A DNA stretch of 64,000 bases from positions 1 through 64,000 of the forward strand of contig NZ_CANLNE010000003.1 of the NCBI RefSeq assembly GCF_947492555.1, in the 5' to 3' direction. This document shows positions 1 through 64,000 of the stretch, one piece after another; position 1 is the stretch's first letter; each line of letters starts with the position of its first letter. Below the pieces are notes generated by a model that was given only the letters and a program-made list of their open reading frames with translations, ran no database searches and was not told where the DNA came from. The translations under genes were made by a program, and so were the position numbers. The stretch is from an uncultured Roseobacter sp. Its GTDB lineage: Bacteria; Pseudomonadota; Alphaproteobacteria; Rhodobacterales; Rhodobacteraceae.

Positions 1-2
1 GC

Positions 3-77
3 GTGATCGGCTTCGGCATCGACATGCTCATGCGATGGGCCGAGCGCCTCCTCGTCCCATGGAAGGGAAAAGGGTGA
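3..77 (+). CDS. ABC transporter permease, C-terminal fragment (window edge)
   Basis: Only the last 24 codons are present; the gene enters from the left edge and stops with TGA at 75-77. The tail (IGFGIDMLMRWAERLLVPWKG) resembles the final helix and basic end of SsuC/TauC-type permeases for nitrate, sulfonate or taurine importers. A strong hairpin terminator follows. With so few residues the family is a guess and the substrate cannot be named. Confidence 0.5.
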   Translation: MIGFGIDMLMRWAERLLVPWKGKG

Positions 78-125
78 CGAAAAATAGATCTCCCCGAAGT
101 CCCAGATGGGGCTTTGGATCAAACT

Positions 126-152
126 GGCCGCGCGTTATGCGCGGCCTTTTTT
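126..152 (+). terminator. Rho-independent terminator after the ABC permease
   Basis: A perfect 8-bp stem, GGCCGCGC and GCGCGGCC, flanks a GTTAT loop and is followed by six T residues at 147-152. It lies between the plus-strand permease and the convergent dhaL-like gene. The T run is only on the plus strand, so it mainly ends the permease transcript. Confidence 0.85.
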
Positions 153-153
153 C

Positions 154-762
154 TTAGTCAAAGCAATCAATCATGCGGGCGATGGCCATCATGCCTGGGT
201 CGTCCAATCCGATGGATTTCTCTGCGTAAACCCGCGCGCGTCCGATTTTGTTGGGCTGGTCGCGGAAGGTTTTGAGCGTTTGCGCAGCGGCACTCTGCGC
301 CGCTGCCAGCATCTCCTCCGGGGTCTGCTTGCCGCTCAGTGTGCTGATCAGGCTGTCCATCATGTCCAGCATGGTCTTGTCGCCAAGGTTGGCGCCGCCG
401 CGTGCGATCATGGCCTCCTGTGCGGCTTGTAACAGCGCACGTACCTCGGACCATTCAACCTCCTCTTTGTCCTTGACCTGTTTGCCCGCCGCCATCAGTG
501 CCGTGGCCAGCAATGTGCCGAAGCTTGAACCGGATACTGCCGTCACCGCCTTGGCCATGGCAAAGAACGCACGGCCCAGATCATCCGGCAGATCGTCCTT
601 GATGCCCTTAAGGTTGTTGAACCCGTTGACCAGCGTCACGCCCAGATCGCCATCGCCCAACTGTCCGTCGAGGCGGTTCATTTCCGCGCCAATAGGGTCG
701 ATGCGATCCGCTATGCGCTCAATCGCCATTTTGAGAGTTTCTTTGCTAAAGCGCATGGTCAT
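154..762 (-). CDS. dhaL: Dihydroxyacetone kinase-type subunit DhaL
   Basis: This 202-aa protein is the ADP/ATP-binding subunit of a two-component dihydroxyacetone-type kinase. The segment LDGQLGDGDLGVTL near residues 31-44 carries the Asp residues that bind Mg-ADP in DhaL, and the all-helical length is normal for the family. The start codon overlaps the stop of the upstream dhaK-like gene by 4 nt (ATGA), so the two are translationally coupled and probably form one kinase. No DhaM phosphotransfer gene is visible, so the phosphate donor (ATP or a PTS protein) cannot be decided here. Confidence 0.88.
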   Translation of the reverse strand: MTMRFSKETLKMAIERIADRIDPIGAEMNRLDGQLGDGDLGVTLVNGFNNLKGIKDDLPDDLGRAFFAMAKAVTAVSGSSFGTLLATALMAAGKQVKDKEEVEWSEVRALLQAAQEAMIARGGANLGDKTMLDMMDSLISTLSGKQTPEEMLAAAQSAAAQTLKTFRDQPNKIGRARVYAEKSIGLDDPGMMAIARMIDCFD

Positions 763-1754
763 ACCTTCCAGAAGGGGCAGTTTGCCGAGGCTTTCACCAG
801 CGCTTCAAGGTCATCGTCCAGATGCAGAACGGTGAGGGAGGCCCCGGCCATTTCCATTGATGTGGCATAGTTGCCGACCATGTACTGCGCGATCACGGCA
901 CCAGCGGCTTCGAGGCGGGCCTTTGCCTGACGAAACACCAGATAAAGCTCTTCCACTGGTGTGGCCCCCAGACCGTTGACCAGCAGGGCGATCCGGCTGC
1001 CATTGCTGACCGGCTTGTCGGCAAGCAGCATGTCGACCATCTCGTCGGTGACCTCATCGACCGGGCGCAGCTTGCCACGGCGCACGCCGGGCTCGCCGTG
1101 GATACCCATGCCGATCTCCATCTCGTCATCTGCGATGTCAAATGTGGGCTGGCCCGCCTGGGGCACCGTGCAGGACGACAGCGCAACGCCGACGGAGCGC
1201 ACGTTATCCGCCGCACGCTGGGTGACGGTTTCGACCTCATCAAGCGACTGACCGGCCGCTGCGGCTGCCCCAGCGACCTTGGTGACAAAGACAAATCCTG
1301 CCACACCGCGCCGTTTTTCGGCCTCTTCCCGGCCCGCCGCGGCCACGTCGTCAGACACGATCACCTTGCGCGCGACGATGTCGTCCATCTCGGCCATTTC
1401 ACAAGCCATGTCGAAATTCATCCGATCGCCGCCATAATTACCCACGACGCAGAGCACACCCTTGCCCTGATCGGCGAATTGGATCGAGTCCAGCATCGGA
1501 TTCATATCGGGCGAGGCGAAGACATCGCCTACGGCGCAGGCATCCAGGAGACCGTCGCCAACATAGCCCACAAAGACGGGGATATGGCCAAAGCCACCCC
1601 CCGACACCACGCCGACCTTGCCAGCAACCGGCTTGGGCCGGTGCAGCATGCGCCCCGTGGCCCCGCCGACCTGATAGGTCTCGGGGTGTGCTGCCTGCAT
1701 GCCCGCTAGCACCTCGTCCACGTAGTTTTCCGGTTTGTTGATCAGCTTCTTCAT
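759..1754 (-). CDS. dhaK: Dihydroxyacetone kinase-type subunit DhaK
   Basis: This 331-aa protein is the substrate-binding subunit. It keeps the covalent-binding histidine (H219 in GIHGEPG), the Asp of NYGGD (D110) and the His of the GGG loop (H57). The start at 1754 is chosen because GGGAGGA sits about 8 nt upstream on the minus strand; the open frame runs on to 2363 but would then cross the divergent IclR gene. The loop reads GGGFGHIP instead of the usual GGGSGHEP, so the physiological substrate may not be dihydroxyacetone; erythrulose or another ketose is possible. It is divergent from the iclR-like gene, its likely regulator. Confidence 0.88.
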   Translation of the reverse strand: MKKLINKPENYVDEVLAGMQAAHPETYQVGGATGRMLHRPKPVAGKVGVVSGGGFGHIPVFVGYVGDGLLDACAVGDVFASPDMNPMLDSIQFADQGKGVLCVVGNYGGDRMNFDMACEMAEMDDIVARKVIVSDDVAAAGREEAEKRRGVAGFVFVTKVAGAAAAAGQSLDEVETVTQRAADNVRSVGVALSSCTVPQAGQPTFDIADDEMEIGMGIHGEPGVRRGKLRPVDEVTDEMVDMLLADKPVSNGSRIALLVNGLGATPVEELYLVFRQAKARLEAAGAVIAQYMVGNYATSMEMAGASLTVLHLDDDLEALVKASANCPFWKV

Positions 1755-1793
1755 TTGTTTCGTCCTCCCGCTTTGTTTGCATTCCAGAATCCC

Positions 1794-1817
1794 GAAATAC
1801 AAAACTATGATTTCATA
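1794..1817. promoter_or_regulatory. Candidate operator between dhaK and the iclR-like gene
   Basis: The divergent intergenic region holds the nested inverted repeats GAAAT...ATTTC (1794-1798 and 1810-1814) and TATGA-TT-TCATA (1806-1817) in an AT-rich patch. Such a site could bind the IclR protein and control both directions. The motif TTTTGTATT occurs here on the minus strand and again on the plus strand upstream of the oxidoreductase operon (near 2746-2754). This is inference from position and symmetry only. Confidence 0.28.
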
Positions 1818-1919
1818 ATGCGAGATATTTGCCGACTGGACGACTGTCAACATTGCGGTTGCTGCGCAGTTGAAAAGTCTGTCACATAGAGCCGGTGAGC
1901 GGATGAGGAGATCATAGGA

Positions 1920-2687
1920 ATGTCGCGCGAGGTCCAAAGCTCGATCGTTCAGAAAAGCGTCACGGTGATCAATCTGTTGGCCAATCACAAAGGGCGGCTG
2001 TCCCAGACGGAAATCGCACAGGCGACCGGGTTCAACAAAAGCTCTACGCACCGCATCCTGTCCATTCTGATGGGTCAGGAGCTGGTCGAATATGACGAAC
2101 GCGACCGTACTTATTCCACCGGGCCGCTTCTGATCAGCTGGGCACGTGCGGCTTGGGAAAAGATGGATCTGAGCCTCGTCAAGGATCAGGATCTGCGTGA
2201 TCTCGCGACGGAGACCGGCATGAACGTCGCCCTTGGGGTGCGCATCGAACATACCGTGACCTTCATCCGCACCAATATTCCGCATCCCTATCGGCTGGCC
2301 GTCAAAGAGGGTGGGCAATCGGAGCTGCACAACACTGCCGTGGGCAAGGTGTTCCTTGCGCATATGACCAAAGAGGAGCGGGACGCCTATTTTAAAGTGG
2401 CCGAGTTGGAGAAGTTCACCGAGACGACCCTGACAAAAAGGCGGGATATCGAGGCAGTTCTTGAGGATATCCGGTCGAAGGGGTTCGCAGTTTCAGATCG
2501 GGAGGAGTTCTATCAGGTTGTCGGCATCGCCGCCCCGATCTTTGATCACGATGGCCGGATCCTGGCGGCAATCAGCCTCTGGATTCCCCTGCGCGTCTCT
2601 TCGCTGGACGATTTGCTGGCCTGCGCGCCGATCTTGCTGAACAAGACCAACGAGGTATCTGCCCGGTTCGGTCAACTCACCGGGTAA
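1920..2687 (+). CDS. IclR family transcriptional regulator
   Basis: This 255-aa protein has the IclR layout: an N-terminal winged helix-turn-helix (about residues 10-65, with GRLSQTEIAQATGFNKSSTH) and a C-terminal effector-binding domain with HNTAVGKVFLA and the late segment VVGIAAPIFDHDGRILAAIS. The ATG start has a GAGGAG ribosome site about 9 nt upstream. It sits between the divergent dhaKL-like pair and the downstream FAD oxidoreductase operon, so it probably controls one or both in response to a small catabolite. Confidence 0.9.
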   Translation: MSREVQSSIVQKSVTVINLLANHKGRLSQTEIAQATGFNKSSTHRILSILMGQELVEYDERDRTYSTGPLLISWARAAWEKMDLSLVKDQDLRDLATETGMNVALGVRIEHTVTFIRTNIPHPYRLAVKEGGQSELHNTAVGKVFLAHMTKEERDAYFKVAELEKFTETTLTKRRDIEAVLEDIRSKGFAVSDREEFYQVVGIAAPIFDHDGRILAAISLWIPLRVSSLDDLLACAPILLNKTNEVSARFGQLTG

Positions 2688-2809
2688 GGGCAGGACATAC
2701 TCCGCCACGCATCTTTGGAAAAAGTTGTGTATTGTGGAACTAGAATTTTGTATTACAATCACATGAAGGGCGCGGTCTCGCGCTGAGTCTGTTATCCAAG
2801 GACCTGCAT

Positions 2810-4126
2810 GTGATACCCGAAGACATCCATTGGCACCGTACCGCGCCGCCGCCTCCAACCTGTCACAAAGTGCAAGGTGATCTGACGGCCGATGTGGTGA
2901 TCGTCGGGGCGGGGCTGACCGGCCTGCGTACCGCGATCACGCTGGCGGAGGCAGGCGTGGATACGGTGGTGCTGGATGCGGAGAAGATCGGCTTCGGGTC
3001 TTCCGGGCGCAGCGGCGGGCAGTGCAATCCAATCTGGAGGGCAACGCCGGATGATCTGCGCAAGAAGTTTGGCGCAGCGCAGGCCGAGCGGCTGATCAGG
3101 ACAACGCTGACAGCGGCGGACGACCTTTTTGATGATATCCGGCGTTACAACGTCGATTGTGAAGCGGAGCAGAACGGCTGGATACAAGCGGCCCACACCC
3201 GCAGTGCAGCGGACGACTTGCGGCACCTGCACGCCGCCTGGGCCGAGGTCGGGGCGGATATCCGCGTGATGTCGACAGCCGAGACGCATCAGGCTGTGGG
3301 CTCTGACGCCTATGATTTCGCATTGCACCATGGCAGAGGCGGCTTTGTGCAACCGATGGCGCTGACGCGGGGTTACGCCAAGGCCGCAAAGGCCGCAGGT
3401 GCGCGGCTTTTTGAACAGGCCCCAGCGCAGAAGATCACGCAGCACGGCCAAAAGTGGCAGATCGAGACACCGCAGGGCATTGTGACCGCCGATCAGGTGA
3501 TCCTGACCACCAATGCCTATACCGATGATCTCTGGCCGGGTCTGCGCCAGACGATGCTGCCGATGTATTCGATCTCGCTCGCCACGGCCCCATTAACGCC
3601 AGAGCAGCAGGCCAGTGCTTTGCCGGGGCGTAAGACGATCTCCGACACACGGCTGGCGATCTTTTATGCGCGCTATGATGCAGGCAACCGGCTGATCTTT
3701 GGCTGCGTCGGCAGCAATAACAGCGCGCGCACGCTGGGCGGCGTCGGGCGTCTCTTGAACGGGTTGCATACGGTGTTTCCGCAACTCAAGGGCATTGCCA
3801 TTGAATGCACCTGGGCGGGCCGTATTGGTGTGACGCAGGACATGATGCCCCGCATGCATGAACCCGCCGCCGGTGTGCTGGCAGGTGTGGGGTTCAGCGG
3901 GCGCGGCATTGCCATGACCTCTGTCATGGGCCGCAGTCTCGCGCGCAAGGTTTTGGGCGGGCACAACGATGATTTGCCCTTCCCGGTGTCCATGATCAAA
4001 CCCATTCCGTTTCACGAGGTGTCCCGACGGATGGTGCCCCTGATGGCTCCGTCCATGTCCCTGAAGGACCGCGCCAGTGTGGTCTGGGACCGCATGACCC
4101 CCGCCGCCTCCAAGAAAGAGACCTGA
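2810..4126 (+). CDS. FAD-dependent oxidoreductase (DAO family)
   Basis: A 438-aa flavoprotein of the glycine/D-amino-acid oxidase family, closest in feel to gamma-glutamylputrescine oxidase-like enzymes. The Rossmann FAD fingerprint VVIVGAGLTGLRTA begins near residue 29, an acidic residue follows (VVLDAE), and GFGSSGRSGGQ at about 61-71 is the typical second flavin contact. The C-terminal segment GVLAGVGFSGRGIAMTS closes the FAD site. It starts with GTG; AAGGA lies 7 nt upstream. It is the first gene of a same-strand operon that also holds a cupin, a hydroxylase, a PanB-like protein and a reductase, suggesting oxidation of an amine or amino acid. The substrate is unknown. Confidence 0.85.
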   Translation: MIPEDIHWHRTAPPPPTCHKVQGDLTADVVIVGAGLTGLRTAITLAEAGVDTVVLDAEKIGFGSSGRSGGQCNPIWRATPDDLRKKFGAAQAERLIRTTLTAADDLFDDIRRYNVDCEAEQNGWIQAAHTRSAADDLRHLHAAWAEVGADIRVMSTAETHQAVGSDAYDFALHHGRGGFVQPMALTRGYAKAAKAAGARLFEQAPAQKITQHGQKWQIETPQGIVTADQVILTTNAYTDDLWPGLRQTMLPMYSISLATAPLTPEQQASALPGRKTISDTRLAIFYARYDAGNRLIFGCVGSNNSARTLGGVGRLLNGLHTVFPQLKGIAIECTWAGRIGVTQDMMPRMHEPAAGVLAGVGFSGRGIAMTSVMGRSLARKVLGGHNDDLPFPVSMIKPIPFHEVSRRMVPLMAPSMSLKDRASVVWDRMTPAASKKET

Positions 4127-4127
4127 T

Positions 4128-4475
4128 ATGCAACTCGTCAACTTTGCCGAGCTCGATACGGAGCCTTTCAAAAAGGAGTTCCGGGACGACATCATCGACG
4201 GCACCCCGGAGCAAAACGTCTGGAGCCACTTTGTGGGGGCCAATGGCACCTTCAAATCCGGCATGTGGGACAGCACAGCGGGCGTCTTTCGCGGGCCCAT
4301 GAACGATCAGATCGAGTTCTGTCACATCCTTGAAGGCGAAGCGCGGATCGAGACAGCGGATGGCGCGTCGCGCACCGTCAGAGCGGGTGATGCCTTTGTC
4401 ATGGACAACGGGCTGCAGCCGGTCTGGCACGTCGAGACCTACATCCGCAAACACTACGTCATCGTCTCAGTCTGA
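4128..4475 (+). CDS. Cupin domain protein (DUF861 type)
   Basis: A 115-aa single-domain cupin of the DUF861 / ureidoglycine-aminohydrolase-like group: FCHILEGEARIETADGASRTVRAGDAFVMDNGLQPVWHV. The start lies 1 nt after the stop of the FAD oxidoreductase, indicating tight co-translation. Proteins of this group often accompany amine-oxidising flavoenzymes; the catalytic role, if any, is not known. Confidence 0.82.
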   Translation: MQLVNFAELDTEPFKKEFRDDIIDGTPEQNVWSHFVGANGTFKSGMWDSTAGVFRGPMNDQIEFCHILEGEARIETADGASRTVRAGDAFVMDNGLQPVWHVETYIRKHYVIVSV

Positions 4476-4500
4476 AGCAGCGGCGCGAGGAGAGTTGCAG

Positions 4501-5517
4501 ATGGCCAAGAGCGACACGAACACAGACATTGAGGTGCCCGCAGGCGCAAACCGTGCATGGAATTTTCACCCAAAGCTGCCCATCGCCATGTCGCCGGTCT
4601 TTGACATTCCGCCGCGGCCCAAGGCGGCTCTGACCTGGCTGATCGGAACCTGGTTTAAACTGGCCCCACCGCTGAGCCACATCCTTCTGGCAGTGATTAC
4701 GGTGGCCTTTTTGCTGCCCGCCATGTCGGCGATGCAAACGCTGGACGCGAGCTGGATGCTGCAGATTGCCGCGATCAACTTCGGTTCGGCAATCCTTTTG
4801 GGGACCGCGCTGCATCTCTACCTCTATGTCTTTTCCGGTCAGCAGACGCGGCTGAAATTCGATATACGACCGATGGAGAAATCCAGCCGTTTCACCTTTG
4901 GTTGTCAGGTCTGGGATAACATCTTCTGGAGCCTGGCCTCATCGGTCGTGTTCTGGACGCTCTGGACTCTCCTCTATTTCCACGTGGCCGCGAACGGTTG
5001 GGTGCCGAAGATGCAGAGCATCGGCCAGTCGCCCATATGGTTCGTGCTCTTCTTCTTTATCCTCCGCTTCTGGCAGTCGTTCCATTTCTACTGGATCCAC
5101 CGCCTGATCCACATGCCCTTGCTCTTCAAACACGTGCATTCGCTGCACCACCGGAATGTGAATGTCGGCCCATGGTCCGGCCTGGCCATGCATCCGGTTG
5201 AAGGATTCCTGTATTTCTCGGGCATCCTGATCCACTTTGTGCTGCCCTCGCACCCCATCCATGTGATCTTTCACATGTATTCTCTCAGCCTCGGCGCGCT
5301 CTATTCGCACGCGGGCTTTGACAAGCTGATCTTCCGCGACACCGAAGCGATGAAGGCGGGATCTTTCCACCATCAGCTGCACCACCGATATTTCGAATGC
5401 AACTACGGGTCCGAAGAAATGCCGCTCGACCGCTGGTTCGGCAGTTTCCATGACGGGACGGAAGCTGCCACCAAACGCATCCGCGCGCGCAAGAAGCTTA
5501 TCTTTGCGCCGAAATAG
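4501..5517 (+). CDS. Membrane di-iron hydroxylase (sterol desaturase / fatty acid hydroxylase family)
   Basis: A 338-aa integral membrane protein with about four hydrophobic segments and the complete set of histidine boxes of the family: HFYWIHRLIH, HVHSLHH and HHQLHHRYF. These ligate a di-iron centre that activates O2 for C-H hydroxylation or desaturation. The ATG at 4501 is preferred over the longer open frame because GAGGAGAG lies just upstream and the upstream part overlaps the cupin gene. A PDR-type reductase two genes downstream could supply electrons. The substrate is not deducible; the operon points to catabolism rather than sterol synthesis. Confidence 0.87.
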   Translation: MAKSDTNTDIEVPAGANRAWNFHPKLPIAMSPVFDIPPRPKAALTWLIGTWFKLAPPLSHILLAVITVAFLLPAMSAMQTLDASWMLQIAAINFGSAILLGTALHLYLYVFSGQQTRLKFDIRPMEKSSRFTFGCQVWDNIFWSLASSVVFWTLWTLLYFHVAANGWVPKMQSIGQSPIWFVLFFFILRFWQSFHFYWIHRLIHMPLLFKHVHSLHHRNVNVGPWSGLAMHPVEGFLYFSGILIHFVLPSHPIHVIFHMYSLSLGALYSHAGFDKLIFRDTEAMKAGSFHHQLHHRYFECNYGSEEMPLDRWFGSFHDGTEAATKRIRARKKLIFAPK

Positions 5518-5525
5518 GACGGGAC

Positions 5526-6314
5526 ATGAAACGTATCTACACTTATGGCGGTGCGCCCGCCACGCGGCATCTGACAGTGGGCTGTATCCTCAAGAACAAG
5601 GCAGCGGGCACGCGGATGACGCAGGTGACGGCCTTTGACGCTGAGGAAGCCGCCGCCGCCGCTGAGGCGCAGATCGACACGCTGACCGTGGGGTGTGACA
5701 CGGTTGAGATGATCCGCGCGGCGGCCCCACATATCTTCATCACGGCTGCCCAGGCGATGCGCGAACATGTGACCGAGGATCACGCGCTGGCCGGGGCGAT
5801 TGAGGCGATGGTGAAGGGGGCGGATGCGGTCTACACACCTCGATCTCTGCGCCACATTGAACGCATCGCGCGCGAAGGGATCAGCGTGCAGGGTCATTCC
5901 GGTCTGTTCCCGGCGCGCGCCACTCAGTTTGGCGGCCTTCGGACAGTGGGCAAGACCGCGCAAGAGGCGCTTGATCTGATGCGTTACTTTCGTCAATTGG
6001 AAGATGCAGGCGCTTACGCCGTCGAGGCGGAATGTGTGGCAGAGCAAGCTCTGGCCGAGATCAGCAAGCATTCCAATCTTGTGACCGTGACCATCGGGGG
6101 CGGTTCATCGGGTGACATCATCCTGTCCTACATGTCTGACCTCAGCGGCGACACCGACACCCCACCGCGCCACGCCCGTGCCTTTGGCGACGTGGGTCGC
6201 ATCCGCAAAGAGCTCCGTGCCGAGCGGGCAAAGGCGCTGCAAGGCTACCGCGCGGCAGTCATGGACAGGTCATTCCCCCGACGCCGAAACCACGGTTTTC
6301 ATGGCCGACAATGA
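5526..6314 (+). CDS. PanB-like ketopantoate hydroxymethyltransferase-family protein, 3' frameshift
   Basis: The protein resembles PanB and its ICL/PEP-mutase-fold relatives: VTAFDAEEA near residue 35 (metal-binding Asp), GHSGLFPARATQFGG and GKTAQEALDL in the middle, and EAECVAEQALAEIS followed by a glycine-rich IGGGSSGD segment. It sits in a catabolic operon without panC, so it more likely acts as an aldolase in degradation than in pantothenate synthesis. The natural C-terminus (PDAETTVFMADNELERL...) is found one frame over, up to a stop at 6364-6366. Removing one C from the CCCCC run at 6275-6279 joins the two. As read, the last about 12 residues are out of frame. This may be a sequencing error or a real mutation. 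Confidence 0.78.
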   Translation: MKRIYTYGGAPATRHLTVGCILKNKAAGTRMTQVTAFDAEEAAAAAEAQIDTLTVGCDTVEMIRAAAPHIFITAAQAMREHVTEDHALAGAIEAMVKGADAVYTPRSLRHIERIAREGISVQGHSGLFPARATQFGGLRTVGKTAQEALDLMRYFRQLEDAGAYAVEAECVAEQALAEISKHSNLVTVTIGGGSSGDIILSYMSDLSGDTDTPPRHARAFGDVGRIRKELRAERAKALQGYRAAVMDRSFPRRRNHGFHGRQ

Positions 6315-6372
6315 GCTTGAACGGCTGCGCGAAGGTCTCGACAAGCTGCAACCGGTACACAGGTAGGCCGCG

Positions 6373-7332
6373 ATGGTGCTGATCAACGTTGAGGTCAAGA
6401 AAATCACGCAGGAAGCGGAAGGCATACGGTCCTTTCTGTTGGCCAAAAAAGGGCTCTTCAGACTGCCAGCCTACACGCCCGGTGCGCATATCGATGTGCA
6501 CTGTGGCGAGGGGATCATCCGGCAGTATTCACTCTGCGGCGATCCGACAGATCGGCGACATCTGTTGATCGCAGTGCGGCAGGTTGATCCGTCGCGAGGT
6601 GGGTCCGAACTGATGCACCGCGTCGTGCAGGAGGGCGATCGGCTTGAGATCGGCGCGCCGCGCAACACCTTTCCGCTGGATGAGACGGCCGCGCACAGTG
6701 TGCTGCTGGCCGCTGGCATCGGGATCACGCCCATCATTGCCATGGCCGACCGGCTGCATGCTTTGGGCCGATCATTCGAATTGCATTATTTCTCGCGTGC
6801 GCCCGAGCACACCGCATTTCGCGCCCGTCTGACGCAAGGCTCATTTGTGGGTAAGGTCACGCTCTACGAAGGGCTTGATGGGGCGGCAACAGGTCGGGCC
6901 CTTGAGGATATTTTGGCGCGGCCCGTCGCAGGCGGCAAAGTCTACATGTGTGGCCCCGGCCCCTTCATGGACCGCGCTGTGGCTGCCGCGCAGGTGCGCT
7001 GGCCACAAGACGCAATCAACCTCGAACGCTTCGCCGCCAAACCTGCCCTAGCGGGCGCGCCCACAAAGCCGTTCGATGTCGAGTTGGCGCGCACAGGGGT
7101 TACACTAAACGTCTGCGCAGAAGAAACCATCCTCGACGTGCTCGAAACCAACGAGATCGACGCGGCCTTCTCATGTGAACAGGGGGTCTGCGGCACCTGC
7201 GTCACGGATGTTCTGAGCGGCACGCCTGAACACCGCGACAGTTTCCTTTCCGCAGGTCAGCGGACCTCCGGGAACGTAATGTGCATTTGCGTGTCCCGGG
7301 CGGTAGGCGAAAAACTGGTGCTTGACCTCTAA
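6373..7332 (+). CDS. PDR/VanB-type FMN and 2Fe-2S oxidoreductase
   Basis: A 319-aa electron-transfer protein with the domain order of phthalate dioxygenase reductases: FMN-binding barrel (RQYSLCGDPTD near residue 53), NAD-binding domain (LLAAGIGITPIIAMADRL near 112 and YMCGPGPFMD near 195), and C-terminal plant-type 2Fe-2S ferredoxin with C268, C273, C276 and C304 in CEQGVCGTC...C. It would pass electrons from NADH to an oxygenase. The only oxygenase in the operon is the membrane di-iron hydroxylase, so the pair may be partners, which would be unusual because PDR proteins normally serve Rieske oxygenases. Confidence 0.9.
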   Translation: MVLINVEVKKITQEAEGIRSFLLAKKGLFRLPAYTPGAHIDVHCGEGIIRQYSLCGDPTDRRHLLIAVRQVDPSRGGSELMHRVVQEGDRLEIGAPRNTFPLDETAAHSVLLAAGIGITPIIAMADRLHALGRSFELHYFSRAPEHTAFRARLTQGSFVGKVTLYEGLDGAATGRALEDILARPVAGGKVYMCGPGPFMDRAVAAAQVRWPQDAINLERFAAKPALAGAPTKPFDVELARTGVTLNVCAEETILDVLETNEIDAAFSCEQGVCGTCVTDVLSGTPEHRDSFLSAGQRTSGNVMCICVSRAVGEKLVLDL

Positions 7333-7427
7333 GTTGAACGGTTGCGGTGGATATCCGCAGTGTCGATGAAACACCAGCAAACGCCGTGTACCCTCCCGCA
7401 CTTGCTCCGATGGCAGCAACGAGGCCA

Positions 7428-7600
7428 AATTACTGGATACTGCGAAAGCTTCAATGCCAGGCTTCGGGATGAAATGCTGAACGGTGAGGTCTTCTACTCG
7501 CTAAGGGAAGCCCAAATCCTGATTAAAGAGTGGAGAAAACACTACAACACCAAGCGACCGAATAGTGCTTAGGGCTACCCCTCAGAAATGAGAATGGGGG
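7428..7600 (+). pseudogene. IS3-family transposase (orfB) C-terminal remnant
   Basis: The translation YCESFNARLRDEML...YSLREAQILIKEW followed by RKHYNTKRPNSA matches the end of the DDE domain of IS3-family OrfB proteins (IS511/IS407-like). Only about 50 residues remain. The residue after NSA, normally Leu in NSALGY, has become TAG at 7570-7572, after which the frame continues as GYPSE. No inverted repeats or second end were found, so this is a dead fragment. Confidence 0.75.
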
Positions 7601-7608
7601 ACGCACTG

Positions 7609-8013
7609 ATGTGGAGTGAGAAAGTTGAATATGACGATCCACAACCGTTTCTCAGAGATGAAAATGCGGCTTCCATAGAGCGCTTGCTGAAGCACGATAT
7701 ACCGCCCGCCCTTATCCAAACAGTGTTCCCGGCTGATCGAGAGGGTTACTTCGATCTGGACTCAAATTCCATGACAATGGAGATGAAGCCGCCCGGCCCC
7801 CATCAAAGTGCCCTACCATCTGTCGTGCGAATGACGAAGGAACAATACGACACTCTCTGTAGGCTGTCATATGGGCAAAACGAGCAAAGGGAGATGCTGG
7901 AGCGGCTACGAAGCCATGCCCAGGAAAACGAAGAACACATACTCGTGCAAGTCCTCTCAACCGATAGAGCCATCATCGATCAAGCGATCGAAAGAAATGA
8001 GGATGGGGAGTAG
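7609..8013 (+). CDS. Hypothetical protein next to an IS remnant
   Basis: An open frame of 134 aa from ATG 7609 (an in-frame ATG at 7588 lies inside the transposase remnant tail). The protein is acidic and hydrophilic with a helical C-terminal half (EQREMLERLRSHAQENEEHI); no signal peptide, membrane segment or known motif is visible. A GGGGGA stretch lies about 8 nt upstream of 7609. It could be an accessory gene or one truncated at its 5' end by the IS. Function unknown. Confidence 0.5.
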   Translation: MWSEKVEYDDPQPFLRDENAASIERLLKHDIPPALIQTVFPADREGYFDLDSNSMTMEMKPPGPHQSALPSVVRMTKEQYDTLCRLSYGQNEQREMLERLRSHAQENEEHILVQVLSTDRAIIDQAIERNEDGE

Positions 8014-8490
8014 CAAAATCTATTCCGAGAAGTAATCAAGCCACCCGAAGAAAGTGGATCACAGTAAACCGTTGGTGGTGTTGCTCACTTCTCGAGCGAA
8101 GTACACCAAGCTGCCTTTCGAACCCATAGTTCGTGGACGCTTATCTCGCGTCTGACCAAGGTGTTTCGGAATGCAAGGAGGATGGCGCCGTCGTAAAAGG
8201 TTCGGGCCTAGACGATCTCGCCTCGAACTTCGTCAATTCCATTGTAGGCATCTCGGCGCTGCTGCGGGAAAACGCGACACCGGATCATTTGTGTGCTGCG
8301 GGCCGAAGCGCAACAAGCCTGCTTGTTGCTCGCTAGCCCGAAGGAAGCAGCCTAAAAGCCGATACGTCTGGATGCATCCATTAATATTTTGACCTTTGGC
8401 GCTCGCAGCGAATGGCAGCAAAGCGGGCTGCAACCGCGGCATCCGAGAGAGGGGTTGAGAGTCCGCTAAGGGCCGCGCATGACGGGGATC
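8014..8490. other. Gene-poor region with a dispersed repeat
   Basis: No convincing gene is present. Short open frames lack ribosome sites and recognisable sequence. The right end (8401-8478) carries one copy of the dispersed repeat described separately. The area sits between an IS fragment and a truncated monooxygenase frame and looks eroded. Confidence 0.5.
8401..8478 (+). repeat. Dispersed intergenic repeat, copy A
   Basis: Copy A of a roughly 75-85 bp element whose shared blocks are GCAGCGAATG, GCAA-GCGGGCTG, ACCGC-GCATC and, at the right end, GTC-GC-A-GGGCCG. Three other copies in the same orientation occur at 8697-8775, 18760-18835 and 28970-29045, always outside genes. Confidence 0.65.
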
Positions 8491-8491
8491 G

Positions 8492-8680
8492 GTGTCTGCC
8501 ACTATCCGCATACTTCAGGTCGTGACGCGACCCGGCAAAGAAGCGGAGTTTGGACGCTTCTTCCACGAAACGGCAATCCCGTTAACTAGCAAAATCAACC
8601 TTTTTGTACATGTTGTCCAAGTGCAAACATTCGAGCAGCCGCAGCGAGAGGCTGCTTGGTCCGCGAACTCTGAGTTCTAA
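8492..8680 (+). pseudogene. Antibiotic-biosynthesis-monooxygenase-like N-terminal fragment
   Basis: From a GTG at 8492 the first about 34 residues (SATIRILQVVTRPGKEAEFG...) look like the start of a dimeric ferredoxin-like ABM-domain protein, in which the first strand is followed by PGK and a helix. After about position 8593 the similarity ends and the frame stops at 62 aa, well below the usual 95-105. It is flanked on both sides by direct copies of the dispersed repeat, so it is probably a truncated remnant. Confidence 0.4.
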
Positions 8681-8696
8681 CGGCCTTCTTCTTTGC

Positions 8697-8775
8697 AAGC
8701 GCAGCGAATGGCCGCAAGGCGGGCTGTGACAGCAGCATTCCGGACCAAGGTCGAACGGCAGGAATGGGCCGTCGT
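8697..8775 (+). repeat. Dispersed intergenic repeat, copy B
   Basis: Copy B contains GCAGCGAATGGCCGCAAGGC, GGGCTGTGAC, AGCAGCATTC and the terminal block GCAGGAATGGGCCGTCG. It lies about 220 bp downstream of copy A in the same orientation and runs up to the acyltransferase gene; the longer open frame of that gene would begin inside it. Confidence 0.7.
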
Positions 8776-8874
8776 TATCGCCAGCCGGGTACTAAAAACC
8801 TGATGCACATAGGTTTTACTTTTCGGGTAAGTTTGGCAGTCTTGGCTCAGCATGCAGCATCCTCAGGACCAAGA

Positions 8875-9519
8875 ATGACCGCCAACTCAGTTTTTGCCAA
8901 CGTATCGGCCAATGTGATTGCGCTATTTGCGCGGCTTGTGACCGCCGTTCGGGCAATTTGGGATGGCGTTGAGCCTGTCCCATCCAAACGTGTCTACTTC
9001 GCAAATCACACCAGTAACGGTGATTTCGTTTTGATCTGGGCGGTCTTGCCGCCGAGCATCCGTCGGCGGACCCGGCCAGTGGCGGGAAGCGACTATTGGC
9101 TGACATCAAAACTAAAGACCTTTATTGGTCGCGATGTGTTCAATGCGGTTTTGATAGATCGTAACCCAGAGTCGCGTGAAGACGACCCGATTGCCCAAAT
9201 GGCTGAAGCGCTGGACGGTGGAAGCTCGTTGATCCTTTTCCCGGAAGGCACACGAAACACGGGGGATGACCCACTTTTGCCCTTCAAGACAGGCCTATAT
9301 CATCTGGCATCGCAAAGGCCCGATGTGGACTTGGTTCCGGTGTGGATTGAAAATCTCAATCAGGTCATGCCCAAAGGCGAAATCCTCCCGATCCCGTTGA
9401 TCTGTACCGTGCGCTTTGGCGAAGCCTTGCGTCTGGAGGCAGGCGAAATCAAAGACGCATTTCTAGAGCGAAGTCATGCGGCCCTTCTTGCTCTGAAAGA
9501 TTGCGGAGACGCCGCATGA
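8875..9519 (+). CDS. 1-acyl-glycerol-3-phosphate acyltransferase-like (PlsC family)
   Basis: A 214-aa acyltransferase with the two diagnostic blocks: NHTSNGD (NHx4D catalytic His and Asp) and FPEGTR (phosphate binding). It probably acylates a lysophospholipid at the inner membrane. ATG 8875 is chosen because CAGGA lies 7 nt upstream and the extra 37 residues of the longer frame fall in a dispersed repeat. The stop overlaps the next gene (cdsA-like) by ATGA, and the operon continues with a membrane protein and a CDP-alcohol phosphatidyltransferase. Confidence 0.86.
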   Translation: MTANSVFANVSANVIALFARLVTAVRAIWDGVEPVPSKRVYFANHTSNGDFVLIWAVLPPSIRRRTRPVAGSDYWLTSKLKTFIGRDVFNAVLIDRNPESREDDPIAQMAEALDGGSSLILFPEGTRNTGDDPLLPFKTGLYHLASQRPDVDLVPVWIENLNQVMPKGEILPIPLICTVRFGEALRLEAGEIKDAFLERSHAALLALKDCGDAA

Positions 9520-10463
9520 GCGCGCCTTTCGAATTCATTTTGCTTTTGGGCGGCGTGTTTTGTGTGCTGATCCTTGCATCATTTGTTGCGTCGATTTTGA
9601 AAAAGCGCGTGAGCCCGGACGACACGGACCCCGTCATCGAAAACCTTGCTGCACGCATCAACGCCTGGTGGGCGATGGTTGCGCTATTGGCCATCGCAAT
9701 GCTCTTTGGGCGGGCGGGAGCCGTGATCCTGTTTGGGCTACTGTCCTTTGCTGCGATGCGCGAGTTCCTGACGCTGACTGCAAAGTCCCGCGCCGATCAC
9801 TATGCCTTGGCCGCTGCCTTTTTTGTTGTGCTGCCTGTTCAATACTACCTGGTCTGGATCGACTGGTACGGTCTCTATTCGATCTTCATACCCGTCTACG
9901 CTTTTTTGCTCCTACCGATCATTTCTGCGCTCCGAGGGGAAACAGAGAACTTCTTGACCCGCGTCTCAGAAACGCAATGGGGCCTGATGATCTGCGTCTT
10001 TGCGGCCAGTCACGTTCCGGCTCTGCTCACTCTGCAAATCCCCGGGTATGAGGGCAAGTCGATCTTGCTGATCGCGTTCCTGGTTGTGGTTGTCCAGGGA
10101 TCGGATGTTCTGCAGTACGTCTTCGGCAAGCTTTTTGGGCGTCACAAGATCGCGCCAGTGTTGTCGCCGTCGAAAACCTGGGAAGGGTTTCTGGGCGGTG
10201 TCTTGTCTGCCAGCATTCTTGGCGCGTTTCTTTGGTGGATGACGCCCTTTGCTTTCTGGCAGGCCTTCCTTGTGTCCTTGTTAATTGCAGTCATGGGTTT
10301 CTTTGGCGGTTTGGTGATGTCGGCCATCAAGCGCGACAAGGGTGTCAAGGATTGGGGGCACCTCATTGCCGGGCACGGCGGCTTTGTTGACCGGCTCGAC
10401 TCGGTTGTGTTCTCGGCCCCGATTTTCTTTCACGTCTTGCGCTACTTCTGGTCGACCGTATGA
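9516..10463 (+). CDS. Phosphatidate cytidylyltransferase (CdsA family)
   Basis: A 315-aa polytopic membrane enzyme that makes CDP-diacylglycerol from phosphatidate and CTP. The C-terminal CdsA signature is clear: SAIKRDKGVKDWG followed by GHGGFVDRLDS. About eight hydrophobic segments precede it and SPSKTWEGFLGG is the conserved mid-protein block. ATG 9516 gives a 4-nt overlap with the acyltransferase. This is likely a second cdsA, as the housekeeping copy usually sits with frr and dxr. Confidence 0.9.
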   Translation: MSAPFEFILLLGGVFCVLILASFVASILKKRVSPDDTDPVIENLAARINAWWAMVALLAIAMLFGRAGAVILFGLLSFAAMREFLTLTAKSRADHYALAAAFFVVLPVQYYLVWIDWYGLYSIFIPVYAFLLLPIISALRGETENFLTRVSETQWGLMICVFAASHVPALLTLQIPGYEGKSILLIAFLVVVVQGSDVLQYVFGKLFGRHKIAPVLSPSKTWEGFLGGVLSASILGAFLWWMTPFAFWQAFLVSLLIAVMGFFGGLVMSAIKRDKGVKDWGHLIAGHGGFVDRLDSVVFSAPIFFHVLRYFWSTV

Positions 10464-10828
10464 GCCTCTTGCAAAGCAAAGCCGTTCACGGGCTCGGAGG
10501 TTTTATGCTGATGGGAGGATGGGCCTTTTTTGCCAATCGCGCACATGAGATGCCAGCTCCGCTTGTTGCCGGTATTGTCCAGGGGCTGTTAACCGCCTCG
10601 ATCACGCTTTTTCTGAAGCGAACGATTGAGAGCATCTTCCATCGCACAGCAGGATGGCTGCGTATAGTGTTGCCGCCACTCGCGGCTTTTCTGATCTCCC
10701 TTGTTTTACTGACATTGATCCACAGGCTTGCCGGAACGCCCGCACTGCTTGCCACGATCTCGGTTCCTCTCACCGTTTCGACGCTTTACGCGTTCCTCTA
10801 CACAATTACACTGAGCCGCCATGCCTGA
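10460..10828 (+). CDS. Small integral membrane protein in the phospholipid operon
   Basis: A 122-aa protein with about four hydrophobic stretches (residues 10-25, 34-50, 65-85, 95-115) and the basic segment KRTIESIFHR between them. It overlaps the cdsA-like gene by ATGA and the phosphatidyltransferase by 8 nt, so it is co-translated with both. No family recognised; a role as an accessory subunit or lipid transporter is only inferred from context. Confidence 0.72.
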   Translation: MSLLQSKAVHGLGGFMLMGGWAFFANRAHEMPAPLVAGIVQGLLTASITLFLKRTIESIFHRTAGWLRIVLPPLAAFLISLVLLTLIHRLAGTPALLATISVPLTVSTLYAFLYTITLSRHA

Positions 10829-11465
10829 ACGTCGCCCTATCGCCAGCCGAAATTCGAAACTCGCCGCACGCGTTGCCAAAGCACTGGCTGAGCGCGGCAT
10901 CTCGCCCAATCTTATCTCCCAGTTCTCCATGGTTTTTGCGGCGCTGGCAGGGATGGCATTCTGGCTGTCGGGCACGACCAGCGGTTTCTTGTACGTGGCG
11001 TGCCTTGTCGGCGCGGCAATTGGATGCCAGTTCCGGCTGCTATGCAATCTCTTCGACGGGATGGTTGCGGTTGAGGGCGGAAGAGGTGCGCCTGACGGCC
11101 CGTTCTGGAACGAGGCGCCAGACCGAGGGGCAGACGCCCTCATCCTGGTGGGGCTTGGGTTGGGAACGGGACATCCTGGCCTGGGATGGGCAGCCGCCGC
11201 TTCTGCGATTGGAACCGCTTACGTTCGCGAACTTGGCAGCGCTCAGGGATTGGATGCAGATTTTCGCGGCCCAATGGCTAAGCCACAGCGCATGGCAGTC
11301 GCGACCGGGGCCGCGATACTTGCCATTTTTGTTCCGGAGATACTGGGGTGGTCCGTACTGCACCTTGCCCTGTGGATCATTGTTTTGGGCTCGGTGGTAA
11401 CGATGCTTCGCCGCAGCCGGGGCATGATCACGTCACTCAAGTCCGCTTCGAAAGGCGATGAGTAA
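10821..11465 (+). CDS. CDP-alcohol phosphatidyltransferase family protein
   Basis: A 214-aa membrane enzyme that would transfer a phosphatidyl group from CDP-diacylglycerol to an alcohol. The catalytic region reads NLFDGMVAVEGG followed by NEAPDRGAD: the second and third/fourth Asp positions of the DG-AR-G-D-D signature are kept, the first Asp is Asn and the Arg is Val. I recall a subgroup with an LLDGMVA...NEVPDR pattern, so this may be family-normal rather than decay. The alcohol acceptor is unknown. Last gene of the four-gene operon. Confidence 0.82.
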   Translation: MPERRPIASRNSKLAARVAKALAERGISPNLISQFSMVFAALAGMAFWLSGTTSGFLYVACLVGAAIGCQFRLLCNLFDGMVAVEGGRGAPDGPFWNEAPDRGADALILVGLGLGTGHPGLGWAAAASAIGTAYVRELGSAQGLDADFRGPMAKPQRMAVATGAAILAIFVPEILGWSVLHLALWIIVLGSVVTMLRRSRGMITSLKSASKGDE

Positions 11466-11890
11466 TTGCTGGAAGGTTCGCGCGCAGCGATTTCGGGCTT
11501 TGTTGACTCGAAACGAACCGATCCGCCGGACCTCGCGACAATAAGTGTGAATTCGTAAATACAGCGAAGACCGGCTTCAACTGGCTAGGCTGCCGCAGGC
11601 GCTTGGCTGATTGCGCGGCAACTTTGGACCCATTTTGTAAGCTCACCTACACTAAAATATTGCCGACGATCTGCTCGCGTATTCGCTCTTGTGATTCCGT
11701 TCTTCGTTTTTCCCATGACCCAGTGTCCTTACTTCTGGATCTCCGGCAAACAAGGGGCGGTTCGCCGCGGTGCAACTTTCGCATTGTAGCCGTCCATGCA
11801 CTGTTCGGCGTTCAGGACTGTAGATATGGGCGGACCGGGGATAAGTCGGCGAGGAGCAGTTCTCCGCGCCGACACTTCCGAAGATGGCGT
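11466..11890. other. Gene-free region of about 425 bp
   Basis: Between the end of the phospholipid operon and the convergent rhodanese gene no supported gene, hairpin with T run or known RNA is visible. Open frames here are shadows or lack start signals. The sequence may include remnants of decayed genes. Confidence 0.45.
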
Positions 11891-12793
11891 TCAGCCTGTG
11901 GCGATCGGCAAGTCATCCGCCGATCCCCATTCCGCCCAGGAGCGGTGGTAAACCCGCACGCGCGGCACGTCGAGCAGGCGCAACGCGACGTAGCTGTGGG
12001 ACGATGCAAGCCCGTTCTGGCAATGCATGATCACGTCGCTTTTTTGCGTAATACCATGGCGCTCGAAATGTGCGGCCAGTTCGCCTTCCGACCGAAAGCG
12101 GCCGCCCTCGTCGAGATTCTGGGACCACGGCACGTTGATCGCCCAGGGAATATGGCCCGCCGCGAAAAGTTTGGGAGGGCGGACATCGATCAGCACGGCG
12201 TCGGGCTGGCCCTTGTGGGCAAGCACATCCTGCGCGCTGGCATACCGGCGGGGCGTCACCGTGGCCTCGAAGCGGGCAGGTTTGACGCGTCCAAGATCGC
12301 GCGTGACCGTCCCGCCCGCCTCCAGCCAGCCTGACCACCCGCCGTTCAGAACCGAGACGTTTCGATGGCCAAAGTATTCCAGAAGCCAGAGCATCCGCGC
12401 GGCGTGGAATCCGCCGCGATCATCGTAGAAGACCACACGCTCGCCTTGGGCGATGCCCAACCGGCCAAGCATCGCCTCGATGTCTGCCACGGGGCGCAGC
12501 GCGCCCGCAACCGCACCATGTTCGGCAGCGACGGCGTCAGGCGGCAGATGCCGCGCCCCGGGGATGTGCCCGGCGGCAAACTCCGCTTCAGGACGCAGGT
12601 CGATCAGGGTGCTCTGGCGCAAGACAGCGCCCATTGCCTTGATCGTCATGTCCGACAACAAGCTTTGCGGCTCTTTCAGGAGCTGCGGATTCTGATATTC
12701 GTCCGACAATGCAAAGCTGATACTCGGTATGCAGGTCGCCGCAACGCCGAGTGCAAGCGTCAGAATGGAACGGCGTGAGAGGGTCGTGTTCAT
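11891..12793 (-). CDS. Exported tandem-rhodanese sulfurtransferase
   Basis: A 300-aa protein with a twin-arginine-like signal (LSRRSILTLALG then a hydrophobic stretch ending ISFA) and two rhodanese domains. The first has DLRPEAEFAAGHIPGARHLP, the second DVRPPKLFAAGHIPWAINVP and the active-site loop CQNGLASS with the catalytic Cys. It is a periplasmic thiosulfate or 3-mercaptopyruvate sulfurtransferase type. ATG 12793 is preferred over the upstream GTG because AAAGGA lies about 7 nt upstream. It follows the peroxiredoxin gene by 17 nt and is probably co-transcribed with it. Confidence 0.88.
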   Translation of the reverse strand: MNTTLSRRSILTLALGVAATCIPSISFALSDEYQNPQLLKEPQSLLSDMTIKAMGAVLRQSTLIDLRPEAEFAAGHIPGARHLPPDAVAAEHGAVAGALRPVADIEAMLGRLGIAQGERVVFYDDRGGFHAARMLWLLEYFGHRNVSVLNGGWSGWLEAGGTVTRDLGRVKPARFEATVTPRRYASAQDVLAHKGQPDAVLIDVRPPKLFAAGHIPWAINVPWSQNLDEGGRFRSEGELAAHFERHGITQKSDVIMHCQNGLASSHSYVALRLLDVPRVRVYHRSWAEWGSADDLPIATG

Positions 12794-12810
12794 TTGATTT
12801 TTCCTTTCGT

Positions 12811-13467
12811 TCACGCTGGCATCTCAACGAGCCGCAGGTAGGGAACCGGCGCGTCCCAGCCGTCCGGAAAACGTTTGCGCGCGTCTTCATCTGAGACGGA
12901 AGAAGCGATCACCACCTCTTCGCCGTATTTCCAGTTCGCCGGTGTCGCAAGTTGCTGGCGCGCTGTCAGCTGCAGGCTGTCGATCGCGCGCAGGACCTCG
13001 TTAAAATCGCGCCCCGTCGTCATCGGATAGGACAGCGTGAGCTTGATCTTCTTGTCCGGCCCGATGACGAAGAGCGTCCGCGCCGTTGCGTTGTCCATGG
13101 CGGTGCGCGCTTCGGTGTCATCCGCATCTGCGGGCAACATGTCATAGAGTTTGGCCACTCGCAGGTCGACATCGCCGATCAGCGGATAGTTTGGGGCGTG
13201 TCCCGTGGCGGTGCGGATATCCTCCAACCAGCGGTTATGATCTTCGACCTTGTCGAGGGATAACCCGATGATCTTCACCCCCCGACGCTCGAACTCGGGC
13301 TTCATCCGCGCCATCACACCCATTTCCGTCGTGCAGACCGGGGTGAAATCCTTGGGATGCGAGAAGAGAACGCACCAGGCGTCCCCGATCCAGTTGTGAA
13401 ACCAGATCATACCGTGCGTGCTGTGCGCCTTGAAATCGGGCGCGGTGCTGTTGATGGCTAATGGCAT
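12811..13467 (-). CDS. 1-Cys peroxiredoxin (Prx6/AhpC-TSA family)
   Basis: A 218-aa thiol peroxidase with the peroxidatic cysteine C45 in HPKDFTPVCTTEMG and the long C-terminal dimerisation region (LTLSYPMTTGRDFNEVLRAIDSLQ) typical of the Prx6 subgroup. It reduces hydroperoxides in the cytoplasm. The rhodanese gene lies directly downstream; the pair suggests protection against peroxides and reactive sulfur. Confidence 0.9.
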   Translation of the reverse strand: MPLAINSTAPDFKAHSTHGMIWFHNWIGDAWCVLFSHPKDFTPVCTTEMGVMARMKPEFERRGVKIIGLSLDKVEDHNRWLEDIRTATGHAPNYPLIGDVDLRVAKLYDMLPADADDTEARTAMDNATARTLFVIGPDKKIKLTLSYPMTTGRDFNEVLRAIDSLQLTARQQLATPANWKYGEEVVIASSVSDEDARKRFPDGWDAPVPYLRLVEMPA

Positions 13468-13594
13468 CTCAAATCCTTTTGTTGAATGCTACTTGGCACA
13501 CCGCCGACCTTGGCAAGGGGCGGTGTATGAAGCAGTTTACAAAGCGTCAGCCGGGCGATCCTGAACGTCTTGTGAAACAGTTCTGAAAACCGCG

Positions 13595-14791
13595 TCAGGC
13601 GGACAGCAGCTCGCTGTGAAGACGCCTGAAACGCGCATCCGTCCGGGCTGCGCGGAAGCCTTCGTCGGCGGTGATGCTGAAATAGCCGCGCCAGCCGTGC
13701 GATGATAGGAAGGTAATCCGCTCCAGTGCTGCAGTGACATCACCGATACGGGCGAATCCGACCGCGCGGTAATATTCCAGCGGGCTATTGTGATGCGGCA
13801 CCGCCTCAAGCGCGGCGCGTGCTGCATGTGCATCACCAAGCTGTGCCAGAAGCGGACCGAGTGCATAAAGCGCGCGCAGCGCGTTGGGGTCGATCTCCAG
13901 CTCGGTACGCACCGTGCGCAACGCACGCTCCGCATGAACGCGGGCACGGTCAGGTTCATCCCGTTCCAGATAGCGGGCGGCCAGCTGGTCACCGCGGAAC
14001 CCGGTAGCTGCCAGCTCGGCCGCGCGGAGCGCCAATGCCGCTGCGCTCCGCCGGTCACCGGCAGCCATCACCCGCATGGCGGCCTCCAGATGCAATCCGG
14101 CATCGCCTCGCGCCAGCGACAGCGCCCTGGCGATCGCGCGAAGACCGGCGTCTTTCATGCCGGCCTCGATGCGCGCAGCTCCATCCGCAAGCAACGTCTC
14201 GGCATTGTCCGGGTTCACTGTGACGGCTTTTTCCGCTTCAGTTAGCGCCGCGTCCAACAAAGTGGACCCCTCGGACCAATAGATATGCTGTTTGAGCAAC
14301 GCTGTTGCGTAAAATGCTCTGATCTCAGCATCCTCCGGGGCCCGCGCGACGGCCTGCGCTGCCAGCGCGGCGAAGGTACGCAGCGCGCCTTCATCGCCGC
14401 GCACGAGACAAGAGCGCGCTTCAAGAAACAGCGCGTAGGCATCGATCGGAAGAGAACCGTCCGGGCCATGGCTCGGCCCCGCTCCATTGGCAAGATCGCG
14501 CAAGATCGGCACGGTGAGCCGGTATCCGCCACGCGGGATCGTGGCGATCAGATCCTTACTTGCCAGCTTGCGCCGCAGTTCCGCCACCACCTGCGACAGG
14601 CTTTCATCGCTGACCGTGACATCGGGCCAGACCCGGTCCAAGAGCGTTTCGCGCGGGATCGTATCTCCGGGTGCCTCGGCAACGACCTGCAGGAACCGTA
14701 TCGCGCGCGGCGAGAGCCGCACGCTCTGATCGCGGCGCTCCGCGCTCCGGGCGGGCACATCGATACGCCATCCATCCACGATCAAAATCAT
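13595..14791 (-). CDS. Winged-helix (CadC/OmpR-type) regulator with TPR-like C-terminus
   Basis: A 398-aa protein with an N-terminal OmpR/PhoB-type winged helix (about residues 20-100: LSPRAIRFLQVVAEAPG, ETLLDRVWPDVTVSDESLSQ, ATIPRGGYRLTVPI) and no receiver domain. The rest is alanine-rich helical repeat resembling TPR units (for example residues 180-310). No clear membrane segment separates the halves, so it is probably a cytosolic relative of CadC-like regulators. Its targets are unknown; the nearest genes are the peroxiredoxin-rhodanese pair downstream on the same strand. Confidence 0.78.
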   Translation of the reverse strand: MILIVDGWRIDVPARSAERRDQSVRLSPRAIRFLQVVAEAPGDTIPRETLLDRVWPDVTVSDESLSQVVAELRRKLASKDLIATIPRGGYRLTVPILRDLANGAGPSHGPDGSLPIDAYALFLEARSCLVRGDEGALRTFAALAAQAVARAPEDAEIRAFYATALLKQHIYWSEGSTLLDAALTEAEKAVTVNPDNAETLLADGAARIEAGMKDAGLRAIARALSLARGDAGLHLEAAMRVMAAGDRRSAAALALRAAELAATGFRGDQLAARYLERDEPDRARVHAERALRTVRTELEIDPNALRALYALGPLLAQLGDAHAARAALEAVPHHNSPLEYYRAVGFARIGDVTAALERITFLSSHGWRGYFSITADEGFRAARTDARFRRLHSELLSA

Positions 14792-15069
14792 ATTACGCGA
14801 CCTGAAACTCGTAATCTACGTGCGACATTACTACGCAACCTGCATATCGCTGGCAAAGATCCACACCGGAGTGCACGGAAAAGTGAGAGCGGAAAATGCC
14901 CTCGACCGCGCGGCCGATGGCCAGCTCTTATCACAGGTTCAATCGAAAAAGCAGCTTCCAGAATAATTGTCCGTGAAGCTTGGCGGTGTCCATGTGCCGT
15001 TATGCATGTCCGTGTCCACTTGTGATCAACCACAGTACATCAGACCGGGCGCATAATCGGTCCGTGCGA

Positions 15070-15772
15070 TCACGCCTCCAAAGGCTGTCCGGTGGCCCCG
15101 CCTGACGGTTCGCCGGTCCCGGCAGCGATCTTCCGGGCGAGGTGGCTCTTGCGCCGGGACAAGAATGCCATGAGCCGTTCCGGGTAGTCGGCACCAACAG
15201 CCGCGGCCACGGAGGGACGCACCGCCAGAGCCGCTCGCCACGCCGCGAGCTTCGGGCGCCCCGCGAGGATGCCGAACTCACCGATTTCATCGAACGTGTC
15301 AAAATACCGGAAGACCGGCCCGAGTACGGCATCGACGAGGCTGAAGGTCTCGTCCGCAAAGTAAGGTCCCTGCCGGAGTTCGCCCTCCAGCCGGTCGGCT
15401 TTGGCAGAGAGCGACGCAGTCTTTGCATCAAACGCCGCCGCATCGGGCGCGTTGTAGAATCCCGCGATGTCGTTCAGCATTGCTGATCCGAATTCTATCC
15501 ACGCCCGGTGCTGTGCGCGCTCAAGCGGGATGCAGCGGATGTGGCTGCGTCTCTTCGAGATATTCGAGTATCGGCACTGATTCGAAGATCGGCTGACCGA
15601 CTGAGATCAGCACCGGGGTCTTGCCCAGGGGCGAGATCTGCAGGAACCAGTCCGGCTTGTTCGCAAGGTCAATATCGGTGCGGTCGAAGAGAGCGCCTTT
15701 TTCGGTCAGTGAAATGACGGCCCGCTGGACGTAGGGGCAGAGCGCATGGCTCATCAGTTGAAGGTTGCTCAT
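15070..15772 (-). pseudogene. Glutathione S-transferase, frameshifted
   Basis: The thioredoxin-like N-terminal half starts at ATG 15772 (LMSHALCPYVQRAVISLTEKG, then LGKTPVL) and stops after PLHPA at 15521-15523. The C-terminal helical half continues in another frame as ERAQHRAWIEFGSAMLNDI and runs to 15070. The usual linker is ADPLER, so about 8 nt appear missing near 15525. The start overlaps the DoxX stop by ATGA, so the gene was once coupled to doxX. As read, no full-length GST would be made. Confidence 0.72.
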
Positions 15773-16206
15773 ATGAACCGGCCTCCGACCCGCGGCATAC
15801 GCACACTCTTCGCTAACCCGCTGAGGGCATAGGCCCCGTCTCCGAGCAGCGCCTGAACCAGAGCCAGGAGCGATAGATACGCCGGATACTCCCAACCACC
15901 ATCAGGATAACCAAACATCCAACCATTGCCCGAATTGGCCCAGGTCGCGCCGACAAGGATTGGCAAACTTGCGAGTGCAGCCCATCTGGTCTGCACACCA
16001 AGGACCAGCAGGACCCCCACCAAAGCTTCGACGGCGAAGACGACGTAGGCCAGGATGCCGGGCAGGCCGATGCCGACGAAGAATTGTGCGGTGCCGGGCA
16101 AGGTGAAGATGAAGAGCTTGAGGATGACACAGTGGGCGAGAAACATCACGCCAAGGGCAATCCTCAGAAGAAACGTTGCGAATTCCGTACTTGATGGTCG
16201 TGTCAT
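15769..16206 (-). CDS. DoxX family membrane protein
   Basis: A 145-aa membrane protein with four hydrophobic helices and the DoxX pattern (LLRIALGVMFLAH, GIGLPGILAYVVFAVEALVGVLLVLGV, ending with a Trp-rich GNGWMFGYPDGGWEYP). DoxX-like proteins act near quinone or thiol redox systems. ATG 16206 is preferred over the longer frame because GGAGG lies 7 nt upstream. It follows a marR-like gene and is coupled to a broken GST; repeated palindromes upstream suggest MarR control. Confidence 0.85.
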   Translation of the reverse strand: MTRPSSTEFATFLLRIALGVMFLAHCVILKLFIFTLPGTAQFFVGIGLPGILAYVVFAVEALVGVLLVLGVQTRWAALASLPILVGATWANSGNGWMFGYPDGGWEYPAYLSLLALVQALLGDGAYALSGLAKSVRMPRVGGRFI

Positions 16207-16224
16207 ATCGGCGCCTCCAGGAAC

Positions 16225-16271
16225 ATGTAGTTGCATCTATTCACGCATTCTGTGAGTAGATGCAGTTACAT
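16225..16271. promoter_or_regulatory. Double MarR-type operator upstream of doxX
   Basis: Two related 12-mers, ATGTAGTTGCAT (16225-16236) and ATGCAGTTACAT (16260-16271), flank an inverted repeat GCATCTATTCAC / GTGAGTAGATGC (16233-16244 and 16252-16263, one mismatch). They match the palindrome ATGCA-GG-TGCAT found twice elsewhere in this locus. Placement just upstream of the doxX start fits repression by the neighbouring MarR protein. Confidence 0.6.
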
Positions 16272-16307
16272 ATACCTGCCTTGATTCGTGCCGTGGAGTC
16301 AAATTAA

Positions 16308-16319
16308 ATGCAGGTGCAT
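16308..16319. promoter_or_regulatory. MarR-type operator copy between marR and doxX
   Basis: The sequence ATGCAGGTGCAT has perfect 5-nt inverted arms and is identical to the copy in front of the marR-like gene (16800-16811). It lies about 100 bp upstream of doxX. Confidence 0.6.
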
Positions 16320-16350
16320 GTTCCGGGCTGATAGGTCCAGCCCGATGCCT

Positions 16351-16782
16351 CTACGCCAGTTTTCTCAGGAGATCGCGCAGCGCGACGGCGTCTGTCTCGG
16401 ACAACACGCCGCCAATGCGATCGGCCAGAAACCCGGCGTAAACCACCCAGATACGGTCACGCATGGCCTTGCCCTCGGGCGTCAGGAAAACACTTTGCCC
16501 GCGGCGGTCGTCACCAAATGTTTCGCGCTGGATCAAACCGGCCGTGTCCATACGGTCGAGCAGCCGCGACATGCCGTATTGCGGCAGCAAAAGACGTTCC
16601 TGTAACTCGAAGGGCCGGATGCCATCCTTGCCGGCCTTCTCGATTTCGAGGAGAACATCATACCAGGCAAGCGGGGCAAGATCCGCCGCCTTCAGGTCGC
16701 GCTCAATGCTTTCAACGAGAGATTTGCTGACGGACAGCAGCGCGCGCCATGCAGCCTGCGTTTCCTTTGACGGGGTTTTCAC
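16351..16782 (-). CDS. MarR family transcriptional regulator
   Basis: A 143-aa winged-helix repressor with the family layout: LAPLAWYDVLLEIEKAG, recognition segment LLLPQYGMSRLLDRMD, and wing GDDRRGQSVFLTPEG with its conserved Asp and Arg. It probably senses a phenolic or electrophilic compound and controls itself and the doxX-GST pair; identical palindromes sit upstream of both. The stop lies about 145 bp before doxX, leaving room for a second promoter. Confidence 0.88.
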   Translation of the reverse strand: MKTPSKETQAAWRALLSVSKSLVESIERDLKAADLAPLAWYDVLLEIEKAGKDGIRPFELQERLLLPQYGMSRLLDRMDTAGLIQRETFGDDRRGQSVFLTPEGKAMRDRIWVVYAGFLADRIGGVLSETDAVALRDLLRKLA

Positions 16783-16799
16783 AAACGCCTCCCAATATG

Positions 16800-16811
16800 A
16801 TGCAGGTGCAT
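16800..16811. promoter_or_regulatory. MarR-type autoregulatory operator
   Basis: ATGCAGGTGCAT lies 18 bp upstream of the marR-like start codon, identical to the copy at 16308-16319. The distance is right for autorepression. Confidence 0.6.
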
Positions 16812-16929
16812 CTATATGCTGAATTGAGAGGGAGTTCCACCGGAAGGCCGAGCTTTTTTCCTAGAAAGGTGGTCTTGCGGTTGCCACGATAGATCGGATC
16901 CGGCAGATCGCTGGTCACCGACATACCCA

Positions 16930-17050
16930 GCAAAGCAATTGCGGCGATCTTCGCGCAACGCGAGGAGGCTCCACCGCTCTCTGATGAGCACATCTCGGTT
17001 GATGGCGCGCCGACCAATGAGGGGACCCCTAGGATAAGGTTTCAGCCGAC
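16930..17050 (+). pseudogene. Possible IS5-like transposase scar
   Basis: A plus-strand reading gives IFAQREEAPPLSDEHISVDG and then a degraded tail ending RFQP. This resembles the LSDEHFTVDGTLIEAW...SFRP block of IS5/IS1182-like transposases. Only about 35 residues can be followed and no terminal repeats were found, so this is at best a decayed scar. Confidence 0.35.
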
Positions 17051-17242
17051 GTGCTATGCGTCTTTAGCCGCTGTTCGGAGACTGCCAAAATCGTGCGGCG
17101 TGGGCCGGCGCGACTCGTGGCAAAGGAGACCACGATCTCTTTCAGTAAGGTTTCGGAATGATTTCAGGATCGCCCGCGCGCGGGGTGTTACCAGGCAAAT
17201 TAGGCATAGTCGCACCACTGTATTTCCTTGAGGAATGACACC

Positions 17243-18173
17243 ATGCCCACAATTCGAAACAGCGCACGTCCTTTGTCACAATTTTGGCCATGACCGCCCC
17301 GGCATCCTTCGCTGTCCTCGTCAACCTGACCGCGCCAGACTTGGACGTCACGCGCAAAGCTCGCGAGACCTCGACCCGATTTTTCCAGACGCAGGGTGGC
17401 TTTGTCAGTCAGAGCGGTCAGCGGGCGCAGACCGAGGGTTTCGGCGACCTCTCCAGCGGCATGCTGCGGCCAGTCCCGGCGCCGACCGTCTGACGGAATC
17501 GGCCCAGGCCAGCGTGTTCCTGAATGACCGCCTTACCTTCAGCTATTTTCGTGCTGGTCCGGCGCCGACGACCATTCCGGTGACATGGGTTTTCGATATC
17601 GACCGGTTTTTGAACGACGGTACCGTCGGCGAAGAGTGGAGCCAGAACGTGATCGACTTCAGCATCGGGAGTTCGAACATATTCGACGAACTACAGTTCG
17701 GCGTGAACCACACGCGCGAAACCAACGCCATGGTCTATAACAATGTTGAAACCGATAACTGCGGTATTCCGGGCGCCGCCCGGGAAGCCTTTCTACGCAA
17801 GGATGCCTCCGGCCATGAAGCCCGACTCCTGGTCACATTCGAATACATCCCTGGCGTGGCTTATGACACCACTCTGATGCTGATCGCCGCTGCTAACGAA
17901 TCCCTCAGCTCAGGAGGCGCCGGCGCGAACGACCCGTTCACCAGCACCGATTACCGCAATACGGTCTACACCAGCCTGTTCCTGCCGGATGATGTGGCGA
18001 TGTCGTCGGCCTCGGGTCAGTTTCTGGCGGGCACCTCGACACTCATAAGCCCCGTGCCGCTAAACTCCAGCCTGCTCATGCTTATTGCTGCCTTGGCGAC
18101 ACTCGGTGCGTTTGGTCTACGGCGGGCCAACCTAAACCACCGGTTTCGACCAACTGAGATCATGAAGTCTTGA
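17243..18173 (+). pseudogene. VPLPA-CTERM-type exported protein, broken by two frameshifts
   Basis: ATG 17243 has GAGGA upstream and opens with MPTIRNSARPLS, then must shift frame near 17280 to reach ILAMTAPASFAVL, a signal-peptide core. A second shift near 17480 is needed to enter the long frame (LTESAQASVFLNDRLTFSYF...). The C-terminus reads SPVPLNSSLLMLIAALATLG followed by AFGLRR, a VPLPA-CTERM-like sorting tail with membrane helix and arginines. It would be a secreted, surface-sorted protein of about 300 aa. Two breaks make a pseudogene more likely than error. Confidence 0.58.
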
Positions 18174-18759
18174 CTGTAGTCACATGCGCCCGTTGCATTA
18201 AGCCGACCCAGACAGTTGCAAGAGTTCCATATACCAATAAAATCTCAATCCTTCTGCACTGAAGTCTTGAGCGAGATTTAATGTCTTGAAAAAGTCCGCA
18301 CACGCATGAAGGCACTGCGGATCAAGGGTAGTAGAAAGGTAGGCGTTGGGTTGCAGGCTCAACCTGACTCAACACTTCGGGAACGCGCGTTGACGGTGGT
18401 TTGCCCGGAATTCATTGTCACTGTTGCTCCTCCTTGCTGCTGGATTTACCCCCACAATGCATGAAAAGAATCTGCCCGCCTTTCACTTTACGAAATGCCA
18501 TGTGCTGATTTTCGCCGTTTGGGAGAGGTGCAGCGAATTCGGACTTTGGCCTGCATCTTACAAGTTCAGGCACCATTCGGCGAAAGTACTGTTCGGGTGA
18601 AGCCACTGCAACCTTTCGACAATGACTGCTTCCGCGACTTAGGCTGCGCTGCAGCGTATAGCTCGCGGCAAATGCAAAGTGATGCTGCGTAAGCAAAGTT
18701 CGATAGTCCGAGGTCGGCTTAGTACCGCGTTACTTAAGTTCGCAGCACCCAAACATTGC

Positions 18760-18835
18760 ACTCGCAGCGAATGTCCGCAAAGCGGCTGACCGCAGCATCG
18801 ACGCGGCAGGCTGAAAGTCGGCAATGGGCCGTCTA
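18760..18835 (+). repeat. Dispersed intergenic repeat, copy C
   Basis: Contains GCAGCGAATGTCCGCAAAGC, GGCTGACCGCAGCATC and AAGTCGGCAATGGGCCGTC, closely matching copies A, B and D in order and orientation. Confidence 0.7.
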
Positions 18836-19239
18836 CATCGGCGTGCGCCGCCGTAATCTCAAGGATGCTGCGTTTGCTCAGACGACAGCTCAGAGCCCAA
18901 CGGGGTCACTGCATTTTTTCGCTGCAAGCGTACGGAACGTGGAAAATGCGGCGGGAGCAAAAAGTGCAGGCTGCCTTGCAACAGAAGAACCAAGCATTCG
19001 TGTGAGCCGCAGCATGGAGCGAACTCGAATTCTCAGGCTGCGGGAGGTTCCGGTAGTTTGTCTGCCTTAGCTGTCATCCAATCCTGTTTTTCGACTGTGA
19101 CGTCAGCGGGGCGCTGATGGCTGGGTTTAAAGAGGGGATCGGAGGAAAAACTATACCAAAAGGTCTAACCACCCGCTGTCACCCCGACACCTAGGTCAGC
19201 ACGCATTTCAAGCGACAGCTTCATGAAGTGAGCAAGAAA

Positions 19240-19270
19240 TTAACTATATTTATTTGTACGTATGTATAAT
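19240..19270 (+). promoter_or_regulatory. Candidate promoter of the molybdenum hydroxylase operon
   Basis: A perfect TATAAT occurs at 19265-19270 in an AT-rich patch, with a poor -35 candidate TTAACT at 19240-19245 (19-bp spacer), 53 bp before the first start codon. It overlaps the small palindrome TACGTA. Prediction by eye only. Confidence 0.3.
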
Positions 19271-19322
19271 TTAATGTATCTTAAGTCAGTAAGCGATTCT
19301 CTTAAGCCACAAGGATTTTGAT

Positions 19323-20243
19323 GTGAACGCGGAATTCACGATTGAATGTCTATTGAACTGCGAAAATCATCTGGGTGAAGGCCCGGTTTGGGATGTTCAA
19401 TCAGGGCTGCTCTATTGGGTGGACAGCACCGGCCCACGGGTCGGCAAGGACGCGATCTGGCGGCTGAATCCGGAGACGGGTGCGGTAAAAACTTGGACTC
19501 TAGACCAAGACGTGGGCGCAATGGCGCTGCGCAAAGATGGCGGTGCAGTGCTGGCGCTGAGCGATGGGTTTTACACCTTTGATTTCGACAGCGGCAAAAC
19601 CGAGTTGATCGCGGCGGTGGACGATGATCCATCCCGCGCGCGGCTTAACGACGGCAAATGTGATCGCCACGGGCGTTTCTTTGCAGGCGGGATGGACGAC
19701 AAAGAAGAGCTGGGCATTTGTGGGTTGTGGCGGCTGGACCCGGACCTGAGCCTGCGTAAAATCGAAGACGGGATCATCTGTTCCAACGGTCCGTGCTGGA
19801 GCCCCGACGACGCGACATTCTACTTCGCTGATACTTTCAAGAACGAGATTTGGGCCTATGACTACGATCTGGCCAGCGGAACACCCACCAACAAGCGGGT
19901 GTTCGCCTCGACCAAAAAAGACACGGGATTTGCAGATGGATCGACGGTGGATGCTGAAGGTTATCTGTGGAACGCGCAGGTCATTTCGGGCGATTTGATC
20001 CGTTACGCGCCCGACGGCAGCGTGAACCGCAAAATCTCGATGCCGGTGCGCAACATCACCTCCGTGATGTTCGGCGGTCCTGAACTGGAGGACATCTACG
20101 TCACGTCGATGGCGCGGGTGTCGCATCCCGCCACACATGACGGTTTTGAAAAACAGACAAAACCACAATTCGCCGCCGGCGGCCTGTTTCGCATTCGCGG
20201 ACTGGGCATTCGCGGTGTGCCCGAGCCGCGTTTCGCGGGCTGA
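19323..20243 (+). CDS. SMP-30/gluconolactonase family protein
   Basis: A 306-aa six-bladed propeller of the SMP-30/regucalcin family, usually sugar or other lactonases with a bound divalent metal. Visible motifs are HLGEGPVWD (metal-binding Glu, near residue 18), RLNDGKCDRHGRFFAG near 102, and TGFADGSTVDAEGYLW near 201 with the metal-binding Asp. The start is GTG 19323 with CAAGGA upstream; an ATG two bases earlier is closed at once by TGA. First gene of an eight-gene operon with a molybdenum hydroxylase, so it may open a lactone made by that enzyme. Confidence 0.85.
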   Translation: MNAEFTIECLLNCENHLGEGPVWDVQSGLLYWVDSTGPRVGKDAIWRLNPETGAVKTWTLDQDVGAMALRKDGGAVLALSDGFYTFDFDSGKTELIAAVDDDPSRARLNDGKCDRHGRFFAGGMDDKEELGICGLWRLDPDLSLRKIEDGIICSNGPCWSPDDATFYFADTFKNEIWAYDYDLASGTPTNKRVFASTKKDTGFADGSTVDAEGYLWNAQVISGDLIRYAPDGSVNRKISMPVRNITSVMFGGPELEDIYVTSMARVSHPATHDGFEKQTKPQFAAGGLFRIRGLGIRGVPEPRFAG

Positions 20244-20265
20244 GGGCATCAAGGGAGGACACCAT

Positions 20266-21114
20266 ATGAAACCATCTGCATTCCGCTACGAACGACCCAC
20301 TGATTTGCAAGCCGCCCTTGCGCTTTTGGCGACGGGCGGGGACGCACGTATCCTTGCGGGCGGCCAAAGCCTTGTTCCCATGATGAACTACCGTTTGGCG
20401 CAGCCTGCGTGCCTGATCGACATCAACCGGGTGTCGGATCTTGACTACATCCGCGAGGACGGCGACGTGATTGCCATTGGTGCGCTGGCGCGCCACGGGG
20501 CGATCAAATCCTCGGATCTGATCAAGGCCCATCTGCCCATCGTTGCCGAAGCCTATGACTGGATTGCACATGCCGCCGTGCGCAACCGGGGCACGCTGTG
20601 TGGCAACTTGTGTCATGCGGATGCGGCGTCCGAGATGCCAGCGATCATGCAAATACTGGAGGCGGAGTTGGTGCTGGCCAAGGTGGGGACCACACGGACG
20701 GTCGCGGCCACAGAGTTTTTCGTCGGAACCTATGAGACCGCGATTGCCGAGGATGAGATGCTGACCGAGGTGCGCATTCGCAAACCCGCTGCCGGGACCG
20801 GTTGGGGGTTTGAGGAAGTGGCGATGCGGCGCGGCGATTACGCGTGGTGCACGGTCGTGGCGACGCTTGAGATCAGCGACGGCAATATCGTCGCACCGCG
20901 CATTGCCATAGCGGGGGTCAACGATTGTGCCGCGCGTTTGGGGACTGTGGAGGGCGCCCTGACCGGCAAGAAACCCGACGCGTCTCTGTTCGCGGACGTC
21001 GCGGCGACTGCGGCCGAGGCGGCAACGCCGACCGAAAACGCGGCCTACAAACGCGACCTCATCCGGGCGTTGTTGCCACGGGTGCTCAACGATGCGGTGG
21101 AACGCGCGGGATAA
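20266..21114 (+). CDS. Molybdenum hydroxylase, FAD-binding subunit (CoxM/XdhB-like)
   Basis: A 282-aa medium subunit with the family FAD loops AGGQSLVPMMNYRLAQP (residues 32-48) and HAAVRNRGTLCGNLCHADAASEMP (residues 102-125). It carries electrons from the iron-sulfur subunit to the acceptor. ATG 20266 has GGGAGGA upstream and lies 22 nt after the SMP-30 gene. It forms an M-S-L gene order with the next two genes, the order of CO-dehydrogenase-like enzymes. Confidence 0.9.
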   Translation: MKPSAFRYERPTDLQAALALLATGGDARILAGGQSLVPMMNYRLAQPACLIDINRVSDLDYIREDGDVIAIGALARHGAIKSSDLIKAHLPIVAEAYDWIAHAAVRNRGTLCGNLCHADAASEMPAIMQILEAELVLAKVGTTRTVAATEFFVGTYETAIAEDEMLTEVRIRKPAAGTGWGFEEVAMRRGDYAWCTVVATLEISDGNIVAPRIAIAGVNDCAARLGTVEGALTGKKPDASLFADVAATAAEAATPTENAAYKRDLIRALLPRVLNDAVERAG

Positions 21115-21146
21115 CGCGCAACCCCAACCACAGATGGAGGAAAAAC

Positions 21147-21650
21147 ATGACCAAGGTATCTTTTCAACTGACCGTCAACGGGCGCGTGCGGGAGGCGAGC
21201 GTGCCGCCGCGGATGCTTTTGTCGGATTTCATCCGTCACGAACTCGCCATGCCCGGCACGCATGTAGGATGTGAGCACGGGGTCTGTGGATCTTGCAACG
21301 TGATGTTGGACGGCAAGGCCGTGCGGTCATGTCTGATGTTTGCGATTCAGGCCGAGGGGTCAGAGATCACCACGGTTGAGGGCCTGGCAACGGGCGATGA
21401 TTTGCATCCGATCCAACAGGCATTCTGGGAAGAGCACGGGCTGCAATGCGGCTTTTGCACGCCGGGCATGCTGGCCACGGCGCAGGAATTGCTTGCCGAG
21501 AACTCCGATCCCACGGACGACGAAATTCGCGAGGCGATTTCGGGGAACTTGTGTCGCTGTACCGGATACGAATTCGTCATCAGCGCCATTCGCTCCGCCT
21601 CCGTCAAGCTGCGCGCGGCTCAGGCCGAAACCACGCTTCAGCCCGTCTGA
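21147..21650 (+). CDS. Molybdenum hydroxylase, 2Fe-2S subunit (CoxS-like)
   Basis: A 167-aa protein with a plant-type 2Fe-2S domain ([15 protein letters not shown], residues 41-55) and a second helical 2Fe-2S domain (CGFCTPGML and [10 protein letters not shown]). Both clusters have their full cysteine sets. ATG 21147 has TGGAGGA upstream; the earlier open frame overlaps the previous gene. It relays electrons from the molybdenum site to FAD. Confidence 0.92.
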
Positions 21651-21668
21651 CCCAGAAGGGAATCTCCC

Positions 21669-24149
21669 ATGTCCAACCATCTCAAAAGCAACGTCATCCC
21701 TCCCAGCCGTCAGCGCGAGGCGCCACGTGCCGGGATGACCTGGATCGGCCAGAGCATGAAGCGCGTCGAAGACCCGCGCATCCTGTCCGGCAAGGGTGGC
21801 TATATCGACGATATCGCGGTGCCCGGTATGGCCCACGCCGCGATGGTATCAAGCCCCCATGCCCACGCGCGCATCGTCAGCATCGATACTTCCAAGGCCG
21901 AGAAGCTGCCCGGTGTGATTGGCGTCTACACAGGCGAAGACATGGCGCGCGTCGTGGACCCGTGTCCGAGCTTTGCGTCCCCTCCGATCACGCAGAACGC
22001 GATGTCCGTGGGCAAGGTACGCCATGTCGGCGAAGTCGTCGCCGCGGTCGTGGCAGAGGATCGCTATGTCGCCGAAGACGCCGCCGAACTGGTCGAGATG
22101 GAGTGGGACATCCTGCCTGCCTGCGTTGATCTGGAAGCCTCTGCCGCCGCAACCGGGGAGGCCGTGCTGCACCCCGATGACCGGGACGGCAATGTCGCAC
22201 TGGATGAGAGTTTCAGCTTTGGCGATGTGGATGAGCATTTCGATGAAGCGCATACCATCGTGAAACGCCGACTGCGCTGGCGGCGGTCCTCGGCTCAAGC
22301 GATTGAAACCTGCGGTGTCGTCGCCCAGTTCGATCCGTTCAAGGGTGGCTACACGATCCATTCCAATTCAAACTTTTACAACTTTATCCCCTTCGTCATC
22401 GGTGGATCGCTGCGCGTCTCGCCCGGCGAATTGCGGATCATTCCCGTGCTGACAGGGGGCAGCTTTGGCTCCAAGGTGTTCAGCCACAAAATCATCATTC
22501 TGACGGCGGGCCTTGCCCGGCTGGCGGGCGTACCGGTCAAGTACATCGAAGACAGGCTGGAGCATTTCACCAACTCCGACAGCCACGGGTCGGACCGCCT
22601 TTATGATGCCGAGTTGGCAGTGACCGAGGATGGCACCTTTACCTCCCTGCGGTTCACGGTGATGGATGACTACGGCGCCTATTTGCAATTCGGGGTCGGC
22701 ACCCATGGCAACGCCATGGCGCAGGTCACCGGACCCTACCAAATCCAGAGCTTTGGCATGCGGGTGATGGCGGTGCTGACAAACAAGACGCAACAGGGCC
22801 CTTATCGGGGATTTGGCTCTGAAGTCACCAATTGGGTGATGGAGCGCATGGTGGACGCCGCCGCCGAGGAATTGGGCCGCGACCCGGTTGAATTGCGCGT
22901 GCAGAACATGATCCAGCCGGATCAGTTCCCTTACATGATCCCGACGGGAAACATCTATGACAGCGGCAACTTCCAAAAAGTTCTGTCCGAGGCACAAACG
23001 ATGTTTGATTTCGACGGCTGGCGCGACAAGGCGCGTGCGATGCGCGCCGAGGGGCGCTGTGTCGGGGTTGGCCTTGCCACCTGCATGGAACGCAGCGTCT
23101 ACGGCCCAACCGAATGGTGGTCGCTCAACAACAAGGAGACGCCCGGTTTCACGCTGACCTCGACACCCGAAGGGATCACCGTACGGCTTGATCCGTCGGG
23201 CAAGATGTTTGTGACGCTGAACTCTCCCATGGTGGGCAATTCGCCCGAAACGGTGGTGGCGCAAATCCTTGCGGAGCGCCTGACCATCGCGCCCGAAGAC
23301 ATCGTGTTCAACTATTCCGACAGCCAGTCCGGTTTCAACGGGGTGGGGCCCCAAGGTAGCCGCTTCACGGCGATGATCGCGGGGGCCTGCGTCAGCGCGT
23401 CGATCAAGCTTGAGGAAAAGCTGAAGCGCTTTGGCGCGCATATGCTGCAACGCCGCCCCGAGGATGTGGAGTTGCGCAATGGGACGGTCGCTGTCAAAGG
23501 TCTGAAAGATCAGGAAAAACCCTTTGGTGAGATCGCGCTGACGTCCAGCTTCTTCCGGTTGAGCTTCCCTGATGGCGAGGAATTCGACAGCGGGATCGAG
23601 ACAACGGCGGTCTACGATCACCCGCTGTCGACGGACCCGGCGGAAGATCGCAGCCATCTGGGGATTTTCTATCCCATCGTTGGCCATATCTGCCACATCG
23701 TGGCGGTCGAGGTTGATGCCGGCACGGGCAAAGTCGAAATCCTCGACTATGCTGCTGTGCATGACAACGGCACCATGGTGAACCCCCGCACGCTGGCGGG
23801 GCAGGTCTGGGGTGGGACGGCCAATGGCATTGGCACGACACTCAGCGAGGTGTTCAACTACGATGATGAGGGACAATTTACGAACCCCAACTTCGCCGAG
23901 TTCGCCATGCCCACAGCCAATGAAATGCCCCGCAATTTCAAGCTCGGCCATGTCGAAACCCCATCGCCCTTTACGGAATACGGGATCAAGGGTGGCGGCG
24001 AAGGGGGCAGACTTGGCGCGCCCTCCGCGTTGACCAGCGCGATCGAGGATGCATTGTCGGATCGTGGCGTTAAGATAACATCACTGCCTGTGACGCCACC
24101 GATCCTGCGTGGATTGATCCGTACGGCAGAACAGACGGCGGCAGAGTAG
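21669..24149 (+). CDS. Molybdenum hydroxylase, molybdopterin-binding subunit (CoxL-like, form II type)
   Basis: An 826-aa large subunit of the xanthine oxidase/CO dehydrogenase family. The active-site loop reads GPYRGFGSE, not the AYxCSFR loop of true CO dehydrogenase, so CO oxidation is unlikely; it should hydroxylate an aldehyde or heterocycle. GGSFGSK and the C-terminal GIKGGGEGG with its catalytic Glu are present. It follows the 2Fe-2S gene by 18 nt. The substrate is unknown; the downstream BKACE, thioesterase and TPP enzyme suggest a multi-step degradation. Length is normal for the family. Confidence 0.92.
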   Translation: MSNHLKSNVIPPSRQREAPRAGMTWIGQSMKRVEDPRILSGKGGYIDDIAVPGMAHAAMVSSPHAHARIVSIDTSKAEKLPGVIGVYTGEDMARVVDPCPSFASPPITQNAMSVGKVRHVGEVVAAVVAEDRYVAEDAAELVEMEWDILPACVDLEASAAATGEAVLHPDDRDGNVALDESFSFGDVDEHFDEAHTIVKRRLRWRRSSAQAIETCGVVAQFDPFKGGYTIHSNSNFYNFIPFVIGGSLRVSPGELRIIPVLTGGSFGSKVFSHKIIILTAGLARLAGVPVKYIEDRLEHFTNSDSHGSDRLYDAELAVTEDGTFTSLRFTVMDDYGAYLQFGVGTHGNAMAQVTGPYQIQSFGMRVMAVLTNKTQQGPYRGFGSEVTNWVMERMVDAAAEELGRDPVELRVQNMIQPDQFPYMIPTGNIYDSGNFQKVLSEAQTMFDFDGWRDKARAMRAEGRCVGVGLATCMERSVYGPTEWWSLNNKETPGFTLTSTPEGITVRLDPSGKMFVTLNSPMVGNSPETVVAQILAERLTIAPEDIVFNYSDSQSGFNGVGPQGSRFTAMIAGACVSASIKLEEKLKRFGAHMLQRRPEDVELRNGTVAVKGLKDQEKPFGEIALTSSFFRLSFPDGEEFDSGIETTAVYDHPLSTDPAEDRSHLGIFYPIVGHICHIVAVEVDAGTGKVEILDYAAVHDNGTMVNPRTLAGQVWGGTANGIGTTLSEVFNYDDEGQFTNPNFAEFAMPTANEMPRNFKLGHVETPSPFTEYGIKGGGEGGRLGAPSALTSAIEDALSDRGVKITSLPVTPPILRGLIRTAEQTAAE

Positions 24150-24157
24150 GAGCAAAA

Positions 24158-25084
24158 GTGTCGAAACGTCGTCCCGTCATTATCACCTGCGCGATCACCG
24201 GGGCTATTCACACGCCCTCGATGTCGCCGCATTTGCCCGCAACATCTGAGGCTATTGTCGCCTCGGCTGTGGCGGCTGCGCATGCGGGCGCGGCGATCCT
24301 GCATCTGCACGCGCGCAATGACGAGACCGGGCAGCCGGATCAAAGCGTCAAAGGCTTTGGCCGGATCGTGCCCCAGATCGCGGCACGCACAGATGCCGTG
24401 TTGAACCTGACCACGGGCGGTAGTCCCTACATGACCGTTGAAGAACGCGTGCGCCCGGCGGCGGAATTTGCACCGGAACTCGCCTCGCTCAACATGGGGT
24501 CGATGAATATGGGGCTGTTCCCGATGCAACAGCGCTTTCCCCAGTTGCCAGAGTGGGAACACGCCCATCTTGAAGGCTCAAAAGACCTGGTTTTCCGCAA
24601 CAGCTACAAAGACATAGACTACGTTCTGGATACCTGCCGCAGCAACGGCACGCGGTTTGAGTTTGAGTGTTATGACACCGCGCATCTCTACAATCTCGCG
24701 CATTTTGCGGACAAGGGCGCGGTTGAGCCGCCGTTTTTCGTGCAAACGGTGTTTGGATTGCTGGGCGGAATAGGCGCGCATCCCGATGACGTTGCGCATA
24801 TGCGCCGCACCGCGTTGCGGTTGTTTGGCGGTGACATGGTGTGGTCCGCGCTTGGCGCGGGCGCGCACCAGATGCGGGTCGCCGCCACTGTTGTTGCGGG
24901 GGGCGGTCATGTACGTGTGGGCCTTGAGGATTCACTCTGGGCCGGACCGGGCGAGCTGTCCGTGTCCAACGCCGATCAGGTGCAGGCGGCCAAAACCCTG
25001 ATCGAAACGCTGGGCTGCCGAGTGGCCACACCAGATGAGGCGCGCAGGCTTTTGCAATTGGACCTCAAGCAGAAGGCGGTGTGA
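24158..25084 (+). CDS. BKACE family beta-keto acid cleavage enzyme (DUF849)
   Basis: A 308-aa enzyme of the beta-keto acid cleavage family, which converts a beta-keto acid plus acetyl-CoA into acetoacetate and a new CoA ester using a divalent metal. ITCAITGAIHTPSMSP, LHLHARN (metal-binding His pair) and LNLTTGGS are typical, as is the late AAGH-like stretch VGLEDSLWAGPGELS. The start is GTG with TAGGAG upstream. The CoA ester formed could be hydrolysed by the thioesterase three genes on, as in carnitine degradation. The side-chain specificity cannot be read reliably. Confidence 0.9.
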   Translation: MSKRRPVIITCAITGAIHTPSMSPHLPATSEAIVASAVAAAHAGAAILHLHARNDETGQPDQSVKGFGRIVPQIAARTDAVLNLTTGGSPYMTVEERVRPAAEFAPELASLNMGSMNMGLFPMQQRFPQLPEWEHAHLEGSKDLVFRNSYKDIDYVLDTCRSNGTRFEFECYDTAHLYNLAHFADKGAVEPPFFVQTVFGLLGGIGAHPDDVAHMRRTALRLFGGDMVWSALGAGAHQMRVAATVVAGGGHVRVGLEDSLWAGPGELSVSNADQVQAAKTLIETLGCRVATPDEARRLLQLDLKQKAV

Positions 25085-25086
25085 CG

Positions 25087-25791
25087 ATGCGACAGCAATT
25101 ACGCAGTCTGACCCTGATCCAGGGCTCAGATATCAACCGCAAACCCGGACGCCCCAAAGGCGGCAAGTCAGAGCAGACCCGCGAGCGCATTCTTGACGCC
25201 GCAGAACAACTGTTTGCCGACCGGGGCTATGACGGTGCCTCAATCCGCGACGTGGCGGCGGCGGCGGGGCTGCAAATCCATTCCATCAGCTATCACTTCG
25301 GTCCTAAAGAACAGCTTTTTGATGCGGTGGTCGCGCGGCGTGCCGATATTATGACCGGGCTGCGCGGCGCGGCGCTGGAAACGGCGCGCCAGCAGGCAGG
25401 CGCGGCGGCGATCCCGATCAAGCAGCTGGTGCGGGACTACGCCAGCCCCTTCATTCAATCCGCCAGCCATGGCGATGTGGGTTGGCGAAACTACGCGGCC
25501 CTTATGGGACGGCTTGCCAATTCCCCTTTGGGCACGGAGATCATCGCGCGCCACTACGATGACATGGCACGCGAATACATCACTGAGTTGCAAAGGGCCC
25601 TGGCGGGGGCGGACCCGGAAGACGTGGTCGAAGGGTTCTCGGCCATGGTCGCCGCGATGCTTGGGATTTGTGCGGCTACGGGGCGTCCCGAACGGTTGTC
25701 AGGGCGCAACGCGCAACGCCCGCCCGAGGAGAGCTTTGAGGCGCTGGTGCGCTTTCACACCGCAGGATTTCTCGCGCTGACAATCGCTTAA
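25087..25791 (+). CDS. TetR family transcriptional regulator
   Basis: A 234-aa regulator with an N-terminal TetR helix-turn-helix (RERILDAAEQLFADRGYDG, SIRDVAAAAGLQIHSISYHFG) and a ligand-binding C-terminal domain. A GTG at 25081 overlapping the BKACE stop could also be the start; ATG 25087 is preferred. It lies inside the operon, so it is probably co-expressed with the genes it controls. Confidence 0.88.
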   Translation: MRQQLRSLTLIQGSDINRKPGRPKGGKSEQTRERILDAAEQLFADRGYDGASIRDVAAAAGLQIHSISYHFGPKEQLFDAVVARRADIMTGLRGAALETARQQAGAAAIPIKQLVRDYASPFIQSASHGDVGWRNYAALMGRLANSPLGTEIIARHYDDMAREYITELQRALAGADPEDVVEGFSAMVAAMLGICAATGRPERLSGRNAQRPPEESFEALVRFHTAGFLALTIA

Positions 25792-25808
25792 GCGGAAAGG
25801 ATGGCTAC

Positions 25809-26210
25809 ATGGGACAGACGCTGGAAAGCGGCGCAACATACGCATTGCGCGCAAAAGTCGATGATACACGCACTGCCGCATCATTGGCAGATATCGGTGA
25901 GGTTCTGCCGCCCGTGTTTGGAACACCGTTCATGATCGCCGATATGGAACGCGCTTGCGCGGCGTTACTGACGCCGCTCCTGCCAGAAGGTTGGGTTTCT
26001 GTCGGCGCAAAGATTGAAGTGTCCCATCTTGCGCCAACACCCGTGGGGGGCGAGGTCACAGCCACCGCGCAGTTCACGGCACAAGAGGGTCCGCTCTATT
26101 GGTTCGATGTCTGGGCAGAGGACGCAAGCGGACGCATCGGCAAGGGGCGCATTGCGCGCGCGATCGTGGATCAGAAGGCGCTCTTGGACAAAGCCGAGGG
26201 GCGCGCATGA
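25809..26210 (+). CDS. Thioesterase, FlK-like hot-dog fold
   Basis: A 133-aa protein resembling fluoroacetyl-CoA thioesterase FlK and relatives. The segment VFGTPFMIADMERACAALL carries the Thr and Glu, and VSHLAPTPVGGEVTATA the His, of the FlK-type catalytic triad. It would hydrolyse a short CoA ester. It sits between the TetR and TPP-enzyme genes and overlaps the latter by ATGA. Its pairing with a BKACE enzyme suggests that the ester made by cleavage is its substrate. Confidence 0.82.
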   Translation: MGQTLESGATYALRAKVDDTRTAASLADIGEVLPPVFGTPFMIADMERACAALLTPLLPEGWVSVGAKIEVSHLAPTPVGGEVTATAQFTAQEGPLYWFDVWAEDASGRIGKGRIARAIVDQKALLDKAEGRA

Positions 26211-28600
26211 CCGATCTCAAGATGCTGAAAGAACTCGAGAAAAAAGTGCTCTGGCTGGCGTGCTGGACGATCCATAACGCCAATCACCTGCGCGAAAGCG
26301 ATGAGATCAAGGTCGGTGGGCATCAGGCCTCCTCGGCCTCCATGGTGTCGATCATGACCGCGCTCTATTTCTCTGTTTTACGCCCCGAAGACCGTATCGC
26401 GGTCAAACCTCACGCCGGGCCGGTTTTCCACGCGATCCAGTATTTGATGGGCAACCAGACCCGCGAGAAGCTGGAGAATTTTCGCGGGTATGGCGGCGTG
26501 CAAAGCTATCCAAGCCGGACCAAGGACATCGATGATGTGGATTTCTCCACTGGCTCGGTTGGTCTTGGCGTGGCGATCACTGCTTTTGCCGCGATGGTGC
26601 AGGATTTTCTGATCGCCAAGGAATGGTCAGGTGTGGAGACACCGGGGCGCATGATATCCCTTATGGGGGATGCCGAACTGGATGAGGGAAATATCTACGA
26701 GTGCCTCCAAGAGGGCTGGAAGCATGGGCTACGCAATACATGGTGGATCATTGATTACAACCGGCAGAGCCTTGATGGCATCGTGCACGAAGGTCTCAAG
26801 GACCGGATCGTGGGCATATTCGAGGCGTTCGGTTGGCGGGTTGAGATGCTCAAGCACGGTGCGCTGCAGCGTGCGGCCTTCGCTGAGCCGGGGGGTGACG
26901 CATTGCGGGTCTGGATCGACACCTGCCCGAACTCGATCTACTCCGCGTTGACCTATCAGGGGGGTGGCGCGTGGCGCGCGCGGCTGCTCGATGAGATTGG
27001 CGATCAGGGCGACGTGACCGCGTTGATTGAACGCCGCAGCGACGATGAGCTTGCCAACCTGATGACCAATCTGGGCGGGCATTGTCTTGAAACCCTGACA
27101 ACGGCATTCAACGGAGTTGCGGACGACACGCCCACCGCCTTCATTGCCTACACCGTAAAAGGCTGGGGAACACCGTTGGCCGGGCACAAAGACAACCACG
27201 CGGGCCTGATGACCAAGGACCAGATGGCGGCCTTTCAGAAGAAAATGCGCGTGCGCAACGGGTATGAGTGGGACCCGTTTGAGGGAATGGCAGACACGCC
27301 CGAAACGCTCAAGGAAGCCTTCGCACGCATCCCCTTCTTTGCCAAAGGGCCACGGCGCGCGTCCTCGGCCCATGTTGACGTGCCAAAGCTTCCGCCGGTG
27401 GGCGACAAGGCGATCTCGACGCAGGCGGCGTTTGGCAAGATCCTTGACGCATTGGCGAAGGGAGACACGGGCCTCGCGCAGCGCATTGTTACCATGTCGC
27501 CTGATGTCACAGTCTCGACCAACCTTGGCCCTTGGGTGAACCGGCGCGGTTTGTTTGGCCGCGCCGAAGTGGCTGATACCTTCCGTGCAGAACAGATCCC
27601 AAGCACGCAGAAATGGCGGTTCTCTCCGCAAGGTCAGCACATCGAGCTGGGCATCGCGGAGATGAATCTGTGCCTTTTGCTGGGTGCCGCAGGGCTGAGC
27701 CATTCGCTGTTTGGCGAGCGGCTTTTGCCGATTGGCACGCTTTACGATCCGTTTGTCAGTCGCGCGCTCGATGCGCTGAACTATGCCTGCTATCAGGACG
27801 CGCGTTTTTTGCTGGTAGGAACGCCTTCGGGGGTCAGTCTTGCCTCCGAAGGGGGCGCGCATCAGTCCATTGCGTCGCCTCTGATCGGGATGAGCCAGGA
27901 CGGGCTGGCAAGCTTTGAGCCTGCGTTTGCCGATGAACTTGCGGTCATGATGGAGTGGGCATTTGATTACATACAGCGCGACGGTGACGCTGTACAGGAT
28001 GAGCGTACGTGGCTGCGCGATGAAACGGGTGGGGCGGTCTATCTGCGCTTGTCCACCCGCCCGCTGGAACAGCCGGGGCGCGCGCTTGACCCGGAGTTGC
28101 GGCAAGGCATCGTTGATGGGGCCTATTGGCTTCGCCCACCGGGTCCGAATTGTGATCTGGTGATCGCGTATCAGGGCACCATCGCAACCGAAGCGATTGT
28201 CGCCGCTGGCCTATTGGCCAGCACCCGGCGCGACATTGGGGTGCTCGCCGTGACTTCGGCGGATCGGCTGAACGCGGGATGGCAGGCGGCACAGCGGGTG
28301 CGATCGCGCGGGGATGCTGGTGCCAAGGCATATGTCGAGCGGCTGCTTGGTGACGTGCCGCGCCATGCCATTATCGTGACAGTGATTGACGGACACCCTG
28401 CAACGCTCAGCTGGCTGGGTGGTGTTGCAGGGCACCAGACAGCGGGTCTTGGCGTTGAGCATTTTGGTCAAACCGGAACGGTACAGGACCTCTACCGGCA
28501 TTTTGGCATCGACGCAGAGGCCATCGCCCGCACCGCCAGCGGCCTGTCACCGGGGCGTCCGTTTGGGCTACCCGAACTCAAACTCGACGCTGCCTCTTAG
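26207..28600 (+). CDS. TPP-dependent E1/transketolase-like enzyme
   Basis: A 797-aa single-chain TPP enzyme resembling homodimeric pyruvate dehydrogenase E1 and transketolase. The TPP/Mg loop is GDAELDEGNIYE, followed about 30 residues later by DYNRQSLDG. The pyrimidine-binding domain has HIELGIAEMN with the activating Glu, and a C-terminal transketolase domain follows. It is shorter than AceE (about 885 aa), and no E2 or E3 gene is near, so it may act alone in 2-oxo-acid cleavage or carboligation. ATG 26207 overlaps the thioesterase stop. Last gene of the operon. Confidence 0.82.
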   Translation: MTDLKMLKELEKKVLWLACWTIHNANHLRESDEIKVGGHQASSASMVSIMTALYFSVLRPEDRIAVKPHAGPVFHAIQYLMGNQTREKLENFRGYGGVQSYPSRTKDIDDVDFSTGSVGLGVAITAFAAMVQDFLIAKEWSGVETPGRMISLMGDAELDEGNIYECLQEGWKHGLRNTWWIIDYNRQSLDGIVHEGLKDRIVGIFEAFGWRVEMLKHGALQRAAFAEPGGDALRVWIDTCPNSIYSALTYQGGGAWRARLLDEIGDQGDVTALIERRSDDELANLMTNLGGHCLETLTTAFNGVADDTPTAFIAYTVKGWGTPLAGHKDNHAGLMTKDQMAAFQKKMRVRNGYEWDPFEGMADTPETLKEAFARIPFFAKGPRRASSAHVDVPKLPPVGDKAISTQAAFGKILDALAKGDTGLAQRIVTMSPDVTVSTNLGPWVNRRGLFGRAEVADTFRAEQIPSTQKWRFSPQGQHIELGIAEMNLCLLLGAAGLSHSLFGERLLPIGTLYDPFVSRALDALNYACYQDARFLLVGTPSGVSLASEGGAHQSIASPLIGMSQDGLASFEPAFADELAVMMEWAFDYIQRDGDAVQDERTWLRDETGGAVYLRLSTRPLEQPGRALDPELRQGIVDGAYWLRPPGPNCDLVIAYQGTIATEAIVAAGLLASTRRDIGVLAVTSADRLNAGWQAAQRVRSRGDAGAKAYVERLLGDVPRHAIIVTVIDGHPATLSWLGGVAGHQTAGLGVEHFGQTGTVQDLYRHFGIDAEAIARTASGLSPGRPFGLPELKLDAAS

Positions 28601-29131
28601 CCGAGCTACGGCTCGCTGATCGCTTGGCGAGAAGGGAGCCTGGCCTTGAACAGACAGATTTCAGAACGCTGGGTATGGCTCACCAAAAACGCAGACTTTA
28701 TAGGAAACTGTGTATTTCGTCCCGAGTGTCGAAAGAGAAAGTAGCAGGTTTTGCGCAAGTCGCTCCCGCGAAGTGGTGCTGAGCGAACGTAATCCGAAAT
28801 CAAAGCGTTAGTTTTGTTCGCGTCATACTTGTCCGGCCCGGGTGCCGTGAAAGCGCGCTATTGGTCCTTGGCAAAGTAGCGCCCATGAATGACAGCATCG
28901 ACGACACACGCTGATGCACAACACGCACGTGCTGTAACAGCGAAAAATTGCTGCATCAGCAAGGACTGAAGACCGAATGTCGGCAATGCGGGCTGCGACC
29001 GCAGCATCCAGAACACCCGGTGAATGTCGGCTTTGGGCCGAATTCGTTGCCACTTGCTTCAGCCGTCAATGCCATTTGGCTGGATCTACTTGACGCTCAT
29101 ATGGGTATGAAATAGTACCTGATTTTGTTGA
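28601..29131. other. Intergenic region of about 530 bp with a dispersed repeat
   Basis: No supported gene. The right half holds repeat copy D (28970-29045), preceded by TTGCTGCATCAGCAA, a small inverted repeat. The tRNA-Gly gene follows. No att-like direct repeat of the tRNA end was recognised in the window. Confidence 0.5.
28970..29045 (+). repeat. Dispersed intergenic repeat, copy D
   Basis: Contains CGAATGTCGGCAATGCGGGC, TGCGACCGCAGCATCC and GAATGTCGGCTTTGGGCCG. It is the most regular copy: the GAATGTCGGC block occurs at both ends. Confidence 0.7.
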
Positions 29132-29205
29132 GCGGGCGTTGTGTAGTGGTAAGACCTTAGCCTTCCAAGCTAATGACGCGGGTTCGATTCCCGCCGCCCG
29201 CTCCA
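29132..29205 (+). tRNA. tRNA-Gly (anticodon TCC)
   Basis: A 74-nt cloverleaf with encoded CCA. The acceptor stem GCGGGCG pairs with CGCCCGC, the anticodon loop is CTTCCAA with TCC, and the T arm GCGGG-TTCGATT-CCCGC is perfect. Discriminator base is T. Confidence 0.96.
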
Positions 29206-29338
29206 TCTTTTCCATGGACATTTGCAATCCGTCGTTGGGACGCGGCATTTTGGCCCTATCGAGCCCTGAGACGGCGCGATCTCTTGACCCTTGCGGCGCA
29301 GGTCGCCATGACAGTGGGCAGACGACGAAGGATACGAC

Positions 29339-31150
29339 ATGGCCCGTGGCACGCCCCCGGCTCCCGCAGCGCCGGGGCAGACAGAAGAACGCGCAAAGTC
29401 GAAAAAGATCGGTGCGCTTACAGCCTTATTGCCTTTCATCTGGCCGTACCGGAGGCTGATGTTTGCGGCGGTCGCCGCATTGGTCATGACCGCCGTTATC
29501 TCGCTCACGCTTCCTTTGGCGGTGCGGCGTGTTGTCGACAATTTCGATACGGAAAACGCCTATATCCTTGACCAATATTTCGCTGCCGCCTTGGGTATCG
29601 CGGCGTTGCTCGCCGTTGGTACCGGGCTTCGGTACATGCTGGTGACCCGGCTGGGTGAACGCGTGGTGGCAGACATACGCAAGGCCGTCTTTGACCGCGT
29701 CATCGCGATGAGCCCGGCGTTTTATGAACAGGTGATGACCGGTGAGGTGCTCAGCCGCATCACGACGGATACCACGCTGATCCTGTCGGTTATCGGGTCC
29801 TCCGTGTCGATTGCCCTGCGCAATTTGCTGATCTTTGTGGGTGGCCTTGCCCTGATGCTGCTGACATCCGCGAAACTCACCGGACTGGTGCTATTGATCG
29901 TGCCAGCGGTCATCGTGCCGATCCTTGTGCTGGGACGCAGGCTGCGGGTGCTCAGTCGGGAAAATCAGGACTGGATTGCGGCCTCCTCCGGGAATGCCTC
30001 CGAAACCCTGAGCGCGGTTCAGACCGTTCAGGCTTTCACCCATGAAGCTGCAAGCCGCACGCAGTTTTCGGACGTAACAGAGCTGTCCTACGATGCGGCC
30101 CGTCGCCGGATATCCACACGGGCGCTGATGACTGTGATCGTTATTTTTCTGGTCTTTGCTGGCATCGTCGGCGTGCTCTGGATCGGGGCGCGGGATGTGC
30201 GCGCCGGCGACATGACCCAAGGCGCTTTGGTCCAGTTCGTGATCTACGCCGTGATGGTCGCCGGTGGCGTGGCCGCGCTGTCGGAAATCTGGGGCGAATT
30301 GCAACGTGCTGCAGGGGCGACGGAACGTCTGGTGGAACTGCTGCAAACCGAAGACACGGTCAAGGATCCTGACACCGTTCTCGACCTGCCGGAGCCCGTG
30401 ACCGGGCGCATCGGCTTCGAGGATGTGACCTTCGCCTATCCGGCGCGCCCGGGGATCAACGCGCTGGAGCAGGTGACCCTTGAGATTGAACCCGGGGAAA
30501 CCGTGGCCTTTGTCGGCCCGTCAGGTGCAGGCAAGACCACGATCATCCAGATGATCCTGCGGTTCTACGACCCGGATTCAGGGCGCATTACCCTCGATGG
30601 CGTGGACCTGTCGCACCTGCGGCGGGATGTGTTCCGCAAGGTCGTGGCGCTGGTGCCGCAGGACCCGGTGATCTTTGCCGCTTCTGCCAGGGACAACATT
30701 CGATTTGGCCGACCCGATGCGTCGGATGCCGAGATTGAGGCCGCTGCCAAGGCCGCGGCGGCGCATGAGTTCATCGAAAAGCTGCCTGACGGATATGACG
30801 CCTATCTGGGGGAGCGGGGCGTCATGCTGTCCGGCGGACAGAAACAACGGATCGCCATTGCCCGCGCGATCCTGCGGGATGCGCCCGTGCTCTTGCTGGA
30901 CGAGGCCACCAGCGCGCTGGATGCGGAAAGCGAACGTGCAGTGCAAGCCGCCGTCGATACGCTCAGCAAAGGACGCACCACGCTGATCGTTGCGCACCGG
31001 CTGGCCACAGTCAAAAAGGCCGACCGGATTGTCGTGCTGGATCAGGGCAGGGTGGTGGCCAGCGGTCCCCATGACAAGCTGGTGGCCGAAGACGGGCTTT
31101 ACGCCCGGCTGGCGCGGTTGCAGTTCACAGATGGCATCGCTGCAGAATAA
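29339..31150 (+). CDS. ABC exporter, fused permease and ATPase (MsbA/lipid-A-exporter-like half transporter)
   Basis: A 603-aa half transporter: six transmembrane helices in about residues 25-320, then a nucleotide-binding domain with Walker A GPSGAGKTT near 392, Q loop, signature LSGGQKQR, Walker B VLLLDEATSALD near 518 and the H-loop VAHRLAT. It would dimerise and export a lipid or drug-like substrate. A basic, Pro/Ala-rich N-terminus precedes the first helix. It is followed by an acyl-CoA synthetase gene 177 bp downstream, which may be a separate unit. Confidence 0.9.
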   Translation: MARGTPPAPAAPGQTEERAKSKKIGALTALLPFIWPYRRLMFAAVAALVMTAVISLTLPLAVRRVVDNFDTENAYILDQYFAAALGIAALLAVGTGLRYMLVTRLGERVVADIRKAVFDRVIAMSPAFYEQVMTGEVLSRITTDTTLILSVIGSSVSIALRNLLIFVGGLALMLLTSAKLTGLVLLIVPAVIVPILVLGRRLRVLSRENQDWIAASSGNASETLSAVQTVQAFTHEAASRTQFSDVTELSYDAARRRISTRALMTVIVIFLVFAGIVGVLWIGARDVRAGDMTQGALVQFVIYAVMVAGGVAALSEIWGELQRAAGATERLVELLQTEDTVKDPDTVLDLPEPVTGRIGFEDVTFAYPARPGINALEQVTLEIEPGETVAFVGPSGAGKTTIIQMILRFYDPDSGRITLDGVDLSHLRRDVFRKVVALVPQDPVIFAASARDNIRFGRPDASDAEIEAAAKAAAAHEFIEKLPDGYDAYLGERGVMLSGGQKQRIAIARAILRDAPVLLLDEATSALDAESERAVQAAVDTLSKGRTTLIVAHRLATVKKADRIVVLDQGRVVASGPHDKLVAEDGLYARLARLQFTDGIAAE

Positions 31151-31327
31151 CCTGTGATTGCAGAGCTGCTGCGGCTACAGTTTCTTCGTGTCCTTACGTC
31201 ACATGATTTGACGCAGCGTTCCGAAAGGCGCGCGACTGCCGGGAAAGCTTGCACAATCGGGTATTTGGCTCCATCTTTCTTGCCACTGAGAATAAGCTCG
31301 AAAATGGGCGTTTTGGGAGGAAACTGA

Positions 31328-33223
31328 ATGACTTTTGCCGGGATCGAAGATCGCGATGCCATCGAGGCTGCAATGCCATGGGCGGACCGTCCGCTGCCGA
31401 ATACCCTCTATGGTTTGCTGAGTGAAACGGCAGGGAAATTCCCCAACCACAACGCGGTGAGCTACCAGATCTTTTCCGGCCCGAAGGACAAGGCGGAAAC
31501 CATCACTTGGTCGACGCTCAAGGATCAGGTCACCCAGACCGCCAATCTTTTCCGCTCCCTGGGCGTCAAGGAGACGGATGTCGTCGCCTATGTCCTGCCG
31601 AATGCCAATGAAACAGTGCTGACCTTCATGGGCGGGGCCGTGGCCGGGATCGTCAACCCGATCAACCCGCTGCTGGACGCGGAGCAGATCGGCTCCATCC
31701 TGCGCGAAACCAATGCCAAGGTGGTGGTGACCCTGCGCCCGTTCCCCAAAACGGATGTGGCTGATAAGACCGCCGAAGCGGTGGCTCTGGCTCCCAATGT
31801 GACCACCGTTTTGGAAGTCGATCTGCTGCGTTACCTGACGCCGCCGAAGTCCTGGATTGTGCCGCTCATCCGCCCCAAGCGCAGCGTGCAGAACCACGCG
31901 AAGTATCTGAATTTCCGCGAGGAGGTGGCCAAGCAACCGAAAACGCTCAGCTTTGAGGATATCGATGAGGATCGCGTTGCCTGCTATTTCCACACCGGTG
32001 GCACCACGGGCATGCCCAAGGTGGCGCAGCACCGCTATTCGGGGATGATCTACAACGGCTGGATCGGCACGGAACTACTCTTTAGCGAAGAAGACAACAT
32101 CATGTGTCCGCTGCCGCTGTTTCACGTCTTTGCCTGCCATGTGATCTTCATGGCGGCGGTGACCTCTGGCGCACATGTCATCTTTCCCACCCCGCAGGGC
32201 TATCGCGGCGAAGGTGTGATGGATAATTTCTGGCAATTGGTGGAGCGGTGGAAAATCACCTTCATCATCACGGTGCCCACGGCGATTTCCGCCAAGATGC
32301 AGCGCCCGATCAACGCCGATGTCAGCACGGTGAAGACAGCGTTTTCCGGCTCCGCACCGCTGCCGCTGGAGCTGTTCCGCCGGTTCGAAAAGGCCACGGG
32401 CGTGACGCTGGTCGAAGGCTATGGGCTGACCGAGGCGACCTGCCTTGTCTCCTGCAACCCGGTGGACGGGGAAAAGAAGGTGGGCAGCATTGGCGTGCCC
32501 TTTCCCTATTGCAAAGTGAAGATCTACAAGACCACCAATGACGGCCCGGTCGAGGCGGATGTGGATGAAATCGGTGAGATTTGCGTGTCCAATCCGGGCG
32601 TTTTTGTCGGCCATACCTATACCGAGGCGGAGAAGAACAAGGACCTCTACTATGGCGACTACCTGCGCACGGGCGATCTGGGCCGCGTGGATCCCGATGG
32701 CTATCTGTGGATCACGGGCCGAGCCAAGGATTTGATCATTCGTGGCGGTCATAACATTGATCCAGCGGAGATCGAGGAAGCCTTGCTGCACCATGAGGCC
32801 GTTGCCTTTGCCGGCGCCATTGGCCAGCCTGATGCGCATTCGGGCGAGGTGCCCTGCGCCTTTGTCGAGCTGGTGGACGGCGCGAGTGTGACCGAGGAAG
32901 AACTGTTGGCTTTCTGCAAGGAACATGTGCACGAGCGCGCCGCACAACCCAAGCACATGACCATCATGGATGAGCTGCCCAAGACCGCCGTGGGCAAGAT
33001 ATTCAAGCCCGACCTGCGCAAGATGGCGATCACCCGCATTTACAATCAGGCGCTGGAGCAGGCCGGGGTTGCCGCGCGTGTTGTCTCGGTCGTCGATGAC
33101 AAGAAGCGCGGGCTGGTCGCGCAGATCGACGCGAACGGGGCAGGGGAAGACGCCATCGCCCACGCGCTCAGTGCCTTTGTACGCCCTTGGGTCTTGGCCA
33201 GCACTGCTGTGGCGGCGGAATAA
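31328..33223 (+). CDS. Acyl-CoA synthetase (AMP-forming)
   Basis: A 631-aa adenylate-forming enzyme that activates a carboxylic acid to its CoA ester. The phosphate loop HTGGTTGMPK is near residue 223, the ATP-binding YGLTEAT and YLRTGDLG motifs follow, and the C-terminal hinge GRAKDLIIRGG and catalytic-Lys region TAVGKIFKPDLRK are present. GGGAGGA precedes the ATG. The chain is about 80 residues longer than minimal FadD enzymes, with an extra C-terminal segment. Substrate chain length cannot be predicted. Confidence 0.9.
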   Translation: MTFAGIEDRDAIEAAMPWADRPLPNTLYGLLSETAGKFPNHNAVSYQIFSGPKDKAETITWSTLKDQVTQTANLFRSLGVKETDVVAYVLPNANETVLTFMGGAVAGIVNPINPLLDAEQIGSILRETNAKVVVTLRPFPKTDVADKTAEAVALAPNVTTVLEVDLLRYLTPPKSWIVPLIRPKRSVQNHAKYLNFREEVAKQPKTLSFEDIDEDRVACYFHTGGTTGMPKVAQHRYSGMIYNGWIGTELLFSEEDNIMCPLPLFHVFACHVIFMAAVTSGAHVIFPTPQGYRGEGVMDNFWQLVERWKITFIITVPTAISAKMQRPINADVSTVKTAFSGSAPLPLELFRRFEKATGVTLVEGYGLTEATCLVSCNPVDGEKKVGSIGVPFPYCKVKIYKTTNDGPVEADVDEIGEICVSNPGVFVGHTYTEAEKNKDLYYGDYLRTGDLGRVDPDGYLWITGRAKDLIIRGGHNIDPAEIEEALLHHEAVAFAGAIGQPDAHSGEVPCAFVELVDGASVTEEELLAFCKEHVHERAAQPKHMTIMDELPKTAVGKIFKPDLRKMAITRIYNQALEQAGVAARVVSVVDDKKRGLVAQIDANGAGEDAIAHALSAFVRPWVLASTAVAAE

Positions 33224-34060
33224 TCAGCGCAGGAAGGCGCGTGCCTTCATGGTATCGGCAACTGGTGCCCCGAGACGTGTCAGGATCGTGGGCGCCAGTT
33301 GCAACTGGTCGATCACCGTGTCCGGGTCTGGCCCTTCCGCCGGGCCAAAGTAGTAAAGTGCGGCCTCTTGCTGCAGCGGGTCCCGCCCGCCGTGATGGCC
33401 GCGCGCGTCTTGCCCGTGATCAGCGGTCACGATCACCTCGTATCCAGCCTGACGCCAGCGGGTGATGTAGGGGGCCAGCATCTCGTCCAGCTTGAAACAG
33501 GCGTGATCCATCTCCTGGCACTCGTGGAAGAACCGGTGCCCCATACTGTCGAGCGTACAGCTGTGCAGCATGCCGTAGTCAAGGTGGTAGGTCTCGCACA
33601 GGCGGGTCAGCGTCGCAAAGAGGTCAGCATCCGACGGCGTCATCTGATTGGTCAATCCGTAGCCTGACATGGTGTGGAACCGCCCGTGGTTGATCGTGTC
33701 GCTCTCTGGTTCATCATATTCGATGTCCCGCACCGGGTCGAAGGGCGCCCGGTTGAAAAATTCCGACCAGTACGAATGCGCTACGGCGCCTGTGATGCCG
33801 CCGACCTTGCGGATTTGCCCAAACACATCTGGCTGACCCAGGCGAAAGACGTTGTCATTGCCGGTACAGCCATGCACGGCAGGGGCCACTCCGGTGTGGA
33901 TCGAGGCATAGCAGCTGGCCGAGGTTGAGGGCAGCACCGAGCGGATTTTCCAGACACGGGCATCGCCACTATCCACCCAACCCTCCAGATTGCCAAATAG
34001 CCGACGCCAATTGCGCCAGGGCACGCCGTCGATGATGATCAGAAGTAGTTTGTTGTCCAT
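33224..34060 (-). CDS. Alkaline phosphatase superfamily phosphodiesterase
   Basis: A 278-aa protein of the type I phosphodiesterase/nucleotide pyrophosphatase branch. It has an N-terminal IIIDGVPW metal-binding Asp, a PSTSASCYASIHTG nucleophile region, and the metal set in TADHGQDARGHHGG. No signal peptide is seen, so it is probably cytoplasmic. ATG 34060 with GGAGCGA upstream is preferred over the longer frame. It is convergent with the acyl-CoA synthetase gene and their stops nearly touch. Confidence 0.82.
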   Translation of the reverse strand: MDNKLLLIIIDGVPWRNWRRLFGNLEGWVDSGDARVWKIRSVLPSTSASCYASIHTGVAPAVHGCTGNDNVFRLGQPDVFGQIRKVGGITGAVAHSYWSEFFNRAPFDPVRDIEYDEPESDTINHGRFHTMSGYGLTNQMTPSDADLFATLTRLCETYHLDYGMLHSCTLDSMGHRFFHECQEMDHACFKLDEMLAPYITRWRQAGYEVIVTADHGQDARGHHGGRDPLQQEAALYYFGPAEGPDPDTVIDQLQLAPTILTRLGAPVADTMKARAFLR

Positions 34061-34506
34061 AATTCGCTCCGTTCCGGCAGCTACTATCAGTAGCTGCTCG
34101 AAAGCTGTCTGCAACGAAGATTGCGACCTACTATGAAAAATTCACACCCGGCGTGTCAGCCGCTCGATTTCGGGCAAAACTCTTCCGTATGCGGACACGA
34201 CAACGCGGGACATGATCGTCGCCTCAGCATCTACCAATGCACCAGATGATGTCGCGCCGACCAGATCACTGGTCACCGGCCAAGCGAAATCTGTTCAAGC
34301 ATTCTGGAATTGGCATTTTTGAGCACTTGATCGTTCATCCGCACTGCAGCGATTTTAATACGTCATGTGCGCAGGCGACAATGTGCATCTCCTGCATTGA
34401 CCACACTAAACCCACGGGATTGTGAAAGCCATTTCTTGGGAAAGTTTTTGCACGAGCTGTCGGGCACCCTCTAGGTTTCGCGTATTGGAACCGGAAGGAG
34501 CAGCAC
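34061..34506. other. Divergent intergenic region of about 445 bp
   Basis: This region separates the minus-strand phosphodiesterase from the plus-strand thioredoxin-like gene and should hold both promoters. A small perfect hairpin ACCAG-ATCA-CTGGT is visible near 34260-34275. No gene is supported. Confidence 0.45.
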
Positions 34507-35115
34507 GTGAGCAAATCCCGCAAGTCACAGAAGCGAAAATCGAAAACCGGAACAACCATTACCACGGCGATGGCGGGGCCTTCTCGCCGGGATATGCTGA
34601 AACTGCTGCGCAATGGTGGCATTGGTGCGGTGATCCTTGCCGGGGGTGGTTATTTCGGGGTTGGATCATACCGGGCCTATGCCGCCGAACATGATCTTGG
34701 CCGTCTGGGGCAGGGCAAGCCAGTCGTCGTCCAGGTGCACGACCCGCAATGTCCGACCTGCACAGCGCTCCAAAAGCAGACACGCAAGGCCCTGAAGGAA
34801 TTTGGTGAATGTGATCTGGTCTACCTGATCGCCGATATCAATGTCCAGGTGCACGACCCGCAATGTCCGACCTGCACAGCGCTCCAAAAGCAGACACGCA
34901 AGGCCCTGAAGGAATTTGGTGAATGTGATCTGGTCTACCTGATCGCCGATATCAATACGCCGGAAGGTCAGGCATTTGCCGTTCGGCATGGGGTTGGCAA
35001 TGTGACCCTGCTTCTTTTTGACGGCGAAGGCGGGTTGCGTCACACGGTGCAGGGCATGCAGTCAAAGGACCAGCTTGTGCCGCTTTTTCGCGGGCACCAT
35101 GAGATGGCTGGTTGA
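34507..35115 (+). CDS. Tat-exported thioredoxin-like protein with internal duplication
   Basis: A 202-aa protein with a long basic N-terminus, the twin-arginine motif SRRDMLK near residues 26-32 and a hydrophobic stretch ending before AYAAE. The thioredoxin-like core begins GKPVVVQVHDPQCPTC with a CPTC redox motif. A perfect in-frame 38-residue duplication gives two CPTC motifs (C82/C85 and C120/C123); without it the protein would be 164 aa. The GTG start has AAGGAG 7 nt upstream. It probably handles thiols in the periplasm. The doubled strand-helix unit may disturb or remodel the fold. Confidence 0.8.
   Translation: MSKSRKSQKRKSKTGTTITTAMAGPSRRDMLKLLRNGGIGAVILAGGGYFGVGSYRAYAAEHDLGRLGQGKPVVVQVHDPQCPTCTALQKQTRKALKEFGECDLVYLIADINVQVHDPQCPTCTALQKQTRKALKEFGECDLVYLIADINTPEGQAFAVRHGVGNVTLLLFDGEGGLRHTVQGMQSKDQLVPLFRGHHEMAG
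34729..34956 (+). repeat. Perfect 114-bp in-frame tandem duplication
   Basis: Copies 34729-34842 and 34843-34956 are identical at all 114 positions by eye and encode the same 38 residues, from VQVHDPQC to LIADIN. Flanking bases do not extend the repeat. Identity at all third positions means it is very recent or an assembly product. Confidence 0.95.
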
Positions 35116-35302
35116 GTCGACACAATCAGGAGATGGGCGGATGACGTCTTGAGTGTGTCAGCTTAAAAAATCGGCGGTCGGCGAGATGATTCCTACGGGC
35201 GCCAATTTATGGCAGGATTCCCCCTATGGTAGAAATTTTGCAGGCAAGCGGATCGTTTCACTCTATTCTGACACCTGAAGTCACTATGAAACAGGAGTCA
35301 CG

Positions 35303-35950
35303 ATGTCCAAATTTGCGTTTTCTCTTGCGACCGCGACGCTGATCGCGGGTTCCGCCTCCGCCGCTACCTTTGATGTCTTTACTGATCGCGCTCTTTTTGA
35401 GGCGGCCCTGACTGGTCCGGTCACCCTTGAGACATTTGATGCGATAACCGAAGACGTCTCGTTTGCGGGCGGGTCAGCGACCGTAGGGGGGCTGACCATC
35501 ATTGCCGATGATGATGGCTCCTTTGGGAACAGCATTATCGATGCGCCCCCCGTGCAATCCGAGATTGACGGAAACGGCACCACGGCACTGAACATTTTCA
35601 CCTCTTCGGTGTTCGATGCGGCGATTGAGTTTGCATCGCCTATTCTGGCTGTTGGTGCGGATTTTTTCAACTTCAACGATGGGCAGCTGCGCACGGAAAT
35701 CAATATTCTCGGCGAGACTTTCACACCGGACATCACGGCTGCAGGCAGTTTGAACTTCTTTGGTGTTATCTCAGATACGCCCTTCACCCGAGTTGATTTC
35801 GAAGGGGTCAACAATGATGTTTTCGGGATAGATAATGTGACATCTGCACAGGCAACGGATGTCCCAACCGTTGTGCCGCTGCCGGCGTCGCTGCCGTTCC
35901 TGGTACTGGGTGTTGTCGGGTTTGGACTCTTGCGCAGACGCAAATCCTGA
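35303..35950 (+). CDS. VPLPA-CTERM sorted exported protein
   Basis: A 215-aa secreted protein with a Sec signal peptide (FAFSLATATLIAGSASAA) and a C-terminal sorting tail: VVPLPASLPFLVLGVVGFG followed by LLRRRKS. The middle is an acidic beta-rich domain with only one or two Lys and no recognised catalytic motif. Such proteins are processed by an exosortase-type system and are often linked to exopolysaccharide; no exosortase lies in this window. CAGGAGT precedes the ATG and a terminator follows. Confidence 0.82.
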   Translation: MSKFAFSLATATLIAGSASAATFDVFTDRALFEAALTGPVTLETFDAITEDVSFAGGSATVGGLTIIADDDGSFGNSIIDAPPVQSEIDGNGTTALNIFTSSVFDAAIEFASPILAVGADFFNFNDGQLRTEINILGETFTPDITAAGSLNFFGVISDTPFTRVDFEGVNNDVFGIDNVTSAQATDVPTVVPLPASLPFLVLGVVGFGLLRRRKS

Positions 35951-35970
35951 CAATGTGGGTAATGATGCGA

Positions 35971-36000
35971 AAGCTCCCGGCCTGAACGTCGGGGGCTTTT
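35971..36000 (+). terminator. Terminator after the VPLPA-CTERM gene
   Basis: AAGCTCCCGGC pairs with GTCGGGGGCTT around a CTGAAC loop (two imperfect pairs) and ends in TTTT. It lies 20 bp after the stop and before the convergent importer gene. Confidence 0.7.
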
Positions 36001-36018
36001 GTTTCTGCGGAAGCCGGA

Positions 36019-37656
36019 TCAGTTCCCTGCGCTCTCCATCTTGCGATGGGCAAGCACGTCTTCCAGCCACCCCAATTTCATTTCCGGAACAGAACTCAGC
36101 AAGAGATCGGTGTAGTCGTCAAAAGGCGGGCTAAGCACTTGCGATTTAGGCCCGTAGCGCACCACAGAGCCCTGATACATTACCGCGATACTATCGGCGA
36201 TGGCGCGCACGGTTGCGAGATCGTGTGTGATGAAGAGGTAAGCCACGTCTTCGATTTTCTGTAGTTCCAGCAATAGCTTGAGGATGCCGTCGGCCACCAG
36301 CGGGTCGAGCGCGGAGGTGACCTCGTCGCAGATGATCATCTTGGGTTTGGCGGCGAGTGCACGGGCGATGCAGACGCGCTGTTTTTGGCCACCGGAGAGT
36401 TCGGCCGGGTAGCGGTCCTGGAAGCCCTCGCCCAGTTCGATCTCGTCGAGCAACTCCTGGATGCGGCGTTGCTTTTCCGCGCCCTTGAGACCGAAGTAGA
36501 ATTCCAGCGGGCGGCCGATGATGGTGCCCACGGTCTGGCGCGGGTTCATTGCGGTGTCGGCCATCTGGTAGATCATCTGCAGCTCGCGCAGGTCTTCGAG
36601 AGGGCGGGTGGCTAGGTCGGGTGTGAGAGGACGCCCATCGAAGGTGATGGAGCCTTGGCTTGGCGGCAGGAGCCCGGTGATAACGCGGGCGAGGGTGGAT
36701 TTTCCGGAGCCGGATTCGCCCACCACCGCGAGGGTCTGGCCGGGGTGCAGCTCGACGTTGATGTCTTTCAGAACGTCGAAGTTGGTGCCGCTGTAGCGCG
36801 CGGTGATATTTTCGACCTTGAGGACCGGTGTGGCGGTGGGCTTCTTTTCCTCGTGGGTGATTGAGCGCACGGAGACCAGCGCCTTGGTGTAGTCTTCCTG
36901 CGGGTCATTGATGATCTGGTCGGTGGTGCCGTATTCGACCATGGCGCCCTGCTGCAGCACCATGATGTGGTCGGAGACCTGGGCCACGACGGCGAGGTCG
37001 TGGGTGATGTAGAGGGCGGCGACCCCGGTGTCGCGGATCGCCTCCTTGATCGCGGCGAGCACGTCAATCTGGGTGGTGACGTCGAGGGCGGTTGTGGGCT
37101 CGTCAAAGACCACGAGATCAGGCTCGGGGCAGAGGGCGAGCGCGGTCATGCAGCGTTGCAACTGGCCACCGGAGACCTGGTGGGGGTAGCGCGCGCCGAT
37201 ATTCTCGGGATCGGGCAGGCCAAGCTTTCGGAAGAGCTCCACCGCGCGGGCCTCGGCCTCGGCCTTGGAGAATTTGTTCTGGAAGATGGCCGCTTCGGTG
37301 ACCTGCTCCATGATCTGTTTGGCGGGGTTGAAGGAGGCGGCGGCGGATTGGCTGACGTAGGTGACTTCGGCGCCGCGCAGGCGGCGCACATCGCGTAGAC
37401 CGGATTGCAGGATGTCACGGCCGTTGACCTCGACTGTGCCGCCGGTGATTTCCACGCCGCCGCGCCCGTAGGCCATGGAGGCAAGGCCGATGGTGGATTT
37501 GCCAGCGCCGGATTCACCGATGAGGCCGAGGACCTTGCCCGGTTCCAGATCGAAGTCGACACCATGTACGATTTCGATGTCGCGGGATTTTTCGCCGGGC
37601 GGGTAGATCGTGGCGCCGATCTTGAGGCCGCGGACTTTCAGGAGGGGGTCTGTCAT
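36019..37656 (-). CDS. Dpp/Opp-type ABC importer, fused double ATPase
   Basis: A 545-aa protein carrying two complete nucleotide-binding domains, equivalent to DppD and DppF in one chain. The first has GESGAGKST, SGGQLQR and VVFDEPTTALD; the second has GESGSGKST, LSGGQKQR and IICDEVTSALD (Val where most have Pro or Ala). ATG 37656 is chosen because the open frame upstream runs into GC-rich spacer. It powers the two downstream-listed permeases. Gene order on the minus strand is binding protein, DppB, DppC, ATPase. Confidence 0.9.
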   Translation of the reverse strand: MTDPLLKVRGLKIGATIYPPGEKSRDIEIVHGVDFDLEPGKVLGLIGESGAGKSTIGLASMAYGRGGVEITGGTVEVNGRDILQSGLRDVRRLRGAEVTYVSQSAAASFNPAKQIMEQVTEAAIFQNKFSKAEAEARAVELFRKLGLPDPENIGARYPHQVSGGQLQRCMTALALCPEPDLVVFDEPTTALDVTTQIDVLAAIKEAIRDTGVAALYITHDLAVVAQVSDHIMVLQQGAMVEYGTTDQIINDPQEDYTKALVSVRSITHEEKKPTATPVLKVENITARYSGTNFDVLKDINVELHPGQTLAVVGESGSGKSTLARVITGLLPPSQGSITFDGRPLTPDLATRPLEDLRELQMIYQMADTAMNPRQTVGTIIGRPLEFYFGLKGAEKQRRIQELLDEIELGEGFQDRYPAELSGGQKQRVCIARALAAKPKMIICDEVTSALDPLVADGILKLLLELQKIEDVAYLFITHDLATVRAIADSIAVMYQGSVVRYGPKSQVLSPPFDDYTDLLLSSVPEMKLGWLEDVLAHRKMESAGN

Positions 37657-37807
37657 GGTCTGTCCTGTGATGTGTCGGCGGCTGGTCTGTTTGGCTGCGC
37701 CAAAGGCGCCCGCCCGCCGACCCTTTGGCCAGTAATGTGGCGACGGCCCCTCTCGCACAGTGCTGCGCACTGCACTGCCGGGCGTCGTTTGCGGGCAAGC
37801 GACGCGA

Positions 37808-38620
37808 TCATCCGCGGCCTCCTTTCAGCGAGGTTGTACGGTTGAGGACCCAGTCGGCCACGAGGTTGATCGAGATGCAGAGCACCGCGATGGCATAGGC
37901 GGGGTAGAGGGCGGCGGAGATGCCGTAGTTGATGCCTTCCTTGTTCTCTTTCACGATGCCGCCCCAGTCCGCTTGCGGCGGCTGTACGCCGAGGCCGAGG
38001 AAGCTGAGCGTGGAGACGAAGAGCACGGCGAAGATGAAGCGCAGGCCCATTTCGGCCACCAGCGGCGAGAGCGCGTTGGGCAGGGTTTCGCGGAAGATGA
38101 TCCAGCCGATTTTTTCGCCGCGGAGCCGCGCGGCCTCGACGTAGTCCATCACCGTGATGTCGACGGCCACGGCGCGGGCGAGGCGATAGACGCGGGTTGA
38201 GTCCAGCAGGCCCATGAGCACGATCAGGATGGTGATGGTGGTGGGCATCACCGAGAGCACGACAAGCGCGAAGATGAGGGTGGGGATCGACATGATCAGG
38301 TCGACGAAGCGGCTGATGCTCTGGTCGATCCAGCCGCCGGAGACGGCGGCGAAGAAGCCCAGCACGGAGCCGATCACGAAGCTGAGGATCGTTGCCGCGG
38401 TGGCGATGAAGATGGTGGTTTGACCGCCGTAGATCATGCGGCTGAGCAGATCGCGCCCGATACTGTCAGTGCCTAGCAGGAATTGGTCGGAAGGGGGCTC
38501 CCAGACATCGCCCACCACTTCGGCCATGCCGTATGGGGCGATCAGCGGGGCGAAAATTGCCAGTGCAAAGAAGAGGCCCGTGAAGAAGAGGCCGATGAGG
38601 GCGGCGAGGGGGATTCTCAT
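37808..38620 (-). CDS. Dpp/Opp-type ABC importer permease (DppC-like)
   Basis: A 270-aa permease with about six membrane helices and the EAA-type loop EAARLRGEKIGWIIFRETLPNA that contacts the ATPase. The N-terminal MRIPLAALIGLFFTGLFF and the early LLGTDSIGRDLLSR segment are typical of the DppC branch. It is separated from both neighbours by unusually long, GC-rich spacers of about 150-175 bp. Confidence 0.9.
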   Translation of the reverse strand: MRIPLAALIGLFFTGLFFALAIFAPLIAPYGMAEVVGDVWEPPSDQFLLGTDSIGRDLLSRMIYGGQTTIFIATAATILSFVIGSVLGFFAAVSGGWIDQSISRFVDLIMSIPTLIFALVVLSVMPTTITILIVLMGLLDSTRVYRLARAVAVDITVMDYVEAARLRGEKIGWIIFRETLPNALSPLVAEMGLRFIFAVLFVSTLSFLGLGVQPPQADWGGIVKENKEGINYGISAALYPAYAIAVLCISINLVADWVLNRTTSLKGGRG

Positions 38621-38795
38621 GTCAGCGGCTTTCGGGGATGGCTGGATGGTGTTGTCGCGCTGGCGCGCAAGGCGCCGCGCCCGCTGGCTTGTGGTCGGTG
38701 CACTATCTGCGGCGGGGCATCAGCCTCCGCAAGTCTGTTTTGCAAACCCGCTCTGTCAGCGCGGAATGACCAGGTAAAATCGGAGACTTGTCTAG

Positions 38796-39815
38796 TCATT
38801 TCGGATGCCTCAATCTTGGATTGGCCAGGATCGAGACGATATCGGCGATCAGGTTTAGCCCGATATACACAGCAGCAAAGATCAGCCCGCAGGCCTGCAC
38901 CACCGGTACGTCACGTTTGCTCACGTGGTCGACCAGGTACTGCCCCATGCCGGGGTATGCGAAGACGACCTCAACAACTACGACGCCCACCACCAGATAG
39001 GCGAGGTTCAGCATCACCACGTTCACGATGGGGGCGATGGCGTTGGGAAATGCGTGTTTACGGATGATTTTGAGCATGCCGAGGCCCTTGAGTTCGGCGG
39101 TTTCGATGTAGGCTGATTGCATCACGTTCAGGATGGCGGCGCGGGTCATACGCATCATGTGCGCCAGCACCACCAGTGTCAGCACCATGATCGGCAGGGT
39201 GATGGACTTGATCTTTTCTATCAGCGTCATGCTGTCGTTCATCAACGCAACGGAGGAAAACCGCAGGTTCGACAGCAGCCAGGACTGCAGGCCATCGGGT
39301 AGGAATTCCATGCCGCCGATCAGAAGCGGCAACTGGATCGATAAAAAGAAAATCAGGAGGTAGCCGATCATGAACTCGGGGATGGAGATGGTCGTCAGGG
39401 TGATTGCGGAGATCAGCTTGTCGGGCCAACGATCCTTGTAGCGCACCGCTAGCAGCCCCAGCGTGATCGCCAGCGGGACGGCGATGAGCGCGGCCCAGAA
39501 GGCGAGGAACAGCGTGTTGCCCAAACGGGTGCTGAGGCTTTCGGCGATGTCACGGCCATTGGTGAGCGCTGTGCCCAGATCGCCTTGCAGCACGCCCCCC
39601 AGCCAGCTGAAGTACCGGGTGATCGCGGGTTGATCCACGCCCAGTTCGGCGCGCAGATTGGCGAGCGCCTCAGGCGTTGCGGATTGGCCGAGGATGGATT
39701 GCGCCACGTCGCCGGGCAGGATCGCCGTGCCAACAAAGATCAGAATCGAAGCGGCGAAGAGCAGCAGGAGGCCCAACGCGAGGCGTTGGGCAACCAGTTT
39801 CAGGATCGGGTGCAT
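38796..39815 (-). CDS. Dpp/Opp-type ABC importer permease (DppB-like)
   Basis: A 339-aa permease with the DppB layout: first helix LGLLLLFAASILIF, the GLDQPAITRY-like segment LGVDQPAITRYFSWLGGVLQGDLG, and the cytoplasmic EAA-like loop YIETAELKGLGMLKIIRKHAF. It forms a heterodimer with the DppC-like protein. It starts 16 bp after the binding-protein stop. Confidence 0.9.
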   Translation of the reverse strand: MHPILKLVAQRLALGLLLLFAASILIFVGTAILPGDVAQSILGQSATPEALANLRAELGVDQPAITRYFSWLGGVLQGDLGTALTNGRDIAESLSTRLGNTLFLAFWAALIAVPLAITLGLLAVRYKDRWPDKLISAITLTTISIPEFMIGYLLIFFLSIQLPLLIGGMEFLPDGLQSWLLSNLRFSSVALMNDSMTLIEKIKSITLPIMVLTLVVLAHMMRMTRAAILNVMQSAYIETAELKGLGMLKIIRKHAFPNAIAPIVNVVMLNLAYLVVGVVVVEVVFAYPGMGQYLVDHVSKRDVPVVQACGLIFAAVYIGLNLIADIVSILANPRLRHPK

Positions 39816-39831
39816 CTGCCGGACCTACGCG

Positions 39832-41427
39832 TTACGCGTCTGTCAGCCAGCATTTGATCGGGGCCTTGTTGTTCATCAGTGGGCCGTTCGGATCATCCAC
39901 CCAGCCGCCGACATTGGCGGCGATCGCACCGACAAAATCGTTGAACATCGGCAGGATCAGGCCGCCTTCGTCGCGCAGCATGACCGCCATCTTGGAGTAG
40001 ATCTCCTTGCGCTTGACCTCATCGATCTCGGCGCGCGCGGCCAGCAGCATCTCGTCGAACTCGGGCCGCTTGAAGCGGGTGTCGTTCCAGTCCGCGGTGG
40101 AGAGATAGGCGGTGGAATACATCTGGTCTTGCACTGGGCGTCCGCCCCAGTAGGAGGCGCAGAAGGGCTGGACGTTCCAGACCTCGGACCAATATCCATC
40201 GTTGGGCTCGCGCTTGATTTCCAGCGGGATGCCCGCGGCCTGCGCGGATTGCTGGAAGAGCGCCGCGGCATCGACCGCACCCGGGAAAGCGCCATCGGCT
40301 GTGCGCAAGATGATCGGCGATCCATCATGGCCGGATTTCTTGTAATGCTCCGCCGCCTTGGCCAGATCATGGGCGCGCTGCGCGATCGAGGTGTCAAAGA
40401 GTGGATAGCCGGCGTTGATCGGGAAGTCGTTGCCGATCGAGCCATAGCCGCGCAGGATCTTGTCGACCATCTCCTGCCGGTTGATCGCGTATTTCAGCGC
40501 AAGGCGCAGTTCGTTGTTGTCGAAGGGGGCGGTGTCCACATGCATGATGAACACATAGTGGCCGCGCCCGGCGGTGGATTTCACGCTGAGGTTCGGCGCG
40601 CGGTCCAGCAGGCTCGCGACCTTGGGGTCGACCCGGTTGATCATGTGCACCTGGCCCGATTGCAGCGCCGCCGTCCGCGCGGTGGCGTCATTCAGCACCA
40701 GCTGTTCGGAGAATTCGGCAAAGCCGCGGTTCTCGGCGTCCCAGTAATCCTCGCGACGCTTGAAGCCGTGGCGCACGCCGGGTTCGTCGAATTCGATGGT
40801 GTAAGGGCCGGTGCCGATACCTGCGCCGGGATCGTCCATGCCGCCGCCGGGCTGGATCATCAGGTGGTAATCGGCCATCAGGTAGGGCAGGTCGGCGTTG
40901 CCGGTGCTGAGGTTCACGATGAAGTTGTCGCCATCGACCTTCATGTCTTCGATGCCGCGCATGATGCCGAGCGCGCCGGACTGGCTGTCCTCATTTGAGT
41001 GGCGCTGCATGGTCATCAGCACGTCTTCGGGTGTCATGTCCTTGCCGTTGGAGAAGGGCACGCCCTTGCGGATCTTGAACACCCACTGCTTGGCATCGGC
41101 GGAGCCTTCGACGCTTTCGGCCATGCGGTATTCGATATTGCCGTCCGCGCCCACGTCGACCAGCGTCTCGCCCCAGTGGCGCAGGTTGTAGAGCGGTACC
41201 TCGGAGGCGGTGAGGGCGGGGTCTTGTGTATTCGTGCTTTCGCCACCCGAGGCGCCGAGCTTGAGCGTGCCGCCGCGTACAGGGCCTGCAGCCTTGGCCG
41301 CACTTGCCAGCATCGAGTTTGCCACAGCGGCGGTGACGCCGAGGGCCGCGGCCCGGCCGACGAATTCGCGGCGGGTCATCAGGCCCTTGGTCACTTTTTC
41401 ACTGAGGTGTTTGAGTTGATCGGTCAT
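39832..41427 (-). CDS. ABC importer solute-binding protein (family 5), Tat-exported
   Basis: A 531-aa periplasmic binding protein of the DppA/OppA family with a twin-arginine signal (TRREFVGRAAALGVTAAVA, ending near SAAKAAG). The mature part has the SBP family 5 pattern, for example GVPFSNGKDMTPEDV and ALKYAINRQEMVDKILRGYG. ATG 41427 has GGGAGA upstream. It would capture peptides or related compounds for the importer; the hydrolase gene just upstream suggests an ester- or amide-linked substrate. Confidence 0.9.
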   Translation of the reverse strand: MTDQLKHLSEKVTKGLMTRREFVGRAAALGVTAAVANSMLASAAKAAGPVRGGTLKLGASGGESTNTQDPALTASEVPLYNLRHWGETLVDVGADGNIEYRMAESVEGSADAKQWVFKIRKGVPFSNGKDMTPEDVLMTMQRHSNEDSQSGALGIMRGIEDMKVDGDNFIVNLSTGNADLPYLMADYHLMIQPGGGMDDPGAGIGTGPYTIEFDEPGVRHGFKRREDYWDAENRGFAEFSEQLVLNDATARTAALQSGQVHMINRVDPKVASLLDRAPNLSVKSTAGRGHYVFIMHVDTAPFDNNELRLALKYAINRQEMVDKILRGYGSIGNDFPINAGYPLFDTSIAQRAHDLAKAAEHYKKSGHDGSPIILRTADGAFPGAVDAAALFQQSAQAAGIPLEIKREPNDGYWSEVWNVQPFCASYWGGRPVQDQMYSTAYLSTADWNDTRFKRPEFDEMLLAARAEIDEVKRKEIYSKMAVMLRDEGGLILPMFNDFVGAIAANVGGWVDDPNGPLMNNKAPIKCWLTDA

Positions 41428-41545
41428 GTGGGTCTCCCGGTTGGAATCGTGCGTCTGAAGCGCATCTTTGTTCTGGTGATGCGTAAGGCTTGCGCATTTC
41501 GGGGCCTGTCGCAAGGTCTTTTGATCACATTCTGTAACGCCAGAT

Positions 41546-43537
41546 TCACAGGTGATCGCGCTCGATTCTGTCGGAATGGTCGCGTTCGTAGATTAAGACG
41601 TCGTTTTCATAGGCTTCCAGCCGCGCGGTGAGGTGGAAATGCGTTGCATCTGCCCACATCCGGCAGCGGGTTTCAGTGCGCAGGCGGACGTCGTCCCGCT
41701 CCAATTCATCGGTCCAGTGACACGCACCGGTTGCGGAAAGCGGATCATCCGGGTGGATCGCCCATTCCTCACGCGCGACAGAGCCATTGATCAGCCCGTG
41801 GTCGCTGTCGCGGATCTTGCCGAAATCGTCTTCGATGCGCAGGGTGACAACCCCGCTGGCCATATCGACCTCGCGGGTGCGGGTGTTACTGGCATCGCGC
41901 AGGGTCTCGGTTTGCCAAGGGTCCGCAGCCGTGGGCGGCGGAAAGCTGACCTCGTCCTGGCGCGCTGTACGGCGCACGGGCAGGTGCAGGCTTCCGCCCA
42001 GCAGGGTGACGGTGGCGGCTTTCGGCGCGGGCCACAGCAGCGGCCAGTAGCTGGTGGAGACCGCGAGGCGCAGGCGGTGCCCTTTGGGCAGGCGGTAGGC
42101 GATGGTGTCGAGCCAGAGTTCGACCGGCACGGGCGCGTTAATGGGCATCGGCACCGGCTCCTCGGCGTCCTCGCGATGGCTGAGGTTCAGCACGCCGTAG
42201 GTTATGCGGGTGGAGGACCCGTCGGGATGCACGTCGCAGAGGCGCACCGCGATTCGCGCCTGCGCCTGATCCGAGGAGAGCTGCAGTCGCACCTTGGGCG
42301 CGCCAAAGATATCGGTGTCATGGTCTGCGGCCGCCGTGTCGAAACAGGCTGACATCGCATCATCGCCGCGCTGGTCGCCGGGCATCTCCGGGCCAAGCCA
42401 GATGGCGCAATACTCTCCGGCCTCCGCCCCGCAGTCCTGTGGTGAGTTGACCGGCACCGAAATCGGGCCGCGCCCGTCCGACAGCCCGTGTTTGGACAGG
42501 TACAGCGTGCGGTGCGGGATATGGCTGATTGCGCCATCGGCTTCGGCCACCCAGCGCCCTGGGCGCTCTGTGTACCAGCGCGCGGGCGGAACGGAGTCCA
42601 TCAGGTAGGCGCGATAGTCGGGATCATCCGGCACGCCGGTGTCGATGCCCTTGAGCCAGTGATCCCACCACCGCAGCGCCTCCTGCAAAAAACCGATGCG
42701 CGGTTCCGGCACGGCGAAATGCGGGTATTTGTGCACCCAGGGGCCGACGATCCCCTTGGCCCCCGGCAGCGCCTGCACCAGTTGCGGCACGGCGTTTTTA
42801 TACGCATCCCCCCAGCCGCCAATGGCCAGCACCTTGGCCTTGATCGCGCTGTAGTCCTCGATCACCGACCCGTGCCGCCAATACGCATCCCGGCGCTGGT
42901 GGCGCAACCAGACGGAGGGCAGGAAGGGCTCGTTTTCAAGGCGTTGCAACCAGAGCTCGCGCCAGTTTTCCCGCAAGGCCGGGTCGGGCGCGCGGGAGGA
43001 ATAGGACCACATGGTTGCCCCCCAGCCGAGGTTCTCATTCAGCAGACAGCCGCCCTTGTAGTGGATGTCATCGGCAAAGCGGTCGACGGTGGAGCAGAGC
43101 GTGATGACGGCTTTCAGCGGCTCCGGCGCCAAGGCCGCCACTTGCAACCCGTTGAACCCGCCCCAGCTGATTCCCATCATGCCGACGGTGCCGGAACACC
43201 AGGGCTCCGCCGCCAGCATTTCGATCACCTCCACAGCGTCAGAGAGCTCCTGAGGCGTGTACTCATCCGCCATCACACCTTCGCTATCGCCATTGCCGCG
43301 CATGTCGACGCGCACGCAGGCGTAGCCCCGCGCGGCAAACCACGGGTGTGTCAGCGCGTCACGGGCGCAGGTGCCGTCGCGCTTGCGATAGGGCAGGTAT
43401 TCCAGGATCACCGGCACCGGATCATCACCTGCATCCACTGGGCGCCAGACCCGGGCAGACAGGCGGCATCCATCGCCGAGGGTGAGGCCGAAATCCGGCA
43501 CTTCTTCGATGTCGCGGAGGGTGTTATCGAGCGTCAT
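41546..43537 (-). CDS. CocE/NonD family hydrolase
   Basis: A 663-aa alpha/beta hydrolase of the X-Pro dipeptidyl-peptidase S15/cocaine esterase family. The nucleophile is S124 in MGISWGG, the N-terminal block YLPYRKRDG and oxyanion region RVDMRGNGDSEG are typical, and the C-terminal jelly-roll domain has LRLAVSTSYWPLLWP. ATG 43537 is preferred over an upstream TTG frame. No signal peptide is seen, so it acts in the cytoplasm, probably on a compound brought in by the importer encoded just downstream. Confidence 0.88.
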   Translation of the reverse strand: MTLDNTLRDIEEVPDFGLTLGDGCRLSARVWRPVDAGDDPVPVILEYLPYRKRDGTCARDALTHPWFAARGYACVRVDMRGNGDSEGVMADEYTPQELSDAVEVIEMLAAEPWCSGTVGMMGISWGGFNGLQVAALAPEPLKAVITLCSTVDRFADDIHYKGGCLLNENLGWGATMWSYSSRAPDPALRENWRELWLQRLENEPFLPSVWLRHQRRDAYWRHGSVIEDYSAIKAKVLAIGGWGDAYKNAVPQLVQALPGAKGIVGPWVHKYPHFAVPEPRIGFLQEALRWWDHWLKGIDTGVPDDPDYRAYLMDSVPPARWYTERPGRWVAEADGAISHIPHRTLYLSKHGLSDGRGPISVPVNSPQDCGAEAGEYCAIWLGPEMPGDQRGDDAMSACFDTAAADHDTDIFGAPKVRLQLSSDQAQARIAVRLCDVHPDGSSTRITYGVLNLSHREDAEEPVPMPINAPVPVELWLDTIAYRLPKGHRLRLAVSTSYWPLLWPAPKAATVTLLGGSLHLPVRRTARQDEVSFPPPTAADPWQTETLRDASNTRTREVDMASGVVTLRIEDDFGKIRDSDHGLINGSVAREEWAIHPDDPLSATGACHWTDELERDDVRLRTETRCRMWADATHFHLTARLEAYENDVLIYERDHSDRIERDHL

Positions 43538-43612
43538 GCGCAGACGGTTGCCCTGACGGCGAAAGTTGTCAAGCGGCAGCAACCCCGGATATATGCCGGA
43601 ACTTCTGGATTG

Positions 43613-43641
43613 GCAGGTAGGGTGGGCTTTCAGGCCACCTT
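43613..43641 (+). repeat. 29-nt hairpin repeat, copy 1
   Basis: A 29-nt element containing GGTGGGC-TTTCA-GGCCACC, which folds to a short stem. An identical copy lies at 53654-53682. It sits between the glycerate kinase and CocE genes. Confidence 0.75.
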
Positions 43642-43652
43642 TTCTGCGATGC

Positions 43653-44753
43653 TCATGATTTCCGCGCGATCACCAGATCCATCACATTGGTGCCCGTGGG
43701 CCCGGTTTTCAGCAAAGCGCCGCGCGCTTGCAACCATGCACCAGCATCCGCGCGATCCAGCGCCTCCTGCCCGGAGGCCTCCCAGGTTGCACCGTCGATG
43801 ATGGCCCCAGCCGCATCCGTGGGCCCATCCGTGCCATCTGTGCCCGCTACCAGGATTTGCAGACCGCTGACGCCCGCAATTTCCCGCGCCAGCAGGAGGG
43901 CCAGCGCCTGGTTGCGCCCGCCCTGACCGGGGTCGGGGGGCAGAACGACCGTGGGTTCACCGCCAAAAAGGTGTATCCCCGGTTCCGCGTCTTTCAGAGC
44001 GGCGGCAATCCGCCGCGCAACTACGTTCACGTCAGCATAGAGCGTTTCTTCATCGTGCCCCACGGCCAGCCCCGCATCGCTGGCCGTCTGGCGCACAGCG
44101 GCGCGGGCGATGGCATTGCTCGCCACGATGCGCGCCTCAAAGGTAAACGCAGACTCGACGGGGGCTGCGCCGATGCCGGAGCCGATCACCTGCAGGCTGT
44201 CGCCCTCCACGTCGGAAATCGCCAGTGTGGTCACACGTGCACCGCCGAATGCGCCCAGCAGTTTACCACCCTTGACCCGGCTGGTTTTTGTCCGCGCCGC
44301 GTTCATCGCGTGGATATCAGCGCCCGAGGCCAGCATCTGCTGCGCGCGGCTTTTCAGATCATCCAGGCTCAACCCACCCGCCGGAGCTTCAGCCAGCGCG
44401 GAGGCCCCGCCTGAGACCAGCAGCATCAGGTGGCTGCCTGCAGCCATATTCTGCACGGCCTCCAGGACCCGCGTGCCTGCGCTGATGCTGTTTTCATCAA
44501 GCACGGGATGCGCTGCTTCGATAACCTCCGCCGCCGCGGGGGCACCGTCTGCATGGTGGTACTTCGTCACGATCAACAGGGGCGTTTCAGGAAAGAGCAC
44601 ATGCGCGGCACGAGCCATTGCGGTCGCGGCCTTGCCCACGGCGATGATCCTATCCGGTGCCGCAACAGGCTTTGTCGCAAGGCTGGCCGTGACGGAGTTG
44701 TCACCGCGCACGGCAGCCACCCCGGCATCAAAGAGCGTTCGAAGGTCAGTCAT
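43653..44753 (-). CDS. Glycerate 2-kinase (MOFRL family)
   Basis: A 366-aa protein of the GckA/TtuD group that phosphorylates D-glycerate to 2-phosphoglycerate (older annotations call it hydroxypyruvate reductase). Motifs are [31 protein letters not shown] and the C-terminal MOFRL block [20 protein letters not shown]. It overlaps dtd by ATGA and closes the long minus-strand operon. It may serve one-carbon or glycolate metabolism. Confidence 0.88.
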
Positions 44754-45196
44754 GGTGTATCGGTATCCAGCCAGAGGGTCACGGGGCCGTCATTGGTCAA
44801 TTGCACCTGCATCTCGGCTCCGAAACGGCCGGTTTCGGTGGCAATGCCAAGCCCCTTCAATGTGTCAGCGAAATGCAGATAGAGCGCCTCGGCGACATCC
44901 GGTTTGGCCGCGCCGGAAAAGCCGGGGCGGTTGCCCCGCGAGGTATCCGCCGCCAAGGTGAACTGGCTGACAACCAGCGCACCGCCGCCGGTCTGCGTAA
45001 GGCTGAGGTTCATCTTGCCCGCCTCATCTCTGAAAATCCGCAATTTCGAGATCTTGGTGGCGAGGGCGGTGGCGACTTCTTCATCATCGCCTGGCATGGC
45101 ACAGACGAGAATCAGCAGGCCGGGCCCTGTGCGTCCGACCACGGCACTCTCCACCGTGACCTGTGCATCCCGTACCCGTTGAACAAGCGCTCTCAT
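44750..45196 (-). CDS. dtd: D-aminoacyl-tRNA deacylase
   Basis: A 148-aa DTD with the chirality-proof-reading motifs [21 protein letters not shown] and, near the C-terminus, [11 protein letters not shown] (the NxGPVT motif). It removes D-amino acids from mischarged tRNA. ATG 45196 overlaps the nitroreductase stop by ATGA. Confidence 0.93.
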
Positions 45197-45864
45197 GTGC
45201 GCCACGCCATGATGTCCGCTACCTCGGCACGTGTGGTGCGGAAGCTGTTGGCGGGATGATCCGTATCGGCATAGCCGAAGGAAATCGCGCAGAGGATCAT
45301 TCGATCATCGCTGATGTCAAAGTGCTCCCGCACCACATCCGGGTAAGAGGCGACCGCGGCCTGTGCGATGCTGTCCACGCCGAGCGCCCGCGCGGCCAGC
45401 GTGAAGGCTGTGACGAAACCGCCAGTGTCCATCGCGCCGTAGCCACTCAAGGCACGCGGGCTGGAGACCAGCGCCACATGCGGCGCGTCGAAGAGATCGA
45501 AGTTGCGCTTCATCTGCGCGGCGGAGGCGGCGCGGTCGCCTTTCTCGACGCCCACCGCGTCATAAAGCTGCCAGCCGCAGCTACGCCGACGGTCGCCGTA
45601 GACGCCCGGATAGCCGTCGGGCCATGCCAGATCGGGTGCCGCGCTGTCGTGTTCGGCGGCTTGTTGCAGTGCTGTGCGAAAGCGGTCGGTGGCCTCAGGC
45701 GTGGTCACCGTGACCTGCCAGGGTTGCGCATTGCACCACGAGGGTACGTGGCGCGCGGCACCCACGATCCGTTCGATCACTGCACGCGGCACCGGATCGG
45801 GCCGGAACGCGCGGCAGGAATAGCGTGCCTCGAGCAGGCGTGTGAGAACATCGATGTCACTCAT
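45193..45864 (-). CDS. Nitroreductase family protein
   Basis: A 223-aa FMN-dependent oxidoreductase: N-terminal [36 protein letters not shown] has the SxRxF and flavin-phosphate contacts, and [26 protein letters not shown] the central dimer helix. It would reduce nitro compounds or quinones. ATG 45864 overlaps the zinc-ribbon gene stop by ATGA; the longer frame is a shadow of that gene. Confidence 0.88.
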
Positions 45865-46967
45865 TGGTTCATCGCCGCCAGATAGCCGACGCCTGCCGCA
45901 ATCACGAGGCCCAGGATGACCGCCACAGCGATCTTGATGGTGGACCACGGGCGTTCTCCCTGCACCTTGCCGGAACGCCCGTTCACCACGAAGCGATACG
46001 TCTCCCCCCGGTATTTGTAGGCCGCCAGCCAGACCGGCAGCAGTACGTGTTTGAAGGTGATGTCCTGCATCTGCGTGTCCACGCTGTGGATGCGTTGCCG
46101 GTCGCCGCCAATGTCGAACCGGATGTCGCGAGCGATGATTGCATCCATCTTCTGGCGCGCCTCGACAAACCCTTCCTTGAGCGTCACCGCGTAGCCCTCG
46201 GCGCGAAACCCGGCGAGATACTCGGGCGCATAGGGTTCCATCCCGTCCAGATCCCAAGGCTCCAGCGCGTCGGTGAAGCGTTTGGGGAGCGAGTGCGAGG
46301 CCAGCACAAGCACATCATCGAAGAACCGCGCAACCCGGCCCCGCACGCCGCGCCAGCGGACTTTCGGCACCTGCACCCGTGTGCGCTTGCCGTCGCGCAT
46401 GACGGTTCGGGTTTCGTAATAGACCGTGCCGCGTTCGCCGGTATAGGCAGATTTGGTATCCGCGTCGAAGGTCCAATAGGGTACGTAGATCCCCTGCATC
46501 CGGCGGCCCTTGCGCGCGTAGTCCTGCAACCCGTTCGGCGCGAACCATAGCCGTCCGAGCCAATCGGTCATTGCCACGCGCGCCGTTGCCTCATCCAGTG
46601 CAAAAGGCAGGACGCCCCGTGGTTTGATGTGCCGGTGCTTGCCCGTGTCTGTAACGACGGGTGTGGCGCAAAACGGGCATTCTGTGGCATGGATGTCCGG
46701 GTCGAATTCGACCTCTGCCGCGCAGTTCGGGCATTTGGAGACGCGCGTCTCCTCCATCTCCATCGCGGGCAGGGTCTTGTTCAGCGCCGCCTCGAAATCC
46801 AGTTCCCGGATCTGGGGACGGGTCCACGGGCCACCCGCGAGAGACTGGTGGTTGCCGCAGTGATCGCAGACGAGTTGCCGTTCCCCGGGGTCGAACCGCA
46901 GATCAGCGCCGCAATTGTCGCAGGGGAAATGATGTTCTGTCGGCGGCGCTTCGGTCTGTGTGGTCAT
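45861..46967 (-). CDS. Double zinc-ribbon protein with C-terminal membrane anchor
   Basis: A 368-aa protein with two CxxC-x-CxxC zinc ribbons (PCDNCGADLRF...VCDHCGN at about 15-38 and KCPNCAAEV...ECPFCATPV at about 70-95), a long beta-rich middle, and one C-terminal helix (IAVAVILGLVIAAGVGYLAA). Similar proteins are annotated as TFIIB-type zinc-ribbon or PriA-like, but no helicase motif is present. Tail anchoring in the membrane would place the bulk in the cytoplasm. It overlaps its neighbours at both ends, fitting a complex with the SPFH, TelA and XpaC proteins. Confidence 0.78.
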   Translation of the reverse strand: MTTQTEAPPTEHHFPCDNCGADLRFDPGERQLVCDHCGNHQSLAGGPWTRPQIRELDFEAALNKTLPAMEMEETRVSKCPNCAAEVEFDPDIHATECPFCATPVVTDTGKHRHIKPRGVLPFALDEATARVAMTDWLGRLWFAPNGLQDYARKGRRMQGIYVPYWTFDADTKSAYTGERGTVYYETRTVMRDGKRTRVQVPKVRWRGVRGRVARFFDDVLVLASHSLPKRFTDALEPWDLDGMEPYAPEYLAGFRAEGYAVTLKEGFVEARQKMDAIIARDIRFDIGGDRQRIHSVDTQMQDITFKHVLLPVWLAAYKYRGETYRFVVNGRSGKVQGERPWSTIKIAVAVILGLVIAAGVGYLAAMNQ

Positions 46968-47386
46968 AGCATGCCGTGCAGGAGTCTTGGCGTCATCCGC
47001 CGCAGCGCGCCGTCCCCGAGGGCGGTGTGGCGCCAGAGGTGAAAAATCGCGTGCAGCGCGGAGGCGGCAAAAAGCGCTACCATCAGATCGCGCGCGGTCG
47101 GGCCGGGAAGGACAGTGCCGAACGCAAGCAGGAGGGCGCTGAACGACGTCCATGCCAGCAATATGTACATCCCCCGGCTGAGCCAGGGGTGGGCGCTGCG
47201 CAAAACACCGTCGAGCTTGGGGCCGGGGCCGTTCATCAGCCCGAAGGCAAGCGCCAGCGCCGCCATGGCAAGACCCGCGAGCCCGAAGGCCGCATTGAGG
47301 GCACCGCTTTGCAGGCCGGAGGCCAGCACCAGCATCAGGAGGGTCAGCACCAGCCAGTGCAGCAAGATGGTTGCGCGGCGGCGCAT
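46964..47386 (-). CDS. Small four-helix membrane protein, cytochrome b561-like
   Basis: A 140-aa protein with about four hydrophobic helices and His residues in helix 1 (LLHWLVL), between helices (SAHPWLSRGM) and in helix 4 (ALHAIFHLWRHTALGDGALRRM). The spacing resembles di-heme cytochrome b561 proteins, so heme binding is plausible. It ends in an ATGA overlap with the zinc-ribbon gene and begins next to the RidA stop. Confidence 0.68.
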   Translation of the reverse strand: MRRRATILLHWLVLTLLMLVLASGLQSGALNAAFGLAGLAMAALALAFGLMNGPGPKLDGVLRSAHPWLSRGMYILLAWTSFSALLLAFGTVLPGPTARDLMVALFAASALHAIFHLWRHTALGDGALRRMTPRLLHGML

Positions 47387-47387
47387 C

Positions 47388-47789
47388 TCAGCGCGGCCCG
47401 CGTTTCGGGTGATGGGCAACGACACGGAACTCCACCCGCGCGCCGGGTCTGCGCAGCCCGGCGATTTCAACGGCTGTCCACGCGGGCAGTGGCCCGGTGA
47501 AGAAATCGTCCAGAACGCCCTGGATGCCGGAAAAATCGGCGTCGATGTCGGTGTGATAGCTTGTCAGCTCGACGATATCCGCCTCTGTTGCCCCCTCCTC
47601 GGCAAGCACAAGCTGGACTTTGCCGAGCGCATTCAGCGCCTGCTCCGGCGCGGTCGGCGGCATGGTGCCATCGGCGGCAGCACCGGTGGCGCCCGTGAGG
47701 AATAAGAAGTCACCGGCACGGATGGCCGGGGAAAACCCGGTTGCCCGGGCCGCCTCTGCCAGGCTTTCGGGGATGATCGCCTGCCGCAT
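47388..47789 (-). CDS. RidA family protein
   Basis: A 133-aa trimeric RidA/YjgF-type protein. FLFLTGATGAA, ALNALGKVQLVLAEEGA, and the end PAWTAVEIAGLRRPGARVEFRVVA with the conserved Arg-containing loop are typical. Family members deaminate reactive enamines, but divergent members have other roles. ATG 47789 starts 2 nt beyond the SPFH stop region, so translation is coupled. Confidence 0.85.
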   Translation of the reverse strand: MRQAIIPESLAEAARATGFSPAIRAGDFLFLTGATGAAADGTMPPTAPEQALNALGKVQLVLAEEGATEADIVELTSYHTDIDADFSGIQGVLDDFFTGPLPAWTAVEIAGLRRPGARVEFRVVAHHPKRGPR

Positions 47790-47790
47790 C

Positions 47791-48891
47791 TTATGCCCCG
47801 GGGGGCGGGGGTGGCGGCGGCAGCACGGTGAAGAGCTGCGCCAGTTCGGCCACATCCTCGGCGCGCATCCAGCCATCTTGTCCGGGCGTCCAGACCATGC
47901 TTTCGCGGGTCAGCGCGCCGTCGGTGGTCATGCGGCCCAGGGCGGCCTTGGAGTAGGGCCCCCTGGTCTGGCCGTTTTCGGCGACATGCCAGACATGCTC
48001 AACCGGCGGCGGGGGCGGTGGCACGGCGGCACGGGCACCCCACGGCCCCTGTTGTGCCGCAGCATTGCCGATCTGCATGCCAAGACCCGCACCGAGACCT
48101 GTCTGAATGGCCGCAGCACCTGCACCGTCACGCCCCAGCGCTTCGGCAGCCTGGAACTGCATGTATTCGTTGAGATTTCCGATAACACCCATGGAGGAGC
48201 GCTTGTCCATCACCTCCTCAACGGCGGGGGGCAACGAGATGTTTTCGATGTAAAGCTCCGGCATCGCGAGCCCGTATTCGGCGAGCTGCGCGGCGATCTC
48301 CTTGCCCACGAGCTGGCCCAGTTCGCGGGTATTGGCGGCCATGTCCATGACCGGAATACCCGCCCGTGCAATGGTGCGCGAGAATTCCTGCACGAGGATA
48401 TTGCGGATCTGGAAGCTGATCTCATCCATGGTGAATTCGCCGTCCGTGCCGACGATCTCGACGAGGAATTTCGCCGGATCGCTGACCTTGATCGAATAGG
48501 TGCCGAAGGCGCGCAGGCGCACGGGCCCAAACTCCGGATCACGGCAGATGATGGGGTTTTTCGTGCCCCATTTCAGATCGTTGAACCGCGTGGTGTTGAC
48601 GTAGTAGATCTCGGATTTGAACGGGCTTTTGAAGCCGTGATCCCAGTGCTGCAGCGTTGTCATGATCGGCATGTTGTTCGTCTCAAGCATGTAGAGACCG
48701 GGGGTGAAGACATCCGCCAGCTGGCCCTCGTGCACGAAAACCGCCGCCTGACCTTCGCGCACCGTCAGCTTCGCGCCGTATTTGATCTCGTGGCCCTCAC
48801 GTTCGAACCGCCAGACCATCGTGTCGCGGGTGTTGTCCGTCCAATGGATGACATCGATGAATTCACCGGAAAGAAAGTCAAAAATACCCAT
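47791..48891 (-). CDS. SPFH-domain protein with C-terminal GYF_2 domain
   Basis: A 366-aa protein of the YdjI/virion-core-like SPFH group. The N-terminal half is an SPFH (band 7) domain (EGQAAVFVHEGQLADVFTPG, FGTYSIKVSDPAKFLVEIVG), followed by a Gly/Ala-rich linker and proline runs. A GYF_2 domain lies near residues 300-350 (WHVAENGQTRGPYSKAALGRM). SPFH proteins organise membrane microdomains; GYF_2 domains bind proline-rich partners. It sits between the DUF2927 and RidA genes. Confidence 0.87.
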   Translation of the reverse strand: MGIFDFLSGEFIDVIHWTDNTRDTMVWRFEREGHEIKYGAKLTVREGQAAVFVHEGQLADVFTPGLYMLETNNMPIMTTLQHWDHGFKSPFKSEIYYVNTTRFNDLKWGTKNPIICRDPEFGPVRLRAFGTYSIKVSDPAKFLVEIVGTDGEFTMDEISFQIRNILVQEFSRTIARAGIPVMDMAANTRELGQLVGKEIAAQLAEYGLAMPELYIENISLPPAVEEVMDKRSSMGVIGNLNEYMQFQAAEALGRDGAGAAAIQTGLGAGLGMQIGNAAAQQGPWGARAAVPPPPPPVEHVWHVAENGQTRGPYSKAALGRMTTDGALTRESMVWTPGQDGWMRAEDVAELAQLFTVLPPPPPPPGA

Positions 48892-48917
48892 ATCGGTCAG
48901 TCCTTTACGTCGTAGTC

Positions 48918-49865
48918 TCAGATCGGCCCGTTTTTCAACTCGCGGGCAATGGTGCGGGTGATCGGCGCAGCCTCAGATGCTGACATGCCGGCCTCGAGGC
49001 GCGGATCATAAAGCATCTTTAGCAGCAGCTCATCATGGCGGGTCAGCAAGGCAAACTCGTCGTCATCGTTGAAAATCGACGGGCGCGCATCGCGGCTGTC
49101 ATTGGCAAGGCCAAGGCCCTGTGCGAGTTCCTCGTGAATGCAGCTGAGCCGCAGCAGGCTGGGATTTTCTGCGCGAATCACAGCAACCGCTGCTGTGTAG
49201 GTGTTTGCATCGGAGCCCGCCGCATAGGCTGCGACCGCGCAATAGGTGTCGCGCGACAGGCTGCGCAGGGCGTTGAGGCTGTCCGGCGTGATGCCGGGCA
49301 CACGGGCGGCAGCGGCATCCAGCGCGTCGCTGCGGTCATCTTCGCTGGCCACGATCACCACGAAATTCGGTGGGCCGAACGTATTGATCGGATGCCCGGT
49401 GATCTGACCCAGACGACGGGCATAGCCGCGAATAGCGGCACCATCGGCGCTGCGTTGCGAGGGTGGAATGCTGTTTCCGAAGATTGTGCTAATTCTGACC
49501 GGCCCGGCCCAGCGGCGCAGCGGGCTTTCGCCGCCGCGTCCCTGCAAGGCGCGATCATATTCGTTGAAAAACACGACCCGTTCAAAATTTCGCGCCAGCA
49601 TTTCTGAGGTGAAGGGCGTGTCGGGTCCGCCACCATCCTGGCGTAGCAGCCCTTGGTTGAGTTGGGCCGCCTGCACCTGAACCAGATAGCTGCGCAGGGC
49701 CGCGCTGGCCTCCGAGGTGGGGCGCAGTTGGGTTTCGGCCAGAACGCTGGGCCGGGCGCGCGGTGTTTTCACCGCCGCCACGGGTTGCGGGATGTCACAG
49801 GCGATCAACGCCGCACCGGCAATGCCGAGCGCGCCCCAGCGCAGGAAGGTCTGGCGCCGCGCCAC
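48918..49865 (-). CDS. DUF2927 lipoprotein
   Basis: A 315-aa protein with a lipobox (signal ending ALIAC, Cys near residue 23) and a DUF2927 domain. The C-terminal HEELAQGLGLANDSRD, with a His-Glu pair, and SIFNDDDEFALLTRHDELLL resemble a zinc-peptidase-like fold. It would be anchored in the periplasm or outer membrane. It lies between the TelA and SPFH genes in the stress operon. Confidence 0.82.
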   Translation of the reverse strand: MARRQTFLRWGALGIAGAALIACDIPQPVAAVKTPRARPSVLAETQLRPTSEASAALRSYLVQVQAAQLNQGLLRQDGGGPDTPFTSEMLARNFERVVFFNEYDRALQGRGGESPLRRWAGPVRISTIFGNSIPPSQRSADGAAIRGYARRLGQITGHPINTFGPPNFVVIVASEDDRSDALDAAAARVPGITPDSLNALRSLSRDTYCAVAAYAAGSDANTYTAAVAVIRAENPSLLRLSCIHEELAQGLGLANDSRDARPSIFNDDDEFALLTRHDELLLKMLYDPRLEAGMSASEAAPITRTIARELKNGPI

Positions 49866-49871
49866 CGTGCC

Positions 49872-51068
49872 TCAGTTCGGCACGGAGGTGGCGGCGGTAT
49901 CACCAAGGCCGGTGGCCTTGGCTTTGGCGCTGGCCAGCGTGTCGCGCAATTTCGCCTCCATCTCCTGCAGATCGGTTTCGGCAGCGGCACGCCGGGCCTT
50001 GCCCTCATCCGCGATCTGCAGCGACTCCTCGATGGTGCCAATGAGATCCGCGTTGGCCTGTTTCACGGCCTCGATATCGAATACGCCACGCTCCATCTCT
50101 TCGCGGATGATCTTGTTGCTCTCGCGCAGGTTCTTGGCATTGGCGGTCAGCAATTCGTTGGTCAGATCATTGGCCTGCCGCACGGCCTGTGCCGCCTCCG
50201 CTGACCGCTGGATCGTCACGGCCTGTGCCAGCTGCGTCTCCCAGAGCGGCACGGTGTTCACCAGCGTCGAATTGATCTTGGTCACGAGGCTTTTGTCGTT
50301 TTCCTGCACCAGCCGGATCGAGGGCAGGGACTGCATGGTCACCTGACGGGTCAGTTTCAGGTCATGCACCCGGCGTTCCAGATCATCACGTGCGGCGCGC
50401 AGGTCGCGCAGCTCCTGCGCGACCATGACCTGATCGTCTTCGGGGGCTTTTTCGACTTCTGCGGCCTTGGCGGGGATGATTTTTTCGTCCAGCTCGCTGA
50501 GCTTTTCCTCCCCCGCAGCGATATAGAGCGCCAGCTCGTCATAGAACTGCAGCGTCTTTTCATAGAGCATGTCGAGCGATTTGATGTCTTTCAGCAGCGT
50601 GTGTTCGTGCTTCAAGAGCTCGTCGGTGATGCGGTCGATCTGGTCCTGCACCTCTTCGAACTTGGCGGTGAACTTGGCAAAGGGTGCTGCCTTGCCCATC
50701 AGCTTTTCCCACCAGCTGCGCTTGCGCCGCACGTCGAGTTCGTCAATGGAAAAGCCACGAATGGTGGTCACGATGTTGCGCAGGCTGTCACCCGCTGGCC
50801 CCACATCCTTGTTGCGGACGCCGCCGAGCATCGCCTGGCTGATTTCCTGAAGTTCGACCTGCGCGCGGGAGCCAAAGGCGACAATGGAATTGGTGTCTTC
50901 CATGTCGATCTCGGCCATCCGCTTGGAAATCTCCGCACTCACGGGGGCATCGGCGTCGGCCAGCGGCACAATGGCGCCTGCATCCGCCGGTTCGGGCAGC
51001 ACCACGGCGGTCACTTCCTCGACCATCTTGAGATCCTGGGCGGCTTTCTCGCGTATTGTCTCACTCAT
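49872..51068 (-). CDS. TelA family toxic anion resistance protein
   Basis: A 398-aa, largely helical, coiled-coil protein of the TelA (PF05816) family. It starts MSETIREKAAQDLKMVEE, with the family core around WEKLMGKAAPFAKFTAKFEEVQDQIDRI, LEHTLLKDIKSLDMLYEK-like stretch and NSTLVNTVPLWETQLAQAVTIQRS. TelA proteins are linked to tellurite, colicin and envelope stress resistance. The gene follows xpaC by about 30 bp; the two families co-occur widely. Confidence 0.92.
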   Translation of the reverse strand: MSETIREKAAQDLKMVEEVTAVVLPEPADAGAIVPLADADAPVSAEISKRMAEIDMEDTNSIVAFGSRAQVELQEISQAMLGGVRNKDVGPAGDSLRNIVTTIRGFSIDELDVRRKRSWWEKLMGKAAPFAKFTAKFEEVQDQIDRITDELLKHEHTLLKDIKSLDMLYEKTLQFYDELALYIAAGEEKLSELDEKIIPAKAAEVEKAPEDDQVMVAQELRDLRAARDDLERRVHDLKLTRQVTMQSLPSIRLVQENDKSLVTKINSTLVNTVPLWETQLAQAVTIQRSAEAAQAVRQANDLTNELLTANAKNLRESNKIIREEMERGVFDIEAVKQANADLIGTIEESLQIADEGKARRAAAETDLQEMEAKLRDTLASAKAKATGLGDTAATSVPN

Positions 51069-51097
51069 TCGTTTAAATCCTTTGTCCTTGGGCGACG

Positions 51098-51985
51098 TCA
51101 GTCCAGACGCACACCTTCGCGTTGCAAACGGTCCCTGAGGACCTCGATTTCGACCGTAAGATCGCTGTGATCATCCAGCATTAGTTTGGTGGTGCGGTCG
51201 GTGAAGTTGCGTTCCAGGTCGTCGAGCAGGGCGAGGTAGTCGTCGCGGGCTTTCATGTCCTGTGAGCGGACATAGATATCAGCGAATTTCACCGAGGCAT
51301 CGCGCGCACCCAAGAGATAGACGCCGAGGTACCTGCGCGCCGCCGTCAGGTCACGGGGGTCCTCCTCAACCGTGCGGATAAGGTCGCGCACCACGTGCTG
51401 AAATTGCTGCATCCGGGTCATCACGCGCAGGTTGCCGGAGCGTTTGAGCGCGTCGTTCATCGCGGCCATATGGGCTTCGGCCTCATCGACCACGCGGGCT
51501 ACGCGGTCCTGCTGGAAGGTGTCGATGCCTTCCATGCCCTTGCTGGTCAGCGGATCGATGCCGAAAGCAGCCAGATGCAAGCCGCCAGCCGCCGCGCCGA
51601 AGAGGATCGCGGCAATCAGATTGCCGTCATGGCTGAGCGCGGCGAGCGCGGTGCCAACACCCGCGAGACAGGCAGCAAGGATCTTGCGGGGGACAGCCGG
51701 GCGGCGCGCCACCTTACGGCCGCGCCATGCGGCTTCGGCCACCAGCCCGCCGCGCAGCATCCACGCTCCGAGGGCCAGAACGCCCGCACCGGCGAGGCCG
51801 AGGCTCATCCCCAGCGCCCCTTGGGTCAGCGATATGAACAGCAGCACCACGGCAGGCAGAAACATTAGGTTTGCACGGGCACCCACAGGGTCCACCTTGG
51901 CACCGCTATAGGCGGATCGCGCCGGCGGGTTCGCGGTTTCCGGGCTTCCGTGGGGGCTGTATTTTCCGCCGAACCGTTTCGCCAT
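51098..51985 (-). CDS. XpaC-like (5-bromo-4-chloroindolyl phosphate hydrolysis) protein
   Basis: A 295-aa protein with a hydrophobic N-terminal half (four helices at about 38-60, 65-80, 100-120, 122-145) and a helical C-terminal domain with the XpaC/YceN pattern (LRVMTRMQQFQHVVRDLIRTVEEDP, YVRSQDMKARDDYLALLDDLERNF). It is a membrane partner of TelA-type proteins. The start lies 4 nt after the stop of a 29-codon membrane-peptide gene. Confidence 0.85.
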   Translation of the reverse strand: MAKRFGGKYSPHGSPETANPPARSAYSGAKVDPVGARANLMFLPAVVLLFISLTQGALGMSLGLAGAGVLALGAWMLRGGLVAEAAWRGRKVARRPAVPRKILAACLAGVGTALAALSHDGNLIAAILFGAAAGGLHLAAFGIDPLTSKGMEGIDTFQQDRVARVVDEAEAHMAAMNDALKRSGNLRVMTRMQQFQHVVRDLIRTVEEDPRDLTAARRYLGVYLLGARDASVKFADIYVRSQDMKARDDYLALLDDLERNFTDRTTKLMLDDHSDLTVEIEVLRDRLQREGVRLD

Positions 51986-51988
51986 GCG

Positions 51989-52078
51989 TCAAAGACCGCC
52001 CAGAATGCCGGACGCCACGCCCGTCATCAGGACAAGCAGCGCCACATAGGCGAATTTTTGAAACGTACTCGGCGTCAT
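51989..52078 (-). CDS. 29-aa single-pass membrane peptide heading the stress operon
   Basis: A 29-codon frame, beginning MTPSTFQKFAYVALLVLMTG and ending in a Gly/Leu-rich tail (ILGGL), stops 3 nt before the xpaC start. A GGGGAGA ribosome site lies about 5 nt upstream of its ATG, stronger than most in the window. The peptide is a short polar N-terminus and one membrane helix. Placement, ribosome site and composition support a real small gene; function unknown, perhaps a subunit or regulator of XpaC/TelA. Confidence 0.6.
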   Translation of the reverse strand: MTPSTFQKFAYVALLVLMTGVASGILGGL

Positions 52079-52272
52079 TGTGTCTCCCCAGACCGACGTT
52101 ATCGCAAATATAGGCGTATGCGCTGCCGCTGACCAGTTTTACCGATGCCCGGGCGTGTTCTGTGCCATTCTGACCACGCTCAGGCATCCTGTGCCATGGG
52201 TTTTTACATATTTGATGCCAGAAACGCGTCGTTGCGAGGGGGAATTATCGCGCGAATGCGTCAGCCGAGCGC

Positions 52273-53148
52273 CTAACGCTTGGGGCGTTGGGCGCGACGG
52301 GGGGGAGATTTGGGTTTGGATTGTGGCGGGCGGGACGTCCGTCTGCGCGTCGCCTGGGTTGGCTTTTTCGTAGCGGTGCCGGTGTCATCGCCCGCATCAA
52401 GCCCTAATTGATCGCGCATGATCTTGCGCCGGACTTCTTCGACGGCGCCGGGTTTCAGTTCTCCGAGCTGGAAAGGGCCATAACTGACCCGGATCAGGCG
52501 GTTCACGGACAGGCCAACGTCGGCCAGCGCCCGCCGGATTTCGCGGTTGCGTCCCTCGCGCAGGCCAATGGTCAGCCAGGCATTGGCCCCCTGTTGCCGA
52601 TCCAGCGTGACCGTCATCGGCTGAAACGCCTCGCCATCGACCGTCACGCCCTTGCGCAGCGGCTCCAGCACGGCATCCGTGGGGCGCCCGTTGACCCGCA
52701 CCCGGTAGCGCCGTAGCCAACCGGTCGAGGGCAGCTCCAGCCTGCGCTTGATGCCGCCGTCATTGGTCAGCAGCAAAAGCCCTTCGGAATTGAGATCAAG
52801 CCGCCCGACGCTCATCACCCGGGGCATGTCCTCGGGCAGGGCGGCATAGATCGTCTCTCGGCCTTTCTCATCGTGATCGGTGCTGACCAGCCCGGTCGGC
52901 TTGTGAAAAAGCCAAAGCCGTGGCGGTTCCGGGGCCGTCAGAGGTTTTCCGTCCACCGTGATCTCATCCGCGTCGGTCACGTTCAGCGCAGGCGAGGTGA
53001 TCTGCGCCCCGTTCACACTAATCCGTCCCGCCTCAATCATACGCTCCGCCTCGCGCCTGCTGGCAACACCGGCGCGGCTGAGGATTTTCGCGATGCGCTC
53101 GCCGTCATGCGTTTTGGGAGCGGGCGTTTCAGGATCAGGCTTGGACAT
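52273..53148 (-). CDS. rluB: 23S rRNA pseudouridine synthase (RluB type)
   Basis: A 291-aa enzyme with an N-terminal S4 RNA-binding domain (RIAKILSRAGVASRREAERMIEAGRISVNG) and the RsuA/RluB catalytic domain with the Asp motif GRLDLNSEGLLLLTNDG. The C-terminus is a basic Pro/Arg/Lys tail of about 45 residues. RluB modifies U2605-type positions in 23S rRNA; RluE/F alternatives are less likely given the S4 domain and tail. ATG 53148 is preferred. It is divergent from tadA. Confidence 0.88.
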   Translation of the reverse strand: MSKPDPETPAPKTHDGERIAKILSRAGVASRREAERMIEAGRISVNGAQITSPALNVTDADEITVDGKPLTAPEPPRLWLFHKPTGLVSTDHDEKGRETIYAALPEDMPRVMSVGRLDLNSEGLLLLTNDGGIKRRLELPSTGWLRRYRVRVNGRPTDAVLEPLRKGVTVDGEAFQPMTVTLDRQQGANAWLTIGLREGRNREIRRALADVGLSVNRLIRVSYGPFQLGELKPGAVEEVRRKIMRDQLGLDAGDDTGTATKKPTQATRRRTSRPPQSKPKSPPRRAQRPKR

Positions 53149-53211
53149 GCGCCTGCCATAGCCTCTTTGCGGGGCTTGCGAAAGGGCGCGCTTTGCGGGC
53201 ACTCATGGGGC

Positions 53212-53661
53212 ATGGAATTCAACACGCATATGCAGGCGGCGCTGTCCGAGGCCCGCGCCGCCGCCAAACGCGGCGAAGTGCCCGTGGGCGCGGTGGTGGT
53301 GGACCCCGCAGGGCATGTCGTTGCGGCGGCAGGCAACCGGACGCGGGAACTGAACGATCCGACGGCCCATGCGGAGATACTGGCGATCCGCGCGGCCTGT
53401 GCCGGAGCCGGAACCGAACGGCTGATCGACCATGCACTCTACGTCACGCTGGAACCCTGTGCGATGTGCGCCGCTGCCATCGCGACGGCCCGCGTGGCCC
53501 GGCTCTACTATGGCGCAAGCGATCCCAAATCCGGCGGTGTTGCCCAAGGCGCCCGCGTCTTTGCGCATCCGCAATGTCACCATGTGCCAGAGATCTTTGA
53601 CGGTATCGCCGCCGCAGAATCAGAGGCCTATCTGCGCGCCTTCTTCACCGCCCGCAGGTAG
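53212..53661 (+). CDS. tadA: tRNA-adenosine(34) deaminase
   Basis: A 149-aa zinc deaminase that makes inosine at the wobble position of tRNA-Arg(ACG). The zinc and catalytic residues are in HAEILAIRAAC and PCAMCAAAI. The late Arg/Lys-rich YYGASDPKSGG segment is typical. ATG 53212 is chosen; the longer frame overlaps rluB. Its stop codon lies inside a 29-nt hairpin repeat. Confidence 0.93.
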   Translation: MEFNTHMQAALSEARAAAKRGEVPVGAVVVDPAGHVVAAAGNRTRELNDPTAHAEILAIRAACAGAGTERLIDHALYVTLEPCAMCAAAIATARVARLYYGASDPKSGGVAQGARVFAHPQCHHVPEIFDGIAAAESEAYLRAFFTARR

Positions 53662-53682
53662 GGTGGGCTTTCAGGCCACCTT
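53654..53682 (+). repeat. 29-nt hairpin repeat, copy 2
   Basis: Identical to 43613-43641. Its left end contains the TAG stop of tadA, so the element supplies the end of that gene. Confidence 0.75.
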
Positions 53683-53710
53683 GCCCGCCAACTGATGTAG
53701 AAAGACCCGA

Positions 53711-54367
53711 ATGGACTGGACCCGGACCATCGACAGCTACTGCGAACGCATGGGGCCTGACTACTGGGCCGAACCAATCAACGCGGTGACCAACCTCGCC
53801 TTCATTCTGGCAGCCATCGCCATGTGGCAGCGCAGCCAGGGGGACAGGTTGGCGCAGCTTCTCTGCGCTACACTCTTCGCCATCGGGGTCGGCAGCTACC
53901 TCTTTCACACCCATGCGCAGACCTGGGCGGCCCTGGCCGATGTCTTGCCCATCGCAGCCTTCATTCTGATCTATATCTTTGCAATCAACCGTGTGGGCTG
54001 GGGCATGTCTCCTCTCATCGCGCTGGGGGCGACCGCGCTCTTCATCCCCTACGCCGCTCTCACCGTGCCGCTTTTCCAGAAGGTGCCCGGTCTCGGATCA
54101 TCGGCAGGTTACGCGCCCGTGCCACTGTTGATTCTGATCTACGCGCTGCTGCTGTACCGCCGCGCACCGCAGCTCGCGCGCGGGCTGGCCATCGGCGCCG
54201 GCCTCCTGATCCTGTCGCTCACCTTCCGGACACTCGACATGCCGCTTTGTCCAAACTGGCCCCTGGGCACGCATTTCGCGTGGCATCTGCTCAACGGGCT
54301 GATGCTTGGCTGGATGATCGCGGTTTACCTGCGCGCCGCTCTTGGCAAGGCCCGCGCGGACCGCTAA
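53711..54367 (+). CDS. Ceramidase-like membrane hydrolase (CREST superfamily)
   Basis: A 218-aa protein with about seven hydrophobic helices. The conserved residues of alkaline-ceramidase-like enzymes are visible: [12 protein letters not shown] at the start, [23 protein letters not shown] with Ser-His-Asp in the middle and [12 protein letters not shown] with two His at the end. These form a zinc-type hydrolase site in the membrane. The substrate could be a sphingolipid or another amide lipid. It stands alone, 30 bp before gatC. Confidence 0.83.
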
Positions 54368-54397
54368 ACGCCGATGCCAAGCAGATGAGGAAACGCA

Positions 54398-54685
54398 ATG
54401 TCCATTGACGAGACCACCGCCGCCCGCGTGGCCAAGCTGGCCCGGATCAAGGTTGAGCCCGAGGCGCTGCCCGCGCTTGCCGGCGAATTCAACACCATTC
54501 TGGGGTTTATCGAGCAGTTGAACGAGGTGGATATCGAGGGTGTGGAGCCGATGACGTCGGTCACCCCGCAGGTGCTCAAGCGCCGCGTGGACGCGGTCAC
54601 CGATGGCAATCAGCAGGACAAGGTCCTCTCCAATGCGCCCGATGCCCGCGAGGGATTTTTTGCCGTGCCGAAGGTGGTTGAGTGA
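54398..54685 (+). CDS. gatC: Aspartyl/glutamyl-tRNA amidotransferase subunit C
   Basis: A 95-aa Gat[41 protein letters not shown] and the end [16 protein letters not shown] are all family-typical. It stabilises the GatAB complex that forms Gln-tRNA(Gln) and Asn-tRNA(Asn). It overlaps gatA by 1 nt (TGATG). No gatB is nearby. Confidence 0.95.
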
Positions 54686-56172
54686 TGAGCAAGCTGAACG
54701 AATTATCCCTGAGTGCCGCCCGCGATGCCCTGCGCGCGGGCGAGACAACGTCCAAAGAGCTGACCGAAGCCTGCCTGAGCGCCATCGAAAGTGCCGGCGC
54801 GCTCAACGCCTTCGTGCATCACACGCCGGATTTGGCACTGGAGCGTGCCGCGGCAGCAGATGCACGGCTTGCTCAAGGCGACGCTCCCGCAATGTGCGGC
54901 CTGCCCATCGGCATCAAGGACCTCTTCTGCACCAAGGGCGTGCCGAGCCAGGCAGGCTCACGCATCCTAGAAGGCTTCCTGCCGGAGTACGAATCCACTG
55001 TCAGTCAAAACCTTGCCGACGCAGGCGCGGTTATGTTGGGCAAACTCAACATGGACGAATTTGCCATGGGCTCGTCCAACGAAACCTCCACCTACGGCAA
55101 CGCCGTGAACCCCTGGCGGCGCGGCAATGATGACGCGCAGCTGACCCCGGGTGGCTCTTCCGGGGGGTCTGCATCCGCTGTGGCCGCCGACCTCTGCCTT
55201 GCGGCCACCGGCACCGACACCGGCGGGTCGATCCGCCAGCCTGCCGCCTTCACCGGCACCGTCGGGATCAAGCCCACCTACGGGCGGTGTTCGCGCTGGG
55301 GCATCGTGGCCTTCGCGTCGAGCCTAGATCAGGCGGGGCCGATGACCAAATCCGTGCGCGACGCCGCGATCATGCTCGAAGCCATGTGCGGCCACGACCC
55401 CAAGGACAGCACCTCGGCCGACCTGCCTGTACCCAATTTCGAGGCGGCTCTAAGCGGCGACATCCGGGGCAAGAAAATCGGCATCCCCAAGGAATACCGA
55501 ATGGATGGCATGCCGGAGGAAATCGAAACGCTCTGGTCCGACGGCATCGCGATGATGAAGGATGCAGGTGCCGAGATCGTCGATATCTCTCTGCCGCACA
55601 CCAAATACGCCCTGCCTGCCTACTACGTGATCGCACCGGCCGAGGCCTCCTCAAACCTCGCCCGCTACGACGGCGTGCGCTACGGTCACCGCGCCAAGCT
55701 CGATCAGGGCGATGGCATCACCGAGATGTATGAGAAAACCCGCGCCGAAGGCTTTGGAGACGAGGTCAAGCGCCGCGTGATGATCGGCACCTACGTGCTC
55801 TCCGCAGGATTCTACGACGCCTATTACAACCGCGCCCGCCGGGTACGTACGCTGATCAAGAAAGACTTCGAAGATGTCTTTGCCCAAGGTATCGACGCGA
55901 TCCTGACACCGGCGACACCTTCCGCCGCCTTTGGTCTGGGCGAAATGACGGATGCGGACCCGGTCGCCATGTACCTCAACGACGTCTTTACCGTCACGGT
56001 GAACCTCGCTGGTCTTCCCGGTATCGCCGTGCCCGCAGGGCTCGATAAACAGGGCCTGCCTTTGGGGCTGCAATTGATCGGTCAGCCCTGGGCCGAAGCC
56101 GATCTGCTGTGCACCGCTCATGTTCTCGAGCAGGCCGCTGGCTTTGTGGCCAAGCCTGCGAAATGGTGGTAA
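54685..56172 (+). CDS. gatA: Aspartyl/glutamyl-tRNA amidotransferase subunit A
   Basis: A 495-aa amidase-signature glutaminase. The Ser-cisSer-Lys triad is visible in [14 protein letters not shown] (Lys), [16 protein letters not shown] and [11 protein letters not shown]. It releases ammonia from glutamine for the GatB transamidation. ATG 54685 overlaps the gatC stop; a GTG 3 nt upstream is less likely. Length is normal. Confidence 0.95.
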
Positions 56173-56207
56173 TCTCGCGCAAACCAATAACAACAGGCAG
56201 ACATCCC

Positions 56208-56927
56208 ATGGCACCACGTGTCTTTTTCGCAGCAATCGCCTTGGCGGCGGTCTCCGCCTGTGCGCCACAGGTACCCGACAGCGGGCAGGGGGTCGGGTTC
56301 GACAATTCCTTCGAAGCGCAGCAGCAGCGCGATGCGGCCCTCTCAAGCGGTCAGACCCGCGTGCCTGATACCGTTGTACCCCCCACACCCGGCTCGGCAG
56401 AAGCAACTGCGGCAGAGACCACGCGTATTCTGGCCGAAACCCGCCCCGGTGCGCCGGACAGCCCGGAGCTGAACTCCGGCATTGCACCGGTACAGGCCAG
56501 CCCGTCCAACCCGGCGCCTGTTACACTCGATAACCCCGGTATTTCGGACGAGAATGATTTCGATGCGGTGGCAGAACGCGAGACCATCGAAAGCGATGCG
56601 GAGCGGATCGCCAACAACCGCGCGCAATACGAGGTGGTGCAGCCCGAAGCACTGCCGACGCGCCCCGGCAGTGAACAGCCAAATATCGTGGCATTCGCCC
56701 TCTCCACCAGTCACCCTAAGGGGCAAGGCGTCTATGCCCGTGCGGGCTTCGGTGGCGAATCCCGTGCCGCCCGTAATTGCGCGGCCTATGCCTCCCCGGA
56801 TCTCGCGCAGATCGACTTCCTCGCGCGCGGCGGTCCAACACGTGATCGCAAAGGGCTCGACCCGGACGGCGACGGCTATGCCTGCGCGTGGGATCCTGCC
56901 CCCTTCCGCAAGGCGTCCGAAGGCTGA
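56208..56927 (+). CDS. Excalibur-domain lipoprotein
   Basis: A 239-aa protein with a lipoprotein signal (FFAAIALAAVSAC, Cys near residue 18), a long acidic low-complexity middle rich in Pro, Ala and Glu, and a C-terminal DPDGDGYACAWDPAPFR motif typical of excalibur calcium-binding segments. The upstream ORF extension overlaps gatA and is rejected. Likely an envelope protein; function unknown. It is followed 6 nt later by an amidase gene. Confidence 0.75.
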   Translation: MAPRVFFAAIALAAVSACAPQVPDSGQGVGFDNSFEAQQQRDAALSSGQTRVPDTVVPPTPGSAEATAAETTRILAETRPGAPDSPELNSGIAPVQASPSNPAPVTLDNPGISDENDFDAVAERETIESDAERIANNRAQYEVVQPEALPTRPGSEQPNIVAFALSTSHPKGQGVYARAGFGGESRAARNCAAYASPDLAQIDFLARGGPTRDRKGLDPDGDGYACAWDPAPFRKASEG

Positions 56928-56933
56928 GACAGG

Positions 56934-57593
56934 GTGCTGTGGCATCCATCCCCGAATTTCGGACCGCGCAAGGACGGGCTGACCCCGACCCTTGTGGTAC
57001 TACACTATACGGCGATGCAAACCGCTCAGGCAGCAGTAGATCGCCTGTGTGATCCGGCAGCAGAAGTCTCCGCCCACTACCTGATTTGCCGCAAGGGTGC
57101 TGTGATCCAGCTGATCGATGAAGATCATCGCGCCTGGCACGCCGGAATGGGGGAATGGCGCGGTCAGACTGACATCAACTCCCGCTCCATCGGCATCGAG
57201 CTCGACAACGGTGGGGATCACCCGTTCCCCGAACCCCAGATGGCCGCGCTTGAAACGCTGCTGCGCGCCATCCTTGACCGCTGGCAGATCACACCCGAAA
57301 ACGTCATCGGCCACTCTGACATGGCGCCCGGGCGCAAGATCGACCCAGGCCCAAGGTTCGACTGGGCACGGCTTGCACGGAAAGGACTGGCCGCTCACGC
57401 CGGAGGCGACTACGGGATTGAAAACCCAGCACCCTCGGATTTCCGAACCCTTGCCCGGCAGGCAGGCTTCACAGCGGACGTCGACGATGAGACCCTTCTT
57501 GCCGCCGTCCGGCTGCGCTTTCGGCCTGGGGCCACCGGCCCTCTCACCGCTCAAGACTTCGCGCCCCTGGGTCCCAAAGCCCTCTCACGCTGA
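56934..57593 (+). CDS. N-acetylmuramoyl-L-alanine amidase (AmpD-like)
   Basis: A 219-aa amidase_2 domain protein with the zinc ligands in VVLHYTAM and GHSDMAPGRKIDPG, and the central HRAWHAGMGEWRG. No signal peptide is seen, as in cytoplasmic AmpD that recycles anhydro-muropeptides. The C-terminal 60 residues look like a peptidoglycan-binding extension. It starts with GTG, 6 nt after the lipoprotein stop. Confidence 0.86.
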   Translation: MLWHPSPNFGPRKDGLTPTLVVLHYTAMQTAQAAVDRLCDPAAEVSAHYLICRKGAVIQLIDEDHRAWHAGMGEWRGQTDINSRSIGIELDNGGDHPFPEPQMAALETLLRAILDRWQITPENVIGHSDMAPGRKIDPGPRFDWARLARKGLAAHAGGDYGIENPAPSDFRTLARQAGFTADVDDETLLAAVRLRFRPGATGPLTAQDFAPLGPKALSR

Positions 57594-57688
57594 TCCCCGG
57601 TTTCATTGTTCTCAAAATATGCCCGCCGGAGGCGTCCAGACGTGGATGAAATATTGACGCCGCCCGTATTTGCGCGCATCACCACCCG

Positions 57689-58088
57689 GCGCGGAAGGCC
57701 GGATGGCCGCGGCGCCGGGCAACCGGTGTCGAGGAAAGTCCGGACTCCAAAAAGCAACGGTGCCGGGTAACGCCCGGGCAGGGCAACCTGACGGAAAGCG
57801 CCACAGAAATGAAACCGCCAGCGGAGAGGTCGGGCAACCGAAACCGCCCGCGGGCAAGGGTGAAACGGTGGGGTAAGAGCCCACCGCGCCGCTGGCAACA
57901 GCGGTGGCACGGCAAGCCCCACCGGGAGCAATGCCAAATAGGGATCGCGTGTCGCAAGACAGGGCCGCTTTTGCCCCAGCAGATCCGGGTTGGCAGCTAG
58001 AGCCTGCCGGGCAACCGGCGGGCAAGAGGAATGGTCATCGAACCGGAGCAATCCGGGGAACAGAATCCGGCTTACAGGCCTTCCGCGC
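57689..58088 (+). ncRNA. rnpB: RNase P RNA (type A)
   Basis: A 400-nt RNA with the bacterial type A core: GAGGAAAGTCCGGACTCC, GGGTAAGAGCCCACCGCG, and GAACAGAATCCGGCTTACA near the 3' end. The ends GCGCGGAAGGCC and GGCCTTCCGCGC pair as P1. It matches the alphaproteobacterial type in its core and in its position upstream of a small gene. It is the catalytic subunit for tRNA 5' maturation. Confidence 0.96.
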
Positions 58089-58112
58089 ATAGACATTCGA
58101 GGGACAGAAATC

Positions 58113-58820
58113 ATGCAACTGGACAACAAACTGGTGGTCGTCACAGGCGGCAGCGACGGCATCGGCCGGCACATTTGCCTGAAACTCGCAGCGGCGGGCT
58201 GCCGTCTGGCCATCCTGGGGCGCAACGCGGACCGGCTGGCCAGCGCCGCAGCGGATGCGCGCGGAGCAGGTGCATCAGAGGCGCAAAGCTACTCTTGCGA
58301 CATGCAGGACCCGGCGGCGATTGCGGCTACCGTTCAGGCCATTCTGGACGGGCAGGGCGCGCCCGACATTCTGATCAACAACGCAGGCATCTGGCACAAG
58401 ACCGGTCCGCTGGACAGCATTGACGACGCGATGATCGAGGCCACGATCCAGACCAACCTGACGGGCACAATCCAATTGACCCGCGCGCTCTTGCCGACGT
58501 TACGCGCGCAATCTGAGGCAGCCGTACTCAACGTCATCTCCAAATCCGGTGTCGTGGCCCAGGCAGGGCAATCGGTCTACACCGCGACGAAATACGGCAT
58601 GCGCGGCTTTACCGATGTGCTGAAAGAGGATGAGCAGGAAAGCGGCGTGCGCATTGCCGGGCTCTATCAGTCGGGCACCAACACCGGCATGTTCGCAAAG
58701 GCGGGCGAAGAGGTCCCGAACCACATTTTCACCGAACCCGATGACCTCGCGGATGTGGTGGTTTTCATGTTGTCGCGCCCGGCGAAGCTCTGGATGCACG
58801 AGGTGCGTGTCGAGTTGTAG
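58113..58820 (+). CDS. Short-chain dehydrogenase/reductase
   Basis: A 235-aa classical SDR with the cofactor motif TGGSDGIG (residues 12-19), NNAG in the middle, the catalytic Ser in NVISKSG and YTATK as the active-site Tyr/Lys. The acidic and Arg pattern after beta-2 (GRNADRL) suggests NADP(H). The upstream part of the longer frame is inside rnpB. Substrate unknown. Confidence 0.88.
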   Translation: MQLDNKLVVVTGGSDGIGRHICLKLAAAGCRLAILGRNADRLASAAADARGAGASEAQSYSCDMQDPAAIAATVQAILDGQGAPDILINNAGIWHKTGPLDSIDDAMIEATIQTNLTGTIQLTRALLPTLRAQSEAAVLNVISKSGVVAQAGQSVYTATKYGMRGFTDVLKEDEQESGVRIAGLYQSGTNTGMFAKAGEEVPNHIFTEPDDLADVVVFMLSRPAKLWMHEVRVEL

Positions 58821-58875
58821 AGCGCGATAGGTTCAAACGCATTTCGCTTAAATTTGGGTCACATCGTGCCCTGAA

Positions 58876-58921
58876 CCGCCTAATTTTATAGCGCTTTGTG
58901 AAACGCTCTCTTATTAGGCGG
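58876..58921. promoter_or_regulatory. Nested inverted repeat upstream of amtB
   Basis: A perfect 9-bp outer stem (CCGCCTAAT 58876-58884 with ATTAGGCGG 58913-58921) encloses, after symmetric 5-nt gaps, an inner stem AGCG-C-TTT / AAACGCT (58890-58907) with one bulge. It lies about 80 bp upstream of the amtB start. It could be the SDR terminator (no T run), an operator or a structured leader. Confidence 0.45.
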
Positions 58922-59002
58922 CGTATCGCCCTTTTGCTGTTTATTTCAGCAGGCCTTTGCACCACCCCGTTGCGCACTTGAATATGGGGAAGGATCAAAG
59001 AC

Positions 59003-60184
59003 ATGAACGGAGCGGATACCGCCTGGATCATCGTGGCCACGGCACTGGTGCTCTTTATGACACTGCCGGGTCTGGCGCTTTTTTATGGCGGGCTTGTACG
59101 CGCGCGCAACGTGCTCAGCGTTTTCATGCAGTGTTTCTCGATTGCCTGCCTGATGAGCATTCTTTGGCTGGCTGTCGGGTATTCCATCGCCTTTGGCGAC
59201 GGCAACGCCTATTGGGGTGGTCTGGGCAAGGCTTTCCTGACCGGGGTCGACACGGACAGCCTTTCAGGCACCATCCCCGAAGTGCTGTTCTTTGCCTTTC
59301 AGATGACCTTTGCGATCATCACACCGGCGTTGATCGTGGGCGCTTATGTCGAACGCATCGGCTATGGATTCGTGCTGCTGTTCTCCAGCCTTTGGATGCT
59401 GATCTGCTACGCGCCTGTGGCGCATTGGATCTGGGGCGGCGGATTGCTGGCCGGGGCGGAATGGTCGCTGTTCGCCGACGGCGTGAATGATTTCGCGGGT
59501 GGCATCGTGGTGCACCAGACCGCAGGCATCGCCGCGCTGGTGCTGGCGGCAATGCTGGGACCGCGCAAGGGCAAACACCAGCCACCGCACAACCCGGGCA
59601 TGGTGATGATCGGGGCCGCAATGCTCTGGGTCGGCTGGTTCGGCTTCAATGGCGGCTCGCAACTGGCCGCAGACGGCGGTGCCGCCATGGCGCTGACGGT
59701 CACGCATATCTCCGCGGCAACCGCGTCGCTGACATGGGCCGCGTGGGAGAAACTCCGCTATGGCAAAGCCTCTCTCGTGGGCATGGTCACGGGCACCATC
59801 GCAGGCCTCGCCTCCATCACACCCGCCTCCGGTTCCGTCGGTCCGGTTGAAGCGCTGTTCATCGGGGCCGTTGCGGGCGTCATGTGTCAGGAGCTTTGCG
59901 GGGTCGTGAAGAACGTCCTCAAGATCGACGACACGCTGGATGTCTTCGCTGTGCACGGGGTGGGCGGCATGTTCGGTATCATTATGCTGGCGGTCTTCGG
60001 TCACGCCTCATGGGTGGCGCAGCTGGGCGGGCTTGCGGTTGTGGGCGTCTGGACACTGATCACCACAGTTCTGATCATTCTGGTGGCGCGTGCAGTTATG
60101 CCGCTGCGAGTCAGCGACGAGGATGAAACCAACGGTCTTGACCTCTCCGCCCATGGCGAACGGGCCTACGACATCACGTCCTAG
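59003..60184 (+). CDS. amtB: Ammonium transporter
   Basis: A 393-aa Amt/Mep channel with eleven expected membrane helices. The segment [22 protein letters not shown], the pore signature [20 protein letters not shown] and [10 protein letters not shown] carry the twin pore histidines. It moves ammonium or ammonia across the inner membrane. GGGGAAGGA precedes the ATG. No glnK (PII) gene is next to it, unlike the usual glnK-amtB pair. Confidence 0.93.
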
Positions 60185-60369
60185 AACGATCAAACAATGG
60201 AGCCGTTCCGGCCAGCGCGCATATGTGTGCTGGCCATTTGACTTCCGACCGGTCGCAAAGCCCGAAATCCTGCCTTTTGCGGTTGACTCGGGGGGGCATC
60301 CGGGTAAAAGCCGGGCTTCAGGATTCACGTGGCCCCTCACCGGAGCAGGGCCGCAGCAGGAGAAGAAAC

Positions 60370-60537
60370 ATGGCCAAGCCAACCACGATCAAGATTCGTC
60401 TGAACTCCTCGGCGGGGACAGGCCATTTCTACGTCACCAAGAAAAACGCCCGCACCATGACCGAAAAGATGGTTGTGCGGAAGTATGACCCGGTGGCGCG
60501 CAAGCACGTCGAGTACAAGGAAGGCAAGATCAAGTAA
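60370..60537 (+). CDS. rpmG: 50S ribosomal protein L33
   Basis: A 55-aa L33: [20 protein letters not shown], then [14 protein letters not shown] and [18 protein letters not shown]. It lacks the CxxC pairs, so it is the zinc-free form. A terminator follows. Confidence 0.97.
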
Positions 60538-60564
60538 GATCGCCTGAGATATATCTGCAGAAAG

Positions 60565-60591
60565 CCGCGCCGGAAACGAGCGCGGTTTTTT
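60565..60591 (+). terminator. Terminator after rpmG
   Basis: CCGCGC (60565-60570) pairs with GCGCGG (60580-60585) around a CGGAAACGA loop; a run of six T follows. Confidence 0.9.
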
Positions 60592-60607
60592 CATGGCACA
60601 AGCCGTT

Positions 60608-61069
60608 TCAGAACGGCTCCTCTGCCGGGGTGCCGTCCAGTGTCGTGTAATGCCTGGTTTCTGTTTCATGGTCGTAATGCATGATCCGGTCGAGCTCCGG
60701 ATAGGTCACGGTATCGCGGGTCAGGCGGGTGCCGATCACAAGATAGCGGACAGGCTTCTGCGAGGTATTGATCAGGCAATGCGCTAAAGGGGTACCGGCC
60801 TTCCAGCAGGCAGTATCGCCCGGGTGCAGAATGTGTTCCACGCCGTCTTCGCGCAGGGTGACCTTGCCTTCGAGGATATAGACCATCTCATCCTCAGCAG
60901 CGTGCCAATGGTCGTAGGACGACGCAGCGCCGGGCATCAACTCTTCGATGAAAGCACCAAATTGTGTCAGACCGCCACTATCGCTCAGAAGGTCTGCCGC
61001 GTATTGACCCAGAGGGTCATCGGCTGCGCCTTCCTTCCGTTTCGCCTGTCCGTTTCTGATGATTGCCAT
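60608..61069 (-). CDS. Cupin domain protein
   Basis: A 153-aa cupin with metal-site residues in SSYDHWHAAEDEMVYILEGK and GDTACWKAGTPLAHCLIN. It resembles cupins of unknown catalytic role. It is alone on this strand, convergent with rpmG. Confidence 0.85.
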   Translation of the reverse strand: MAIIRNGQAKRKEGAADDPLGQYAADLLSDSGGLTQFGAFIEELMPGAASSYDHWHAAEDEMVYILEGKVTLREDGVEHILHPGDTACWKAGTPLAHCLINTSQKPVRYLVIGTRLTRDTVTYPELDRIMHYDHETETRHYTTLDGTPAEEPF

Positions 61070-61129
61070 GCGTTGCCCCCTGAGTGCGATTTACGACTAC
61101 CGCGTATTTAATAGAGCAGTCTGACCCGC

Positions 61130-61160
61130 AAAAAAAAGGCCGATCCCCTGGGGATCGGCC
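61130..61160 (-). terminator. Terminator after the Bax-inhibitor-1-like gene
   Basis: A perfect 11-bp stem (GGCCGATCCCC with GGGGATCGGCC, one-base loop or tighter) at 61138-61160 is followed on the minus strand by eight T. It lies about 22 bp after the stop. Confidence 0.92.
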
Positions 61161-61182
61161 CGATCATCTAGTGAGGCGTTGC

Positions 61183-61920
61183 CTATTCGCGATTGCCGAA
61201 GAGCGACAGCAGCATCATGAACATGTTGATGAAGTTCAGATACAGGCTCAATGCGCCCATGATCCCGGATTTCTGCAACCATTCCTGGTCGCCGTGATGG
61301 GCATGGGCCAGATAGGTGTTCTTGATGTTTTGCGTGTCATAGGCTGTGAGACCCGCGAAGATCAGAACGCCGATGGCTGAGATCGCAAACATGATGGCAG
61401 GGCTGCCAAGGAAAAGGTTCACGATGGATGCCACGACAAGACCGATCACACCCATGATCAGAAAGCTGCCCCAACCGGAGATGTCTTTCTTGGTGGTGTA
61501 GCCCCAAAGGGACAGACCGGCGAAAGCGATCGAGGTGATCAGGAAGATCTGCGCAATCGAGAAGCCGGTGAAGGCCACGAAAATCCACGAGATCGACAGA
61601 CCCATGACCGCTGCAAAGGCGTAGAAAAAGAGCTGAGCCCCTGCCGCAGACAGGCGATTGATGGCTGCACCAAAGGCAAAGACCATGCCCAGCGGTGCGA
61701 ACATGATGATCCAGCCCAGAATGTTGGGTTGCAGCGTGATCGGATCGCGGAAGACAGACAGCAGACCGGGTGCTGTGCCAACGGCCCAAGCCACTGCGAA
61801 TGTGATCAACATACCTACGGACATCGTGCCGTAGACTTTGTTCATATGGGCGCGCAGCCCCTCATCAATCTGGGCGGCGCGGGATCCGGCTGTTGACCGG
61901 ATTGTATTCACGTCAGCCAT
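61183..61920 (-). CDS. Bax inhibitor-1/YccA family membrane protein
   Basis: A 245-aa protein with seven hydrophobic helices and the family ending LSLYLNFINMFMMLLSLFGNRE with a conserved Asn/Asp pattern. The N-terminus AQIDEGLRAHMNKVYGTMSVG is typical of alphaproteobacterial members. YccA-like proteins modulate the FtsH protease or act as pH-dependent calcium leaks. ATG 61920 has GGAGGT 5 nt upstream. Confidence 0.92.
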   Translation of the reverse strand: MADVNTIRSTAGSRAAQIDEGLRAHMNKVYGTMSVGMLITFAVAWAVGTAPGLLSVFRDPITLQPNILGWIIMFAPLGMVFAFGAAINRLSAAGAQLFFYAFAAVMGLSISWIFVAFTGFSIAQIFLITSIAFAGLSLWGYTTKKDISGWGSFLIMGVIGLVVASIVNLFLGSPAIMFAISAIGVLIFAGLTAYDTQNIKNTYLAHAHHGDQEWLQKSGIMGALSLYLNFINMFMMLLSLFGNRE

Positions 61921-62093
61921 TAAGACCTCCACTTGAAACTCAATGCGCGTCAGACCTTCTGCGCGCTCTGGCACGAATATCGTGCTCAGACCTGTGCATT
62001 TCAAGGTTTTTCGGTCGGGAATGTGCTGGTTTGGCGCGATTTGGATAACAAAGTGTTAACATCGCACCAACCAAGGGACCAAACTGCGCGGTT

Positions 62094-62309
62094 TCAGCGG
62101 TTTATCCATGTACTGGGAACGTCCCAGAGGTGGCGCCGCGCTTCACGTTGTGCTGCTTCACTGTCAATACCAATGTCATCGAGCGCGCGCGCGTCCAGCC
62201 TGGCCAGGGCACGGCGTGATCGCCACACTGCCAGATAGGTTGTGAGACCAAAACGGTGCTTGCCCTGAGTAGTTTCGGTGCGGGTAGAAAAATGATCAAT
62301 CAAAGCCAT
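62094..62309 (-). CDS. DUF1127 small protein
   Basis: A 71-aa protein with the DUF1127 signature (LAVWRSRRALARLDARALDD, then IGIDSEAAQREARRHLWDVP). DUF1127 proteins of alphaproteobacteria are small Arg-rich RNA-binding proteins linked to phosphate or stress regulation. It is divergent from the LysR gene, 116 bp apart. Confidence 0.88.
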   Translation of the reverse strand: MALIDHFSTRTETTQGKHRFGLTTYLAVWRSRRALARLDARALDDIGIDSEAAQREARRHLWDVPSTWINR

Positions 62310-62425
62310 CGGTCAGTTCCTCTTGTGATGTGTTTAAGGTATTTCATCCGATTGCTTGATATATGGCGAAGGATCGTTCATATTGAAAACGAATGTTTGT
62401 GACGCGTTTAATCAAGGATGGTGAT

Positions 62426-63301
62426 ATGAGGAATCTCGACATCACGACGTTGCGGTCTTTTGTGGCGGTTGCAGATGCGGGCGGTGTTACCCGCGCCGCC
62501 GGTTTTCTGCATCTGACCCAATCCGCAGTGTCCATGCAGCTGAAACGTCTAGAGGAACTATTGGACGTGGAACTGCTTGACCGTTCCGGCCGAACCATTG
62601 CCTTGACCGCTTCGGGTGAGCAGCTCCTGGTCTATGCCCGCCGTATGGTTGCATTGAACGACGAGGTGATCGGGCGTTTGACTGATCAGGCCTATGAAGG
62701 GGAAATAACCCTTGGTGTGCCGCATGATATTGTCTACCCGGCAATCCCACAGGTCCTGAAACGCTTCCACGCCGCATTCCCGCGGGTCAAGGTGCAGTTG
62801 GTCTCGTCTTACACGCGCGCCCTGAAGGACCAGTTTGGTCGGGGCGAATGCGATCTGATCCTGACGACGGAGAATACACTCGAACCCGGCGGTACGACCC
62901 TCTGCCGGAAGCCTTTGCTCTGGATTGGGGCACCGGGGGGCGCTGCATGGCGGTGCCAGCCGCTGAACCTGGCTTTTGGCAGGCGCTGCACGTTTCGGCC
63001 CCGTGTTGTTGAGGCGTTGGATACGGCAGGCATTGAATGGGAAGTGATCGTGGAGACCGACAGTGATCGCACCATCGAGGCCACTGTCAGTGCCGATCTG
63101 GCGGTTCACACGATGATCGAAGGCACAGAGCCGCCGCATCTGGAGCGCATAGATCACGGGGGGGCGTTGCCAGAACTGCCGCATCAGTTGATCAATCTGT
63201 ACGGGGCGCAGACCAAAAAGAGCGTCGTGCATGACACACTGGCGGATCTCCTGCGCCGGGCGTTCTCAGGTTCGGAAAGTGTGCGCTTGAAAATCGCATG
63301 A
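62426..63301 (+). CDS. LysR family transcriptional regulator
   Basis: A 291-aa LTTR: N-terminal winged helix (LDITTLRSFVAVADAGGVTRAAGFLHLTQSAVSMQLKRLEELL) and a periplasmic-binding-like effector domain from about residue 90. ATG 62426 has AAGGATG upstream; an upstream in-frame GTG/TTG extension is less likely. It is divergent from the DUF1127 gene, which may be a target. Confidence 0.9.
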   Translation: MRNLDITTLRSFVAVADAGGVTRAAGFLHLTQSAVSMQLKRLEELLDVELLDRSGRTIALTASGEQLLVYARRMVALNDEVIGRLTDQAYEGEITLGVPHDIVYPAIPQVLKRFHAAFPRVKVQLVSSYTRALKDQFGRGECDLILTTENTLEPGGTTLCRKPLLWIGAPGGAAWRCQPLNLAFGRRCTFRPRVVEALDTAGIEWEVIVETDSDRTIEATVSADLAVHTMIEGTEPPHLERIDHGGALPELPHQLINLYGAQTKKSVVHDTLADLLRRAFSGSESVRLKIA

Positions 63302-63821
63302 TATTGCGTGGCAAATCTGAGGATTTTGAAATCAGATTCGGCTGGGCTTAATGGAACGCGAGGTCCCAAAAAAGCAGATTTTTTGCTTGGTTTGGCGATT
63401 TTCCGCCAATCCTGAATGGAATGGGTGATTTTCGCCGATCATTTTCTTTTGCTATGCGATGACCTACGAAAGGAGTAAACAATTCTAGTCTGCGGCGAAA
63501 AAGTTACCGCAAACAGGTCAAAAATCAACTTATAAGTGTATTTATCCAGATAAATTTGACCAAATATAAAAAATTTTAAACGAAAAGAGAATTGGCGGGA
63601 TTTGAGACAAAAACCCCTGATTTGGAAGCAAAAGACGCCTTATGATTGATTTGATTGACGGTCTGCTCACTTTATTGGGAAGCGATTATTATTGATCGAA
63701 GAGTGAATTTCACTATTGTTCGCCAACATATCGGTTTTGTGGTGATCGCGGCTAGGTTGTGCCAAGGAGCAATCCGGTCGAAAGACCACCTTTTAACAAG
63801 GTAAATGCAAAGGATAAGCAA
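63302..63821. other. AT-rich intergenic region of about 520 bp
   Basis: No supported gene. A small hairpin TTGGCG-ATTTTC-CGCCAA lies at 63392-63409. Around 63490-63700 the sequence is strikingly AT-rich for this genome. A strong AAAGGAG (near 63470) is not followed by ATG, GTG or TTG. The promoter of the XRE gene must lie here. Confidence 0.5.
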
Positions 63822-64000
63822 ATGGTACATGTCGTAGATGTTCATGTCGGAAAACGTATTCGCCAGCGGCGCTGGCTCGTTGGAATGACACAACAGAAAC
63901 TCGCGGAATGTGTCGGAATCAAATTCCAGCAAATCCAGAAATATGAAACAGGCGCCAATCGCGTCAGTGCGTCGCGGCTTTGGGATATCGCGGATGCATT
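63822..64000 (+). CDS. XRE family regulator, N-terminal part (window edge)
   Basis: The first about 59 codons of a helix-turn-helix_3 protein: [40 protein letters not shown] and [15 protein letters not shown] lies 7 nt before the ATG. Rhodobacteraceae have close homologues of about 120-130 aa; the gene runs off the right edge. Confidence 0.88.

Follow-up and report, generated by a model that had tools for sequence, protein, structure and literature searches.

The eight genes between positions 19,323 and 28,600 of the window (the whole 64,000-nucleotide stretch of DNA analysed here) form a grouping that exceeds chance adjacency, because six of the 13 cassettes (the window counted) contain all eight genes, gene-to-gene distances are correlated in all 28 gene pairs (r 0.68–0.97; permutation p up to 0.027), dN/dS is low (0.03–0.16 for the 21 of 24 comparisons yielding a value; rough estimates, with dS of 0.9–2.2 near saturation), and catalytic positions are invariant across the cassettes carrying each gene. 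Tentatively, we regard this grouping as a rare, sporadically distributed, TetR-linked catabolic cassette. That it encodes a 2-deoxyaldose-type route including all six steps described below, for which we infer both the substrate and the reaction of the TPP enzyme, is possible rather than probable.

All eight ORFs were located on the + strand, tightly packed, neighbouring genes overlapping by up to 4 nt or lying no more than 32 nt apart, and each gene name is backed by a Pfam profile match (Table 1). The ORFs, their order and their names given in the earlier note on this DNA were thus confirmed by the ORF list and Pfam. According to Pfam no 3-dehydrogenase is encoded among the eight genes of the operon, nor is there a transporter among them.

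Table 1. Features of the cassette in the window
Feature	Position	Strand	Support
Palindromic operator TTGTACGTATGTATAA, putative TetR site	19254..19269	.	conserved palindrome TTRTACNNNNGTAYAA
SMP-30/regucalcin-type lactonase (predicted), GTG start	19323..20243	+	PF08450 272.7 bits
FAD subunit, molybdenum dehydrogenase	20266..21114	+	PF00941, PF03450
[2Fe-2S] subunit, molybdenum dehydrogenase	21147..21650	+	PF01799, PF00111
Molybdenum (large) subunit, xanthine oxidase/CODH superfamily	21669..24149	+	PF01315, PF02738, PF20256
BKACE	24158..25084	+	PF05853 338.2 bits; NF053538 462.8 bits
TetR-family regulator	25081..25791	+	PF00440, PF17939
FlK-like hotdog thioesterase	25809..26210	+	PF22636 105.9 bits
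Homodimeric-E1/transketolase-like TPP enzyme	26207..28600	+	PF00456, PF17831, PF22613

A search for the gene set in other genomes showed that homologues of the proposed unit co-occur outside this strain, the 13 cassettes (the window and 12 others) coming from several alphaproteobacterial genera and one Comamonadaceae MAG; locus L085 (Mo subunit 58%, contig starting just ahead of the FAD gene) was excluded. The lactonase, the three-subunit Mo enzyme and a TetR homologue (in L079 upstream of the cassette) are common to all 13, while BKACE is found in 11 and the FlK-like thioesterase and the TPP enzyme in 8 each, an AceE-like protein in L084 not being scored as TPP enzyme. The L079 genome, a MAG, had no BKACE match at E 1e-80. 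Gene borders in unannotated loci are approximate (codon-usage-based calling).

An exact TTRTACNNNNGTAYAA lies 36–58 bp upstream of the first gene in 11 of the 13 cassettes (first-gene starts were picked by hand), and this palindrome is the putative TetR site. In 11 of the 13 genomes scanned the operator pattern occurs exactly once, 0.02 matches to its narrower form are expected in the window, and the regulon scan returned the cassette site only, with no second operator elsewhere in the genome. As a reversed control pattern gave 0–2 sites per genome (14 across the 13 genomes), a single site is not improbable by itself, and it is the position that counts as evidence. The promoter and terminator scan yielded sites not above those in shuffled sequences, and none ahead of gene 1, so that we only infer co-transcription; the eight genes look like one regulated unit.

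The proposed route would start with the decarboxylation, by an E2-free TPP enzyme, of a 2-keto acid with hydroxyls further along the chain (e.g., a 2-keto-3-deoxy sugar acid), giving a 2-deoxyaldose-like hydroxyaldehyde (step 1, the least supported of the six). The Mo dehydrogenase would oxidise the hemiacetal carbon of this hydroxyaldehyde to a lactone (step 2), the SMP-30 protein would open it to a 3-hydroxy acid (step 3), a dehydrogenase encoded outside the operon would form the 3-keto acid (step 4), BKACE would move the acetyl end onto acetyl-CoA, with acetoacetate and a 2-hydroxyacyl-CoA (e.g., glyceryl-CoA or glycolyl-CoA) as products (step 5), and the FlK-like thioesterase would hydrolyse the alpha-substituted acyl-CoA (step 6). 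Steps 2, 3, 5, and 6 are better supported and, on balance, probable, in agreement with the earlier proposal of one catabolic gene set with lactone opening and acetyl-CoA-dependent beta-keto acid cleavage.

The nearest solved relatives of the predicted lactonase are regucalcins, and the equivalents of E18, R101, N103, N154, and D204, which we take to be metal and substrate residues, are conserved in all 13 cassettes, as expected of an SMP-30/regucalcin lactonase; lactones are the substrates of SMP-30 proteins carrying this residue set. For the FAD subunit of the Mo enzyme the best NCBIfam model is glyceraldehyde dehydrogenase beta (227.7 bits, under the cut-off of 350), the [2Fe-2S] subunit keeps its eight Cys in 13/13 cassettes, and the same holds for Glu778 of the Mo subunit, presumably the active-site Glu. 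The earlier label of a 'form II' hydroxylase proved loose: the active-site loop reads GPYRGFGSE in every cassette, whereas the form II CODH motif is AYRGAGR, and the Mo subunit stays below the cut-offs of both CODH models (509.7 vs. 950 and 420 vs. 991).

Among solved structures, the Mo subunit best matches quinoline 2-oxidoreductase, CODH, and 6-hydroxypseudooxynicotine dehydrogenase, which would suit a route in which an N- or O-heterocycle is hydroxylated, the ring lactone opened and a beta-keto acid cleaved. This is further favoured by a Rieske-type oxygenase adjoining the L079 cassette, by loci L098 and L099, where a Mo enzyme and BKACE stand alongside a PF04199 cyclase (the available text of PMC10470551 places a ring-opening cyclohydrolase in this family), and by the context of BKACE15, said in an excerpt of PMC11961710 to suggest aromatic degradation. 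Against it, no ring-cleavage oxygenase, amidohydrolase, or monooxygenase was found inside the 13 cassettes (variable flanks, mostly judged by eye), the conserved lactonase residues are those of enzymes acting on lactones, and sugar-acid contexts were seen at L099 and L115. The earlier idea that a heterocycle is hydroxylated first keeps some plausibility, but we hold it to be rather unlikely; the lactonase, some of the related clusters and published precedent agree better with a sugar-like aldehyde.

The TPP enzyme scores 163.1 bits against the AceE cut-off of 859.9 and 146.5 against the cut-off of 1408.3 of TIGR03186, which we take to be the MdeB-type model. Its alignment begins at about AceE residue 73, i.e., the first ~72 residues are missing, and the N-terminal region of AceE serves E2 binding. 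The TPP/Mg motif, the activating Glu and three His columns of AceE and transketolase (roles as assigned by us) are kept, while Gly or Ala occupies the region of the lipoyl-loop His column (AceE His407) and a His stands at a distance of two columns. The two E2 genes found in the genome sit with their own E1 genes, in the 2-oxoglutarate and pyruvate complexes, leaving no spare E2, and the earlier observation of a TPP enzyme without adjoining E2/E3 was upheld. Because AceE's first ~72 residues are missing and both E2 genes belong to ordinary complexes, we read the enzyme as working E2-free, a reading that is partly alignment-dependent given the His two columns off the AceE loop His. Possibly, it supplies the aldehyde oxidised by the Mo enzyme. 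Its AlphaFold model reached a mean pLDDT of 37.6 and a pTM of 0.34 (8 close sequences). Members of the family (≥ 52% identity) were found in 132 of the 385 alphaproteobacterial genomes sampled, own genome counted, and a narrow search of the open literature found no function for it. In the TPP tree the operon members fall into two clades, one with the window, L074, L075, L077, and L078 and the other with L082, L083, and L086, and may nevertheless share one origin.

Among 41 loci with TPP relatives, an Lrp gene was found in 27, methionine gamma-lyase in 11 and either in 32 (tblastn, mostly in 1.5-kb flanks, but in stretches of at least about 11 kb for plasmids and separately retrieved loci). This set omits E. 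coli AceE and L084 and is partly dependent, L110 equalling a Cereibacter plasmid (L039) in TPP and L025–L027 being near-copies. Such neighbours suggest 2-oxobutyrate-like substrates, not sugar acids, and argue for a TPP enzyme that handles a small 2-oxo acid (e.g., 2-oxobutyrate) downstream of or beside the same lactone/BKACE/thioesterase route, either oxidatively, served by a housekeeping E2, or through carboligation. The L076 and L081 genomes, with a cassette lacking the TPP gene and a 69–70% copy elsewhere (in L081 with an internal TGA), and L082 and L086, where the TPP enzyme follows TetR and the thioesterase is absent, point the same way. This separate role is opposed by the missing E2-binding region, by E2 genes that both lie beside their own E1 genes, and by the close parallel between TPP enzyme and Mo subunit distances (r = 0.96, n = 8); we consider it conceivable but doubtful. 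TPP proteins of other types accompany two cassettes, a fused E1 alpha/beta directly before that of L079 and a TIGR03186-type protein 3.9 kb after that of L084, on the other strand. In L079 a dehydrogenase and the fused E1 precede the operator and may form a separate transcript.

BKACE exceeds both curated cut-offs (24.8 for PF05853 and 430 for NF053538). The equivalent of E171 and the putative metal ligands, at the positions that we assign in the alignment, are kept in 11/11 cassette BKACEs, all of which have Ile at the column presumed to match Kce Glu14. E171 is the catalytic Glu of BKACE15 from Paracoccus denitrificans (PDB 8RIO, 8RIP, 9HNF), the nearest structure among BKACEs of measured activity (406.8 bits), whose physiological role is given as unknown in the accessible part of PMC11961710; the uncharacterised 3e49 is closer (428 bits). 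NF053538 denotes 3,5-dioxohexanoate:acetyl-CoA acetone transferase, and 3,5-dioxohexanoate is among the tested BKACE15 substrates (PMC11961710, in excerpt), which would agree with a triacetate-type cleavage of this or a similar diketo acid derived from a phenolic or polyketide ring. Since the same excerpt lists beta-ketohexanoate, beta-ketopentanoate, and 5-hydroxy-beta-ketohexanoate as further substrates, the subgroup name is not specific; CsTAL moreover has Trp at the Glu14 position, and the acetoacetyl-CoA formed when triacetate is cleaved (both from partial text of PMC10470551) suits a thiolase, not a hydrolase, which makes this alternative improbable.

BKACE and thioesterase are also the activity pair of carnitine degradation, and a carnitine or betaine variant was weighed. 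The operon has no carnitine dehydrogenase, and the lactonase and Mo enzyme have no role in that route, as the earlier note had argued. The reading fails because the same genome holds a separate carnitine cluster (L102) with an NF005716 carnitine 3-dehydrogenase/4HBT thioesterase fusion (793 bits, cut-off 592) and its own BKACE, only 32% identical to that of the window; the analogy is weakened accordingly and we deem it very improbable. Homarine was set aside as substrate, no matching operon having appeared among the open-literature entries listed.

The thioesterase, the second gene downstream of BKACE, is the sole PF22636 match in the genome. It shares with FlK, the fluoroacetyl-CoA thioesterase of Streptomyces cattleya, the equivalents of T42, E50, and H76 (which we take to be the catalytic set), G69, and R120 in 8/8 cassettes, but the position of F36, the lid Phe that gives fluorine selectivity, is Leu in all eight. 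Fluoroacetate detoxification was set aside on this ground and because the other seven genes, none of them fluorine-related, do not suggest fluoroacetate.

Returning to the 2-deoxyaldose-type route, the closest known relative is the oxidative deoxyribose/deoxyribonate pathway, with the order Mo dehydrogenase, lactonase, 3-dehydrogenase, BKACE, and glyceryl-CoA (Price et al. 2019; PMC6365646, available sections). It shares the Mo dehydrogenase, lactonase, and BKACE and likewise requires an acyl-CoA hydrolase after BKACE, none being identified in those sections, and the glyceryl-CoA hydrolase is listed as unknown in an excerpt of PMC9007349. As far as the same sections of PMC6365646 go, the published route uses an IorAB-like Mo enzyme plus cytochrome c in place of the three-subunit type found here (compared by description), the P. 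simiae clusters have an SDR dehydrogenase and transporters where the window operon has neither, and no TPP enzyme is described. The Clostridium scatologenes anaerobic phloroglucinol cluster pairs BKACE with a 3-hydroxyacyl-CoA-dehydrogenase-like partner; the available text mentions neither a Mo enzyme nor a lactonase or TPP enzyme (PMC10470551).

Related BKACE loci were represented by the best 15 of 50 relatives listed (L106–L120, 62–70% BKACE), omitting the window, its 84% BKACE paralogue and G631, with L098 and L099 handled apart. Within these best 15 of 50, an SDR lies ≤ 2 kb from BKACE in nine loci (that of L107 on the other strand and only 32% identical to the L115 SDR) and a 3-hydroxyacyl-CoA-dehydrogenase-like gene in five, such a gene being present also in the P. 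bryophila cluster (PMC6365646, excerpt). Both gene types are candidates for the 3-dehydrogenase that the operon lacks. At L106, genes for a different Mo enzyme, for alcohol dehydrogenase domains, for a lactonase (69%), and for BKACE (70%) stand side by side; L115 has in addition a GarD/UxaA-type dehydratase together with a MOFRL protein, and L099 a GarD-like gene by BKACE (incomplete, running off the edge of the examined stretch), with the Mo enzyme 6 kb further. MOFRL proteins are presumably of the glycerate kinase family; the genome's only one, by a MOFRL family search, lies 15 kb off on the other strand.

We counted for the deoxyaldose route the published pathway with its matching order, the thioesterase placed where that pathway lacks a known hydrolase, the SDR and 3-hydroxyacyl-CoA-dehydrogenase-like genes near related BKACEs, the contexts of L106, L115, and L099, the other-type TPP proteins beside the L079 and L084 cassettes, the lack of a spare E2, and the precedent of an engineered pathway whose TPP 2-keto acid decarboxylase converts 3-deoxy-pentulosonate to 3,4-dihydroxybutanal (PMC4680960, partial text). 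Counted against it were the operon without 3-dehydrogenase or transporter and no second operator pointing to one, a heterocycle hydroxylase and CODH as top solved matches of the Mo subunit, the cassettes missing BKACE (2/13), TPP enzyme (5/13), or thioesterase (5/13), the L079 genome without a BKACE match, the different Mo enzyme type of the published pathway, the His close to the AceE loop-His column, the distant position of the only MOFRL gene, and the Lrp and methionine gamma-lyase neighbours of the TPP relatives.

A natural route in which a new class of E2-free, E1-like TPP decarboxylases acts on 2-keto-3-deoxy sugar acids, the 2-deoxyaldoses formed are consumed by way of the three-subunit Mo dehydrogenase, lactonase, and BKACE, and the FlK-like protein is the missing glyceryl-CoA (or glycolyl-CoA) hydrolase is, as a whole, unlikely. 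If true, the TPP class, present in about one third of the alphaproteobacterial genomes drawn, would be a large uncharacterised decarboxylase family. The FlK-like gene is a candidate for the pathway's missing glyceryl-CoA hydrolase, testable with one purified protein, and the palindrome before gene 1 offers a possible reporter to find the inducer and hence the substrate.

An ORF check placed all eight genes on the plus strand exactly where the earlier note had put them, neighbouring genes overlapping by up to 4 nt or being separated by up to 32 nt. Based on Pfam and NCBIfam, they encode an SMP-30 lactonase, the FAD, [2Fe-2S], and molybdenum subunits of a molybdenum enzyme, a beta-keto acid cleavage enzyme (BKACE), a TetR regulator, an FlK-like thioesterase, and a transketolase/E1-like TPP enzyme, and the GC content of the operon lies within the usual range for the window. 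The label "form II" that had been given to the molybdenum hydroxylase is loose, as its molybdenum subunit is not strictly a form II CODH (loop GPYRGFGSE in 13/13 cassettes, i.e., the window and 12 loci from other genomes). Three tandem three-subunit molybdenum enzymes were seen at locus L094 (G289 contig 59), two of them 57–58% identical to the operon's molybdenum subunit; the 20 kb fetched there contained no lactonase and no BKACE.

Coordinates of the operon, its upstream palindrome, and other features in the window and elsewhere in the same genome (G000)
Feature	Location	Strand	Remarks
Eight-gene operon	window 19323–28600	+	
Palindrome	window 19254–19269		
Odd gene cluster	window 2870–7332	+	FAD oxidoreductase, EutQ-like cupin, fatty acid hydroxylase, and ketopantoate hydroxymethyltransferase homologue, plus a Fer2-domain protein whose DmmA-like match is weak
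tRNA-Gly (TCC)	window 29132–29205	+	~530 bp 3' of the operon; possible integration landmark
MOFRL gene	window 43653–44753	-	sole MOFRL match of the genome (PF13660, PF05161), of the glycerate kinase family; 15 kb from the operon and not clustered with it; adjoins peptidase and apparent peptide-transport genes; possible sink for glycerate
Another BKACE gene (L101)	G000 contig 2, 194728–195627		84% identical to the operon copy

The eight-gene cassette is real and conserved. Scanning the genome collection with the molybdenum subunit yielded 13 loci, from which L085 was dropped and to which the window was added, giving 13 region-spanning cassettes. The lactonase, the three molybdenum enzyme subunits, and a TetR were present in all of them, the BKACE in 11, and the FlK-like and TPP enzymes in 8 each. 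A search for the same gene set in other genomes had been suggested, and all eight genes were recovered in five cassettes besides the window (L074, L075, L077, L078, and L083; 6/13 in total). A glyoxalase-superfamily (VOC) gene was also observed 3' of the cassette genes in L080, L081, L082, L083, and L086, the L080 protein being longer and different-looking by eye. According to record titles, the carriers are Roseobacter, Tateyamaria, Ahrensia, Limibaculum, Labrenzia, and one Comamonadaceae MAG; Roseobacter insulae (L077) is an example of a cultured carrier. The distribution is patchy: matches of at least 83% identity were found in 2 of 295 genomes sampled within the family (one of the two being that of the window itself), the sole same-genus genome drawn had a distant paralogue only, and at an E-value of 1e−180 four of 385 class genomes were recovered (the own genome and three at 53–59%). 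Pairwise distances of the eight genes were correlated in 28/28 gene pairs, a pattern that would be compatible with joint inheritance or transfer. Relative to L075, dN/dS was 0.03–0.09 for all eight genes, with dS near saturation.

The clearest common feature 5' of the lactonase gene, judged by eye, was the palindrome TTRTACNNNNGTAYAA, found exactly in 11/13 cassettes at 36–58 bp upstream of the start codon, with one mismatch in L080 and no recognisable copy in L084. In 11/13 whole genomes it is single-copy, that copy being the cassette site; the reversed control pattern also occurred only 0–2 times per genome, so the argument rests on the position of the palindrome and not on its rarity. In the window it continues directly into TATAAT, and a consensus promoter scan at this site found no promoter. 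Most simply, the operon-internal TetR would control its own operon via this putative operator, and the operon genes are probably co-regulated.

The genome has seven BKACE matches. One of them (L102), which shares 32% identity with the window BKACE, lies next to a fusion of carnitine 3-dehydrogenase and 4HBT thioesterase (NF005716, 793 bits, cut-off 592); with this separate carnitine locus in the same genome, a carnitine route was excluded for the operon. Within 12 kb, the neighbours of the L101 paralogue included no recognisable pathway genes. Lactonase, BKACE, and FlK-like residues with assigned or published roles were invariant among the cassettes, and the position of FlK Phe36 is occupied by Leu in their FlK-like proteins. 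Among solved BKACEs of measured activity, BKACE15 is the closest; its physiological role is described as not known in PMC11961710.

A precedent is found in PMC6365646, where deoxyribose is oxidised by a molybdenum dehydrogenase, the lactone is opened, the acid is oxidised by an SDR, and BKACE cleavage to glyceryl-CoA and acetoacetate is proposed; the hydrolase for glyceryl-CoA is given as unknown in PMC9007349. The window holds the first, second, and fourth enzymes of this route and adds a thioesterase, but the 3-dehydrogenase is absent from its operon. Candidates for this step are offered by related loci. Among 15 loci with a BKACE of 62–70% identity (best-ranked of 50 listed), 9 had an SDR and 5 a 3-hydroxyacyl-CoA-dehydrogenase-like gene within 2 kb; L106 combines a further molybdenum enzyme, alcohol dehydrogenase domains that occupy two reading frames, a lactonase (69%), and a BKACE (70%). 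Upstream of the L079 cassette lies a 3-hydroxyacyl-CoA-dehydrogenase-like gene (NF004783, above cut-off). L115, one of the 15, also has a GarD/UxaA-type dehydratase and a MOFRL protein, and a GarD-like gene occurs in L099; these related-locus genes point to sugar-acid chemistry. It is possible that the operon serves a heterocycle instead, for which the PF04199 cyclase encoded in L098 and in the same L099 would suit ring opening.

The TPP enzyme scored 163 bits against the AceE model (cut-off 860), and it aligns with E. coli AceE from roughly residue 73 onward. It retains the TPP/Mg motif and the activating Glu, and the column of the lipoyl-loop His is non-His, with a His two columns off. Each of the two E2 genes that the genome yielded is grouped with E1 genes of its own, one of 2-oxoglutarate and the other of pyruvate type. 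Relatives sharing 52% identity or more were present in 132 of 385 class genomes (137 with matches minus 5 with AceE-like matches only), Ruegeria pomeroyi and Sulfitobacter faviae being named carriers. Because an Lrp gene (27/41 loci, L110 duplicating L039) or a methionine gamma-lyase (11/41) neighbours these relatives, a 2-oxo acid is favoured as the putative substrate. A TPP protein of another type adjoins the L079 cassette and one lies 3.9 kb from that of L084 on the opposite strand, which hints that TPP chemistry is part of the route. The TPP enzyme would decarboxylate a 2-keto-3-deoxy acid, a reaction type with an engineered example in PMC4680960, to a hydroxyaldehyde usable by the molybdenum dehydrogenase and lactonase, and the C4 hydroxyl of the acid would arrive at the C3 position required by the BKACE. 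Of the routes considered, an oxidative one of deoxysugar type is the likeliest for the operon.
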